In this document: in pieces, positions 1-64,000 of the stretch
How the letters are laid out: every line of letters begins with the position of its first letter
Numbering within the stretch: the first letter of the stretch is position 1
From: Stomorhina lunata
Lineage: Eukaryota; Arthropoda; Insecta; Diptera; Rhiniidae
Reading direction: 5' to 3'
Length of the DNA stretch: 64,000 nt
NCBI GenBank assembly: GCA_933228675.1
Contig: OW121740.1
Span: 133,098,940-133,162,939 of the forward strand
Translations under genes and position numbers: made by a program
The notes under the pieces: generated by a model
Told to the model about the DNA's origin: nothing
What the model saw: the letters and a program-made list of their open reading frames with translations, nothing else
The model's database searches: none

Positions 1-1016
1 ATTTCCTATAAAATAAGAAATTTTTGAAAACTTTCCTATAAAAATAAGAAATTTTTGAAAAATTTCCTATAAAAATAAGAAATTTTTGAAAAATTTCCTA
101 TAAAAATAAGAAATTTTTGAAAAATTTCCTATAAAAATAAGAAATTTTTGAAAACTTTCCTGTAAAAATAAGAAATTTTTGAAAAATTTCCTGTAAAAAT
201 AAGAATTTTTTTAAAAATTTTCTACAAAAATAAGAAATTTTTGAAAAATTTCCTATAAAAATAAGAAATTTTTGAAAAATTTCCAATAAAAATAAGAAAT
301 TTTTAAAAATTTTCTTTAAAAATAAGAAATTTTTGAAAAATTTCCTATAAAAATAAGAATTTTTTGAAAAATTTCCTATAAAAATAAGAAATTTTTGAAA
401 AATTTCCCATAAAAATAAGAAACTTTTGAATAATTTCCTATAAAAATAAGAAATTTTTGAAAAATTTCCTATAAAAATAAAAAATTTATGAAAAATTTCC
501 TATAAAAATAAGAAATTTTTGAAAATTTTTCTTTAAAAATAAGAAATTTTTGAAAAATTTCTTATAAAAATAAGAATTTTTTGAAAAATTTCCTATAAAA
601 ATAAGAAATTTTTGAAAAATTTTTTATAAAAATAAGAAATTTTTGAAAAATTTCCTATAAAAAAGAGAAATTTTTGAAAAATTTCCTATAAAAATAAGAA
701 ATTTTTGAAAAATATCCTATAAAAATAAGAAATTTTTTAAAAAATTCCTATAAAAATAAGAAATTTTTGAAAAATTTCCTATGAAAAATATAAATTTTTG
801 AAAAATTTCCTATAAAAAATATAAATTTTTGAAAAATTTCCTATAAAAATAAGAAATTTTTGAAAAATTTTCTATAAAAATAAGAAATTTTTGCAAAATT
901 TCCTATAAAAATAAAAAAATTTGAAAATTTTCCTATAAAAATAAGAAATTTTTGAAAAATTTCCTATAAAAATTAGAAATTTTTGAAAATTTTCTTATAA
1001 AAATAAGAAATTTTTG
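1..1016 (-). repeat. Family A minisatellite array, 31-bp unit
   Basis: About 33 head-to-tail copies of a 30-31 bp unit containing CCTATAAAAATAAGAAATTT, with scattered point changes and indels. The reverse complement (TTATTTTTATAGGAAATTTT) matches the unit of the arrays at 3.0-5.6 and 6.95-9.0 kb, so this is the same family in opposite orientation. The array runs off the left edge of the window. The Lys/Phe-rich open frames in it are by-products of the repeat. Confidence 0.95.
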
Positions 1017-1237
1017 ACGATTATGTAAACCATAATCTCCTCTCAAAACACGATACGTGGCTGTTTGCAGAATCACCATTTAGGTAGTATGTTTTGATAA
1101 TTTGTATGCGTTGTGTGGTACTTAAGCGATCCATTTTTGTCAATGTTAGACTTTCAACTGAAAAGAAAAAAAATTGGTTTAACAACTTAGTTTGACAGAA
1201 GTCAAATTCCTTTGAAGAAACGAAATGGATAACCCGA
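1017..1237 (-). mobile_element. M1 mariner fragment: transposase N-terminus plus terminal repeat
   Basis: The minus strand starts a mariner-type transposase at 1134 (MDRLSTTQRIQIIKTYYLNG, the N-terminal helix-turn-helix region). One extra base shifts the frame after GDSA, and the reading then resumes as TYRVLRGDYGLHN. The outer end GGATAACCCGA (1227-1237) is the M1 terminal inverted repeat, followed by the TA target dinucleotide. The other side ends abruptly against the minisatellite at 1016, so only the transposase start and one end survive. It is a non-coding fossil related to the copies at 21.6, 40.1 and 56.5-58.0 kb. Confidence 0.8.
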
Positions 1238-1239
1238 TA

Positions 1240-3019
1240 TGATTGCTATAACCATTGTATTGCCTTGGAAGGCTCTGGATCTTCGCCTAAAATGTCCAAA
1301 GACATAACCAACATTATTATAATTTTACAGGGGAAGCAAAAAACCTTTTAAAATGAAAACGATTAAATTAAAAGTCAAAATCCTTCATGATTAATACTGT
1401 TTGGTCTATTTGAAATAATTTGAATTACTTTTTTAGTGTTTAATGACAACATTTTTTATATTACGTCTTATTCCATTTCATTTATAAAATCATTGATTTT
1501 GAACATATAAGCCAAACGTTTTTAGGAACCTTAATTTTAGTCTTTGTACCAGATTCTATCAAAAAACGACTTTACATCTTTGGACACTTCAGTTGACGAT
1601 ATTAAATAATAAAATCAAATTTAATCAAAAATATTTTATTATATATCAGTCAACGAACTTTTTGATGTGCTTTGTGTGAAAAATGCTGTAGGCGTATGAT
1701 TGTTAAAATATTACGTATACGCATACTATTAACACCAACTATTGAAATTGTATTAAAAAATTATACTAACAAAATTTGAATATTAAACTAACAAAATTAC
1801 TTAAGTTTCTAAATAATTAGCTTTTAAATTATTGATATTTATTCTAGCTATGACCCGATAGGCTTCGCTGTCCTTTATGTATTCTGATAAACTGAAAAGA
1901 ATTAAGAAACTAATTTAATTTTTTTTTTAAAAATTGAAATTTTTTCATTTAACTTCCTAAACACAATAGTTTTTAAACATGTACGAAATAAAAATTTACG
2001 TGTCTTATTACTACAACCGACAAAATTATAGTTTGCCAATAGGTATTTTTCCATTTAACAGTTATTTTATTCGTGATGCATCCAATATATTCCTGATAAA
2101 TATATAAAGTGTGGTGATGATGACAATGAGGATACCCTAACATTATAAAGAAAAAAATGATATAGAAAAGTATTTGGAAAATAAGCTTTTCTTAATTGAA
2201 ATTAAATAAAACAGGTAATAGTTTTCTGAAGTCAGGAAGAGTTTTTCTTAAATTCATTTTTGTTAAAGAAAATATCTCAAATTTGTCTAAAAGATTTGTT
2301 ATTTTACCTCTAATGTAGCTCATGTGTTGAAAATAATTGAGGAAAAAAAACAAAATTTCAAATACAATGCAAAACTACTAAAAAACAAACTGATGTGAAT
2401 GAATGAACAAATGCTGCACGTTTGAAAATTTTCACCTTACTTTTTTTTTTTAGCTCTATGAACCTGAATGAATTTTTATTCAGGTGGCTTAACATTGCAT
2501 TGTAGTTGGGAAAACGTAAATTTACGAAGCAAAAAATGAAAAAAAAAAAACTAAATAAACGTATGATGAGATAAATTGAGCAGAAATACCAGCATATTAA
2601 GCGAAAAGAAAAAAAATAGAAAAACGTATTTAATATTAAAAAATACATTGTATGGAGTATTTGATATATAAACTATTCAAAAGGTTAAAATAAAAAACTT
2701 GAAAATTTGCATAATATGCAAATAAATGTAAAGAACTACATACATATACACAGTCAAATATAAAAATTTACATAGTTACCAAAATGATTGACTGACTTAT
2801 TAAAAAACTGCAATGTTTTGCTTATACGAATAACTAAAGTGGTTGTATCAATCACTATAGACAGAAAACAACTTAGAAAAATAAACTATTAAATAGAGAA
2901 GATTTTAATATAGAATTTCAAAATTTTCAATATTTATAGGAAACTTGTTCTCTATTTGATTTACAATTTTTTCTTTTTCTTTACAGAAAATTTTTAAATT
3001 TTAAAGGAAAATTTAAAAC
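1240..3019. other. AT-rich non-coding stretch, nothing recognised
   Basis: I see no coding frame, transposon end or structured repeat beyond homopolymer runs. The last 100 bases grade into degenerate family A units. The 96-residue minus-strand frame at 2358-2648 is Phe-rich and looks like chance in AT-rich DNA. Confidence 0.6.
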
Positions 3020-5585
3020 TTTTTTTAATTTTTAAAGAAAAATTTCACTATTTTTAGAGAAAATTGAAAAAATTTCAATAGAAATAAAAAAATTATTAGT
3101 ATTTTTAGAAAAAATTTCACAGGGAAATTTTTTAATTTGACTGTTTCTAAAAAATAATAATTTCGACTATTAACTTCACTATTTTTATAGGAAAATTTGC
3201 AAAATTTCTTTACCTTTTTATGGAAATTAGCAAAATTTCTCAATTTCTATAAAAAAAAATGCAAAATTTCTCTATTTTAATGGGGAAATTTCATCATATT
3301 TTTAGAGATATTTGCAAAATTTCAATAATTTTTGGGAAATTTGCAAAATTTCACTAATTTTACAGGGAAATTTTCAAAATTTCACTATTTTGGTAGGAAA
3401 TTTTAGTAATTTTAAAGGGAAATCTCACTATTTTTAGAGCGAATTTTGCAAAATTTCACTATTTTTATAGAAACATTTGCAAAATTTCAATATTTTTATA
3501 GGGAAATTTACAAAGTTTCACTATTTTTACAGGGTAATTTCAAAAACTTTGTATTTTTATTAGAAAATCTTCTTCTTTCTCTATTTTTGTAGGGAAATTT
3601 ACAAAACTTCACTATTTTTATAGGGAAATTTTCAAAAAATTCACTGTTTTTATATTGAAATCTACAAAATTTCAATATTTTTATAGGGAAATTTATAAAA
3701 TTCCACTATTTTTAAAGGGAAATTTACAAAATTTCACTATTTGTATAGGGAAATTTTCAAAATTTCACTATTTTTCTAGGAGAATTTAAAAAAAATTTCA
3801 CTATTTTTATCGGGAAATTTTAAAAACTTTTTTATACGAAAATTTGCAAAACTTTACAATTTTTATAGGGATATTTTCAAAATCTCAATATTTTTTATAG
3901 GAAATTTGCAAAGTTTAACTATTTTTATAGGGAAATTTGAAAAATCTCACTAGTTATATGGAAGTTAACAAAATTTTAGAACTTTTATAAGGCAATTGGC
4001 AAAAAACTTCACTTTTTTATAGGGAAATTTGCAAAATTTACTATTTTAATAGGGAAATTTGCAAAATTGCATTACTTTTATAGGGAAATTTTCAAAATTT
4101 CACTATTTTAATAGGGAAATTTTCAAAATGTCACTATTTTTATAGGGAAATTTTCAAAATTTCACTATTTTTATAGGGAAATTTTCAAAATTTAAAAATT
4201 TTTATAGGGAAATTTTTAAAATTTCACCATTTTTATAGGGAAATTTGCAAAATTTAATTTATTTTTATAGGGAATTTTGTAATATTTCACTGTTTTTATA
4301 GGAATATTTGCAAAAGTTCACTGTTTTTGTAGGGAAATTTTGCAAAATTTCATTATTTTTATAGGGAAATTTTCAAAATTTCACTATTTTTATAGGTAAA
4401 TTTTAAAAATTTTACTATTTTTATAGGGAAATTTTAAAAATTTTACTATTTTTATAGGGAAATTTTAAAAATTTTACTATTTTTATAGGAAATTTTCAAA
4501 ATTTCACTATTTTTATAGGGAAATTTTTAAAATTTCAAAATTTTATAGTGAAATTTTCTAAATTTCACTATTTATTTTCATAGGAAAAATTCACTATTTT
4601 TATAGGCAAATTTGCAAAATTTTATTATTTTTATAGGGAAATTTTCCAAATTTCATTATTTTTATAGGGAAATTTTCAAAATTTCACTATTTTTATGGGA
4701 AGATTTTCGAAATTTCACTATTTTTATAGGGAAATTTGCAAAATTTCGTCGTTTTTTATAGGGAAATTTGTAAAATTTCACTGTTTTTGTAGGGAAATTT
4801 GAAAAATTTCATTATTTTTATAGGGAAATTTTCAAAACTTTACTATTTTTATATGGAAATTTTTAAAATTTTACTATTTTTTATAGGGAAATTTTCAAAA
4901 TTTTACTATTTTGATATGGAGGTTTTTAAAATTTCACAATTTTATAGGGCAATTTTCAAAATTTCACTATTTATTTTTATAGGGAAAATTTACTATTTTT
5001 ATAGGGAAATTTGCAAAATTTTATTATTTTTATAGGGAAATTTTCAAAATTTCATTATTTTTATAAGGAAACTTTCAAAATTTGAATATTTTTACAGGGA
5101 AATTCGCAAAATTTCATTATTTTTAAATGGAAATTCAAAAAATTTCGCTATTTTTTTAGGAAAATTTGAAAAAATGTCACAAAATTTTTAAAATTTCACT
5201 AGTTTTGTAGGGAAATTTACAAAATTTTAAAATTTTTTAGGGAAATTTTGAAAATTTCACTATTTTTATAGGGAGATTTTTTAAAATGTTACTATTTTTA
5301 TAAGGAAATTTTGAAAATTTCACTATTTTCACAGAGAAATTTTAAAAATTTCACTATTTTTATAGGGAAATTTTGAAAATTTCACTATTTTTATAGGGAA
5401 ATTATCAAAATTTAACTATTTTTATAGGGAAAATTTAAAAATTTTACAATTTTTAACATTTCACTATTTTTATAGTTAAATTTTAAAAATTTCATTATTG
5501 TTATTTTTTTCAGGGAAATTTACAAAATTTTTTAGGGTTATTTTAAAAACTTCACTATCTTTATATAAATTAAAAGATTTCACAG
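3020..5585 (+). repeat. Family A minisatellite array, 31-bp unit
   Basis: About 80 units with consensus core CACTATTTTTATAGGGAAAT followed by TTTCAAAATTT. Spacing is 31 bp in clean parts, for example TATAGGG at 4141 and 4172. Units are much more diverged than in the family B arrays and indels are frequent, which points to an older array. Edges are gradual. Orientation is opposite to the array at 1-1016. Confidence 0.95.
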
Positions 5586-6949
5586 AGAAATGTTCAAAAT
5601 ATTAAATAGTGAATGGTGTAGTTATTATGTAGAATAAAGTTAATTTTAGTATTAAGGGTGAAAGAATTTATAGATTAGGAAAGGGATTACATATGTGAAA
5701 CATTTTCCCCCAATTTCATTATCTCTTAATTTTGTTAATTGTATGACCTAGATAACAATTTCTTAACACTTAAATTTTATTACTAAAACAAAAATCCCTA
5801 AGAATTCTAAGGCCACCTTAAAAAGTAAATAGCGCTATAGAGTTAATTTATTTTTATTGAGCTATTTAAAAAACTAAAAAAAATCAATGTACCATATACT
5901 TGTAAGACTCAGACTCCCTTATATGGTTGAATCATCAACATCCTCATCAAATGTCCAATTTAGTTTTACTTTACTCAAATACATTCAATGTTTGTTTGCT
6001 TTACCCGGAATTCTCGTAGTCTCTAGCAAATTGCCAAAATGAAAAAAAGAAAAAGGAAAAACAGGAAAACAATCACATTTCTCTAAATTGTTTGCTCCCT
6101 TAAGAATTCAGTGGTAAATAGCCGGACCACGTCTTAAAGTCTATCAGGATTTTTAGAAAATAAGTAAAAAAAATTACTATTTGTTACAACATTAGATTTT
6201 ACTTTAGTTCTAATCTTCGTTTGTTTGTCTGTTTGAATTCCTTTACACACTCATTCTTTTCTTCCTTTGTTAATTTCTTATTTGCTGATTAAAGTTGGTT
6301 CTTCTTTTTTTTTTCAAATATTTTGTTTAAGTATTTCTATTGACTACTTTGTTTTCTTCTAACATTTTTTTGTTGTTGTTGCAATTTCTAATGCCGAGTG
6401 TGTTTTAAGTATTTAAAAGGAATAAAACCATCATCTGAAAGAACAAAACTGATTGAGTTGACCGGAACCGGATATTTTTGTATTGTCAGTTCATTGCTTT
6501 TTTCTATTTCTTTCCTTTAGTTTTCTTCTTTTTTATTTTATTGGTTTTTGTCTTTCTTTTTTTCATATAACACTAAATTGTAATAATCCCTTAAATAAAA
6601 CCTTACATTTTAGTCTTAAGGGAAAATGTTTTCTTGTCTTTATTATATTTTTCATCATGAGCTAAAAATTGATTCCTTTTAAAGTATTGAAGATTGATAA
6701 AAATCATTTTCATTGAATAAGAAAATGAAAAAAAGAAGAAAAAAATAGACAAGAAATTGATTATCAGGGGATTTATCGAAATGTATAAAAAATTTTATAT
6801 TAAGGTATTAGATTTTTTTTTATATTTTAAGTAAATCAACAAAATAATCAACATTGTACTGAGAGATGAGATGGAGATAAGACGGAAACAATTTAACAGT
6901 TTGATGATCATGGAAAACTTAAGATCCCTCTTTTTGTATCAAATATATT
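5586..6949. other. Spacer between two family A arrays, nothing recognised
   Basis: Unique-looking AT-rich sequence with pyrimidine-rich tracts (6190-6560). No coding frame with protein-like composition, no tRNA fold and no transposon ends were seen. Confidence 0.6.
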
Positions 6950-9000
6950 TTCCAAATTTTAAAATGTATAAGGAAATTTAAAATTGTTCACTATTTACTA
7001 TGAAATTTGCAAATTTTTACCTATTTTTATAAGGAAATTTCAAAAAAAATTAGTGAATTTTTTTAAATTTATACAGTTTTCAAAATTTACATATAATAAT
7101 ATGTAAATTTTGAAAACTGTATAAATTTAAAAAAATTCACTAATTTCATACGGACTCTTCTAAATTTTAACATTTTTATAGGGAAATTTTCAAAATTTCA
7201 CAATTTTTTGTTGGAACATTTTCAAAATTTCACTATTTTAATTGGAAAGTTTTCTAAATTTTACTATTTTTATAAAAACAGTTTTTGAAAATTCCCGTTT
7301 TTTATAAACAAATTTAAAAAATTTATAAAAAATTTCAATATTTTTATTAAGACATGTAAATTTTCAAAATTTCACTAATTATATAGGGAAATTTTTCAAA
7401 ACTTCAGTATTTTTCTAGAGACATTTTTAAAATTTTACTATTTTTGTAGGAAAGTTTTCAAAATTTTACTATTTTTATAGGAAAATTTTTAAAATTTCAC
7501 TATTTTTCTAGGGAAATACGCAAAATTTCAAAATTTTTATAGGGAATTTTTCAAAATTTCAATATTTTGGTGGGGAAATTTTCAAATTTACAATAGTTTT
7601 TAGGGAAATTTTCAAAATATCAATACTTTTTAGGGAAATTTTTTAATCTTCCCTATTTTTATAGGAATATTTTCAAAAATTCACTATTTTTATAGGGATG
7701 TTTTCAAAATTTTAGTATTTTTATAGGAACAAATTAAAATTTCACTATTTTTATAGGGTAATTATCACATTTTCACTATTTTTATAGAGAAACTTTCCAA
7801 ATTTCACTATTTGTATAGGGAAATTTTAAAAATTTCATTATTCAAAATTTTTATAGAAAAATTGTTTAAAATTTCACTATTTTTATAATGAAATTTTCAC
7901 TATTTTTATAGGGAAATTTTCAAAATTTCAATATTTTTATAGGGAAATTTTCAAAATTTCACTATTTTTATAGGAAAATTTTCAAAATTTCCCGATTTTT
8001 TAGGGATATTTTCTAAAATTCACTATTTTATTAAGGATATTTTCAAAATTTCTCTATTGTATAGGGATAATTTTAAAATTTCTCTATTTTAATAGGGATA
8101 TTTTTAAATTTCACTATTTTTATAGGGAAATTTTCAAAATTTCACTATTTTTATAGGGAAATTTTCAAAATTTCACTATTTTTATAGGGAAATTTTCAAA
8201 ATTTCACTATTTTTATAGGGAAATTTTCAAAATTTCAATATTTTTATAGGGAAATTTTCAAAATTTCACTATTTTTATAGGGAAATTTTCAAAATTTCCC
8301 GATTTTTTAGGGATATTTTCTAAAATTCACTATTTTATTAAGGATATTTTCAAAATTTCTCTATTGTATAGGGATAATTTTAAAATTTCTCTATTTTAAT
8401 AGGGATATTTTTAAATTTCACTAATTTTATAGGGAAATTTTCAAAATTTCACTATTTTTATAGGGAAATTTTCAAAATTTCCCGATATTTTAGGGATATT
8501 TTCTAAAATTCACTATTTTATTAAGGATATTTTCAAAATTTCTCTATTTGTATAGGGATATTTTTAAAATTTCTCTATTTTAATAGGGATATTTTCAAAT
8601 TTCACTACTTTTATAATGCAATTTTTAAAATTACACTATTTTATAAGGAAATTTTCAAAATTTCATTATTTTTATAGGGAAGTTTTCAAAATTTCACTAT
8701 TTTTAATAGTAAAATTTTTAAAATTTCACTATTTTTATTTTCAAAATTTCTAAACTTCACTATTTTTATAGCAAAACTGTCAAAATTTTACTATTTTTAA
8801 AGGAAATTTTTAAAATTTCACTATTTTTTTTTTAGGAAATTTTACTATTTTTATAGGGAAATTCGCAAAATTTCTCAATTTTTATAGGGAATTTTGCAAA
8901 ATTTTACTATTTTTATATTGAAATATGCAAAATGTTTACTATTCTTTTAGGGAAATGTTCAAAATTTCGGTATTTTTATATTAAAATTTTCAAAAAAATT
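6950..9000 (+). repeat. Family A minisatellite array with higher-order structure
   Basis: Same 31-bp unit and orientation as 3020-5585. A multi-unit block recognised by CCCGATTTTTTAGGGATATT recurs at 7991, 8298 and (one change, GATATTTT) 8481, each time followed by the same run of variant units (TTTTATTAAGGAT, then TCTCTATT...). Groups of units have therefore been copied together. A 48-bp-arm hairpin sits near the left edge at 7047-7146. Confidence 0.95.
7047..7146. repeat. Perfect 48-bp-arm inverted repeat (hairpin)
   Basis: Arms 7047-7094 and 7099-7146 are exact reverse complements around a 4-base loop; the left arm includes TTAGTGAATTTTTTTAAA. The sequence is family A-like, but a fold-back this exact is absent from the rest of the array. 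It could be a replication template-switch product. Confidence 0.9.
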
Positions 9001-10469
9001 TTGAAAATTGCTCTCTTTTAAATATAGAGACATTTTATTTAATTATTTTTAAAGGTAATATAAAAGGAATTTATAGAAAATTTAAATTTAAATTTTATTA
9101 ATATGATTTTATCATAGAAAATGATTCGATGTTAAATTATAAAATTTTTCATATAAATTTTTACACGAAATGTTTTTTGATGTTTATGATGATGATAATT
9201 TATATTTCAAATTTAGGCAAGATCTGGAAATCAATCTTAGAAATCTTTTTTATAGATTGGTTAATCATTAAAATTAATTTACTTCCAGTGAATGTGTATA
9301 ATCATTTAAGCGAATTTTATGTCTTTATTCCAAAAATGTTTAAATTTGATCACTCTATATTAAGATATTTCTCAACCACTTATGTTGTAAAGCCTATAAT
9401 ATTTGCTATAATTTGTTTCAGCTTGTTCAATAAAAATCTTAAATACTAAATATCCAATAATAAATTAATTATTTTTTCCCAGATTTTTCATTAAATAAAT
9501 TCGGATTTAATTCATTATTCTATGAATTTTACTTTATATAGATTAAATATTTATGCAACATTAAGGCTTTTTGCTAAAACATCATTATGATGTTTTAATC
9601 CTTATCTTTATATTCGTATTTATTGTAATGAATAACATAAATACTAACATATGTATCTCTACATTACTATTTATGTATGTAATATCTGTATGTACATAAA
9701 TAATAATGATTATTTAACATTTTCTTACCAAAAATCATTAGAACAAAGATAAGTAAAACTAACATACTCCGAGAGTATTGTATTGTAGTATCTTTATGAT
9801 TCTGGATTGACGATTAACAAAATGATGTTAAGAACAAAAGCAAAGCATATGTAAGTGCTTGTATACTATACATTCATTTAAGTTTATGTATAATAAACTT
9901 TTTCATACATATGTATAAGTAATAAATAGAATATGCTTTTACATTTATATGTGTGTATGGTCAAAAATTACATACAAAATACTTGGTCTGGTCTTCAAGT
10001 TTTATTTTTCTTCTTTATATGCTTTGATCTTTACTTTGCAAATATATACAAAACACATTAACTGGTCACATGTGGCGAATTTTTCGACTTCTACCTACCT
10101 ACCTACACAAATGTTAAACATTAATAAAAACTGGAACTGGATCATAAGATGAAAGTCCATTCAAATTCGTTATAGTCTTGTTCATCTGTTACGTAATATA
10201 GTTTACTCAAGTCGTAACAATGGATGTGGTTTTGTATGTATGAGTACAATGTATGTATGAACTACTATTTCCGGTTGTTTACAATCAATGATTTTTATGC
10301 TCTACATGAACAATAATTTTAGTAGATTATTGTATTGATGCTGTTGTTTTTGTTTTGTATTATATTGATTATTTTAAATGGACAATTTGTGTTATTATCT
10401 ATTTTTATTAGGTTAGTAGCTATTTAATGTAAAAAGCTATCCTCCATAGATGTTTAGAAACTATGAACA
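9001..10469. other. AT-rich non-coding stretch, nothing recognised
   Basis: No supported gene. The 106-residue plus-strand frame at 9129-9449 is hydrophobic and Ile/Phe/Asn-rich, has no recognisable motif and matches the local base composition, so I read it as chance. Confidence 0.55.
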
Positions 10470-10802
10470 GGGACCAAATTACCGCACTCGATATCGATCG
10501 AAAATTCAGACTTTTAAGCAAATATTGTAAAGCATACTTTAGGCATATTCAAAGTTACTCCAATGCAAAAAGTTTACTGAAATTTGTTATCCACTTTGAT
10601 TCGTTTTTAAAAACATATAGTTCAATTAAAACTCTTTTACTATTGATCATCTTTTGGCAAATAACTACAAAAAAAAAATAATAAAATAATAAAATAAACT
10701 GAGCATCTTTTAAATAATTTTGATTATCCTTAAAGTATGCTATACAAATGTTTTAAAAATATCTAAAATTTCGATCGATATCGAATGCGGTAATTTGGGC
10801 CC
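10470..10802. mobile_element. Fold-back MITE-like element
   Basis: Imperfect inverted arms of about 85 bp (10470-10555 and 10718-10802). The outer parts are nearly identical: CCAAATTACCGCACTCGATA against the reverse complement of the right end, which differs mainly at C/T. The arms include a TCGATATCGA palindrome. Farther in, AGCATACTTTA is also mirrored. A central loop of about 160 bp separates the arms. No transposase is present, so this is a non-autonomous fold-back or MITE. Target duplication was not resolved. Confidence 0.65.
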
Positions 10803-11770
10803 AGATCATTCAATACAAATGTACATTAGGAAAAAATAGCATAGATGGGCATTTCCCATATTTGCTTGTTGTAGTTTTCACCATATTAATTAAATTGAAA
10901 TAATTTTTTTCCATTAAATTTTTGTAACCACCTTAATGTATAAATGTGCATAAATTTATATACATATCTTGCTAAACAACACATTTGTTGGTCATAAATT
11001 GTAATGATATTTTTATTGCAAACTTATTATTGTCATATATTAGGTTTGTGCTAGTGTTGGTAACTTGTAAAAATATTGGTCTTATATTCACCGATCAACT
11101 CAGAATTACTCTCTTAATCTATAAGTCTATGCCTAATAATCAATCTTCTATTAATAGGACTAAAATTGACTATTTTATGTCATTAATAGCCGAATATGAC
11201 CATTTTAATATTTTAGAATTTTATTTTTTTATTTATTAGTTTTTTTTTTTAGTTTCTTTCCATTATTTGCTTGTCGTTACTATTTAATTTATTTGCTTGT
11301 ACAAATACAAATGTTTATTTGCAATATTGTATTTTATTGCTGACTGATTTCTAAATTTCACAAATTGATGACACATGAATTATTATTATATCAATATGGA
11401 TTAATAAATTTTAGTTTAGTTCATTAAAGTTTCCATTTGATAAGTTATTGTACATAATTTGAAAAGATTGTTGCAGTAAAAAACATATCGAGAGCCGATA
11501 TTCAATACCGACTATGAACCAAAGAAAGTATTTTTAAGGAGAGGCAAGAAATTGTTTAATATCCAAAATATTTAAATAGAAGTCAATATTACTTTACCAA
11601 TATTCAAATTTTAGCAATATTCAATATTCTAAAGATTTCATCTCTTTTTTCATTTTTATTATAGAAAAAAGGGATTTTGAAAAAAAAATTGTTCATAGAC
11701 GGTTATTAAATAAAGGAGGTTGGTATTTACCCATATTAATGAAAACTGTATTGCTTCATCTTGTAATCAG
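10803..11770. other. Non-coding stretch with an eroded H-family remnant
   Basis: Around 11040-11115 the order GGTTTGTGCTAG ... TTGGTCTTATATTCACCGAT ... CAACTCAGAATTAC matches the H-family stretch at 33183-33265 and, more weakly, 40830-40915. The rest shows nothing recognisable. Confidence 0.4.
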
Positions 11771-11775
11771 GTATA

Positions 11776-12001
11776 GACAGCCCATACCACCAGTGGCCGT
11801 AACTTTTTGAAATTTTCGTTAATATCACGATCATTAATGAAACTCGTGAAAATGAGTATTAAAAGTATTCAGTTATAATTTGGATGTAAAGTCGGCTTGT
11901 GCCGCTTTGTTAAAGAAAATACAAAAACAAAATCAACATCCAAATTATAGCAACAAAAACAAAAAAAAATATAATCTCGAACATTGTTGCCACGGCACTA
12001 T
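11776..12001 (+). repeat. Dispersed repeat D, copy 1
   Basis: Shares an ordered series of blocks with 31640-31893 (minus) and 38160-38372 (plus): CAGCCCATAC, ATCACGATCATTAATG, AAAATGAGTATTAAAAG, a CAACAAAA-rich tract and CTCGAACATT. It is followed directly by a degenerate family B array and then a broken HHR fold-back, the same order of parts hinted at in the other copies. It has no coding potential. Confidence 0.7.
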
Positions 12002-12019
12002 CATTTTTGTAAACGATGT

Positions 12020-12228
12020 TTGAAATAAATGTAAATTTTATAAAAAATTGTTTCTCAAAGAAAAATCGAAAAATTTTCGATAAAAATTTTTTTCTAAAGA
12101 AAAATTTTCGATAAAAATGTTTTTCTATAGAAATATTTTTCTGTAGAAAAAATTTCTAAAAAATCTTTGATAAAAAATTTTCTACAGAAAAATTTCTAGA
12201 GAAAAATGTTTGATAAAAAAATTTTCAA
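12020..12228. repeat. Short degenerate family B minisatellite
   Basis: Six or seven diverged units of the type TTTTCGATAAAAATTTTTTT / CTATAGAAAAA. It links repeat D to the fold-back at 12229-12690. Confidence 0.75.
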
Positions 12229-12690
12229 AAAGAATGACTATTTGCATTTGATCCCAAATCTGTTACTAATCTCTCTTCAGGAGGATCATCCCCAATTTAG
12301 ACGGATCGAAAACCTCGCATTAATACTTATTTACAAACAAAACTTTTTAGAATTATGTTCATAAACCATAAGTAAAAGCGTAGATCATCGACTGAACAAA
12401 AAACACAAACAATTTTCAGTTTTCATCTTCCTTCACTTCCCACATTCAATCGATGATCTACGCTTTTACTTATGGTTTATGAACATAATTCTAAAAAGTT
12501 TTGTTTGTAAATAAGTATTAATGCGAGGTTTTCGATCTGTCTAAATTGGGGATAATCCTCCTGAAGAGATGGCCTAACCAACCATCGGTTTCTCCGCAAA
12601 CAATTTTTGGCTTTTTATTAATAAATTGGTCTGTTACATTAATAAATAAATGTAACAGATTTGGGATCAAATGCGAATAGTCATTCTTTT
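12229..12690. mobile_element. Fold-back carrying a broken HHR unit
   Basis: Inverted arms: 12230-12391 pairs with 12450-12565 and then, after an interruption, with about 12650-12688. Shared blocks include ACGCTTTTACTTATGGTTTA and TTTGGGATCAAAT. The loop is 12392-12449. The right arm on the plus strand (12546-12600) is homologous to the hammerhead units at 43.9 and 47.0 kb but is inactivated: CTGATGA is CTGAAGA, and about 17 bases holding GAAA, stem III and the cleavage site are missing. The left arm keeps only the stem I side. Confidence 0.75.
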
Positions 12691-14329
12691 TAAAAAATGA
12701 CTAGGATGTTTGGTTCTACTTATGATTTTTCTCATTTCTAATGTTTTTAATACTTTTTATAAATGTATTTAAATATTTGAAAAGAACAGTTTTGTTTTTT
12801 TGTAGTTATAACAAGTGGTTGGACCTTTTGAAAATCCTCCATTTTTATGGGTAAACTGTTTGGGTCTTTTGAAGATATCGATTCGATCCAATAGAAATTC
12901 AATGAGCCTCCATAGATCAGACTTGCTTTTCCTGTAATGGCCGTCAAGCATGTGTGGTGCCAGGTTAGTTTTAAAAACACTAAAAACGATTTTATATTCA
13001 GTTTTACTTCCAAAATCCAAATATGGGATGCAATTAGTTTTAGTTTAGTTTTTTTTTATGTATGGAAAGTGTTGTCCTAAACATCTTCTAGAGAAGAGCT
13101 TTTTGGTGTTACAGGTTCTACCGAGTAGAAACTTTTTTGAAATTCTTCCGTTTAAAGGTTAAAACTGTTATTCGGTCTCAAATTTCCAAACCTTATCTTC
13201 TTTAAAGTGAACCGCCGCACTATGGTATTTCTGCTGCAAAAAAGGCATTTTTTGACTACCACTTTTCAAAAATCCAATAATGCCATTTGATAGAGAAGAA
13301 TCTGGCAATGAAAAATCTATATTTTTTTCCTAAGATATATATACAATATATAGAAAAAATCGGTTGAAGTCAGCTAAATGTTGTGAAACAAAAATTTATG
13401 GTAAAATTATTGAAATTTAAAGGCTTATGTATCGAAGATATTTCAAGTGGCAAAATGTAGGTGTGAATTTTATTGAAGTCTGAGATCTTGTGTTTGTTTT
13501 AAAGAAAAATAAAAAGTTTACTGCATATATAGTTTGGGAGATATGAGCGCATCAAGATTGTCCTATAAAATTTAACATTGGCAGTTTTCGTTGGAGAAAA
13601 AGTCAGTTGGCTCGGTTTACCTCCGTGCTCATAGTGTAATGAAATGAAAGACAAAAGGCTTTTCTTTCGAATTAGCTAAAAAAATGTAGCAACTTTTGTC
13701 AAACTTTTGAAAAAATCAAAATTTAGTAAAAAAAAGTCAGGAATATTGCTTATAATAAAAAACCATTGCATACCTTCAGGCTTAAGTTTTTAATCAAATT
13801 GCAGTTATTAATCCTAACATTAGCTCTTTTATAACAACAATTTATTAATAATTTATTGACAGCTATTTGGAAAAAGTGCATAAGAAATTAAAAAAAAACA
13901 AAACCATATGTTTTAATAAGAAAATTAATGTAAAAACAAATAAAATTAAAAAAAAAATAAAATTGTTCACATAAATAAATCTTGTTATAAAATTTAAAAT
14001 ATAATTATTAAAATGACTTTTTTTCTGTATTGTATAGTGAATTGTGTCATGAACTTGTTAATTGTGGTAATAATGTCGATTTAACAAATCAAATTTTATA
14101 AAAGAAAAAAATTCGAAGCTTACTACTGATGAAGTTGAAATAGTGAAAAGGGCAGTTCAAATGCGGTTTTTTTGTCATTTTTTAAATCGTTGGGTGGAAG
14201 CTCATAGAATTAAATCTTATTTTTTTAAGAAAAATTCGACTTGGTTAGAAAGTAAATATATACTGAATAAATTTTTTTTAAATAATTCGATTTGGATATT
14301 GTAAATTTGTTAGAACTCTTTTTTAGATC
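12691..14329. other. Non-coding stretch with one unrecognised open frame
   Basis: Mostly AT-rich with no feature recognised. On the minus strand, 12769-13020 is open for 83 codons, with a less biased composition than the surroundings (for example HYRKSKSDLWRLIEFLLDRI). I do not recognise the family, and an overlapping second frame is also open, so it could be a transposon remnant, an exon or chance. Confidence 0.35.
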
Positions 14330-15290
14330 AGAAAATAAAAGTGTGCCGAATTTTATCAAATTGTGGGTTATACATTGAAATGTGAAAAAATGGGGGTCCA
14401 AGGGAGGTACCTCAAGGAGTCGTTGGATTTCAACCAAAATTAGTAGGGCTTTTTTCAGGATAAAAAAATAGAAGTGTGCCAAATTTTATCAAATTCTATT
14501 GAAAATTGGGGTTTATACATTGAGAAGAAAAATAAGTGAAAAAATGGGGGTCCAAGGGAGGTACCTCAAGGAGTCGTTGGATTTCAACCAAAATTAGTAG
14601 GGCTCTTTTCCGGATCAAAAAATAGAAGTGTGCCAAATTTGATCAAATTCTATTGAAAATTGGGGTTTATACATTGAGAAGAAAAATAAGTGAAAAAATT
14701 GGGGTCCAAGGGAGGTACCTCAAAGAGTCGTCGGATTTCAACCAAAATTAGTAGGGCTTTTTTCTGGATCAAAGAATAGAGACGTGTTAAATTTTATCAA
14801 ATTCTATTGAAAATTGGGGTTTATACATTGAGAAGAAAAATAAGTGAAAAATGGGGGTCCAAGGGAGGTACCTCAAGGAGTCGTCGGATTTCAGCCAAAA
14901 TTAGTAAGACTTTTTTCTGGATCAAAAAATAGAAGTGTGCCAAATTTTATCAAATTCTATTGAAAATTGGGGTTTATACCTTGAGAAGAAAAATAAGTGA
15001 AAAAATGGGGGTCCAAGGGCGGTACCTTAAGGAGTCGTCGGATTTCAACCAAAACTAATGGAGCTCTTTTCTTGGTCAAATAATAGAGTTATGCCGATTT
15101 TCATGAAATTCTGTTGAAAATTGCGGGTTATACATTGAGAAGAAAAATATGTAAAAAAATGGGGGTCCAAGGGAGGTACCTCAAGGAGTCGTCGGATTTC
15201 AAAGTTTTTTTGAATTTTTCTTATCTATATAAAACTAAATAAGTGTGCCAAATTTCATCGTTGTAGGATAACTCCTTCTATTTTTTGCAG
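14330..15290 (+). repeat. 154-bp satellite, six tandem copies
   Basis: The block GTCCAAGGGAGGTACCTCAA starts at about 14396, 14550, 14704, 14857, 15011 and 15165, so the period is 153-154 bp. Each unit also carries GAGTCGTCGGATTTCA, an AGTAGGGCT block, AGTGTGCCAAATTTTATCAA and TGAGAAGAAAAATA. The palindrome GAGGTACCTC is preserved in nearly all units. The repeat is more GC-rich and longer than the minisatellites and unrelated to them. Confidence 0.93.
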
Positions 15291-15318
15291 TTAGATGTAT
15301 GAAGAAATCTCACAGTGC

Positions 15319-15613
15319 GCCGTGGTGTAGCAGGTTAGTCATCCGCCTAGCATACCAGAGGTCCCAAGTTCAATCCCTGTCAGACCCACTTGAAAAAAAT
15401 TAATTTTCAAAAAAGCGGCAGTTCACCTCATAACTCAGCTAGCCACTGGTTATTGAGTATTAGGCTATGAAAAACTTCTCTAACTAATGCATTTGCCGTT
15501 CGGAGCCGGCGTTAAAACGTAGGTCCCTTTCAATGAGTCTAAAAATAGAATCGGATGCAGCTCATTGTCTGAGAGAAGTACCCCTTGTTCCAATTGGAAT
15601 TTTGTCGGGGAAT
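15319..15613 (+). mobile_element. tRNA-derived SINE, copy 1
   Basis: The 5' end resembles a tRNA gene: an A-box-like segment GTGGTGTAGCAGGTTAG (about 15323-15339) and a B-box-like AAGTTCAATCC (15366-15376, consensus GGTTCGANTCC), spaced as in RNA polymerase III promoters. The roughly 200-bp body (GCCGTTCGGAGCCGGCG, TAGGTCCCTTTCAATGAGTC, CCAATTGGAATTTTGTC) is shared with the minus-strand copy at 60682-60973. It ends in a TA microsatellite. SINEs of this kind are mobilised in trans by a LINE. The 67-residue open frame in its 3' part is not a gene. Confidence 0.8.
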
Positions 15614-15638
15614 TATATATATATATATATATATATAT
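15614..15638. repeat. (TA)n microsatellite at the SINE tail
   Basis: About 12 TA dinucleotides directly after the SINE body. The other SINE copy has ATTATGTATGTA at the matching place, so the tract probably expanded from the SINE 3' tail. Confidence 0.9.
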
Positions 15639-15742
15639 CTTCTTTAAAATTTTTATATGATGTAATGAATTTCTGTTTTTTCACCAATGGATTTTCTTGG
15701 CTTATAATAGGTTTAATAGATGTATCGGGTAGTTAAATTTCA

Positions 15743-16940
15743 AGGGCCGATGTTGATTTTGAATAAAACACAAACTATTTAGGAAATTTTTGTAATTTTA
15801 TTTTATTATGATATATTGGTATTATTCAATTATGTATGGAACAAAATATCGGCCAAATGGGCGCCGCGACCACGGCGTCACACCTCCATCCGATGGTCCA
15901 AATTTTCGATGACCCTTAGGCATAATGGAGGTTCTATGCCGTTAATGTGCCGAAATATCTCATCCTTTAGCTCTTGAATTGTTGCTGGCTTATCGACGTA
16001 CACCTTTTCTTTCAAATAACATGATCTTGGCGGCCAATTGACATCGCCATTACGTAAGATAACACGGCCATTGTTTCGTTAGCTGTGTGGCAAGTGGCAC
16101 CGTCCTGCTGAAATCACATATCGTCCACATCCATATTTTCCAATTCGGGCCATAAAAAGTTCGTTATCATCTCACGATAGCGAACACCATTCACAGTAAC
16201 TGCCTGACCGGCCTCATTTTGAAAAAAATACGGCCCGATGATGCCGCCAGCCCATAAACCGCACCAAACAGTCACTCTTTGTGGGTGCTTTGGTTTTTCG
16301 ACAATCACTCTTGGATTCTCATTCGCCCAAATGCGGCAATTCTGTTTATTGACGAATCCACTGAGGTGAAAATGTGCCTCATCACTGAAGATGATTTTCT
16401 TCGAAAATTGATCATCCACTGTTGCCATTTCTTGCCACCATTCTGCCCATTCACGACGTTTGGAATGGTCAAGAGGCTTTAGTTCTTGAGCCAATTGCAC
16501 CTTGTGAGCGTCTTTATGCATAATGTTCATCAACGACGAGCGTGAGAGGTGCAATTGTTGGGCACGACGACGAGTTGAGGTGGACGGCTCTTCAGCCACA
16601 CTATCGCGAATAGCAGCAATTTTTTCTGCAGTACGAGCTGTACGAGCATGCACTGGTGTTCTCACATCTTCTACAGACCCGGTTTGCTCGAATTTTTCCA
16701 AGATTTTTGCGATTGTACGCACATTTGGACGATCAAATTGACCAAAAAAATCACGAAGTGCACGATATGCATTTTGATTTGAATGCCCATTTTCATAATA
16801 AGTCTGGATAACTTTAAAACGTTGTTGGATTGTGTATCTCTCCATGGTTCAAATTGAGTAAGTCTGAAATAGAGAAATATCAAATAAAATTCGGAAAAAA
16901 ACTTGGCGTTTAGGTGTGGTTCACATTCAACATCGGCCCT
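15743..16940 (-). mobile_element. M2: nearly full-length mariner, 1198 bp
   Basis: Perfect 14-bp terminal inverted repeats: AGGGCCGATGTTGA at 15743-15756 and its complement at 16927-16940. The right end is followed by TA, the usual mariner target; the left is preceded by CA, so one copy of the target duplication has mutated. Length is close to the 1.2-1.3 kb usual for mariner elements. It encloses one degraded transposase gene on the minus strand. It is unrelated in its ends to M1. Confidence 0.9.
15830..16845 (-). pseudogene. Inactivated mariner transposase (M2)
   Basis: Tc1/mariner transposases cut and paste DNA using an N-terminal helix-turn-helix DNA-binding region and a DDE/D catalytic triad. 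Here 243 codons are open (16845 to 16117): paired helix-turn-helix domains in about residues 1-110, then FSDEAHFHLSG with the first catalytic Asp at residue 155, and VTVWCGLWAGGIIGP. A TGA at 16114-16116 replaces the Trp codon usually seen before FQQDGATCHTA, which carries the second Asp. Downstream there is a deletion with frameshift after HTANET, then PPRSCYLKEKVYVDKPA, in which the usual segment holding the third Asp has been lost in frame. A further in-frame TGA lies at 15878-15880, before a normal mariner-like C-terminus ending at 15830. It cannot make active enzyme. Confidence 0.92.
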
Positions 16941-16942
16941 TA

Positions 16943-19465
16943 CAATTTAACCACCCTTTATTATACAAAAATTAAAATGTGACTATTATAATCTTGTTAA
17001 ATAAATCATGTACATAGTTATATTATATAACTTGTATATATATGTAGTTTAATTTTTCCCATTGTACAATAATAATCTTTTAACTAATGCCCCAGGTGCA
17101 ATACTATTTCAGTTTTGGCTCTTAAGTTTTCTATTTCCACAAATTCTACAATAAATCCTGTAGGCTGAGTAAAGATGAACACGTAGTCCTAAAAATGCAA
17201 TAGAATTTTCCATTTATACAAGTTATTATTCAAAGGAAATTAAAGTTCTTGCCTTTCGTCCTTTCTTTGCCTATTTCCATTATAAGGAAATAGTATATAT
17301 TGAGAGACAAAAACAACTTCAAAAACTACTTGGCCTTAACAAAATGTAACAATTGAAATACTTGAGAGTTACTTTCAATTACGGCACATCTTTGTTTCAA
17401 TGCGTAGTCAAGTGGTTGGTGTTTTTTTTTAAATTCATAGAAAATTGTCTACTATCCAAAAAAAAAGAGGAGAAAATAGAAGAAAACACAACTAAAAGTG
17501 GAAATAAAATATGAAGTGCTTTAGGAACTTTTTTTATAAAGTAGATACTCGTATTTGTTTCCATTCGTTATAAAATTTTATTTTACTTCTAAAAAGGGGA
17601 CAAAAGCTTCTTTCAACTCTTCTTAGTTTTAGAAAACAGAGTGCAAGAAGATTGTAACAAAACCAGCTAAAACTAAATACGAAAATCCGACAAAAAATTC
17701 AAAGGTTTGTTTGAAATCAAGACTTAGAGATACCTTAACTCTAATTCATCTCATGTCTTGCAAAATGGACTATATGCATTTTTTAACTAATTTTATTTAT
17801 TTATTGTACTATTTAAATGGTATTGAAAAATAAGTGTGTCACCCTCAAAGGAAACTTATTGAATAATAAAATAAATTAAAAAATTATTATTTTAACATTA
17901 GCCTACTTTTATCAAAAGACACTTAGTCCATTTAACATTCCCCACAAAACATTTAAGTTTTCTATAAGTTTCAATTTTAGTCATTGTTTGTGCTGGTGTA
18001 AAAATCATGGACTGGGTTTTAGTTTTGTGTATCTTTTGAGTTTGGTATCCTTTTTTCTTATTTATCCTTTTTTAGAATTTGTGTTTTAAGTGCAAAATCC
18101 TGAATGAAGTCAATTGAATACAAATACTCTAACAAAAACAACTAAAACTGGCTGGTTTATCAATATGGACTTTAAAATAACCTATAGTGTTTTTATACCC
18201 AACATTAAAAATAATGGCTGGTATATTAAGATTGCCATTTTGTTTGTTATTCAAATAATATTCCTATCGTTTTTGGTTCAAAACATAGGGTGAGTTTTAA
18301 TTTTTCTCAAAAATATTTATTTATTTAACAATTTTCATTTTGCTTCCTTCAACACTTTACACTTGTGGAAGCGGTTTTTTCCAATCCTTAAAGCAGTTGA
18401 ATCTGGTGAATACGTTGCCAAAAAATCACGCAAAAGATCCGAAGCATTACCGATATACAAAAGGACGTTTTCTTCGTATTGCTCTTATAAGCGACGCATA
18501 AGTTATCATCATGTGGTAGAAACTCCTAATCTACTACGCTATGTTGGCTCTCCTCCTCTATTAGGACGATTGGGCTACGGTTTCGATGTCATAACCATAT
18601 GTTATGTAATTACCAGATATTAGGGTGGAGGGAAAAACAACTTTTATTGAAATTCGAAACGCTTGGGCTTAAAATCGCCACTAAATTCAATTTTGACCCC
18701 GATGAAAAAGGATTAAGCACACCCAATATCAAAGAATTCAAATATATATCAATATCAAAGCATTTACTTAAATAATGTCCAAAAATTTACTTTTTCGCGA
18801 AATTTTACGATTTCAAGTCGCAGGTACGGCGAAACCATATGAGATATAAAACTGAATCTTTTTGGATTTTATTACCAAATCTATTTTACTATGCCGATCA
18901 AAAATTTTGAAATTTTGAATATTTTTTTAACAAAATTTTCTAAAACTTAATAAGTGAGTTTTGAAACGGTCCTTAAAAAAGTACCATTTTCCAGTATAAA
19001 AAAACTATGTAAATTTAATTATATTTTAATAAGTTTCAACTATTTAGTACTTATAAGTCTTAAGACAATAAGGAATAGCTTATTTTGTAATTTTTGTACT
19101 CTAAAGTTAATTTTTTGCTGCATATCCTTAGGCGTGTTGAAAAGGACACGAAGTTTCTGGTGTAAATAGCAATAACTTAAAAATTACTGCAGTAATTTTT
19201 AGTTTTATTGACTTTAATGAAAGCTTATTAAGTTGTCTATATCCAATTATTAATTTTGCCAAAAATATATTTTTATTAATTAAAACTTATCAAAAACCGA
19301 AAAAACTCCCATTTTTCTCAAATGGGTCATAGAAATAAATGTCCTGTGCGCCACCTCAGGACATTGACCTAGAAAGATAATGTTTTTTCTGAGCACCTTA
19401 GGATGTAGATCATCGATTACCCAGGCGTATTGAATTTCAATAAAAGTTTTTTTTTGCTCCTCCCT
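16943..19465. other. Non-coding stretch, one unidentified open frame
   Basis: Nothing recognised from 16943 to about 18340. Around 18170-18225 TATACCCAACATT and GGCTGGTATATT resemble the ends of G-family repeats but are too eroded to be sure. From 18363 to 18623 the plus strand is open for 86 codons and includes SYHHVVETPNLLRYVGSPPL, more protein-like than its surroundings. I do not recognise it, and a second frame there is also partly open. No splice signals were evident. Confidence 0.35.
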
Positions 19466-19564
19466 ACCAGGTATGTCTCTTTTAAGCAAATTTGAATCGC
19501 CGTTAACGTCATTCAACAATCCCTGAGCGATGTACGTAGCCCGCGATATTAAATTTTGTCTTTT
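19466..19564 (-). pseudogene. Mariner transposase scrap
   Basis: The minus strand reads YIAQGLLNDVNGDSNLLKR followed by DIPGREE. This resembles the mariner segment just before the first catalytic Asp (LL, N, V, N, D, LLKR, then usually ITGDE), with the GDE motif here altered to GREE. The frame stays open to 19280, but the later residues do not resemble mariner to me. It is probably an old fragment of yet another mariner lineage. Confidence 0.4.
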
Positions 19565-19699
19565 TTAAAAAAATTAACTGTGTTCGTTGGTAATTTTATC
19601 AGTTAAGAACGACTAGACTGATTTGAACAATCTTTTTTTCTAAATTTTTGTCTTAGGTTTTTACGACACGCTTGTTTTTAAGACCACTTTTTTGAATTA

Positions 19700-19870
19700 C
19701 AGTCGAACTTCTATAAATTATCACGAAAAAAGCTTTAACTTATGGAGACTTTAATTTTGGGAATCAAATTTAAGAACGTTATATTTAAAAACGTTCAACT
19801 TAAAAACAAAATTTTCTTAAACTTATGGAAAATTCAAGTAATAGAAGTTCAAATTAGAGAAGTTCGACTG
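19700..19870. mobile_element. 171-bp MITE with TA target site
   Basis: Ends CAGTCGAACTTCT (19700) and AGAAGTTCGACTG (to 19870) are perfect inverted repeats flanked by TA on both sides (19698-19699 and 19871-19872). Further subterminal matches (CTTATGGA) lie inside. Ends beginning CAGTCGAAC with a TA duplication fit pogo-like members of the Tc1/mariner superfamily. There is no coding capacity. Confidence 0.8.
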
Positions 19871-19872
19871 TA

Positions 19873-20195
19873 TATCAAATAGGAAAACTGCTGCTCGGAA
19901 ATTTGTAGTGATTTTCTTAAATGTTTGCAGTAATTCAATTAAAGATTTTGTGGGAATAAAAATTTACTACGCCCACTTTTTCGTTTTATCTAAAATCGGA
20001 AAACGACTGAACGTATATGGGTTATTTTTTCTTTAATATTCGTAGTTATTCAATTTAAGTTTTTATGGAAAGAAAAATTGACAACGCTCACTTTTTTCAC
20101 TAAAGAGTAATTCTAAAATTTTTCGTCCCACTCCATAATGTGACCAACTTAGATATTGCTAAGTTTTTGGTCGTATATAATTGTCTCTCTACCTC
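19873..20195. other. Spacer, nothing recognised
   Basis: AT-rich sequence between two fold-back elements. No repeat ends or coding frame seen. Confidence 0.5.
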
Positions 20196-20778
20196 ATATG
20201 GTTTAGATTATACAGGCTCCCAAAGTCCGACGTCTCTGTCATTTTTGTGAAAAATTGGGAATGTTTACGACTCAATAACTTCTGAACGCGTTGTCAGATT
20301 TTAATAAGGAAAGGATTTTATTCTTTTTTTATATTATCGAATTTACCATGAAAAATATCCGATATCCTTGAATATCCTGAAAAAGGGTTTTTTAATTTTC
20401 TTCATTTTTTCCAGTAAATTTGCAACTAAGTTGACTTTATTCGTTATGGGCTTACCACGGGTTCTGAAGTTACAGCGATTTTTCTTTATCAACTCACAAA
20501 TTTTCATACAAAATAATTGGGTTTTAAAATAAAATAAAGAAAATGAAAGACCCTTTTCAGAATATTTAAGGATAAAGGACATTTTTATGGTAAATGTCCT
20601 TGAAAAAGAATAATAGATTAGAATTGCATTCGGTAATTTAAAAGAGAAATAAAAATGCTTTCCAACGACGCGACGTCAAATTTATTAAAATCTGATAATG
20701 CATTTAGAAGTTATTGAGTCGTAGACCTTGCCAACGTTTCACAACATTGGAATTCTATAGAATCTAAACGATATAAGA
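20196..20778. mobile_element. Large imperfect fold-back element
   Basis: Long diverged inverted arms (about 20196-20415 and 20520-20778). Matching blocks in order: GGTTTAGATT, TACGACTCAATAACTTCT, ATCAGATTTTAATAA (left copy GTCAGATTTTAATAA), TTTACCAT, AAAAATATCC, TATCCTTGAATATCCTGAAA. Arm identity is visibly lower than in the 10.5-kb element, so it is older. The 79-residue minus-strand frame at 20343-20582 lies wholly in the arms and is not a gene. Confidence 0.65.
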
Positions 20779-21099
20779 TGTGAAGCTTTTTTTTACACCA
20801 TAAAATCCGGAAATATAAGGAGAATGTATATTTTGAGTATAAATGAAATCAAAGATATTCAAATTATAAATTTCTAATTTTTGGGACGAAAATTTTCAAA
20901 ACCATTCTAAAAGAAAAATATGGTCAATTTTTCCACTTTAATGCACAGTTAAATCGCTTAAATGCCACTTTAAGTACTTAGATGCTAATAATAGTAGTTT
21001 TATATTCAAAAACCTAGAATACAAAATTTTTGTAAAATTGATCGACATCTGACCATAGTTGTCAAATAACTTTCACCATCACCCCATGAGTTATTTTTG
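20779..21099. other. Spacer, nothing recognised
   Basis: AT-rich. The outermost part (GGGACGAAAATTTT at about 20882) weakly mirrors 20120-20130 and might be the eroded outer end of the fold-back to the left. Confidence 0.4.
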
Positions 21100-21450
21100 A
21101 CTTTTATTTTTTCGATCAGAAAAAAGTTATGTTTTAAACTTTCTTTGAATAAACATCAAAAATTATTTTTACTTCTGCGCGAAAAAATAAAAGTCTAAAA
21201 TAAATGTTATTTTCAAAAAAATAAAAAAAATACATTTATTTCTGCTCGTAAAGATAAAAGTAAAAAATAACTGTTATTTTTGCCCAAAAAATAAAAGTCA
21301 AATAAATTACTTTTATTTCGGCTAGAAAAAATAAAAGTCAAAAAATAATTTTTATTTTGGCTAGAAAAATACAAGTCAAAAGTAACTGTTATTTTTGTTC
21401 GAAAAAATAAAAATCTAAAACTAATTATAATTTTTATAAAAAATAAAAGT
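21100..21450. repeat. Degenerate tandem repeat, about 56-60 bp
   Basis: Five or six diverged units of AAAAAATAAAAGTCAAAAAT followed by a TTATTTTTGCTCG-like block. It is distinct from both minisatellite families. Confidence 0.65.
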
Positions 21451-21534
21451 TAGGGTATTAAAAAGCATTTGATTGTTCCAGACGATCAAAATGGTTGCTT
21501 TTCTAATCAAAAATAACAGTTATTTTCGGCGCCT

Positions 21535-21600
21535 GTTTATATGTTTATTAAAATTTTGTGGGTATGTAACCGAATATGATACTCTTACTCGTTAATTAAA
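21535..21600 (+). repeat. G-family terminal scrap
   Basis: GTGGGTATGTAACCGAATAT followed by GATACTCTTACTCGTT resembles the G-family end at 23660-23704 and 60458-60504, with the hairpin largely eroded. Confidence 0.4.
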
Positions 21601-21638
21601 CAAAAAAATTGTGTTGGTTAAGTTATGACAATTTTCCT

Positions 21639-22271
21639 CGGGTTATCCATTTTACGGTTTCAAAAGTGAACATAAATAAAATACATATAAAATATTTTTT
21701 TTATGACACGGTCTTTCGCATAGCCCCTCAAAAAAGTCTACTACTGTCAAATCGCATGATCTTGGTGGCAGGCTGATATCGCCACGACGAGAAATTATGC
21801 GGCCAGGAAATGTCTCTTGCAATAAAGGCATATTCGCTCGAGTTGTGTGACATGTGGCACCGTCTTGTTGAATCTACATATTCTCCAAGTCGTATTCTTC
21901 AATAACGTGTCGTAAGACAGTCCGACGAGAAATCGACACATTCGAGTCTTCGATAACACTTTTACTTACAGCAGTGATATTTTCAGCGGAACGAGCGAAA
22001 CGATGATGTACAGGCCTTACAATATTTGTAACCGCTTCAGTCTCTTCAAATAAACCATAATATCCTCTTAATGCGCGATATGTGGCTGTTGCAGAATTAC
22101 CATTTTTGTATTATATTTTGAAAATTTTATGCGTTGTTTAATACTTAAGTGATCCATTTTCGCCAATGTCAGATTTTCAAATGAATAGAAAAAAATTGGT
22201 TTAACAGCTAAGTTCGACAGATGTCGAATTCCAGTCCTATTCTTTTGAAACCACGAAATGGATAACCCGAT
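21639..22271 (-). mobile_element. M1 mariner deletion derivative
   Basis: Ends TCGGGTTATCC (21638-21648) and GGATAACCCGA (to 22271) are inverted repeats. The minus strand begins a transposase at about 22157 and runs through a region equivalent to NVSISRR. An internal deletion then fuses it to VIEEYDLEN followed by a stop and QQDGATCHT (second catalytic Asp). The segment with the first catalytic Asp is missing, and the 3' coding end is also deleted, so the terminal repeat joins a sequence equivalent to FLWGYAKDR. The deletion junction matches that of the 40.1-kb copy. Right flank is TA; left flank is CC. Confidence 0.85.
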
Positions 22272-23559
22272 ATTTTTCTAAACTAAAATTTTGACTTGCT
22301 GTAATAAATGTTTTCTAATGAGTTAAAACCATTTTCTAATGGACTTAAAATTGCATTTTAAATGTTTCTAATTTTTGCAAGTCCCACTTAGAGATGCAAC
22401 AACCTTGAGATTCAACTGACTATACTTTCATTACACTAAAGTGCTATGACAAAATATAAAGATGAAAAAAAAAATTTGTTAAAAAATTACAGACACAGAG
22501 TAAAAGAATTTCTAGTATTATGAAGTTGCTGTTGGTTTTGTCTACCTTTTTTAAGATTTTCTTTTTTTTCTTATTATTTGTTACAAAAACTTTTCTGAGT
22601 AAGTTCATCAGGTGAAAAAAGCCCCCCTTACATTAAATGAAGAAAGGGAAGTTGAAAAGGAATAGGCAGATGATGATGATGTTGATAATAATGACGATGA
22701 TGATGGGCATGATGATGTGAGACTATTCCAACTGTAAATAAAGCCACTTTATAACATAAAGTAAAAAAGAAGTTAAGTACTCTAAGATGATGAGTGGGTT
22801 TAAAACAGGAAATGGAAAATGAATAACTAGAAAGAAAGAAAAAGGGATAAAAAAAAAAGAAAAAAAAAACAAAACTCAACCAAAGACTAGGAAAACTAAA
22901 AGAAACTATAAATTAGAAGAAAAAATCTATTTGAAATAGATATAAAAGTTAAAGTCTCAGAAAGATTTAAGTCAGATACTTTTCTTCTTTCGAAATTTGA
23001 AATTAAATTTGTTGTCTTCTTTATGATTTTTCTTTGCTTTTAAAACAATTGACCCTAATAAAAATTTAAACGTGATTTATTAGCCTAATAATATGACTTT
23101 ATTGGATTACTCGCTGTTTTTATTCTTTTTTCTTATTCATTTCATTTTTTTTGCTTGTTTTCTCTTAGTTTGGCTCTTATTTCACATTAATTTCATTATT
23201 GTTTGTTTTCATGGGCGTAGATAGTCCTGTTTGACTGGGAATGGGTGATATTTAGACTGTTAAGATTTTAGCCCAACCCATAAATTATTTTACTTTAATT
23301 GTCATGTATTAAAGACTTTATATTTATAAATGAAAATCGTGGCGGTTTATGAGATAATTGACATCTATCTTAAATTTTGATGGGCCTTAAATATAGTTAA
23401 ATATACAAATCTTATAATGACATTTTTTTTTGGTATTCTTCTATACCAAAAAAAAATTTTTCGCACGAAAAATAACAATTTGCAAAAATAGCATTACTTA
23501 ATATGCGAACAGCCCCAAAGCTACTGCAACCGAATTTAGTCTAAATATTTTGCCAACTA
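22272..23559. other. Non-coding stretch with GAT microsatellite
   Basis: A GAT/GAC-rich trinucleotide tract lies at about 22670-22720, and the reverse-strand poly-His frame there is its by-product. A-rich runs follow at 22845-22872. Nothing else was recognised. Confidence 0.5.
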
Positions 23560-23704
23560 GCTTAACAATTTTTTTCGAATTTGGTCCACATTTTGAATTA
23601 GCTGCACCCTCGTAAATATATGAGATATGTTTCTAAATTTAACACAACTTGATGGTGGGTATATAAGATTCGTCACAGCCGAATATAACACTCTTACTTG
23701 TTTT
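23560..23704 (+). repeat. G-family dispersed repeat, 3'-end fragment
   Basis: Matches 60365-60504: CGAATTTGGTCCACAT, AATTAGCTG, CCCTCG, GAGATATGTTTCT, GATGGTGGGTATATAAGATT, then hairpin TTCGTCACAGCCGAA and the terminal CTCTTACTTGTTTT. The hairpin close to a fixed end is reminiscent of Helitron/Helentron-type elements of flies; that assignment is inference. Confidence 0.6.
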
Positions 23705-25044
23705 GATTGAAGTTGTCTTAAATTTGCAGGCTTAAGGTATGCACCATAGTATTCACAAAACTTAATTCACGTAAATTTTATATATAGGAGGTACCCGTAA
23801 TAATCGACCGAATTAAATCAAATTTCGTATTCCAGTTCCAAGAAAGGCATATGGCAATTGCATTCAATTATCTCCAATTTTTTGAATAGTTTAATCATAT
23901 GGTAAGGGTTTCCCAAACAAAAAGTTCAAATATCTTTCTTATCTTAGCTAACATAGAAAAATGAATACCTCCATCAGCGTGCCCGAATCATCATTGATAT
24001 ATGTCTCGTATCTATTACTTTTTCACACTACCGCAGTGTAATTATTAACACATAATTTCTCTATACATTTTTTTGAAAACAGTTTATAGAAAATCGTGAT
24101 TGATATTTTAAGCAAAAGATTAGGGGCCTACAAAGCCTATAAAGAAGAAACGAATATATTTTTCTATATACATTTTATTCGCTATGAAAATTTAATACCA
24201 AATTTTTCTCCCTTTTGGAAAAAAATTTCCTTACGAAATTCCATTACTACGCCCTATAATTGCCACGTGTTTTTTTGTTGCTATTTGTGGAATTTTTTCT
24301 TTACATTTGCTTTGGGCCATAACCATTTGGTAGTTATAATAAGAATTAAACTGAATATTTGGGATGTGTAAGTATTTGTGTTTGCCTCTCCAGCTTCAGT
24401 TTCTGTTGTTCAAGTTTAAGTGCTACGAAAATAAAATTTATGTTAATTTGCTTTTAACGCTAGTGGTGGCAAATGTGCTTTTTTCCTCAATTATTGTTTT
24501 TTATTATATTTTCTTGGTCTTGTTATATCCGTCTGCCCGTTTAAAGTTTGGCTATTGATGCTGCCATTATTCAATTGGTAAAATGGTTTCAATATTCATT
24601 TCTTCTTTATTAACAACAAAGGCCATTCGCAATTGATGTTATATTTTTTTGGCTTAAGTACTAGAACATGGTGTTTTTATCTTTTATTATTGAAACTGAA
24701 ATTTGTATTCTTGTAGGCTGAAAATTAACCATCTGCTTTTTACAATATTTGGCAAAGGAAACATAACTAACCTTTAAAAAACGTTACTTTTTGTTTTTTT
24801 AATATTATTAGTTTTAAAAGGAAATTTAAATAAATTCGGAATTGTCTTAAAATTAAATTTTCTAATAAAAATTTCAGTTAAAAATATGTAAATATCAAAA
24901 ATGGATTACTATACGAATTTTTATATAAAAAAAAATTTTTGCTACATGTTTTTTGTACAAAAAATGTTTGGCTCTATAAAAAATAGTTTTGCCAAAAAGG
25001 GGGTATCCTGAAACACAAAGACCGAAAAATGTTTATTCTGAAAA
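23705..25044. other. Non-coding stretch, nothing recognised
   Basis: No transposon ends or repeat blocks. The two plus-strand frames at 24096-24558 are Phe/Tyr/Cys-rich without motifs and probably chance. Confidence 0.5.
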
Positions 25045-25080
25045 ATCTTAGTGCAATACACTACAGTAAAACTTTTTAAT
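25045..25080 (+). repeat. HHR-unit 3' scrap at array edge
   Basis: CTTAGTGCAATACACTACAG and AAAACTTTTTAAT match the downstream half of the hammerhead unit (complement of about 43745-43785). It abuts the array starting at 25081; no ribozyme part remains here. Confidence 0.75.
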
Positions 25081-27870
25081 AAAAAATTTTTATACCGAAA
25101 AATTTTCTATCGAAAAGTTTTTATACCGACAAATTTTCGTATAGAAAAATTTTCTACAGAAATTTTCAATAAATTTTTTTCCGCAAATGTTTCTATAAAA
25201 AAGTTTTTATACCCAAAATTTTTCTATAAAAAAATGTTTACACCGAAAAATTTTCTATAGAAAATTTTTTATACCAAAAAATTTTCTATCGAAAATTTTT
25301 TTATACCGAAAAATTTTCTATAGAAAATTATTTTATACCGAAAAATTTTCTATAGAAAATTTTTTTATACCGAAAATTTTCTATAGAAAATTTTTTTATA
25401 CCGAAATATTTTCTACAGGAAATTTTTTTAAACCGAAAAATTTTCTATAAAAAATTTTTTTATACCCAAATATTTTTCACAGGAAATTTTTTTAAATCGA
25501 AAAATTTTCTATAGAAAATTTTTTTATACCGAAAAATTTTCTATAGAAAATTTTTTTATACCGAAAAATTTTCTATAGAAAATTTTTTATGCCGAAAAAT
25601 TTTCTATAGAAAATTTTTTTATACCGAAAAATTTTCTATAGAAAATTTTTTTATACCGAAAAATTGTCTATAGAAAATTTTTTTATACCGAAAAATTTTC
25701 TATAGAAAATTTTTTTATACCGAAAAATTTTCTATAGAAAATTTTTTTATACCGAAAAATTTTCTATAGAAAATTTTTTTATACCGAAAAATTTTCTATA
25801 GAAAATTTTTTTATACCGAAAAATTTTCTATAGAAAATTTTTTTACAACGAAAAATTTTCTATAGAAAATTTTTTTATACCGAAAAATTTTCTATAGAAA
25901 ATTTTTTTATACCGAAAATCTTTCTGTAGAAAATTTTTTTATACCGAAAAACTTTCTATAGAAAATTTTTTATACCGAAAAATTTTCTATAGAAAATTTT
26001 TTTATACCGAAAAACTTTCTATAGAAAATTTTTTATACCGAAAAATTTTCTATAGAAAATTTTTTTATACCGAAAAATTTTCTATAGAAAATTTTTTTAT
26101 ACCGAAAAATTTTCTATAGAAAATTTTTTTATACCGAAAAATTTTCCATAGAAAATTTTTTTATACCGAAAAATTTTCCATAGAAAATTTTTTTATACCA
26201 AAAATTTTCCATAGAAAATTTTTTTATACCGAAAATCTTTCTGTAGAAAATTTTTTTATACCGAAAAACTTTCTATAGAAAATTTTTTATACCGAAAAAC
26301 TTTCTATAGAAAATTTTTTATATCGAAAAATTTTCTATAGAAAATTTTTTTATACCGAAAAATTTTCTATAGAAAATTTTTTTATACCGAAAAACTTTCT
26401 ATAGAAAATTTTTTATACCGAAAAATTTTCTATAGAAAATTTTTTTATACCAAAAAATTTTCTATAGAAAATTTTTTTATACCGAAAAATTTTCTATAGA
26501 AAGTTTTTTTATACCGAAAAATTTTCCATAGAAAATTTTTTTATACCGAAAAATTTTCCATAGAAAATTTTTTTATACCGAAAAATTTTCCATAGAAAAT
26601 TTTTTTATACCGAAAAATTTTCCATAGAAAATTTTTTTATACCGAAAAATTTTCTACAGAAAAATTTTTATACCGAAAATTTTTCTATAGAAAGATTTTT
26701 ATACCGAAAATTTTTCTATAGAAAAATTTTTATACCGAAAATTTTTCTATAGAAAAATTTTTATACCGAAAATTTTTCTATAGAAAAATTTTTATACCGA
26801 AAATTTTTCTATAGAAAAATTTTTATACCGAAAATTTTTCTATAGAAAAATTTTTATACCGAAAATTTTTCTATAGAAAAATTTTTATACCGAAAATTTT
26901 TCTATAGAAAAATTTTTATACCGAAAATTTTTCTATAGAAAAATTTTTATACCGAAAATTTTTCTATAGAAAAATTTTTATACCGAAAATTTTTCTATAG
27001 AAAAATTTTTATACCGAAAATTTTTCTATAGAAAAATTTTTATACCGAAAATTTTTCTATAGAAAAATTTTTATACCGAAAATTTTTCTATAGAAAAATT
27101 TTTATACCGAAAATTTTTCTATAGAAAAATTTTTATGCCGAAAATTTTTCTATAGAAAAATTTTTATACCGAAAATTTTTCTAAGAAAAATTTTTATACC
27201 GAAAATTTTTCTATAGAAAAATTTTTATACCGAAAATTTTTCTATAGAAAAATTTTTATACCGAAAATTTTTCTATAGAAAAATTTTTATACCGAAAATT
27301 TTTCTATAGAAAAATTTTTATACCGAAAATTTTTCTATAGAAAAATTTTTATACCGAAAATTTTTCTATAGAAAAATTTTTATACCGAAAATTTTTCTAT
27401 AGAAAAATTTTTATACCGAAAATTTTTCTATAGAAAAATTTTTATACCGAAAATTTTTCTATAGAAAAATTTTTATACCGAAAATTTTTCTATAGAAAAA
27501 TTTTTATACCGAAAATTTTTCTATAGAAAAATTTTTATACCGAAAAATTTTTATACCGAAAAACTTTCTATAGAAAATTTTTTATACCGAAAAATTTTTC
27601 CAAAAATTTTTTACCGAAAAATTTTCTATAGACAAATTTTTATACCGAAAAATTATCTATAGAAAAATTTTTACACCGAAAATTTTTTATAGAAAAATTT
27701 TTATAAAGAAAAATTTTCTATAGAAAAATTTTTAGACCGAACAATTTTCTGTAAAAAAATTTTTATACCGAAAAATTTTCTATGGAAAAATTTTTATACC
27801 GAAAAATTTTCTGTAGAACAATTTTTATACCGGAAAATTTTCTACAAATTTTTATACCGAAAATTTTAAT
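25081..27870. repeat. Family B minisatellite, linker TATACCG, two blocks
   Basis: Roughly 88 units of TATACCGAAAAATTTTCTAT / AGAAAATTTTTTT. Up to about 26645 the period is 32 bp and the palindrome is flanked by 4-base A/T runs (AATTTTCTATAGAAAATT). From about 26650 to 27540 the period is 31 bp with 5-base runs (TTTTTCTATAGAAAAATTTT) and the units are almost identical. The two types do not intermix. Both margins (25081-25250 and 27545-27870) are degenerate. Confidence 0.96.
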
Positions 27871-28083
27871 CAAAATTTGTATGAAAAAATTTTCTATGAA
27901 AATTTTTTACTGAAAAATATTGGTAATCGACCTCTTGTCCTTTTCAATTGATTTCAGTCAGTTTTTAAATAAATAAAAATGTATAAAAAGCCAAAACAAA
28001 AATCCAAAACTTTTTAACTTTTTCAAGTGTTTTTACTTTCATTAACCTAAAATTATAAAAAAAAACACTCCCACATAGAAAAG

Positions 28084-28119
28084 TATAAAAAATTTCAAAG
28101 TTTTTATTTTGTCAGTGTT
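28084..28119 (+). promoter_or_regulatory. Candidate core promoter: TATA box plus initiator
   Basis: TATAAAA at 28084-28090 lies with its first T at -30 relative to the A of TCAGTG (28112-28117), which matches the insect initiator TCAGTY except at the last base. The following GTTACGAGTCGAGTAG is unusually GC-rich for this window, like a fly 5' leader. TATA-like strings are common in AT-rich DNA, so the spacing and the initiator carry the weight. Confidence 0.4.
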
Positions 28120-28191
28120 ACGAGTCGAGTAGTTTTTGTTGAAATTTTCAATTTCAAAGTCAGCAAAAGTTTTTTTGTGCGAGTTTTGTTG

Positions 28192-28287
28192 ATGATGACT
28201 ATGGTAATATCGCTAGTTGCATATTTATATGCCACATTATTATTATCATGGATATCACAAACAAAAAGTGAAGCTGCTTCTCCATGA
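28192..28287 (+). CDS. Candidate first coding exon, signal-peptide-like
   Basis: A 31-codon frame starts 78 bases downstream of the candidate start site. It reads MMTMVISLVAYLYATLLLSW followed by ISQTKSEAASP and a stop: a hydrophobic core then a polar Ser/Ala-rich part, as in secretory signal peptides. A possible splice donor (AAAAA/GTGAAG) occurs just after the hydrophobic core at about 28267, so the stop need not be used if the exon ends there. Many fly surface-protein genes start with a small signal-peptide exon before long introns, which fits the surroundings. Alternatives are an upstream-type small ORF or chance. No partner exon was found in the window. Confidence 0.25.
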   Translation: MMTMVISLVAYLYATLLLSWISQTKSEAASP

Positions 28288-29539
28288 CCAAAAATTTATC
28301 CATTGCATAGAATCACAAGTACATTTTAAACAAAACCTCCAAAGGACTAATAAATAGATGTGAAAAAGGACCGACGAACATATGTATCTTCATAGAACAG
28401 ACAGTTATTATTTAAAGCATTACAAGATTAATTTTATTTATATTTTAAATATATAATAGATATTGAAAAATTATTTTTTTTTATATTTGCAACAAAAAAT
28501 CTAGTAGACAAAAAATAAAAAAATTATAAAATGCATATAAATATAATTCAATTAATTTGAAAAATTGTACATGTTTTTTTCTCTATTATTTATTTTAGTT
28601 TCAATAAAAAAAATTAGTTCCCATATATGTATGTATATGTAATAGCAAAAATAGCTTTAATGAAGTAAATAAATATAAAATTGCCAATGGCTTTATTAAG
28701 TGGATTTTTTGCCATAACTATAATAATTATCAGCCGATGGTGCTGATTTTTATATATAAAGTGAAACAAAGTGTGCTTTACTATCTTTTTTTAGTTTGAA
28801 TTGGGCCACCCACCCCTGCTTCAAACATGAAAAATATGTTTGTATATTTATTTAAAATTTAAATTACTTAGCTTAGTTTGTCTCAAAAAGCAAAAAGTGA
28901 TTAATGTTGATTTTACTCTTCATAGTTTATGTTATAAAGTTTATCTGTTTGTGGATATGAGGTTTGCTTATATCGTGGAGAGTTGCAGCTAATCACTCTA
29001 TTTAATTTCATGTTTTGGGTTGGCTCATATATAAGACAGTACAGCCTTACAATCTTGCACCAATTGAGACCCCTATAATCTGAAAGCTTATGATCAGAGG
29101 TCGGCACAAAACGAACAGAACATAAAATTGTCTGCAGAGTTGCCGTTTTTTATACTTTTAACAAAGTATGATGTTCATAAAAGAAAATGTTTTTGAATAT
29201 TCTTATCAACATTTTTTCTATAGGAAATTTTTTGAAATTTTTGTTATATCGGGCTTGAGTTCATTAACAATTTCTAATAAATTAGAAAACATTGAAAGTA
29301 AGATTTATGGAGAATGCTAAAAATGATAATTTCTGTGCCGCCAAAAGGACGTCATAAGCACTTAGGTATCTTAACAACAGTCGAGTTGTTTTCTTAGGTA
29401 AAAACCAGTTTTCCACTATTTTCCTCTTTCAAAATCTACAAAAAAAAACAAGTAAATCTGCACACGCTGGCCTGATATAAAAAATAATTCAATCAATTTG
29501 TATAATAAAAAGTTCGAATAATTAATTTCCGGAAATTTT
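28288..29539. other. Non-coding stretch, nothing recognised
   Basis: AT-rich, with no repeat ends and no protein-like frame. If the candidate promoter is real, this would be intron. Confidence 0.5.
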
Positions 29540-29890
29540 TTTTATCCAAAAATTTTTCTATAAGAAATTTTTTTGTCAAACATTTTTTTTGTCAAAAATT
29601 TTTCTATAGAAATTTTTTTAAACATTTTTTTATAAAAAATTTTTATCATAAATTTTTCTATAGAAAATTTTTTTATCAAAAATTTTTCTATTGAAATTTT
29701 TTTTATCAAAAATTTTTCTATAGAAAAATTTTTTATGAAAAAATTTTCCATGGAAAATCTTTTTATCAAAAATTTTACTACAGAAAATTTTTGATCAAAA
29801 GTTTTTTATTATAGAAAATATTTTATTAAATATTTTTTAGCAAAAATTTTTCTATAGAAGATTTTTTTCTCAAAAAATTTTCAATAGAAC
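29540..29890. repeat. Family B minisatellite, linker TATCAAA (left part)
   Basis: About 12 units of TATCAAAAATTTTTCTATAG / AAAATTTTT with variable length (28-31 bp). Interrupted by an HHR-unit remnant, after which the same array continues at 30028. Confidence 0.9.
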
Positions 29891-30027
29891 TAACATTTTT
29901 TCGTTTTATAAAAAAACTATTTATTACTATAATAATTAATTGTAATGAATTGGGATCTTAGTGCAATACACTACAGTAAAACTTTTTAATTAAATGTTTG
30001 ATGTCCAAAAATTTTGATAAACCTTTT
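29891..30027 (+). mobile_element. HHR-unit remnant without ribozyme
   Basis: Complement-matches the 43708-43840 part of the hammerhead unit: AACATTTTTTCGTTTTAT, AAACTATTTATTAC, TTAGTGCAATACACTACAG, TTTAATTAAATGTTTGATGT and GATAAACCTTTTT. The 5' half with the hammerhead is absent, and family B units lie on both sides. Confidence 0.8.
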
Positions 30028-30800
30028 TAGAAAATTATTTTATCAAAAATTTTTAGATGCAAATTTTACTACAGAAAATTTTTTTTTTATCAAAAATTTT
30101 TCTATAGAAAAAATTTTGATAACATATTTTATTAAGAATTTTTCTACTGAAAACTTTTTTATCAAAAATTTTTATAAGACAATTTTTTTATTAAAAATTT
30201 TTCTATAGAAAATTTTTTACCAAAAGTTTTTCTATAGAAAATATTTCATTAAAAATTTTTGTCAAAAATGTTTCTATAGAAAATTTTTTTCATGAACTAC
30301 AGAATATTTTTAATAGAAAAAATTTGGATAACATTTTTTGTATCAAAAATTTTTCTATAGAAATTTTTTTTCATCAAAAATTTTTCCATAGAAAATTTGT
30401 TTACCAAAAGTTTTTCTATAGAAAATATTTTATTAAAAATTTGTTATCAAAAATTTTTCTATAAAAAATTTTTTTATCAAAAATTTTTCAATAGAAAATT
30501 TTTTTTATCAAAAATTTTTCAATGGAAAATTTTTTTATCAAAAATTTTACTACAGAAAATTTTTGTATCAAAAATAACTTTTTATTTATCAAAAATTTTT
30601 CTATTGAAAATTTTTTTATCAAAAATTTTTCTATAGAAAATTTTTCTATTGAAATTTTTTTTATCAAAAAATTTTCTAATTTCGTTATCAAAATTTTTTT
30701 TTATTACAAATTTTTCTACAAAAAAATTTTTTTATCAAAAATTTTTCTATAGAAAATTTTTAAATCAAAAATATTAAAATTTTTTTTATCAAAGAAAAAT
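30028..30800. repeat. Family B minisatellite, linker TATCAAA (right part)
   Basis: About 25 units of the same type as 29540-29890, with mixed variants (TACTACAG, CTATTG). Long Ile/Lys/Phe-rich frames on both strands arise from the repeat and are not genes. Confidence 0.92.
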
Positions 30801-30871
30801 TTTCCAAAGAAAAATGTCAGAATATTTTTATAAAAAATTGTTTGTATCGAAAATATCTAAAAAAAATATAA

Positions 30872-31638
30872 AAACAAGTAAGAAAGTGCTATAGTCGGTC
30901 AAGCCCGACCATACGATACCCTTCACCACTAAGGTCAAAGGTGTTCCTTTTCCTGTATAAAAACAAATATTAGCTAAATTTTGCCATCATACAAACATAT
31001 TCCCAAAACTTATACATTTAAGCTGTTTCCGCCATTTGGACTTATATGAGAGCTATGGTCCAATGTAGACCGATTATCTCGAAATTTGGCAAATTGATTA
31101 CAGTTATTACAGAAATTATGTATGCAAAAAATAAACTTAAAATTCTCATTATCTTCAAATTTACGAGCGTTTTAGTGAATTTTGTCTCATTTAGTGCGTT
31201 TTTTAAGAAGAGTTTGTATGGGAGCTATGGTCAAATGTGGACCGATTTCAACGAGATTTGGTACAGTGATTTAAGTTTACATAAGCAGTATTTGTTTTAA
31301 ATTTCATGAAAAAATATTGATTTTTGTGACCAATATATCAATTCCGGGAAGTGGGACCGATTTTGACCAATTTCAATAGCCATGGTCCTATTATCAAAAA
31401 AATGATCTGTACCAAATTTCATCAAATTATCTTTAGAATTGCGACCTGTAGTTTGATTACAAGGTTTACATGGGGTCCAGCCAGCCAGACGGACGGACAT
31501 CGCTAAATCGACTTAGAAAGTGATTCTAAGCCTATTGGTATACTAAAAGGTGGGTCTAAGACAAATATTTCTATGCGTTACATACATCAGCACAAATTTA
31601 TAATACCCTTTCCACCTATGGTGGTGAAGGGTATAATA
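30872..31638 (+). mobile_element. H-family dispersed element, copy 1
   Basis: Starts AAACAAGTAAGAAAGTGCTA with a hairpin GTCGG-TCAAG-CCGAC-like (30894-30909), followed by ATACCCTTCACCACTAAGGT. It ends TCCACCTATGGTGGTGAAGG plus GTATAATA. The interior has GGAGCTATGGTC repeats, GGACCGAT blocks and a CGGACGGACAT tract. The same order is found reversed at 40794-41604. No coding capacity; the frames inside are repeat by-products. Terminal hairpin and fixed ends suggest a non-autonomous Helitron-like element, which is inference. Confidence 0.75.
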
Positions 31639-31639
31639 A

Positions 31640-31893
31640 TAGTGTCATGGCAAGAATGTTCGAGATTATATTTCTGTGTTCTCTCAAACCATGTATTTTG
31701 TTGCTAAAAATTGGATTTTGATTTTGTTTCTTGTGTATTTTGTTGTTGTATTTTTTTTAACAATGCGGACTTTGCTAACATCTAAATTTCTACTGAATGC
31801 TTTTAATACTCATTTTCAGGAGTAACATTAATGATCGTGATATATACTCAAATTACTAAAAGTCTTCGGCTTCTTGTAGTATGGGCTGCCTAA
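31640..31893 (-). repeat. Dispersed repeat D, copy 2
   Basis: The reverse complement aligns with 11776-12001 and 38160-38372 (GGCAGCCCATAC, ATCACGATCATTAATG, AAAATGAGTATTAAAAGCAT, CTCGAACATTCTTGCCATG). The H element at 30872-31638 is inserted exactly between it and the family B array at 29.5-30.8 kb, consistent with D once being adjacent to that array. Confidence 0.7.
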
Positions 31894-33129
31894 GAATGGT
31901 TTTGGTAGTAGTGGTTTGGTACCCTAGTTGGGTTTTGAATTATTAGCTAAAGTTTTTTTTTTTCAAATAAGTTCTGAAGTTTCAATTTTAAAATATTTGA
32001 AGTGTCCTAAGTGTCCATCTCCTTTTACCTCTTTAAATACTATCTCCTTTATAAAGAAGGTAATCAAATATTTACACTTGCATAGGCAGTATTTTCTTGA
32101 AGGTTTCTTCTCTTTGTTTTTTTTTTTTTTTTAAGAATTGCTTTCCGTTTGCATTGTTTGGTGTGGAGTATGGACCGGTAATAAAATAAGACCATAACGG
32201 CTTTTTTTATATTTTTTTTTTGTCCAAAATGAAAGAGCTGGACTAAGTGTAGATTGTACTTTTATACTACTTTTATGGGGCTATATTGAGTCTCATATGT
32301 GTCTACATACACCAACACGCACCAAAACGTAAAAATTCCAGAATAATTTAAAAAGTAAGTAAAAAGTAAAAGTTACATTATGGCACGATCGATCTGAAAA
32401 GTTACGTTTTGATACGATTGAAATGAAAAAGAAATCATTTTTTTGGTATATGAAAAAAATCATAGCTGTACATTTCGATTATTTTTATATATAATTTTGA
32501 AAAAATTTTAATTATTTTGTTATTTAGTTTACTTACAAGGAATATAATTAAGTTAGAATTATTTAAGATTGTTTAAAATAAAATAACAATTTGCATGTGG
32601 TTTTCTGGATTTATTATGTTAAGTTATTATTTAAAATTATTACATTTCAAATACAAATTTTGAAATGAAATCAATATTTTTTTGTAAAAATTGAAATAAT
32701 TTAAAATTGTATTCCTTTCAAAGAAATAAAATATTTCTTTATTTCATTTTATTGCTTGTAAATAAAATTAAAATTTATTCAAAACTCCCAAAATTTTTTT
32801 ATTTAAGAAAATTTAGCTTGAATAATTTTATTCACAACAAAATTTTTGGAATAATTTTAATTCAAACTAATTTTTTTGATTATTTCAAAATTTTCTGTGA
32901 ACAGTTAAAATAAAATATTTGGAGAATTTATTTCAAACAAGATTTTTTGACTATTGAAAATCATTTATAGATTTTTTAAAATAAAAAAAGATTAAAAAAT
33001 TAGTGAAGACGATGGTTTTTAGTGTAATGATTATAATCATAATAATGTAAACGATCTAGTGTTTGACGTGGGTAAGAAGATCGGACATAAATTTTAATTT
33101 ACAAATATTTTAATCTTAGCAATTTAAGA
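31894..33129. other. Non-coding stretch, nothing recognised
   Basis: AT-rich with homopolymer runs (T-run near 32117). No coding frame or transposon ends supported. Confidence 0.5.
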
Positions 33130-33830
33130 ATAAATAGAAATAATTTTATCCTCCGTCACCATGGGTGGAAAGGGTATATTGGGTTTGTGCTGCATTTCTA
33201 ATGCAATAAAATATAAGTCTTACATCCATCTTTAAGTACACCAATCAACTCAGAATCACATTCCAGGTGAATTTAACGATGTTCGTCCAGCCTGCTGACA
33301 GAATATCCAAGTAAATTTATTATAGTTATGGTGACCATATTTTCCAACGAACATTACATAATTTTGAATAGAGAGTGTATCTTTAGTATTGCATTTTAGG
33401 GTGCCAACATTTGTGGTCTTAGGTATGAGCCTTAATTTTGATTCAATTTAAATTGAGGTTCGTAGCTGATCACAGTTTTTTGATAAAACAAGTAAAAACA
33501 ACAAGTGCCGGTCAAGACCGACCATATGATACCTTACACTAAGGTGAAATAAGATCCAAGTAAACAAACTTGTATGAACTTTTTTTTATATTTTTTATTG
33601 CGCAATTGGTCAACCGGTCGATCACCGATTGCAACGAAATTTGGTGAAATGATTTTTATTTTAAATACAAAATACACAAATTTGTGGTCAAAATTTCTAT
33701 TCCGGGAATTCAGACCAATGTGAGTTCTTCGAAATAATAGATCGATTTTAGCCAATTTCATTAAATTTTTTTGCGACCTATATATCGTAATGTATTCCTT
33801 AATGTGAAAAAAAACTACTTCATTCCGATA
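33130..33830. repeat. Eroded H-family fragments, both orientations
   Basis: At 33150-33300: GGTGGAAAGGGTATA, GTTTGTGCTG, CAACTCAGAATCACATTCC and GTTCGTCCAGCC, in minus orientation relative to copy 1. At 33488-33560: AACAAGTGCCGGTCAAGACC, GACCATATGATACC and CACTAAGGTGAAAT, in plus orientation, followed by AACGAAATTTGGTGAAATGA. Two old insertions are probably juxtaposed. Confidence 0.55.
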
Positions 33831-36129
33831 CCCTTTACTACTAAGGTTGAATATGGATCAAAAGCTTTACAGATTTTTCTTAAAGCTTAAATACATACAT
33901 ATCACCCACCTAGATGGAGTGTTAAATCGACTCGAGATGGTGAAAAATATAAAAATTAGCACAGATATGTATCTTCGAATTTATTAAAATTTGTAACGTT
34001 ATTGGTCCATATCATATAACCATAGATGTGACTATAGAATTATATTACTAATAGGATTATCTTACTCGCTTATACATAAGTTTGTAATGCATAGAAATAT
34101 GTGTACATTGTAATCACGATATGATATTGACTAAAGTTAGCAAGGATCTTTGTTTTGGAACTAGGATTATCTATCGGATATAAGATATATCGGCCAATTG
34201 AACACAACACCATGGTTTAACGAAATCAAGTTTTATACTAATGTATACCTAAGAAAAAAGTATCTTAGGATGTGGAACGTAGTTTTTTAATACGGAAACC
34301 AATTTTCGCTTGTATGATGTTTTGCTTTACTATCATGTGTATTGAGAGTAGTTTAGTTTTTGTTATTATTATCTTTTGTTTTATTTTTCAAATCTCAAAA
34401 TAAATAAATTTATTTATATTAAATGTTTGAAGATTCAAAAAATTCTTTAATATTGTATGAAATAAATTTTATTCTTCATTTTTTGGTTTGAATAAAATTA
34501 ATCAAGACAAAAAGTTTGAAATAAATAAAAAATTTTAATATTTTAAAAATTTTGTTTGAAATAAAATTGTTGGAAAAATATGAAATTTTTCAATATTTGA
34601 ATAAAAAAATATCGAATATTATTCTTGCTAGTATTATTCAAATATATTAAATTTTGATATTTTTGTTTAGAATGAAGAAATTTTCAAATAATTTTCTGAA
34701 AATTTTATTTCTATTAAGAATAATAATTTATACTTTAATTTAATTTCTTTTAGAAGGAATAAATCAAGCAAATAATTTAATTTAAAATTCATGAAATAGA
34801 ATAACAATTTTTCATATTAAGTAACAAATAATTGAAATAATTCAAAAAGTAGTTTTATTTTTTATTTTAATCACACTATACAGCTATGAAAAAAATCAAC
34901 ATGTTTGACAGTAACATGTTACACGAAAACAGCTGAGCTCTCAAAAACAGTGCTGCCAAAAAGATGTAGCTAAAAAATCACCCTAAATAAATTAATTTTT
35001 GTATCACATAAGTATCATGTATCCCAACAGCTATAATAGTTTCTAATTCATGAACACTTTTTCTTTTAACTAATTTCAAAATGTGTTTTCTAATTAGTAA
35101 TTCTAGCAAATATAACAATATTAAATACTTATCCTCAAGTCCTAAGTGGGGTTATTAAGTATCTAGTTATTCTCTTGTATTGTATTACAAATTTGTTTTT
35201 CTTTGTTCTTATACGCCCGCACGAAAGAAGTTTCTAAAGTTTCCCCCCTGTTAGACTTATTTTATATAAATTTTATAAAATTAATAGTTTAAATGCAACC
35301 GAGCATAAACATCGTAAACAAACAATTAGCAACAAATGTTGTTGTTCATTATGTTTTGTTGGAGTGTAAAATTTAAACAAGTGGAATTAAATATACTTAT
35401 GCGTATGTGTGTATGTTTTTGTATGTACAAATGTATTTATTTAATACAACCCCCCTTTTAACATTTTCTTATTTCCACTTACAACCAAACTAACATTTGA
35501 GAAAAAGCGCCAAAGCAAACCCACAACAATTAACACCAACTTAAAATTAGTTGAACAACTTTGAAAAAGTGTTCTTGTACAAGATCCCAGATATTGTACA
35601 TACATTCTTACATACTTATAGTGTAAGTGTGTCAGTCACTGTTTCTGAGTGTTTTGGAACGGAACGTGTGTGTTGTTTTAGAAGTACATGCTCTGGTATG
35701 TATAAGTACAATATGAGTAACATAAAAGCAAGGCATTCATTCAGCTAACTAACAAACTTACTATATATGTATGTATGTTCCAACCCACCAACCAACCAAA
35801 CAGGCAGGCATTCATTCATGGATCAACAAGTGGAAATTTTATTCATATTCAAACTCATTCACACTTACAGTCATAAGGACTCACACGTTTATACGTCAAA
35901 GATTTTAATAAAAAATACTCGTGCAAAAGTGGTAAAAAAGTTCTTGTGCTTTACAATGTTGGGGGTAAATTCATATACTATTTATTGGATACAAGAAGTT
36001 TGCAAAGGGAAATATTTGTTTTAAAAATATTTAATTAGGTAAATTTTTCATGTTAATCTGCATTTTGATCATTCTATAATTTTTATGCCGTTGATAATAA
36101 ATATTGGAAATGCATATATTTTTTTATAT
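33831..36129. other. Non-coding stretch, nothing recognised
   Basis: GATACCCTTTACTACTAAGG near 33828 is another H-like scrap. From 34370 to 34870 the DNA is extremely AT-rich. TCAGTC near 35632 matches an insect initiator but has no TATA box or clear downstream element. Small frames at 35551-36024 have no recognisable content. Confidence 0.45.
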
Positions 36130-37375
36130 AATTACAAGTACCTGGGTGACCGAGCCTTGCTCGGAGCTTTAAGATTAGCATTTTGAGGCAAATTTTAAAG
36201 TTTTCAAATATTTTATTGTATAAAGTAATAGCCAAGTAAATTAATTTATAGCAAAGACACCGCACACAAATATCGCATTAATTTTGAATCATTTTATTCA
36301 TTTTGTCCGATTAACACATGATAAAATGCATTGTTTACAGTTCAATTCATTTTGAATAATTTTTGAAAATTGGTCATAAATACTTACTTAGAAACTATCG
36401 TCGGCACATACGCAACAACTTTGCTATAGATCATAGCATGATCAAATGCACAGTTTACGATTTAATTAATTTTAAGTATTTTTAAGTGGCGCCAACTGTC
36501 TTAAATCGGTCGTACTAACTAAGAAACCTTTGTCGGGTCATGCGTAATAACTTTGCTAAAGATCATAGCATGATCAAATACACAGTTTACGATTTAATTT
36601 ACTTGGAGTAATTTTCGGTGGCGCCACCTATCGGTTATTGGTCATACTAACTAAGATAGCTTTCGTCGGCTTATGCGCTACATCTTTTCTCAAGATCATA
36701 ACATGATCAAATGCATAGTTTACTATTTAAAGCACATACAGACAGACAGACAAACTTTCATTTGTTTAAAAGTTATAACATTACCAATTTGTTCCAATTT
36801 TTATCCCCTAATCTTATTAAAGTTCAATCTGCATATTTGGTACTTCTTTGGTACCAACTGAATTCAGTACATTTTATAAAAACGCAGTTAACATATTGTT
36901 CCCATTCATATTACTTTATGAGTTTTTATGTTATCATTTTATCAAAAAAGTAGCAAATATGTGTTCAATATTTTTTTTCACGTTTATTGATTCCAGTACA
37001 AAGTTCCTTTCTCTATGTTTTGGTTCAAAGGATAAAGTACCAAAAAAACTACTTTTACCACTTTGTACCCCCTAGCGGGCATAGTTTCAAAAAAGTACCA
37101 AACCCCTGTCCACTTATTTTTACAGTTGTTCAAAACATAATTTTAATTTTGTTTCTATACCTATTAGCTTAGGAGATCTAACGTTTTCGATTTTTTTTAC
37201 CCTTTTTACCCGTTTTTACCCCCTTAGATGCAAAGTTTCCAAAAGTCCCTTCTAACTTGACCTATACATCAAAAAAGTTATCCACCTTTCAAATTTAATC
37301 AAATTCGTTAGAGCCGTTTTCGGGATAGCCATTCTATTTATATATACACATACAATTATTGCTCGTTTAAAATAT
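36130..37375. mobile_element. Unclassified repeat element with internal 132-bp tandem array
   Basis: Begins with a perfect 6-bp hairpin CCGAGCCTTGCTCGG (36150-36164). It contains about four units of roughly 132 bp (36290-36735), each with GATCATAGCATGATCAAATG, CAGTTTACGATTTAATT, a GGCGCCA block and ACTAACTAAG. After CAGACAGACAGACAAAC, a non-tandem part ends in AAATTCGTTAGAGCCGTTTT and TATATATACACATACAAT. The layout resembles insect transposon tails with an internal tandem array, but I cannot name the family. Confidence 0.5.
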
Positions 37376-38159
37376 AAGAATATTTCCCTTGCGATAGGTG
37401 AATAAAATAATTACATCATTAACATTACATAATTACAACTTTAACGTTATAGAAAAGTTCATCTAAGATTTGCCTTGGTAAAAAGTTAATTTGATCTTTA
37501 TCTGATTACTTAAATAAATACCCACCGTCAAAAATATCGTTTGAATTTTTTTAATATTGTCTTCAAAACCAAACAGAATATATGGATCCTTGCAGAATTC
37601 TAAGACGAATAAGCTATAATAGTCCGTCTGATGAAAACACGAATGGAAAGTGCTAGGGTAACAGCATTTGTCAAGAATATTCCTCATATCTTGGAATATT
37701 TTGGTATTTTGAGTTTGAGAAAAATCGGTTTGCTAAATTTCATCATCGAGTTTACAAAAGAATCCAGAAAATAGGATTTTATAAATTTCAGGTGGCCTTC
37801 TTTGACGTCATATAATTCACCCTGTGAAATTTTTAACAATCCTCTCATACATATTGATGCTATTAGTCATTGATTTATTACTACTTTTTTTCTTTCAAAC
37901 CACTGTTAGTTGTGTGACATGCGTCTTCATCCCATTGAAACCAGTGAGTGATATCGGGTATACATTTGTATTTGTTACACATGTATGAATAAAATAATTA
38001 AATAATATAACAGATACTATAACAAATAAGAAATCTGCCCCCATTTTACTCATATAATTTGAGTGTGTACTTATTTTACAAATATTGTATCTTTTTTACT
38101 CGTTGGATACTCATTTTACTCGTGTACTCTTGTCCGTTATTAAATATTTGTGGATGTTT
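37376..38159. other. Non-coding stretch, nothing recognised
   Basis: No repeat family or coding frame identified. Confidence 0.5.
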
Positions 38160-38372
38160 ATGCCCATCCTGCCAGAAGCCGAAGAAATTTTGTAATTTTT
38201 GTAAATATCACGATCATTAATAGAACTCGTAAAAATGAGTATCAAAAGAATTCGGTTGAGATTTGGATGTTTACAAAGTCGGCAAAGTGTAGCTTTGTTA
38301 AAGAAAAGACAAAACCAAAATCCAAATTGCAGCAACAAAATGTATGGGTCGAGAGAACCACTATTATTTTTG
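38160..38372 (+). repeat. Dispersed repeat D, copy 3
   Basis: Shares CAGAAGCCGAAG, ATCACGATCATTAAT, AAAATGAGTATCAAAAG, TTTGGATGTT and CAAAATCCAA with the other copies in the same order. It is followed immediately by a family B array at 38373. Overlapping open frames at 38111-38423 are by-products. Confidence 0.7.
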
Positions 38373-39990
38373 ATAAAACAAATTTTCTACAGAAAAATTT
38401 TTGATAAAGAAATTTTTCTATAGAAAAATTTTTGATAAAGAAATTTTTCTATAGACAAATTTTTGATAAAGAAATTTTTCTACAAAAAATTTTTGATAAA
38501 GAAACTTTTCTATAGAAAAATTTTTGATAAAGAAATTTTTCTATAGAAAAATTTTTGATAAAGAAATTTTCCTATAGAAAAATTTTTGAAAAAGAAATTT
38601 TCCTATAGAAAAATTTTTGATAAAGAAATTTTCCTATAGAAAAATTTTTGATAAAGAAATTTTCCTATAGAAAGTTTTTGATAAAGAAATTTTTCTATAG
38701 AAAGTTTTTGATAAAGAAATTTTTCTATAGAAACATTTTTGAAAAATAAAGTTTTCTATAGAGATATTTTTGATAAAAAATTTTTCTATAGAAAAATTTT
38801 TGATAAAGAAATTTTTCTATAGGAAAATTTTTGATAAAGAAATTTTTCTATAGAAAAATTTTTGATAAAGAAATTTTTCTATAGAAAAATTTTTGATAAA
38901 GAAATTTTTTATAGAAAAATTTTTGATAAAGAAATTTTTCTATAGAAAATTTTTGATAAAGAAATTTTTCCATAGAAAAATTTTTGATAAAAAAATTTTT
39001 GTATAGAAAAATTTTTGATAAAAAAATTTTTCTATCAAAAAATTTTTGATATAAATATTTTTCCATAAAAATAATTTTTGATAAAAATATTTTTCTATAT
39101 ACAAATTTTCGATAAAAATATTTTTTCGTTTTTGATAAAAATATTTTTCTAAAGAAAAATTTTTGATAAAAATATTTTTCCATAGAAAAATTTTTGATAA
39201 AAATATTTTTCTATAGAAAAATTTTTGATAAAAATATTTTTCTATAGAAAAATTTTTGATAAAAATATTTTTCTATAGAAAAATTTTTGATAAAGAAATT
39301 TTTGATAAAAAATATTTTCTATAGAAAAATTTTGATAAAGAAATTTGTCTATAGAAAAATTTTTGATAAAGAAATTTTTCAATAGAAAAATTTTTGATAA
39401 AAAATGTTGTATAAAAAATTTTTCTATCAAAAATTTTTGATATAAATATTTTTCCATAAAAAAAATTTTTCATAAAAATATTTTTCTATATAAAAATTTT
39501 CGATAAAAATATTTTTCCATTTTTGATAAAAATATTTTTCTAAAGAAAAATTTTTGATAAAAATATTTTTCCATAGAAAAATTTTTGATAAAAATATTTT
39601 TCTAAAGAAAAATTTTTGATAAAAATATTTTTCCATAGAAAAATTTTTGATAAAAATATTTTTCTATAGAAAAATTTTTGATAAAAATATAGATAGATAT
39701 AGAAAATGTTCGATAAAAAATTTTTTCTATAGAAAAATTTTCGATAAAAATTTTTTTCTATAGAAAAATTTTCGAAAAAAAGTTTTTTCTATAGAATTTT
39801 CAATTAAAATATTTTTCTACAGCAAATTTTTCGATCGAAATATTTTTCTTTAAAAAACATTTTTGATACAAATATTTTGCTATAGAAAACTTTCGATCAA
39901 AATATTTTTTTTAGAAAAATTTTATAGAAAACTTCCGATAAAAATTTTTTTTCATAGAAAAATTTTCGATAAAAATATTAAAAAAACATA
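38373..39990. repeat. Family B minisatellite, linker GATAAA
   Basis: About 52 units of 30-31 bp. The first half is mostly GATAAAGAAATTTTTCTATA / GAAAAATTTTT; the second half is mostly GATAAAAATATTTTTCTATA / GAAAAATTTTT with C-ATAG and TAAAG variants. The second type is the same as at 43.3-43.7 and 46.1-46.9 kb. Frames rich in Tyr, Gln, Lys and Phe on the minus strand are artefacts of this repeat. Confidence 0.95.
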
Positions 39991-40070
39991 CAGTAGAAAA
40001 CCTTTCTTTGTAAAACATCAGAACTATACATTGACTGGTTCCCACTGGAGATGTTTTCGGCAAAAATATA

Positions 40071-40793
40071 CAGGGTTATCTATTTTGCGGTTTCAAAAGT
40101 GAACATATAAAATATTTTTTTATGATATTTCTTTTTTATTATAAAGTTTGAATGTTGACATTATGTGTGAAACACTACTTCATTTAAATGACCATCAAGC
40201 GAAATGTTGCAATCATTTATTCTTTTGAGGTAATTTTCTTTTTGTCACATACGAGTATTGGGCGGTATATCAGTCATAACTTGACGCATGTTGGTTTTTA
40301 AGTACTCAAGAGATAAAGGTTTATCTGCATAAACACAATCTTTCGCGTAGCCCCACAAAAAAACTCTAATAGTGTCAAATCGCATGATCTTGATGCCCAG
40401 TTCATATCGCCACGACGAGCAATTACGCGGCCAGGAAATGTCTCTTGCAATAAAGCCATGTTCGCTGGAGTTGTGTGGCATGTGGCACGGTCTTGTTGAA
40501 GTCATGTATTCTCCAAGTCGTATTCTTCAATAATGTGCCGTAAGACAGTCCTAAATCCTGAGAACGACGAAGAATCGACACATTCGGATCTTTGGCAACA
40601 CTTGCACTTACAGCCGCGATATTTTTAGCGGAACGAGCGAAATGATGATGTACAGGCCTTACCATATTTGTAACCGCTCCAGACTCTTCAAATTTCTTTA
40701 CAACTTTGCCAATTGCTTGCATAGTTGGAAAATTATGTAAACCATAATCTCCTTTCAAAGTACGATATGTGGCTGTTGCATAATCACTATTTT
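40071..40793 (-). mobile_element. M1 mariner deletion derivative, 5' end lost
   Basis: Starts with terminal repeat CAGGGTTATC preceded by TA. The minus strand carries the transposase 3' end (equivalents of KPLSLEYLKTNMRQVM and RGDMNW), the second catalytic Asp (QQDRATCHT) and, beyond an internal deletion, the N-terminal half: GDYGLHNFPTMQAIGKVVKK, SAKNIAAVSASVA, RRSQDLGLSYGTL. The deletion fuses SYGTL to IEEYDLEN and removes the first catalytic Asp. Frameshifts and a stop are also present. The N-terminal start and second terminal repeat are missing because an H element abuts at 40794. Confidence 0.88.
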
Positions 40794-41604
40794 TATACCC
40801 TTCACCACCATAAGTGGAAAGGGTATTATAAGTTTGTGCTGATGCATGTAACGGATAGAAATATTTGTCTTAGACTCACCTTTTAGTATAGCAAAAGGCT
40901 TAGAATCAGTTTTTCAGTCAATTTAGCGATGTCAGTCCGTCCGTCCGTCCGTCTGTCTGGCTGGATGGCTGGCTATACCCCCATGTAAACCATGTAATCA
41001 AAGTGCAGGTCGCTATTCTTAAGATAATTTGATCAAATTTGGCACACATCATTTTTTTCTTAGTGGGTCCATGGCTATTGAAATTCGTCAAAATCGGCCC
41101 ATTGTTTATGGTACCTCCCATAGGTCCCACTTCCCGGAATTAATATCAATATTTTTCATGAAATTTAAAACAAATAATATAATAAAACAAAATGTGAACC
41201 AAAATCACTATACCAAATTTCATTGAAATCGGTCCACATTTGTTCATAGCTCCCATACAAACTCTTCTGTAAAAACGTAATAAATTGGATAAAAATCACT
41301 AAAACGCTCGTAGATCTGAAGAAAATGTGAATTTTATGTTTATTTTTTTGCATACATAATTTTTTTAAAAAACTGTAATCAATTTGCCAAATTTCGAGAT
41401 AATCGGTCCACATTTGACCCTAGCTTTCATATAAGTCCAAATGACAGAAACAGCTTAAATATATAAGTTTTGAGAAAATGTTTGTATGATGGCAAAATTT
41501 AGCAAATATTTGTCTTTATACAGGAAAAAGAGCACCTTTGATCTTAATGGTGAAGGGTATCGTATGGTCAAGCTATACCGACTATAGCACTTTCATACTT
41601 GTTT
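40794..41604 (-). mobile_element. H-family dispersed element, copy 2
   Basis: Reverse orientation to 30872-31638. Left end ATACCCTTCACCACCATAAG and GGAAAGGGTAT; then CGTCCGTCCGTCCGTCTGTC, repeated GGTCCACATTTG and GCTCCCATACAAACTCTTCT; right end GAAGGGTATCGTATGGTCAA, then GACTATAGCACTTTCATACT and TGTTT. Full length is about 811 bp. It interrupts M1, but sequence beyond 41604 does not resume M1. No coding capacity. Confidence 0.78.
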
Positions 41605-43299
41605 GAGTAAATTTTTTTGTTGCATTAAGTTAAATAAAACTTAGACCGTAAAATATAAAAATTCTTAAAATTATGTAAATTTATTGAAATATTTCCTGAA
41701 CATCTGACATTATAAATAATATCTCCCTAATTCATAAATGAAAGATAAAGAAATTCATATAATAAGCCTTTTATAATGTTATAATTCGTTTATGTATTAA
41801 TGTTATAATTCGTTTATGAATTATTTATACATTTATAGGCTTATTTCATCCTATTGGCTTTAAACAGTTTTATTTCGGTTAAGTTTTCTTGACTTGTGCA
41901 ATTCCAGGAACACTTCTTGTAGATATGGATTACAATTTAGCTAAAACTGCCTTTATACATATGGATATGTTTAGTTAGATATGTATATATGTATGTGTGT
42001 ATGTATGTATACTATAATATGGTCCTGATCTGAGAGTTTATAATTTAGCAACTTGTTGTTCTGTTTTCATTTCGAACATGTTTGTTGTGGTTGCACTTAA
42101 CTAGTGTTTTTGCGGTGGCTTCTTGTTGTTGCTGGTCTTTTCATTTAACATTGTTTTTGCTATAAAACATTTTCCTTGATCCTTTTTGAGCAAAACATTC
42201 TAATGTTGGTGTTTGGCTTTTAATATGGAATGTTTTATAGTACTGGATTGTAAGGTGGGGACTTAATGGAGATGGTACGTATATATTTACATGTGTATAT
42301 AAATACCATAAATAAAGAATGTATGTATATGAAATGAAGTAGATAGAAGAAATTTATAAGAAAAGTCCCAAAGTTGTAAGGTACTTAAATTTGTGGTACT
42401 AAGAACGCAAAAAGTTGTAGTTTCTTAAAAAGTCCCGTGTATCACCACTAAATTTATATATTTATAACTTAAAGAAAATGGTAATGATTTCCTTTATGTG
42501 TATATTTTATAATTTAAAATATCGCTTGATGATAAGCAAAATGATCTAAATAATAAATAAATTTCCAAGCACTTTCCAGAATTTATAAGCGAAACTGAAA
42601 ACGAAGCCAACCACTTATATTTTGGTTTATTTCTCCAGCAGAAATAGAATATTATATCACAATTTCTAACCGACGATATGTTATTTTCCGTTGGGTTTCT
42701 TGTATTTGTGAATTTTAAAGTTTTGGCCTTATCGTCTGGTGTTATGGGCTAGTTAAAATAATTGTTGCTGTGGTTAGTTTAATAATTCTAATTGTTTTGT
42801 GTTTATACAGCTTGTTCTTTTCTAGTTCCTTTTTTATCCTTGCTGTGTGCTGTTATTTTTTTGCATTTTCTTAGTGTCCTTGCTAATGGTTGTTTGTAGT
42901 TCATAAAATATTATGAGTTTGTTATGAAAAGATATTAGCAAATTATAGTGTTATTCTACTCCTCTGCTTTTTTTTTTTTTGCTTTTTCTGTTAATGGTGT
43001 TAGTTGTTGTTTGTGTATATACAATGTGGAAATACATAAAGAAGATACATTTAATTTTGTTAGATAAAAATACTATATTAAGCAACTTATTTTATAGTCT
43101 TGTTAATTGAAAATTAAATGCGTATTGTTTGCGGAAAATGTGTTGTTTATTTTAATGTTTTCAAATTAGATAAATAATTGTGTGATATATATTAGAAATA
43201 TATTATTTTTCAAGAATATTAAGGATTTCGCTAAATTATATCGGATGGGCAATTTCAAAGTTGACATTTTTTAGAACATTTTTCTTTACAAAAGTTTTA
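41605..43299. other. Non-coding stretch, nothing recognised
   Basis: Contains two near-identical copies of TGTTATAATTCGTTTATG (about 41778 and 41801) and TATG microsatellite (about 41975-42010), but no coding frame or transposon. Confidence 0.5.
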
Positions 43300-43707
43300 T
43301 ATATAGAAAAGCATTCGTTAAAAAACATTTTTAGTTATAATAAATTTTCATATAGAAAAATTTTTGATAAAAATATTTTTCTGTAGAAACATTTTTGATA
43401 AAAATATTTTTCTGTAGAAAAATTTTTGATAAAAATATTTTTCTATAGAAAAATTTTTGATAAAAATATTTTTCTATAGCAAAATTTTTAATAAAAATAT
43501 TTTTCTATAGAAAAATTTTTGATAAAAATATTTTTCTATAGAAAAATTTTTGATAAAAATATTTTTCTATAGAAAAATTTTTGATAAAAATATTTTTCTA
43601 TAAAATAATTTTTGATAGAAAAATTTTTGATAAAAATATTTTTCTATAGAAAAATTTTTGAAAAAAATATTTTTCTATAGAAAAATTTTTGATAAAAATA
43701 TTTTTCA
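43300..43707. repeat. Family B minisatellite, linker GATAAAAATA (copy 1 of duplication)
   Basis: About 11 units of 31 bp (GATAAAAATATTTTTCTATA / GAAAAATTTTT), preceded by GTTAAAAAACATTTTTAGTT, which recurs at 46122. Together with 43708-46121 it forms the first copy of a tandemly duplicated segment. Confidence 0.95.
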
Positions 43708-43934
43708 AAAAGGTTTATCAAAATTTGGGACATCAAACATTTAATTAAAAAGTTTTACTGTAGTGTATTGCACTAAGAATCCCAATTTATTACAATTATT
43801 TATTATTGTAATAAATAGTTTTTTGATAAAACCAAAAAATGTTGGTGGGGAAACCTTTCCTCGACGCGTTTCGATGGTTGGTTAGACCATCTCATCAGGA
43901 GGATTATCCCTAATTCTAGACAGAGCGAAAACCT
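43708..43934 (-). mobile_element. HHR unit, copy 1 (intact)
   Basis: A non-minisatellite island of about 227 bp inside family B arrays. Read on the minus strand: GAGGTTTTCGCTCTGTC, the hammerhead (43847-43911), CCACCAACATTTTTTGG, GAATTCTTAG-like TTCTTAGTGCAATACACTAC, TTAATTAAATGTTTGATGTC and GATAAACC. It is identical to 46850-47076. Homologues lacking the ribozyme lie at 25045 and 29891, and a broken one at 12229-12690, so the island is a dispersed, probably mobile, sequence. Confidence 0.85.
43847..43911 (-). ncRNA. Hammerhead ribozyme (type I, minimal stem III), copy 1
   Basis: Self-cleaving RNA motif; all conserved core positions are present on the minus strand. CTGATGA is the complement of 43892-43898. 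Stem II is GATGGT/ACCATC (43886-43891 with 43873-43878) with loop CTAACCA. GAA then follows, with A15.1 closing stem III (43869-43872). Stem III is only A-U and C-G around GC (43864-43869), then the cleavage site GUC with C17 at 43863. Stem I is TCCTC/GAGGA (43899-43903 with 43858-43862), extendable after an internal loop by AGGGA/TCCC(C). Cleavage is expected between 43863 and 43862. Very short stem III in type I hammerheads is known from Penelope-like elements and animal retrozymes; activity here is inferred. Confidence 0.88.
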
Positions 43935-46121
43935 CAAATTTTTCGTTATAAAAATTTTCTATATAGACAATTTTTCGTTATAAAAATTTTGTGTATAGAA
44001 AAGTTTTCGTTAAAAAAATTTTTTATATAGAAAATTTTTCGTTATAAAAATTTTCTATATAGAAAATTTTTCGTTATAAAAATTTTCTGTATAGAAAATT
44101 TTTCGTTATAAAAATTTTCTATATAGAAAATTTTTCGTTATAAAAATTTTCTATATAGAAAATTTTTCGTTATAAAAATTTTCTATATAGAAAATTTTTC
44201 GTTATAAAAATTTTCTATATAGAAAATTTTTCGTTATAAAAATTTTCTATATAGAAAATTTTTCGTTATAAAATTTTCTATATAGAAAATTTTTCGTTAC
44301 AAAATTTTCTATATAGAAAATTTTTCGTTACAAAATTTTCTATATAGAAAATTTTTCGTTATAAAAATTTTCTATATAGAAAATTTTTCGTTATAAAAAT
44401 TTTCTATATAGAAAATTTTTCGTTATAAAAATTTTCTATATAGAAAATTTTTCGTTATAAAAATTTTCTATATAGAAAATTTTTCGTTATAAAAATTTTC
44501 TATATAGAAAATTTTTCGTTATAAAAATTTTCTGTATAGAAAATTTTTCGTTATAAAAATTTTCTATATAGAAAATTTTTCGTTATAAAAATTTTCTATA
44601 TAGAAAATTTTTCGTTATAAAAATTTTCTATATAGAAAATTTTTCGTTATAAAAATTTTCTATATAGAAAATTTTTAGTTATAAAAATTTTCTATATAGA
44701 AAATTTTTCGTTATAAAAATTTTCTATATAGAAAATTTTTCGTTATAAAATTTTCTATATTGAAAATTTTTCGTTACAAAATTTTCTATATAGAAAATTT
44801 TTCGTTACAAAATTTTCTATATAGAAAATTTTTCGTTACAAAATTTTCTATATAGAAAATTTTTCGTTATAAAAATTTTCTATATAGAAAATTTTTCGTT
44901 ATAAAAATTTTCTATATAGAAAATTTTTCGTTATAAAAATTTTCTATATAGAAAATTTTTCGTTATAAAAATTTTCTATATAGAAAATTTTTCGTTATAA
45001 AAATTTTCTATATAGAAAATTTTTCGTTATAAAAATTTTCTATATAGAAAATTTTTCGTTATAAAAATTTTCTATATAGAAAATTTTTCGTTATAAAAAT
45101 TTTCTATATAGAAAATTTTTCGTTATAAAAATTTTCTATATAGAAAATTTTTCGTTATAAAAATTTTCTATATAGAAAATTTTTCGTTATAAAAATTTTC
45201 TATATAGAAAATTTTTCGTTATAAAAATTTTCTATATAGAAAATTTTTCGTTATAAAAATTTTCTATATAGAAAATTTTTCGTTATAAAAATTTTCTATA
45301 TAGAAAATTTTTCGTTATAAAAATTTTCTATATAGAAAATTTTTCGTTATAAAAATTTTCTATATAGAAAATTTTTCGTTATAAAAATTTTCTATATAGC
45401 AAATTTTTCGTTATAAAAATTTTCCATATAGAAAATTTTTCGTTATAAAAATTTTCTATATAGAAAATTTTTCGTTATAAAAATTTTTTATATAGAAAAT
45501 TTTTCGTTATAAAAATTTTCTATATAGAAAATTTTTCGTTATAAAAATTTTCTATATAGAAAATTTTTCGTTATAAAAATTTTCTATATAGAAAATTTTT
45601 CGTTATAAAAATTTTCTATATAGAAAATTTTTCGTTATAAAAATTTTCTATATAGAAAATTTTTCGTTATAAAAATTTTCTATATAGAAAATTTTTCGTT
45701 ATAAAAATTTTCTATATAGAACATTTTTCGTTATAAAAATTTTCTATATAGAAAATTTTTCGTTATAAAAATTTTCTATATAGAAAATTTTTCGTTATAA
45801 AAATTTTCTATATAGAAAATTTTTCGTTATAAAAATTTTCTGTATAGAAAATTTTTCGTTATAAAAATTTTCTATTTAGAAAATTTTTCGGTTTAAAAAT
45901 TTTCTATATAGAAAATTTTTCGTTATTAAAATTTTCTATATAGAAAATTTTTCGTTATAAAAATTTTCTATATAGAAAATTTTTCGTTATAAAATTTTCT
46001 ATATAAAAAATTTTTCGTTATAAAAAGTTTCTATATAGAAAATTTTTCGTTATAAAAATTTTCTATATATTTTAGAAAATTTTTCGTTATAAAAATTTAC
46101 TATATAGAAAATTTTTCGTTA
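43935..46121. repeat. Family B minisatellite, linker CGTTATAA (copy 1)
   Basis: About 68 units of CGTTATAAAAATTTTCTATA / TAGAAAATTTTT, 32 bp, almost uniform. Marker variants include TTACAAAATTTT pairs (about 44295 and 44775), TATTTAG...CGGTTTAAAA (about 45873) and an insertion TATATATTTTAG (about 46063). The last two recur in the second copy and identify homologous positions. Confidence 0.97.
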
Positions 46122-46849
46122 AAAAACATTTTTAGTTATAATAAATTATCATATAGAAAAATTTTTGATAAAAATATTTTTCTGTAGAAACATTTTTGAT
46201 AAAAATATTTTTCTGTAGAAAAATTTTTGATAAAAATATTTTTCTATAGAAAAATTTTTGATAAAAATATTTTTCTATAGAAAAATTTTTAATAAAAATA
46301 TTTTTCTATAGAAAAATTTTTGATAAAAATATTTTTCTATAGAAAAATTTTTGATAAAAATATTTTTCTATAGAAAAATTTTTGATAAAAATATTTTTCT
46401 ATAGCAAAATTTTTAATAAAAATATTTTTCTATAGCAAAATTTTTAATAAAAATATTTTTCTATAGAAAAATTTTTGATAAAAATATTTTTCTATAGAAA
46501 AATTTTTAATAAAAATATTTTTCTATAGAAAAATTTTTGATAAAAATATTTTTCCATAGAAAAATTTTTGATAAAAATATTTTTCTATAGAAAAATTTTT
46601 GATAAAAATATTTTTCTATAGAAAAATTTTTGATAAAAATATTTTTCTATAGCAAAATTTTTAATAAAAATATTTTTCTATAGAAAAATTTTTGATAAAA
46701 ATATTTTTCTATAGAAAAATTTTTGATAAAAATATTTTTCTATAAAATAATTTTTGATAGAAAAATTTTTGATAAAAATATTTTTCTATAGAAAAATTTT
46801 TGAAAAAAATATTTTTCTATAGAAAAATTTTTGATAAAAATATTTTTCA
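46122..46849. repeat. Family B minisatellite, linker GATAAAAATA (copy 2)
   Basis: Same start block as 43318 (AAAAAACATTTTTAGTTATA) and same variants (CTATAGCAAAATTTTTAAT, CTATAAAATAATTTTTGATA) as 43300-43707, but about twice as long. The array expanded after duplication or contracted in copy 1. Confidence 0.95.
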
Positions 46850-47076
46850 AAAAGGTTTATCAAAATTTGGGACATCAAACATTTAATTAAAAAGTTTTAC
46901 TGTAGTGTATTGCACTAAGAATCCCAATTTATTACAATTATTTATTATTGTAATAAATAGTTTTTTGATAAAACCAAAAAATGTTGGTGGGGAAACCTTT
47001 CCTCGACGCGTTTCGATGGTTGGTTAGACCATCTCATCAGGAGGATTATCCCTAATTCTAGACAGAGCGAAAACCT
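46850..47076 (-). mobile_element. HHR unit, copy 2 (intact)
   Basis: Base-for-base the same as 43708-43934 as far as I can read, offset 3142 bp. It belongs to the second copy of the tandem duplication, so it is not an independent insertion. Confidence 0.85.
46989..47053 (-). ncRNA. Hammerhead ribozyme, copy 2
   Basis: Same core, stems and cleavage triplet as copy 1, shifted by 3142: CTGATGA is the complement of 47034-47040 and C17 is at 47005. With copy 1 it brackets one complete repeat period, the arrangement needed to excise a unit-length RNA from a minus-strand transcript. Confidence 0.88.
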
Positions 47077-48010
47077 CAAATTTTTCGTTATAAAAATTTT
47101 CTATATAGACAATTTTTCGTTATAAAAATTTTGTGTATAGAAAAGTTTTCGTTAAAAAAATTTTTTATATAGAAAATTTTTCGTTATAAAAATTTTCTAT
47201 ATAGAAAATTTTTCGTTATAAAAATTTTCTGTATAGAAAATTTTTCGTTATAAAAATTTTCTATATAGAAAATTTTTCGTTATAAAAATTTTCTATATAG
47301 AAAATTTTTCGTTATAAAAATTTTCTATATAGAAAATTTTTCGTTATAAAAATTTTCTATATAGAAAATTTTTAGTTATAAAAATTTTCTATATAGAAAA
47401 TTTTTCGTTATAAAAATTTTCTATATAGAAAATTTTTCGTTATAAAAATTTTCTATTTAGAAAATTTTTCGGTTTAAAAATTTTCTATATAGAAAATTTT
47501 TCGTTATTAAAATTTTCTATATAGAAAATTTTTCGTTATAAAAATTTTCTATATAGAAAATTTTTCGTTATAAAATTTTCTATATAAAAAATTTTTCGTT
47601 ATAAAAAGTTTCTATATAGAAAATTTTTCGTTATAAAAATTTTCTATATATTTTAGAAAATTTTTCGTTATAAAAATTTACTATATAGAAAATTTTTCGT
47701 TATAAAAATTTTCTATATAGAAAATTTTTCGTTATAAAAATTTTCTGTATAGAAAATTTTTCGTTATAAAAATTTTCTGTATAGAAAATTTTTCGTTATA
47801 AAAATTTTCTATATAGAAAATTTTTCGTTATAAAAATTTTCTATATAGAAAATTTTTCGTTGTTAAAAAAGTTTTCTATATAGAAAATTTTTCGTTATAA
47901 AAATTTTCTACATAGAAAATTTTTCGTTATAAAAATTTTCTATATAGAAAATTTTTCGTTAAAAAAATTTGCTGCATAGAAAATTTTTCATTATAAAATT
48001 TTTTATAAAA
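47077..48010. repeat. Family B minisatellite, linker CGTTATAA (copy 2)
   Basis: About 29 units. The markers CGGTTTAAAA (about 47470) and TATATATTTTAG (about 47647) match 45885 and 46063, but the stretch between the HHR unit and those markers is about 1.5 kb shorter than in copy 1. The right edge decays over 47860-48010. Confidence 0.95.
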
Positions 48011-49689
48011 ATTTGTTAGAAAGTTTTGGAGCATTAAAAGATTTTTGTTTTTTTTTTTTCTTAAAATTTGTTCTCATTGTATTTTAGGTCTTTAATTTAT
48101 ATAAAATATTATGTTTAATAAATTTAATTATTCTAATTTCATAAACCCTGGTTTTCCTAATTGCTTCATATCCTTTATGACAATATTCAAAATTGTTTTA
48201 TGATTTTCATATAATTAAATGTAAATTTTCTGTCCCTATTATGATTATCTTTATGTCTTTGTCCCGGTGACGGTGATGATCTTCTATGCGATGTTATTTT
48301 AATACAAATTTATTATACAATCCATAAAATTAAGCATAAACTAGTAGATACTATATACAAAAAAATAAAAAGTTTATAAGTAAAAACCATTTTGCATTAA
48401 GAAACATAATTCATTGTCATGAAGCAAAGTGTTACACACTGACACAATATAATATGGAGGAAAACACACACATACACATAAACATTAACATTATATCCAA
48501 GGATAACCAGTCATGCGATGAGTAAAGTTAAGCAGATTCGAAAAGAATCTTTCGTACCAACAGGTTAAGGCTGAAGAAAGAAAAATTCCTTTAAATGAAC
48601 TGACACAGCAACAACAAAATGCTCGAGCACACCTTGATAAGAACAAAATAATCGTGTTATAAAAGAAAATTAATTTCTTTATTTTTATGCTTAAACATAA
48701 ATTTATTAACTAAATATGAAAATATACATGTAGTAAAATAAACTCATACAGATACAAACACGTACCAAGAAAACGGTTCAAAAATTTTTATTAAAGCCAA
48801 AAAGAATCTAAAGGAATGAAATGTTAAATTTTTATTAAATAACTCTCATATTTTAAAAACTTTTATAAACAAGAAAAATTCACTCCTTTAAACAATCTCC
48901 CATTTTCTGGCAGACAATGAAGTCCAAAAAAGCTAAGAATAAATTTAAAACTGTTACATTCAGCAACAGTAAGATGAGTTTATAATCAAAAAGAATTTAT
49001 TACCGAGTTAAACTGAATGGAATATGTTAAGAAAATTCTAAATAAACCCAAACACCACAGGACCAACTTACGATGACTAGATAAAGAAAACGGTCTTACA
49101 CAAAAAAGCTCAAATTCAGAATAAGAAAAAGTTATATTTAGTGAAATTTTTATAAACTCCAAAATTTACCACCTAATTTTTATATTTGTTCCTATATAAA
49201 ATTTAAAAATCTTCACCACAGGACACAAAAGTTATATGCACTGAACAATTTATTTTCAACTCATACATTTTCTTTGCAAAAAAAAAAAAAAAAAAAAAAC
49301 TATTGGCAAGAACATGGAAAAAGGAAATAAGGCTAAAATATATGAGTACGATTTGTAGATATGAATAAATGGTTAAAAGAGATACTATAGACGTTGGGTG
49401 TAATAACAAAAATTTATTTTTATGCTTAGTCAACAGGATGCCAGCATAGTTATATACATACTTATACCACTATATTAGTATGTATGTGTATACAAAATAT
49501 TTCTATATACATATATGTATGTAAATATAAAAATACAGATTTTGGGTTTTGTTATCCTTTCGTTTTTCCTTGTGAACATAATAAGTGTTTAATATGTATT
49601 TTTGTCTAGAAATAAGCCATGTCTTTAGATGTTTATTGAAAGAGGAAAGTATCCTACATAAGAAAGCTGAGATAGACCATAATATTAGT
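48011..49689. other. Non-coding stretch, nothing recognised
   Basis: AT-rich with a run of more than 20 A at about 49280. No coding frame, RNA gene or transposon end recognised. Confidence 0.5.
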
Positions 49690-50150
49690 GTTTTTTAACA
49701 TCCAAAATTTTTTATATAAAATTTAAACATTGAAAATTTTGCATATAAAATTTTTAGATTAACAATTTTCTATATAAAATTTTAAGTTCGAAAATTTTCT
49801 ATAAAAAATTTTAATATCGAAAGTTTTCTATATAAAATTTAAAGATCGAAAGTTTTCTATATAAAATTTAAAGATCGAAAATTTTTTATATAAAATTTTA
49901 ACATCGAAAATTTTCTATAGAAAATTTTAACATCGAAAATTTTCTATAGAAAATTTTAACATCGAAAATTTTCTATAGAAAATTTTAACATCGAAAATTT
50001 TCTATAGAAAATTTTAACATCGAAAATTTTCTATAGAAAATTTTAACATCGAAAATTTTCTATAGAAAATTTTAACATCAATAATTTTCTATAGAAAATT
50101 TTAACATCGAAAATTTTCTATAGAAAATTTTATCATCGAAAATTTTATTC
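49690..50150. repeat. Family B minisatellite, linker AACATCG, outer array
   Basis: Left margin degenerate, then clean 29-bp units AACATCGAAAATTTTCTATA / GAAAATTTT from about 49890. The variant succession AACATCAATAATTTTC (about 50075), normal, then TATCATCGAAAATTTT (about 50131) is also found at about 54059 and 54116 in the central array of the palindrome. The two arrays are therefore copies of one array. It is joined abruptly to E1 at 50151. Confidence 0.93.
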
Positions 50151-50886
50151 AAAAGTGCTATCTACATTTTCGACCAAATTGGTTTTTAATGCAAACGTGT
50201 TCCTTGGCTTATCTGTCATATGTCAAATAAATTTTAAGAAAGAAAAATAATTTTAAAACATGTTTTTTTCTAAATTGTGTTTGCGCTATCTATAAGTACT
50301 TTATAATCAAAAAATAATGCTATCTACATTAAAAATATTTGTGGAAAAAATAACAATTGTTATAAAATATACATTGTGATTTATGAAAAGCCAACAAAAT
50401 TGACCACAATTCTCTACAGCGTAGTGTAATCATGGATATCTATAATATACTCGGCCTTTGACCTTAACAGATTGTAAATAAAGGTCATATAAGAAAGATA
50501 ATATCTTGCATTCTACTTATATATTTATAATAAATCTTGTGTTATTCAAAAAACTATTTATTTTAATTTAAATTCGTGATATTTTGATAAAAGCCTCAAT
50601 TTTCATTATATTTTATTTTTTTTGATGTTAAAATAATGCTATCTACTTGCTTTAATATTTAAAACGATACAATTTTAACTCGTAAAAATTGCTATCTACT
50701 ATAGAAGAGCAAATATAAGGAGTTAATAAAAAAAACTTAATTTGCACAAAATCTTAGCCCCAATTTGTATGGTATTGTAAAACAAAGTTTATTTACTACT
50801 CTTATAGTTAATGACGAAAACAGTTTTTTCACTCTCCTGTAAAATTGTAAATATGTAGATAGCACTTTTTGAATATAAACCCTCGG
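50151..50886 (+). mobile_element. E1 short DNA transposon, left-arm copy, truncated
   Basis: Mirror of 56917-57669 but missing the outermost bases of one end, because the palindrome boundary cuts it. GCTATCTAC occurs at 50157, 50319, 50638 and 50691, GCTATCTAT at 50285, and the inverted GTAGATAGC at 50855. It is followed by TA and the M1 3' half. Confidence 0.75.
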
Positions 50887-51334
50887 TATGGTTTCAACAG
50901 TACCACATGCCACGCAACTCGAGCGAATATGGCTTTACTGCAAGAGACATTTCCTGGCAACGTAATTTCTCGTCGTGGCGATATCAACTGGCCACCAAGA
51001 ATATGCGATTTGACACCATTAGGCTTTTTATGTGGGGCTACGCGAAAGACCGTGTTTATACAGATAAACCTTTAACTCTTGAGCACTTAAAAACCAACAT
51101 TTGTCAAGTTATGGCTGAAAAAACGCAAAAGATGTGTCAAAAAGTGGTCGAAAATTACCTCAAAAGAATCAATGCTTGCAACATTTCGCGTGGTGATACT
51201 TTAAATGATGTAGTGTTTCTCACATTATGTCAAGGTTCAAACTTTATAATAGAAAAGAAATATTTATTTTGAAAAAATATTTTATAGGTATTTTATTTAT
51301 GTTCACTTTTGAAACCGCAAAATGGATAACACTG
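50887..51334 (+). mobile_element. M1 mariner 3' half, left-arm copy
   Basis: From about 50893 the plus strand encodes degraded transposase: second-Asp region (QQ.GATCHA-like, damaged), NMALLQETFPGNVISRRGD and NWPPRICDLTPLGF (third catalytic region, with an altered Asp), then a frame change to LFMWGYAKDRVYTDKPLTLE and a C-terminus ending before 51220. It ends with terminal repeat GGATAACACTG and TA. The 5' half is absent on this arm; it is present only in the right arm's flank. Confidence 0.85.
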
Positions 51335-53027
51335 TACTTTCAACAGATAGATGGATTCAGAATAAATATCAATTCTTTTTTTTGAGCTATTATTAAGGAA
51401 GTTACAAACCGAATAACAATCCCAATATACCCCCATTCTTTTTGATGTTGAGTATAAAAAGTTTCGATCGTTAAGGGATATTTCGCTTGACTATCGAAAC
51501 TTACGACAAGGAATACCGACATTTACACAAAACAAAATTTATTGATTTAAAAAAATCTTGTCTTTTAAACTTTTGGATTTTTAAAGAAGTTGTTCTAGTT
51601 TACCATATCTTCAAAACGACTTTTTCAATTCTATTGAAAAAAATCATTGGACTTAAAACAAAATTGTCCTTAAGACGTTTAAATACAAGATTTTTGTATG
51701 ATCAACGCCTTTAGAGTTATCCATATTCCAATGTAAAAAAATTTTTTAGCTCAAAATCGATAAAGTTTTCTTTTTCAAAAATTCATAAAAAATCAAAAAT
51801 GACAAAAATTTCTGCGAAAAAATTTTAAAAGCCACAAAATCTAAAAAAGCTGTATTCAACTAAAATACTAAAATTGTTTCTTTAAAAATCTGGATCAAAA
51901 ATGTTTTTATGTTGAACCTTTATCGAAATTTTAAACCATAAATTAATCAAATATTTTTCTAGAATAATTTCGAATTAAAAATGTTGCTTAAAATATCTGA
52001 ATTGAAAACTAATATATATATATATTTCCTTACTAAAGAAAATAGTTAGTTATAGGTTGAAAGATAAAACAAAATTAAAAGTTCTTACCTTCCAAAAATC
52101 TCGACTTCTCTTTTAATTGTACCCAACTGTTATTAACTTATGCCAGCCAGTCTTAGCAATATCTACCTTCTAAGCAAAAACACTTATCATATCAAAAACG
52201 TATCTACGTATACGTATCTACCAACTTCTTATAAATATTGTCTGTACGTCTAATATGCTGGCTTTACATTATTAGATATTTTGCTTTTTCATAACAGCAA
52301 TTATGTTGCCCAAACCTTCATGCTGTTGCTATTCCTGCTTCACTTCACATTCCATTTTTTCTCCTTAGTCTGCTTTTATCCTAATTTTCGTTATTATCAG
52401 CAACATATAACAACAACAGCTATCATCATCAAACCAACATCATCATCTATGCTAACCAGCATTGTTACAATAATATCATCAACATCATCATTATCAACAT
52501 CATTATTATAATAATATGTATTCCAATGTTTAAGCTTTATGATGGCTAAAAAGAATTTATGTAAAGCTCTAAAATAAATTACAAAATTATAATCAGTTTC
52601 TGGTTATATAGACACACACAAACGTACTTGCCTATACACATATTTACATTTATATAAATATTTATATGTAGGTTTAAATATGTACGTGTATGTGTGTTTA
52701 TTTCTTTTGGACTTATGTATATATGTATATATATATATATGTGCTAAGATTTCTAGTTGTTGTCTTAGGTTAGCCGTCTTAACAGAAGACGACAACGTTG
52801 AGGAAAGTCCAGCTGCTTAGAAAAGAATAACCCCAAAAAGGAATCTATGTCTTGATATCCTGCTGCTGTCATCAGATTATTTTTTTGTGTGTTACTTTAT
52901 AGCAATCATGTACTTTTGTCTTCGTATGTATTTAGGTTTTGATTTTTTTTTAAGAATTGTTTAAGGGAAGTTTGCAATTCTTCCGCACACTTTATGCAAA
53001 GTTTTCATGCGATTTTTGAGTATCTAG
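51335..53027. other. Palindrome left arm, unique part
   Basis: Non-coding; mirrored exactly at 54776-56468. Contains ATC/AAC-rich trinucleotide tract (52410-52515), a TA microsatellite (about 52724-52741) and nothing recognised as a gene. The paired frames (for example 52281-52511) are low-complexity. Confidence 0.6.
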
Positions 53028-54775
53028 ACGATGTTATAATTTTCTATAGAAAATTTTCGATGTTAAAATTTTCTATAGAAAATTTTCGATGTTAAAATTT
53101 TCTATAGAAAATTTTCGATGTTAAAATTTTCTATAGAAAATTTTAACATCGAAAATTTCGATGTTAAAATTTTCTATAGAAAATTTTCGATGTTAAAATT
53201 TTCTATAGAAAATTTTCGATGTTAAAATTTTCTATAGAAAATTTTCGATGTTAAAATTTTCTATAGAAAATTTTCGATGTTAAAATTTTCTATAGAAAAT
53301 TTTCGATGTTAAAATTTTCTATAGAAAATTTTCGATGTTAAAATTTTCTATAGAAAATTTTCGATGTTAAAATTTTCTATAGAAAATTTTCGATGTTAAA
53401 ATTTTCTATAGAAAATTTTCGATGTTAAAATTTTCTATAGAAAATTTTCGATGTTAAAATTGTCTATAGAAAATTTTCGATGTTAAAATTTTCTATAGAA
53501 AATTTTCGATGTTAAAATTGTCTATAGAAAATTTTCGATGTTAAAATTTTCTATAGAAAATTTTCGATGTTAAAATTGTCTATAGAAAATTTTCGATGTT
53601 AAAATTGTCTATAGAAAATTTTCGATGTTAAAATTTTCTATAGAAAATTTTCGATGTTAAAATTTTCTGTAGAAAATTTTCGATGATAAAATTTTCTATA
53701 GAAAATTTTCGATGTTAAAATTTTCTATAGAAAATTATTGATGTTAAAATTTTCTATAGAAAATTTTCGATGTTAAAATTTTCTATAGAAAATTTTCGAT
53801 GTTAAAATTTTCTATAGAAAATTTTCGATGTTAAAATTTTCTATAGAAAATTTTCGATGTTAAAATTTTCTATAGAAAATTTTCGATGTTAAAATTTTCT
53901 ATAGAAAATTTTAACATCGAAAATTTTCTATAGAAAATTTTAACATCGAAAATTTTCTATAGAAAATTTTAACATCGAAAATTTTCTATAGAAAATTTTA
54001 ACATCGAAAATTTTCTATAGAAAATTTTAACATCGAAAATTTTCTATAGAAAATTTTAACATCAATAATTTTCTATAGAAAATTTTAACATCGAAAATTT
54101 TCTATAGAAAATTTTATCATCGAAAATTTTCTACAGAAAATTTTAACATCGAAAATTTTCTATAGAAAATTTTAACATCGAAAATTTTCTATAGACAATT
54201 TTAACATCGAAAATTTTCTATAGACAATTTTAACATCGAAAATTTTCTATAGAAAATTTTAACATCGAAAATTTTCTATAGACAATTTTAACATCGAAAA
54301 TTTTCTATAGAAAATTTTAACATCGAAAATTTTCTATAGACAATTTTAACATCGAAAATTTTCTATAGAAAATTTTAACATCGAAAATTTTCTATAGAAA
54401 ATTTTAACATCGAAAATTTTCTATAGAAAATTTTAACATCGAAAATTTTCTATAGAAAATTTTAACATCGAAAATTTTCTATAGAAAATTTTAACATCGA
54501 AAATTTTCTATAGAAAATTTTAACATCGAAAATTTTCTATAGAAAATTTTAACATCGAAAATTTTCTATAGAAAATTTTAACATCGAAAATTTTCTATAG
54601 AAAATTTTAACATCGAAAATTTTCTATAGAAAATTTTAACATCGAAATTTTCGATGTTAAAATTTTCTATAGAAAATTTTAACATCGAAAATTTTCTATA
54701 GAAAATTTTAACATCGAAAATTTTCTATAGAAAATTTTAACATCGAAAATTTTCTATAGAAAATTATAACATCGT
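53028..54775. repeat. Family B minisatellite at the palindrome centre
   Basis: About 60 units of 29 bp. Left of 53901 they read CGATGTTAAAATTTTCTATA / GAAAATTTT; right of it they read in the reverse sense. Variants are mirrored position for position, for example the unit-orientation flips at about 53141-53160 and 54643-54662. Confidence 0.96.
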
Positions 54776-56468
54776 CTAGATACTCAAAAATCGCATGAAA
54801 ACTTTGCATAAAGTGTGCGGAAGAATTGCAAACTTCCCTTAAACAATTCTTAAAAAAAAATCAAAACCTAAATACATACGAAGACAAAAGTACATGATTG
54901 CTATAAAGTAACACACAAAAAAATAATCTGATGACAGCAGCAGGATATCAAGACATAGATTCCTTTTTGGGGTTATTCTTTTCTAAGCAGCTGGACTTTC
55001 CTCAACGTTGTCGTCTTCTGTTAAGACGGCTAACCTAAGACAACAACTAGAAATCTTAGCACATATATATATATATACATATATACATAAGTCCAAAAGA
55101 AATAAACACACATACACGTACATATTTAAACCTACATATAAATATTTATATAAATGTAAATATGTGTATAGGCAAGTACGTTTGTGTGTGTCTATATAAC
55201 CAGAAACTGATTATAATTTTGTAATTTATTTTAGAGCTTTACATAAATTCTTTTTAGCCATCATAAAGCTTAAACATTGGAATACATATTATTATAATAA
55301 TGATGTTGATAATGATGATGTTGATGATATTATTGTAACAATGCTGGTTAGCATAGATGATGATGTTGGTTTGATGATGATAGCTGTTGTTGTTATATGT
55401 TGCTGATAATAACGAAAATTAGGATAAAAGCAGACTAAGGAGAAAAAATGGAATGTGAAGTGAAGCAGGAATAGCAACAGCATGAAGGTTTGGGCAACAT
55501 AATTGCTGTTATGAAAAAGCAAAATATCTAATAATGTAAAGCCAGCATATTAGACGTACAGACAATATTTATAAGAAGTTGGTAGATACGTATACGTAGA
55601 TACGTTTTTGATATGATAAGTGTTTTTGCTTAGAAGGTAGATATTGCTAAGACTGGCTGGCATAAGTTAATAACAGTTGGGTACAATTAAAAGAGAAGTC
55701 GAGATTTTTGGAAGGTAAGAACTTTTAATTTTGTTTTATCTTTCAACCTATAACTAACTATTTTCTTTAGTAAGGAAATATATATATATATTAGTTTTCA
55801 ATTCAGATATTTTAAGCAACATTTTTAATTCGAAATTATTCTAGAAAAATATTTGATTAATTTATGGTTTAAAATTTCGATAAAGGTTCAACATAAAAAC
55901 ATTTTTGATCCAGATTTTTAAAGAAACAATTTTAGTATTTTAGTTGAATACAGCTTTTTTAGATTTTGTGGCTTTTAAAATTTTTTCGCAGAAATTTTTG
56001 TCATTTTTGATTTTTTATGAATTTTTGAAAAAGAAAACTTTATCGATTTTGAGCTAAAAAATTTTTTTACATTGGAATATGGATAACTCTAAAGGCGTTG
56101 ATCATACAAAAATCTTGTATTTAAACGTCTTAAGGACAATTTTGTTTTAAGTCCAATGATTTTTTTCAATAGAATTGAAAAAGTCGTTTTGAAGATATGG
56201 TAAACTAGAACAACTTCTTTAAAAATCCAAAAGTTTAAAAGACAAGATTTTTTTAAATCAATAAATTTTGTTTTGTGTAAATGTCGGTATTCCTTGTCGT
56301 AAGTTTCGATAGTCAAGCGAAATATCCCTTAACGATCGAAACTTTTTATACTCAACATCAAAAAGAATGGGGGTATATTGGGATTGTTATTCGGTTTGTA
56401 ACTTCCTTAATAATAGCTCAAAAAAAAGAATTGATATTTATTCTGAATCCATCTATCTGTTGAAAGTA
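54776..56468. other. Palindrome right arm, unique part
   Basis: Exact reverse complement of 51335-53027. No gene recognised. Confidence 0.6.
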
Positions 56469-58001
56469 CAGTGTTATCCATTTTGCGGTTTCAAAAGTGA
56501 ACATAAATAAAATACCTATAAAATATTTTTTCAAAATAAATATTTCTTTTCTATTATAAAGTTTGAACCTTGACATAATGTGAGAAACACTACATCATTT
56601 AAAGTATCACCACGCGAAATGTTGCAAGCATTGATTCTTTTGAGGTAATTTTCGACCACTTTTTGACACATCTTTTGCGTTTTTTCAGCCATAACTTGAC
56701 AAATGTTGGTTTTTAAGTGCTCAAGAGTTAAAGGTTTATCTGTATAAACACGGTCTTTCGCGTAGCCCCACATAAAAAGCCTAATGGTGTCAAATCGCAT
56801 ATTCTTGGTGGCCAGTTGATATCGCCACGACGAGAAATTACGTTGCCAGGAAATGTCTCTTGCAGTAAAGCCATATTCGCTCGAGTTGCGTGGCATGTGG
56901 TACTGTTGAAACCATACCGAGGGTTTATATTCAAAAAGTGCTATCTACATATTTACAATTTTACAGGAGAGTGAAAAAACTGTTTTCGTCATTAACTATA
57001 AGAGTAGTAAATAAACTTTGTTTTACAATACCATACAAATTGGGGCTAAGATTTTGTGCAAATTAAGTTTTTTTTATTAACTCCTTATATTTGCTCTTCT
57101 ATAGTAGATAGCAATTTTTACGAGTTAAAATTGTATCGTTTTAAATATTAAAGCAAGTAGATAGCATTATTTTAACATCAAAAAAAATAAAATATAATGA
57201 AAATTGAGGCTTTTATCAAAATATCACGAATTTAAATTAAAATAAATAGTTTTTTGAATAACACAAGATTTATTATAAATATATAAGTAGAATGCAAGAT
57301 ATTATCTTTCTTATATGACCTTTATTTACAATCTGTTAAGGTCAAAGGCCGAGTATATTATAGATATCCATGATTACACTACGCTGTAGAGAATTGTGGT
57401 CAATTTTGTTGGCTTTTCATAAATCACAATGTATATTTTATAACAATTGTTATTTTTTCCACAAATATTTTTAATGTAGATAGCATTATTTTTTGATTAT
57501 AAAGTACTTATAGATAGCGCAAACACAATTTAGAAAAAAACATGTTTTAAAATTATTTTTCTTTCTTAAAATTTATTTGACATATGACAGATAAGCCAAG
57601 GAACACGTTTGCATTAAAAACCAATTTGGTCGAAAATGTAGATAGCACTTTTTGAATATAAAACCTCGATATATTCTCGTATTCTTCAATAGCAGGCAAA
57701 TACAAGTCGGTCATCGTATAACCATAACGCTCCAAATTCATGGAATCGGCACATTCTAGTCTTCGGCAGCACTTTCACTTACAGCAGCGATATTTTATTT
57801 GTGACCGCAATCTCTTCAAATTCAATCATAATTTCGCCAATTGCTTGCGTAGTTGGACGATTATGAAAACCATAATCTCCTCTTATAGCACGATCCATGT
57901 CAGACTTTCAACTGAAAAGAAAAAAATTGGTTTAAAAACTTAGTTTGACAGATGTCGAATTCCAGTCCTACTCTTTTGAAACCACGAAATGGATAAGCCG
58001 A
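56469..58001 (-). mobile_element. M1 mariner, both ends present, interrupted by E1
   Basis: Ends CAGTGTTATCC (56469, preceded by TA) and GGATAAGCCGA (to 58001, followed by TA). On the minus strand the 5' part (57670-58001) has a shortened leader, N-terminal scraps and a frame ending YTMTDLYLPAIEEYEN, the region just before the second catalytic Asp. E1 (56917-57669) interrupts there, and the 3' half continues to 56469. This copy keeps more sequence before IEEYD than the 21.6- and 40.1-kb copies, so its internal deletion is different. The 3' half lies in the palindrome. Confidence 0.82.
56917..57669 (-). mobile_element. E1: 753-bp non-autonomous DNA transposon nested in M1
   Basis: Terminal inverted repeats of about 31 bp (outer TCGAGGTTTTATATTCAAAA, inner CCGAGGGTTTATATTCAAAA, both continuing AGTGCTATCTAC) flanked by TA at 56915-56916 and 57670-57671. 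The motif GCTATCTAC or a one-base variant is repeated several times inside, like subterminal transposase-binding repeats. There is no transposase. The TA target suggests Tc1/mariner superfamily mobilisation, which is inference. Confidence 0.8.
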
Positions 58002-58959
58002 TATATTAGGGCCTATACGAAATAGTTAGGTCACTGAAATTTGGCATAAATATTCTTCGTTTTTTGGAAATTTTGGTATTGAAATCGAGCCGTAGCTCCC
58101 GTATAACCTCGTCTAGGCTAATTGCTTATTTGCTAATAAATGGCAAATTATAATAGCTATGATGATAAAATATAGTACATAGAAGTTTTACATAAGTACA
58201 AGGTAGCACATAAAATTTCATCCAAATCCGTTCACATTTAACCATAGCTTTCATGCAAAAAACTTACGGAAACAGCCTTAAATAATTCCACATAAAATAG
58301 TTTTAAATGCCAATAAATGATAAACTGTAATAGCTTTGGCCACTAAATTTAACACAAGGAAGTCTTATGTCAACGCCAACCAGTGTACAAAATTTTGTCA
58401 CAATCGGTCACCATTTGACCATAGCTCCTATGTAAAAAACTTAAGGAAACACAAAAAGAATAGGGGGTTTGTGTCCGTCCGTCCGCCAGATAAAAGCGCG
58501 ATAGCGCCTTAACGACAAGAGCTAGAGGAACAAAACTTTACAAAAGTATTTTCGATATAAATCGGTTCACATTTAGTTAGAGCTTCCATATAACCCCGAT
58601 CAATACAATTGTAATAGATATGACGACCAAATTAAGAACAGATAAGTTTTAGGAAACTATTGGTCAATATATCAAAATTTATAGGAATCGGTCTATATTT
58701 GGCTATAGTTTTCATACAAAAAACACTCCCGGAAAACAAAAAAAAAAAAAAAAAATTTGCCAATACCAGTTAAAAGCTATTAAATAAGAAATTACATTTA
58801 TAAATAGGGTTGCCAGACACAAAAAGCTGGACATAAGGAAAAAAAGCTTGACAACCCAAAAATAACCTGGACTTTAATAATAAAAAACTTGCCTTAATAA
58901 TTTGCTTCGATGAATCTTTCAATTCTTGGTAAACGGAATTGCGAATACCGAAATTAACC

Positions 58960-59890
58960 GCAGCAATATCGAGAGAAAATTAAATCGTCCGAGATGCTGC
59001 AGCTAATACATCTGAAACTATTTTCAACAGAGCTATGCACTCGCGTTTGTCGATGACATTGATATCATGGGATGCACATTGCATGATTTAACTGACGCAT
59101 TTTCAAGTATCGAGAAGGAATCTAATAAAATAGGTCTAGTTGTCAATGAATCAAAACAAAACTGATGAATTATACAAGCAGGCAATCCTCGAGAATTGGA
59201 CCACATGTGATCGAACTATAGCTACGAGGTTGTAAAATAATTTATTTACCTTGGTACCGCCGTCAACATAAATAACGACATAAGTTTCGAAATAAAACGT
59301 AGAATAAATAAATCTATAAGAACTTAAACTACGCTCTACAAAACGCTTATATCATCCGTGTTAAGCTAAATTCACCCATTTTGTTCGAACAAAATTTTTG
59401 TCCGGATAAATTTTTTTTTATATGTAGTTTGACAAAATATTTTTTCGCTCTCTTAATAAGAGCTGTCAAACTACATATAAAAAATTTTGTCCGAACTAAA
59501 ATTTTGTTCGAACAAAATGGGTGATTTCAACTTTATTATATGGTGTTGAATCATGGACACTTTCACATGCAGAAGAAGCTATTCTTGGAGTTTTTGAGAG
59601 GAAGATTCTACGATAAATCGTTGGACCATTTTGCATAAACAACGAATATCGACATTGAATGAACAATGAACTGTATGAGTTATACGTTGACATCGGCATA
59701 GTAAAACGCTTCAAAAAGAACTGGCTGTTGTGCGAATGTATGAACATACACCAGCAACAAAAGTATTCGAAAATGATCCCGAATGAACTCATAAAAGAGG
59801 ATGTCCGAAAATTTGATGGAAAGGAGAAGTAGAGGAAAATCTTTCCAATATTGACCTACAAATTGGGGAATATACGCACATGATTGAAGC
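58960..59890 (+). pseudogene. Non-LTR retrotransposon reverse transcriptase remnant
   Basis: Reverse transcriptases of LINE-type elements copy their RNA at the target site. Here the catalytic box reads ALAFVDDIDIMG (59036-59071; usual form YADD), preceded in another frame by TIFNR. Then follow IEKESNKIGLVVNESK, EFIYLGTAV-like FIYLGTAVNINNDISFEIKR (59240-59300) and, after a MITE insertion at 59373-59523, LLYGVESWTLSHAEEAILGV, FERKILR, NNELYELYVDIGIVKR. Several stops and frameshifts break it. The order matches the palm-thumb part of insect endonuclease-type LINEs; the clade is not settled. The 98-residue minus-strand frame overlapping it is a shadow. Confidence 0.88.
59373..59523. mobile_element. 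151-bp MITE inserted in the LINE remnant
   Basis: Inverted arms: CACCCATTTTGTTCGAACAA from 59373 and its complement ending at 59523. The arms continue through TTTTTGTCCGGA/TTTTGTCCGAAC and TATGTAGTTTGACA/TGTCAAACTACATA. Almost the whole element folds back. It splits the reverse transcriptase frame, so it inserted after the LINE did. Confidence 0.85.
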
Positions 59891-60504
59891 TCATGGAATT
59901 CTAAAATATGCTCGGTCTTTGACCTTAACAGGTTTTTGATTTAGGCAATTTAAGTAAAGTACATTATACAATGGGGAATTTTGATAGAGGGTAATTTTAT
60001 TACAAAATGAACTTGATCAAGCAATCAATTTATTAACGCATAAATCACTTAAGTAAAAAAGAAAAAATATACTTTTACAAAAGTTTTTATTGCGTTCTTT
60101 TTCATAAAAATATTGTAGTTTTTCTTTAAAAATATTAAAAAAAAAATTAATTCTTCATCTTTCATCTGGCCAAGTTTTAGCTTGACACTGGACAAGCACT
60201 AAAAAAGCTGGACAATCCAGTCGAATCCAGCCTGACTGGCAACCCTAGTTATAAGACCAAATTTTGTGCAAAGTAACTACTAAGGAAACCACTTAGATAC
60301 TTTTAGATGTTTAACTATAAAACTTCTTTGACAAAATTTAAACATTTACAACAATACCAACTAGAGTAACAAATTTTTCGAATTTGGTCCACATGTCGAA
60401 TTAGCTGAACCCTCGAAGATAGGTGAGATATGTTTCTTAATTTTATACAATTGATGGTGGGTATATAAGATTCGGCACAGCCAAATATAACAGTATTGCT
60501 TGTT

Positions 60505-60681
60505 ATGTAGTGGGACCATGGCTATTAAAATTTTACGATATCTTCAGATTTCGTGATTTTGGCAACATTTTTTTAATATTTTTATATGGTCCACCCTTTA
60601 ATGAAATCAGAAATCTCTGTAACAAACTTCATTAAGATCCATATTTCACCATAGCCCATAAAAGATACAATACATACATAA
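60505..60681. other. Short spacer with H-like scrap
   Basis: AGTGGGACCATGGCTATTAA matches the H element around 41062-41085. Nothing else was seen. Confidence 0.4.
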
Positions 60682-60973
60682 TTCCCAGACAACATTCCAA
60701 TTGGAACAAGGGGTACCTCTCCCAGACAATGAGCTGCATCCGATTCTATTTTTAGACTCATTGAAAGGGACCTACGTTTTAACTCCGGCTCCTACCAGCA
60801 AATGCATTAGTTCGAGAAGTTTTACATAGCCTAATACCAGTGGCTAGCTGAGTTATGAGGTGAACCTCCAATATTTTTTAAATTATTTTTTTTTCAAGTG
60901 AGTCTGGCCGAGGATCGAACTTGGAACCTCTGGTGTGCTAGGCGGATGACTAACCTGCTATACCGCGGCGGTT
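60682..60973 (-). mobile_element. tRNA-derived SINE, copy 2
   Basis: Reverse orientation to 15319-15613. Minus strand: GCCGCGGTATAGCAGGTTAG (A-box region, about 60951-60973) and AAGTTCGATCC (60912-60922), closer to the B-box consensus than copy 1. The body and the CCAATTGGAA tail are shared. An A-rich linker with more A/T than copy 1 follows the tRNA part. The two copies differ at scattered sites, so they are independent, older insertions. Confidence 0.82.
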
Positions 60974-62399
60974 ATCAAAAGACGCAATACAAAATTTTAA
61001 TTATATTTAAGTCTCTATTTAGATCTGATTGAAATTGAACTTTTTTAGTTAGTAGGGAATCATTTGGTCCGGCTTAAACGACTTTCTAAAACCTTATAAT
61101 TTGTTCTATATTCCTCATTAAATAATAATTGTTTTGTCATAGATATTTACATTTCACTCAATTAAACATTTAATTATTTTTTTTACGTAGATTTCTTTTG
61201 TTATTTAATGATATAATATATCAAATAATGCATCTTTTCATTATATTCTACATCACTGCCATAAATTCCAAATAAGTTGAAATTTATTCAATAGATTATA
61301 ATATTTTGTAGATTGAAGAGAACGTAAATTATTCATATTCATGTTTGTTTTAGAGATAAAAGAAAAATACTTTCATTATTCTTCATCAAATATGAACAAA
61401 ATAGTGTAATCTAATAGATAAATGGGATTATAGCCAATTAAGTATATAGGGGAAAATTATTTCGACATAATATTTGTAAAGGAATAATTATAGCTACAAA
61501 GAACTACGAATTTTTTGCATCGAATATTCGTGTTCAAAAATAAAAATATTGATTTATATGAAATAATAATAGTTTTTTCCTAGCACTCATTAAATTAAAA
61601 AAAAATTTTACAATTTTATCAAAACTTCAAAAAATTTATTTAAACAAAAAAACTTCTGTGAAAGGCTTTTTTTAATTAAACAAAATAGTGTTATCTTTTG
61701 ACAACATTAAATAAAGCCTTTCTTTCGCAACCCTTTGCCATTATTATTTTTTGACTAAAATAATTCAAGTTTGTTCCCCTTTTCTTCAAGCTCAGATGCA
61801 TTTAAAAGTTCTTTTGCTTTTACAAAAAAAAATGTCATCAAAATACATTCATTCATTATCCAACTTTAATAGATAATTATAAATTTGAATAATGATCTTT
61901 ACATCTGAGAGCAAGTCATGTAAATAACCACTGCCTTTGGAAATTTTGCAGACGCACATACTCCGTTTGTTGTATGTGTGCACTTCCTCATAGATATTCC
62001 CTATTTATATTCTATTAATTTATCCCCTAACATATGCTGGTTAAGAGTCCTCAAAATGTTAACGTCAAGTATGTAAATTATGCAAATTGGATATAAAACA
62101 CACATATGAATGGGAGTAAGTGTGTGTTTGCATGTGTGTGTATCTGTAAGGATATATAAACAAACTGGGGAAAAATAAACACTCATACTCTCATAGAGTT
62201 AGAAATAAGCGATAATTTATATCACATTTACTTCAAAAAAGAAAAAAACAAATATCACAAGCAAACGATAGATGAAGTTCTATTGTGTGAGAGTACGAGA
62301 CTATATCTCATATGTATCAGAAGTTAGAGTAAGTAAAAGCCTTTATTTAAAATTAGGGTGACTCTTACAAAATTTATTTCTAATTGAAATATTTCTGTA
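60974..62399. other. Non-coding stretch, nothing recognised
   Basis: AT-rich; GTGTGT/CACACA-type low complexity near 62098-62145. No gene or repeat family recognised. Confidence 0.5.
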
Positions 62400-63400
62400 A
62401 AAATTTAAACTAAAAATTTTCTATAAGAAAATTTTTTTAACCGAAAAATTTTTTATAAAAAAATTTTTTTAACCGAAAAACTTTCTATAAGAAAATTTTT
62501 TTAACCGAAAAATTTTCTATAAGAAATTTTTTTTTAACCGAAAATTTTTCTATAAAAAAATTTTTTTAACCGAAAAATTTTCTATAAGAAAATTTTTTTA
62601 GCCGAAAAATTTTCTATAAGAAAATTTTTTTAACCGAAAAATTGTCTATAAGAAAATTTTTTCAACTGAAAAATTTTCTATAAGAAAATTTTTTCAACTG
62701 AAAAATTTTCTATAAGAAAATTTTTTCAACCGAAAAATTTTCTATAAGAAATTTTTTTTTAACTGAAAAATTTTCTATAAGAAAAATTTTTTTAACTGAA
62801 AAATTTTCTATAAGAAAATTTTTTTTAACTGAAAAATTTTCTATAAAAAAATTTTTTTTAACCGAAAAATGTTCTATAAGAAAATTTTTTTAACCGAAAA
62901 TTTTCTATAAGAAATTTTTTTAACCGAAAAATTTTCTATAAGAAAATTTTTTTAACCGAAAAATTTTCTATAAGAAAATTTTTTTAACCGAAAAATTTTC
63001 TATAAGAAAATTTTTTTAACCGAAAAATTTTCTATAAGAAAATTTTTTTAACCGAAAAATTTTCTATAAGAAAATTTTTTTAACCGAAAAATTTTTTATA
63101 AGAAAATTTTTTTAACCGAAAAATTTTCTATAAGAGAACATTTTTTTAACCGAAAAATTTTCTATAAGAAAATTTTTTTAACCGAAAAATTTTCTATAAG
63201 AAAATTTTTTTAACCCAAAAATTTTCTAAAAGAAAAAAAATTTTTAAAGCCAAAAAATTTTCTATAAGAAAATTTTTTAAACCGAAAAATTTTCTATAAG
63301 AAAATTTTTTTAACCGAAAAATTTTCTATAAGAACATTTTTTTAACCGAAAAAATTTCTATAAGAAAATTTTTTTAACCGAAAAATTTTCTATATAAGAA
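62400..63400. repeat. Family B minisatellite, linker AACCG
   Basis: About 31 units of 32 bp: AACCGAAAAATTTTCTATAA / GAAAATTTTTTT. Here the palindrome is asymmetrical (CTATAAG rather than CTATAG) in almost every unit, which distinguishes the array from all others in the window. Confidence 0.95.
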
Positions 63401-64000
63401 AATTTTTGTAAAAGAAATTTTTCTATACAAGAAAATTTTTGTTGCAAAAACTTTTCTACATAAAAAAATTTTCTATATAAGAAAATTTTTGATTATAAAA
63501 ATATTTTTATATATAAAATTTTTCGTTCTAAAAATATTCTTATAAAAATTTCTTATATAGAAAATTTTTGGTTATAAAAATTTTCTTGTGAAGAAATTGT
63601 TTGATTATAAAAATATTTTTACAATGAAAAATCTTCTGTGCGATTTTTCAGTGTAAAAATATTCTTATATAGAAAGTTTTTTGTTAAAAAAATGTTTTTA
63701 TATAGACAATTTTTCATTATTAAAATTTTCTTCAATAGAAAATTTTTCGTTATAAAAATCTTCTTCTATAGAACATTTTTCGTTATAAAATTTTTTTTTA
63801 TGAAAATAATTTTTCCGGTAAGAAAATGTCTTATATAGAAAAGTTTTCCTTATAGAAATTTTCTAATTCAGAAAATTTTTAATTATAAAAAATTTTCTTA
63901 TGTAGAAAATTTTTCGCTATAAAATTTTCTTATACATAAAATTTTTCACTATACAAATTTCTTATATAGAAAATTTTTCGCTATAAAAATTTTCTTAAAA
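63401..64000. repeat. Degenerate family B minisatellite, linker CGTTATAA
   Basis: Variable units resembling TATAGAAAATTTTTCGTTAT / AAAAATTTTCTTA. The linker matches that of 43.9-48.0 kb, but units are much more diverged. The array runs off the right edge of the window. Confidence 0.88.

Follow-up and report, generated by a model that had tools for sequence, protein, structure and literature searches.

The family described below bears on how animal retrozymes move. In the 2020 account of these elements (PMC7229834; this and the other papers are cited from excerpts of their text), Penelope-like elements (PLEs) were proposed as the mobilisers and called 'a strong candidate', on the grounds of shared hammerhead ribozymes, tandem copies and co-existence. 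The retrozyme units described there measure about 170-400 nt, and hammerhead-flanked circles range from 150 to more than 1000 nt. PLEs carry minimal hammerheads, whose role is given as unknown (PMC7761336). Their pLTRs can be inverted, with a tail of 31 bp at one of the two inverted ends, and they make target duplications of 8-10 bp; a host gene was apparently mobilised by them in trans (PMC3846280). The PLE of Anolis cuts and extends both strands, prefers AT-rich DNA and begins its cDNA within an internal stem-loop, where the distance between two start sites makes up the 'tail'; the activity of its hammerhead is dispensable for insertion in vitro (PMC11167929). The high-copy retrozyme family described here carries footprints of the kind given in PLE papers as signatures of PLEs, and the presence of these footprints in the same genome as elements with reverse transcriptase (RT) and GIY-YIG domains makes the link between retrozymes and PLEs testable in one organism.

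The window, the 64-kb stretch of DNA analysed here, reads on its minus strand, from 43903 to 43858, TCCTC-CTGATGA-GATGGT-CTAACCA-ACCATC-GAAAC-GCGTC-GAGGA. Stem I (UCCUC/GAGGA) has 5 bp and stem II (GAUGGU/ACCAUC) 6 bp, and the core of CUGAUGA, GAAA and a GUC site is exact throughout; the conserved CUGANGA, GAAA and UH of a type I hammerhead, together with stems I and II, are all present. The initial annotation had claimed every core base and correct stems I and II on this strand, in a hammerhead of type I whose stem III is minimal. On direct reading the bases and stems agree exactly, and we judge the type to be right. It had not mentioned a second copy, which lies inside a 710-bp exact repeat; 36 nt of the first copy recur exactly at 47005-47040. 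Cleavage is predicted after 43863 in the first copy and after 47005 in the second.

43858-43903, minus strand: type I hammerhead ribozyme, copy 1 (direct read, Rfam, descriptor scan, shuffles)
47000-47045, minus strand: identical second hammerhead (core pattern match, descriptor scan)

The initial annotation had placed the ribozyme in a small island in AT-rich minisatellite DNA. We replace the picture of an isolated motif: the ribozyme belongs to a 488-bp family that is dispersed and has 792 exact cores, in a copy truncated at its 5' end and inserted into the minisatellite. The assembly containing the window comprises 728 Mb in 104 contigs, and the exact 36-nt core was counted 387 + 405 times in it, against none for a reversed-pattern control. 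A query with the 201-base island gave 838 first-look candidates, of which 40 were scored, all about 100% identical. We fetched all 38 rows of that search outside the window, amounting to 30 loci, and 20 further loci covering 23 of 100 listed core places, taken in list order with loci already fetched excluded. Throughout the fetched loci the core is part of a unit of 488 bp or of a fragment of that unit, with units arranged head to tail in places. One locus (L009), the source of the reference unit, has five ribozymes at exact 488-bp spacing, in four complete identical units and a partial one. Sampled copies are mostly 98-100% identical. The unit has a GC content of 31% and holds no frame of 90 aa and no RT or GIY-YIG frame. 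No RT domain was found in the 10 of 24 window ORFs scanned, in agreement with the earlier remark that no reverse transcriptase lies nearby; this fits a non-autonomous element, with RT and GIY-YIG elements elsewhere in the genome. As in retrozymes, the tandem units are non-coding and bounded by hammerheads of type I, and the predicted circular fold is highly self-paired; at 488 bp the unit lies above the 170-400 nt described for them. We read the family as a non-autonomous, non-LTR retrozyme without protein genes.

Stem III consists of 2 bp (A-U, C-G) around a 2-nt loop, an arrangement that is sterically doubtful in a monomer. Since ACGCGU is self-complementary, two ribozymes could instead form a common 6-bp stem III. 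The hammerhead fold of the monomer is predicted at -15.6 kcal/mol against -18.4 kcal/mol for the best fold, so the minimum-energy monomer is not the hammerhead; the hammerhead dimer is predicted at -39.7 kcal/mol, two best monomers at -36.8 and the unconstrained co-fold at -42.6, and as a set these values tip neither way. Folded as a circle, the 488-bp unit is predicted to reach -118.5 kcal/mol against -83.9 +/- 6.7 for 100 shuffles (z -5.2, none as low), with the ribozyme core partly paired otherwise. Three further structures belong to this region.

43848-43910, minus strand: hammerhead with an outer extension of stem I (GGGA/UCCC) past an internal loop (energy of the named fold)
43786-43815, minus strand: 10-bp palindromic hairpin 3' of the ribozyme (TTTATTACAA / TTGTAATAAA) (alignment, covariation)
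43761-43775, minus strand: stem-loop TAGTG-CAATA-CACTA, immediately 5' of the short 3'-end site (folding)

Among eight aligned relatives, 90% of the cells of the palindromic hairpin are paired and three of its 10 pairs have changes on both sides; the paired share is 90% for stem I, 71% for stem II and 75% for the small stem-loop. For the whole 26-pair structure the covariation score, drawn from few and related sequences, was equalled by none of 500 shuffles, and the count of pairs with double changes was equalled in 30 of them.

Pieces of at least 93% identity were joined into clusters, with weaker diverged copies left out, and the 50 loci gave 52 clusters; L014 and L025 have two each, the second of L014 being a short piece of a diverged copy. 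With L072 removed as a flank duplicate and L075 because the fetched stretch stops inside it, 50 insertions remain: 37 in a single orientation, 13 head-to-head pairs and no tail-to-tail pair. Their 3' ends lie at two CTTTTTAA sites, 40 nt apart, with the first base at unit 448 or 488.

43744-43752, minus strand: short 3'-end site (CTTTTTAAT), at which some members of the family end
43707-43713, minus strand: long 3'-end site (CCTTTTT), the end point of the window copies

Single-orientation insertions have 27 long and 10 short 3' ends, and of the pairs ten are long with short, one long with long, one short with short and one has an odd end. Finding at least 10 long-with-short pairs among the 12 classifiable has a probability of 0.019 at 50:50, in a small sample of 13 pairs. 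With independent ends at the pooled single-copy frequencies it is 0.0025, a rough figure because short ends make up 3 of 22 singles in the 30 best-scoring loci and 7 of 15 in the 20 others. The first 30 loci hold 32 clusters, and an automatic search of their flanks turned up exact repeats of 7-13 nt in six (L012, L016, L017, L021, L026 and L038; for instance TAAAAATTAGTTT in L021); by eye, L011 (ATCGATTTAT) and L030 (AAAATTTTATA) have one too. The automatic search covered small offsets, in targets that are repetitive, and gave no exact repeat at all in 16 of the 32. Both flanks are minisatellite-like in 27 of 49 insertions, compared with 31% of 2000 random window sites. Head-to-head inverted copies (13 of 50) and an optional tail of 30-40 nt on one end (40 nt here, in the 10 long-with-short pairs of 13) are the marks of PLE insertion, and the anatomy is that described for PLEs, the 'tail' included. 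The kinship with PLEs and animal retrozymes that the initial annotation suggested is, we judge, right.

The arms also bear on the template. In 17 of 63 the arm is longer than one unit, which indicates that the cDNA crossed a unit junction, as on a circle or a multimer. None of the 63 insertion 5' ends falls at the cleavage site (unit 335-341), and there is hence no sign of a cut linear RNA as template. Among the loci L009-L038 and L066-L085, 13 of the 63 arms have their 5' ends at unit 129-137, a concentration never equalled in 5,000 random sets and far from the cleavage site; this hot spot might be a transcript start or an enzyme stop. Private variants were compared as a possible sign of a single circular template, and they point neither way. 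They are shared between the two units of L084 (two singletons) and between the two arms of L013 (one). Overall, with end artefacts and one variant present in 42 of 52 clusters included, 5 are shared and 9 unshared in tandem, and 3 and 27 in inverted arrangements.

We propose, with good confidence, that the window island is a non-autonomous retrozyme copy with a 488-nt unit, spread by target-primed reverse transcription with a PLE protein. Tandem copies would be transcribed and their hammerheads would cut the multimers, perhaps paired through the palindromic ACGCGU; the unit RNAs would presumably be joined into highly folded circles. A PLE protein would bind the region after the ribozyme and cleave both strands of AT-rich DNA, and cDNA would start at one of the two CTTTTTAA sites, aided by A-rich target ends. 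That the family has two 3' ends is seen directly in the insertions; the enzyme and the priming on both strands are inferred, as are ribozyme cleavage and the circles. Copying round a circle or along a multimer would yield head-to-tail 488-bp repeats, and extension from both target strands would yield head-to-head pairs, usually with one arm tailed and one tailless. The window copy would be such an insertion, 5'-truncated, placed in minisatellite and duplicated locally afterwards. The footprint indicates a class of enzyme and does not pin down an individual PLE family. It is tempting to generalize, and here we put the chances at about even: a PLE protein may use the two strands of a single double-strand break to copy a circular RNA made by the ribozyme, with a choice of two fixed start points on each side, so that a single event would give head-to-head cDNAs, one tailed and one tailless, and animal retrozymes may be obligate satellites of PLEs. 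The asymmetry of long and short paired ends may in turn shed light on the way PLEs write cDNA into the two broken strands.

PLEs are present in this genome. Two Pfam GIY-YIG matches above cut-off were found genome-wide, one presumably SLX1-like (L040) and the other (L041) which we take to be PLE-type. The latter, used as query, gave 206 candidates, of which 150 were scored as matches; some of these are fragments of a single copy. Open frames of 830-864 aa contain 11 of the 150, and some matches have inverted or tandem neighbours. At C11:74119079-74125413, PLE endonuclease matches at exact 2977-bp spacing form tandem copies with an inverted copy beside them. RVT_1 was detected in the middle pieces of all three long frames tested (L086-L088), so that RT and GIY-YIG share one frame, the defining pair of PLEs; NCBIfam matches were all far under the cut-offs.

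The alternative that survives best, to our mind a possible but unlikely one, derives the unit by deletion from a PLE: it would be a pseudo-LTR that has shrunk, not a retrozyme of separate origin, and its hammerhead would be inherited and not needed for spread; as to the enzyme it overlaps with the retrozyme model. Such a derivative would share the insertion anatomy of PLEs, as the family does, and the order of ribozyme, stem-loop and 3'-end sites is that of the Anolis PLE (PMC11167929), whose insertion in vitro is also independent of ribozyme activity. The diverged relatives at L022 5816-5987 and L017 354-428 have CTGATGAT before stem II. Their extra base after CUGAUGA resembles the hammerhead-like strings of the PLEs here and is a point for descent from a PLE; the abundant family is without it. 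These strings have one additional base ahead of stem II; they stand in PLE 5' or 3' regions and were picked out by eye or with a loose pattern in L044, L047, L051 and L052 and likewise in L054-L057, L060, L061, L064 and L065; a match in L062 looks spurious. A strict ribozyme scan of 12 PLE 5' regions gave no hammerhead. What weighs against a deletion derivative is that none of these 12 5' regions is similar to the unit, that the unit holds no frame of 90 aa, and that exact 488-bp multimers suit a retrozyme. The 12 PLE 3' regions gave one 34-nt match to the unit (85%, E 6e-6), a weak likeness in an AT-rich, palindrome-like stretch. In the retrozyme an outer stem encloses a stem-loop. The minimum-energy folds of eight PLE 3' regions have this arrangement in three cases (L044, its tandem sister L055, and L051) and lack it in L047, L048, L049, L056 and L052, and a start structure common to PLEs and the retrozyme is only partly backed by these models.

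Twin priming produces inversions in LINE insertions, and the family might on that account have been spread by a LINE or another non-PLE reverse transcriptase, with twin priming as the source of its inverted pairs. A preference for A-rich DNA would suit this equally, not being specific to PLEs. We nonetheless hold it to be improbable, given that all 13 inverted pairs are head-to-head with their 3' ends outward and 10 of them join a long to a short end. PLE pairs of the same genome are alike in two of the six fetched (L054/L055 and L056/L057), where one arm falls about 40-48 nt short of its partner; in one of these two pairs the flank repeat CCTAATAGTTTT is visible by eye. The rest do not show this: in L060/L061 one arm stops directly after the ribozyme-like string, the ends being unequal elsewhere than at the tail, and the remaining three run into minisatellite where their ends are unreadable.

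Within the window, the family is represented by the following.

43707-43941, minus strand: 5'-truncated retrozyme copy (unit about 260-488 + TTTTT), long 3' end, in minisatellite
46849-47083, minus strand: second copy of that truncated insertion, by local duplication
43522-44231, unstranded: 710-bp exact repeat, copy one, with the ribozyme island flanked on both sides by minisatellite
46664-47373, unstranded: 710-bp exact repeat, copy two, at an offset of 3142
43936-46846, unstranded: 32-bp AT-rich minisatellite array adjoining the insertion
29889-30034, plus strand: 5'-truncated relative without ribozyme (unit from 357, long 3' end), within minisatellite
25046-25084, plus strand: 39-nt fragment truncated at its 5' end (short 3' end, unit 422-460), at a minisatellite edge
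about 12193-12736, unstranded: old inverted pair belonging to the family, head to head and diverged

The diverged pair has its minus arm at about 12193-12330 and its plus arm at about 12519-12736, and its ribozyme is damaged by a deletion. One insertion followed by local duplication explains both islands. We rejected the idea that the window holds a 'giant retrozyme' with a unit of 3142 bp, since the unit measures 488 bp at other loci and the repeat in the window takes in minisatellite at either side. With both window copies inside a 710-bp exact repeat bordered by minisatellite, the motif could be taken for a minisatellite component amplified by unequal exchange, its ribozyme an inactive bystander. 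This very improbable reading is largely refuted: the family is dispersed and its insertions have defined ends, a motif test finds minisatellite missing from one or both sides in 22 of 49, and local duplication accounts for the second window copy alone. The same window contains a 154-bp tandem repeat at 14382-15202, which differs from the AT-rich 29-32-bp minisatellites, and transposase-like remnants with a DUF4817 helix-turn-helix domain at 16117-16848 and 40426-40869, both on the minus strand, which are presumably mariner-like. A large inverted duplication centred near 53.9 kb (50859-51272 with 56531-56944, and 52610-52699 with 55104-55193) has identical ORFs on both arms around a 29-bp minisatellite, and is either a long palindrome or an assembly artefact.

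A covariance-model search was among the checks that had been proposed for the hammerhead. In a search of 201 bases the Rfam model RF00163 (Hammerhead_1) matched 43857-43904 with 22 bits and E 0.0032, a score that falls short of the gathering score of 34 bits, which is a curators' threshold and not a structural criterion. RF00163 was not reported in a whole-window scan at the gathering cut-off, the hammerhead was not among the 150 of 160 matches listed from a whole-window scan by E-value, and no Rfam match at E 0.05 came from the 9.2 kb containing the five-ribozyme array. A descriptor scan of the 64 kb marked two places on the minus strand, 43898 and 47040, both the same hammerhead sequence. 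In 400 dinucleotide shuffles of the window a loose descriptor matched 30 times and a strict one (5, 6 and 2 bp) once; 20,000 shuffles of the island gave the strict one no match. The plain core pattern has three matches in the window (both copies and an unrelated one at 37628 on the plus strand) where 0.08 are expected. A mere chance likeness to a hammerhead, for which the score below the gathering cut-off might be cited, is scarcely credible beside that single strict match in 400 shuffles and a diverged relative (L027) that retains stem I, the CUGANGA and GAAACGCGUC strings and five of the pairs in stem II. From these comparisons the hammerhead is, as a sequence, genuine beyond chance.

Among known systems, the family resembles the animal non-LTR retrozymes of Cervera and de la Pena (2020, PMC7229834, as excerpted) in its non-coding head-to-tail repeats with type I hammerheads, its low GC content, its self-paired predicted circular fold, its dispersal and, where readable, its flank repeats of more than 4 bp. 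It departs from their description in that account by the 488-bp unit, the minimal stem III of PLE kind, the head-to-head pairs and the two 3' ends with a tail. A limited literature search met no description of PLE-style ends of retrozymes, and the available portions of PMC7936874 and PMC12910113 contain nothing on this family. With PLEs, as excerpted from PMC11167929 and PMC3846280, it shares tandem or partial-tandem copies, head-to-head inverted ends, a hammerhead, AT-rich targets and an optional tail of about 30-40 nt on one inverted end; their target duplications of 8-10 bp (PMC3846280) compare with 7-13 nt here where readable. Unlike PLEs, the unit is without an RT or GIY-YIG frame and is not clearly similar to the 12 PLE 5' regions. 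The hammerhead satellites of newt, schistosome and Dolichopoda cave crickets likewise place hammerheads in animal repetitive DNA, whereas here short arrays are dispersed by insertion and the minisatellite forms the surroundings, not the ribozyme-bearing repeat (PMC7229834). Plant LTR retrozymes, in the same excerpts, are also non-autonomous with a hammerhead-delimited unit, and differ in having type III hammerheads, LTRs, 4-bp target duplications and a length of about 700 bp (PMC7229834).
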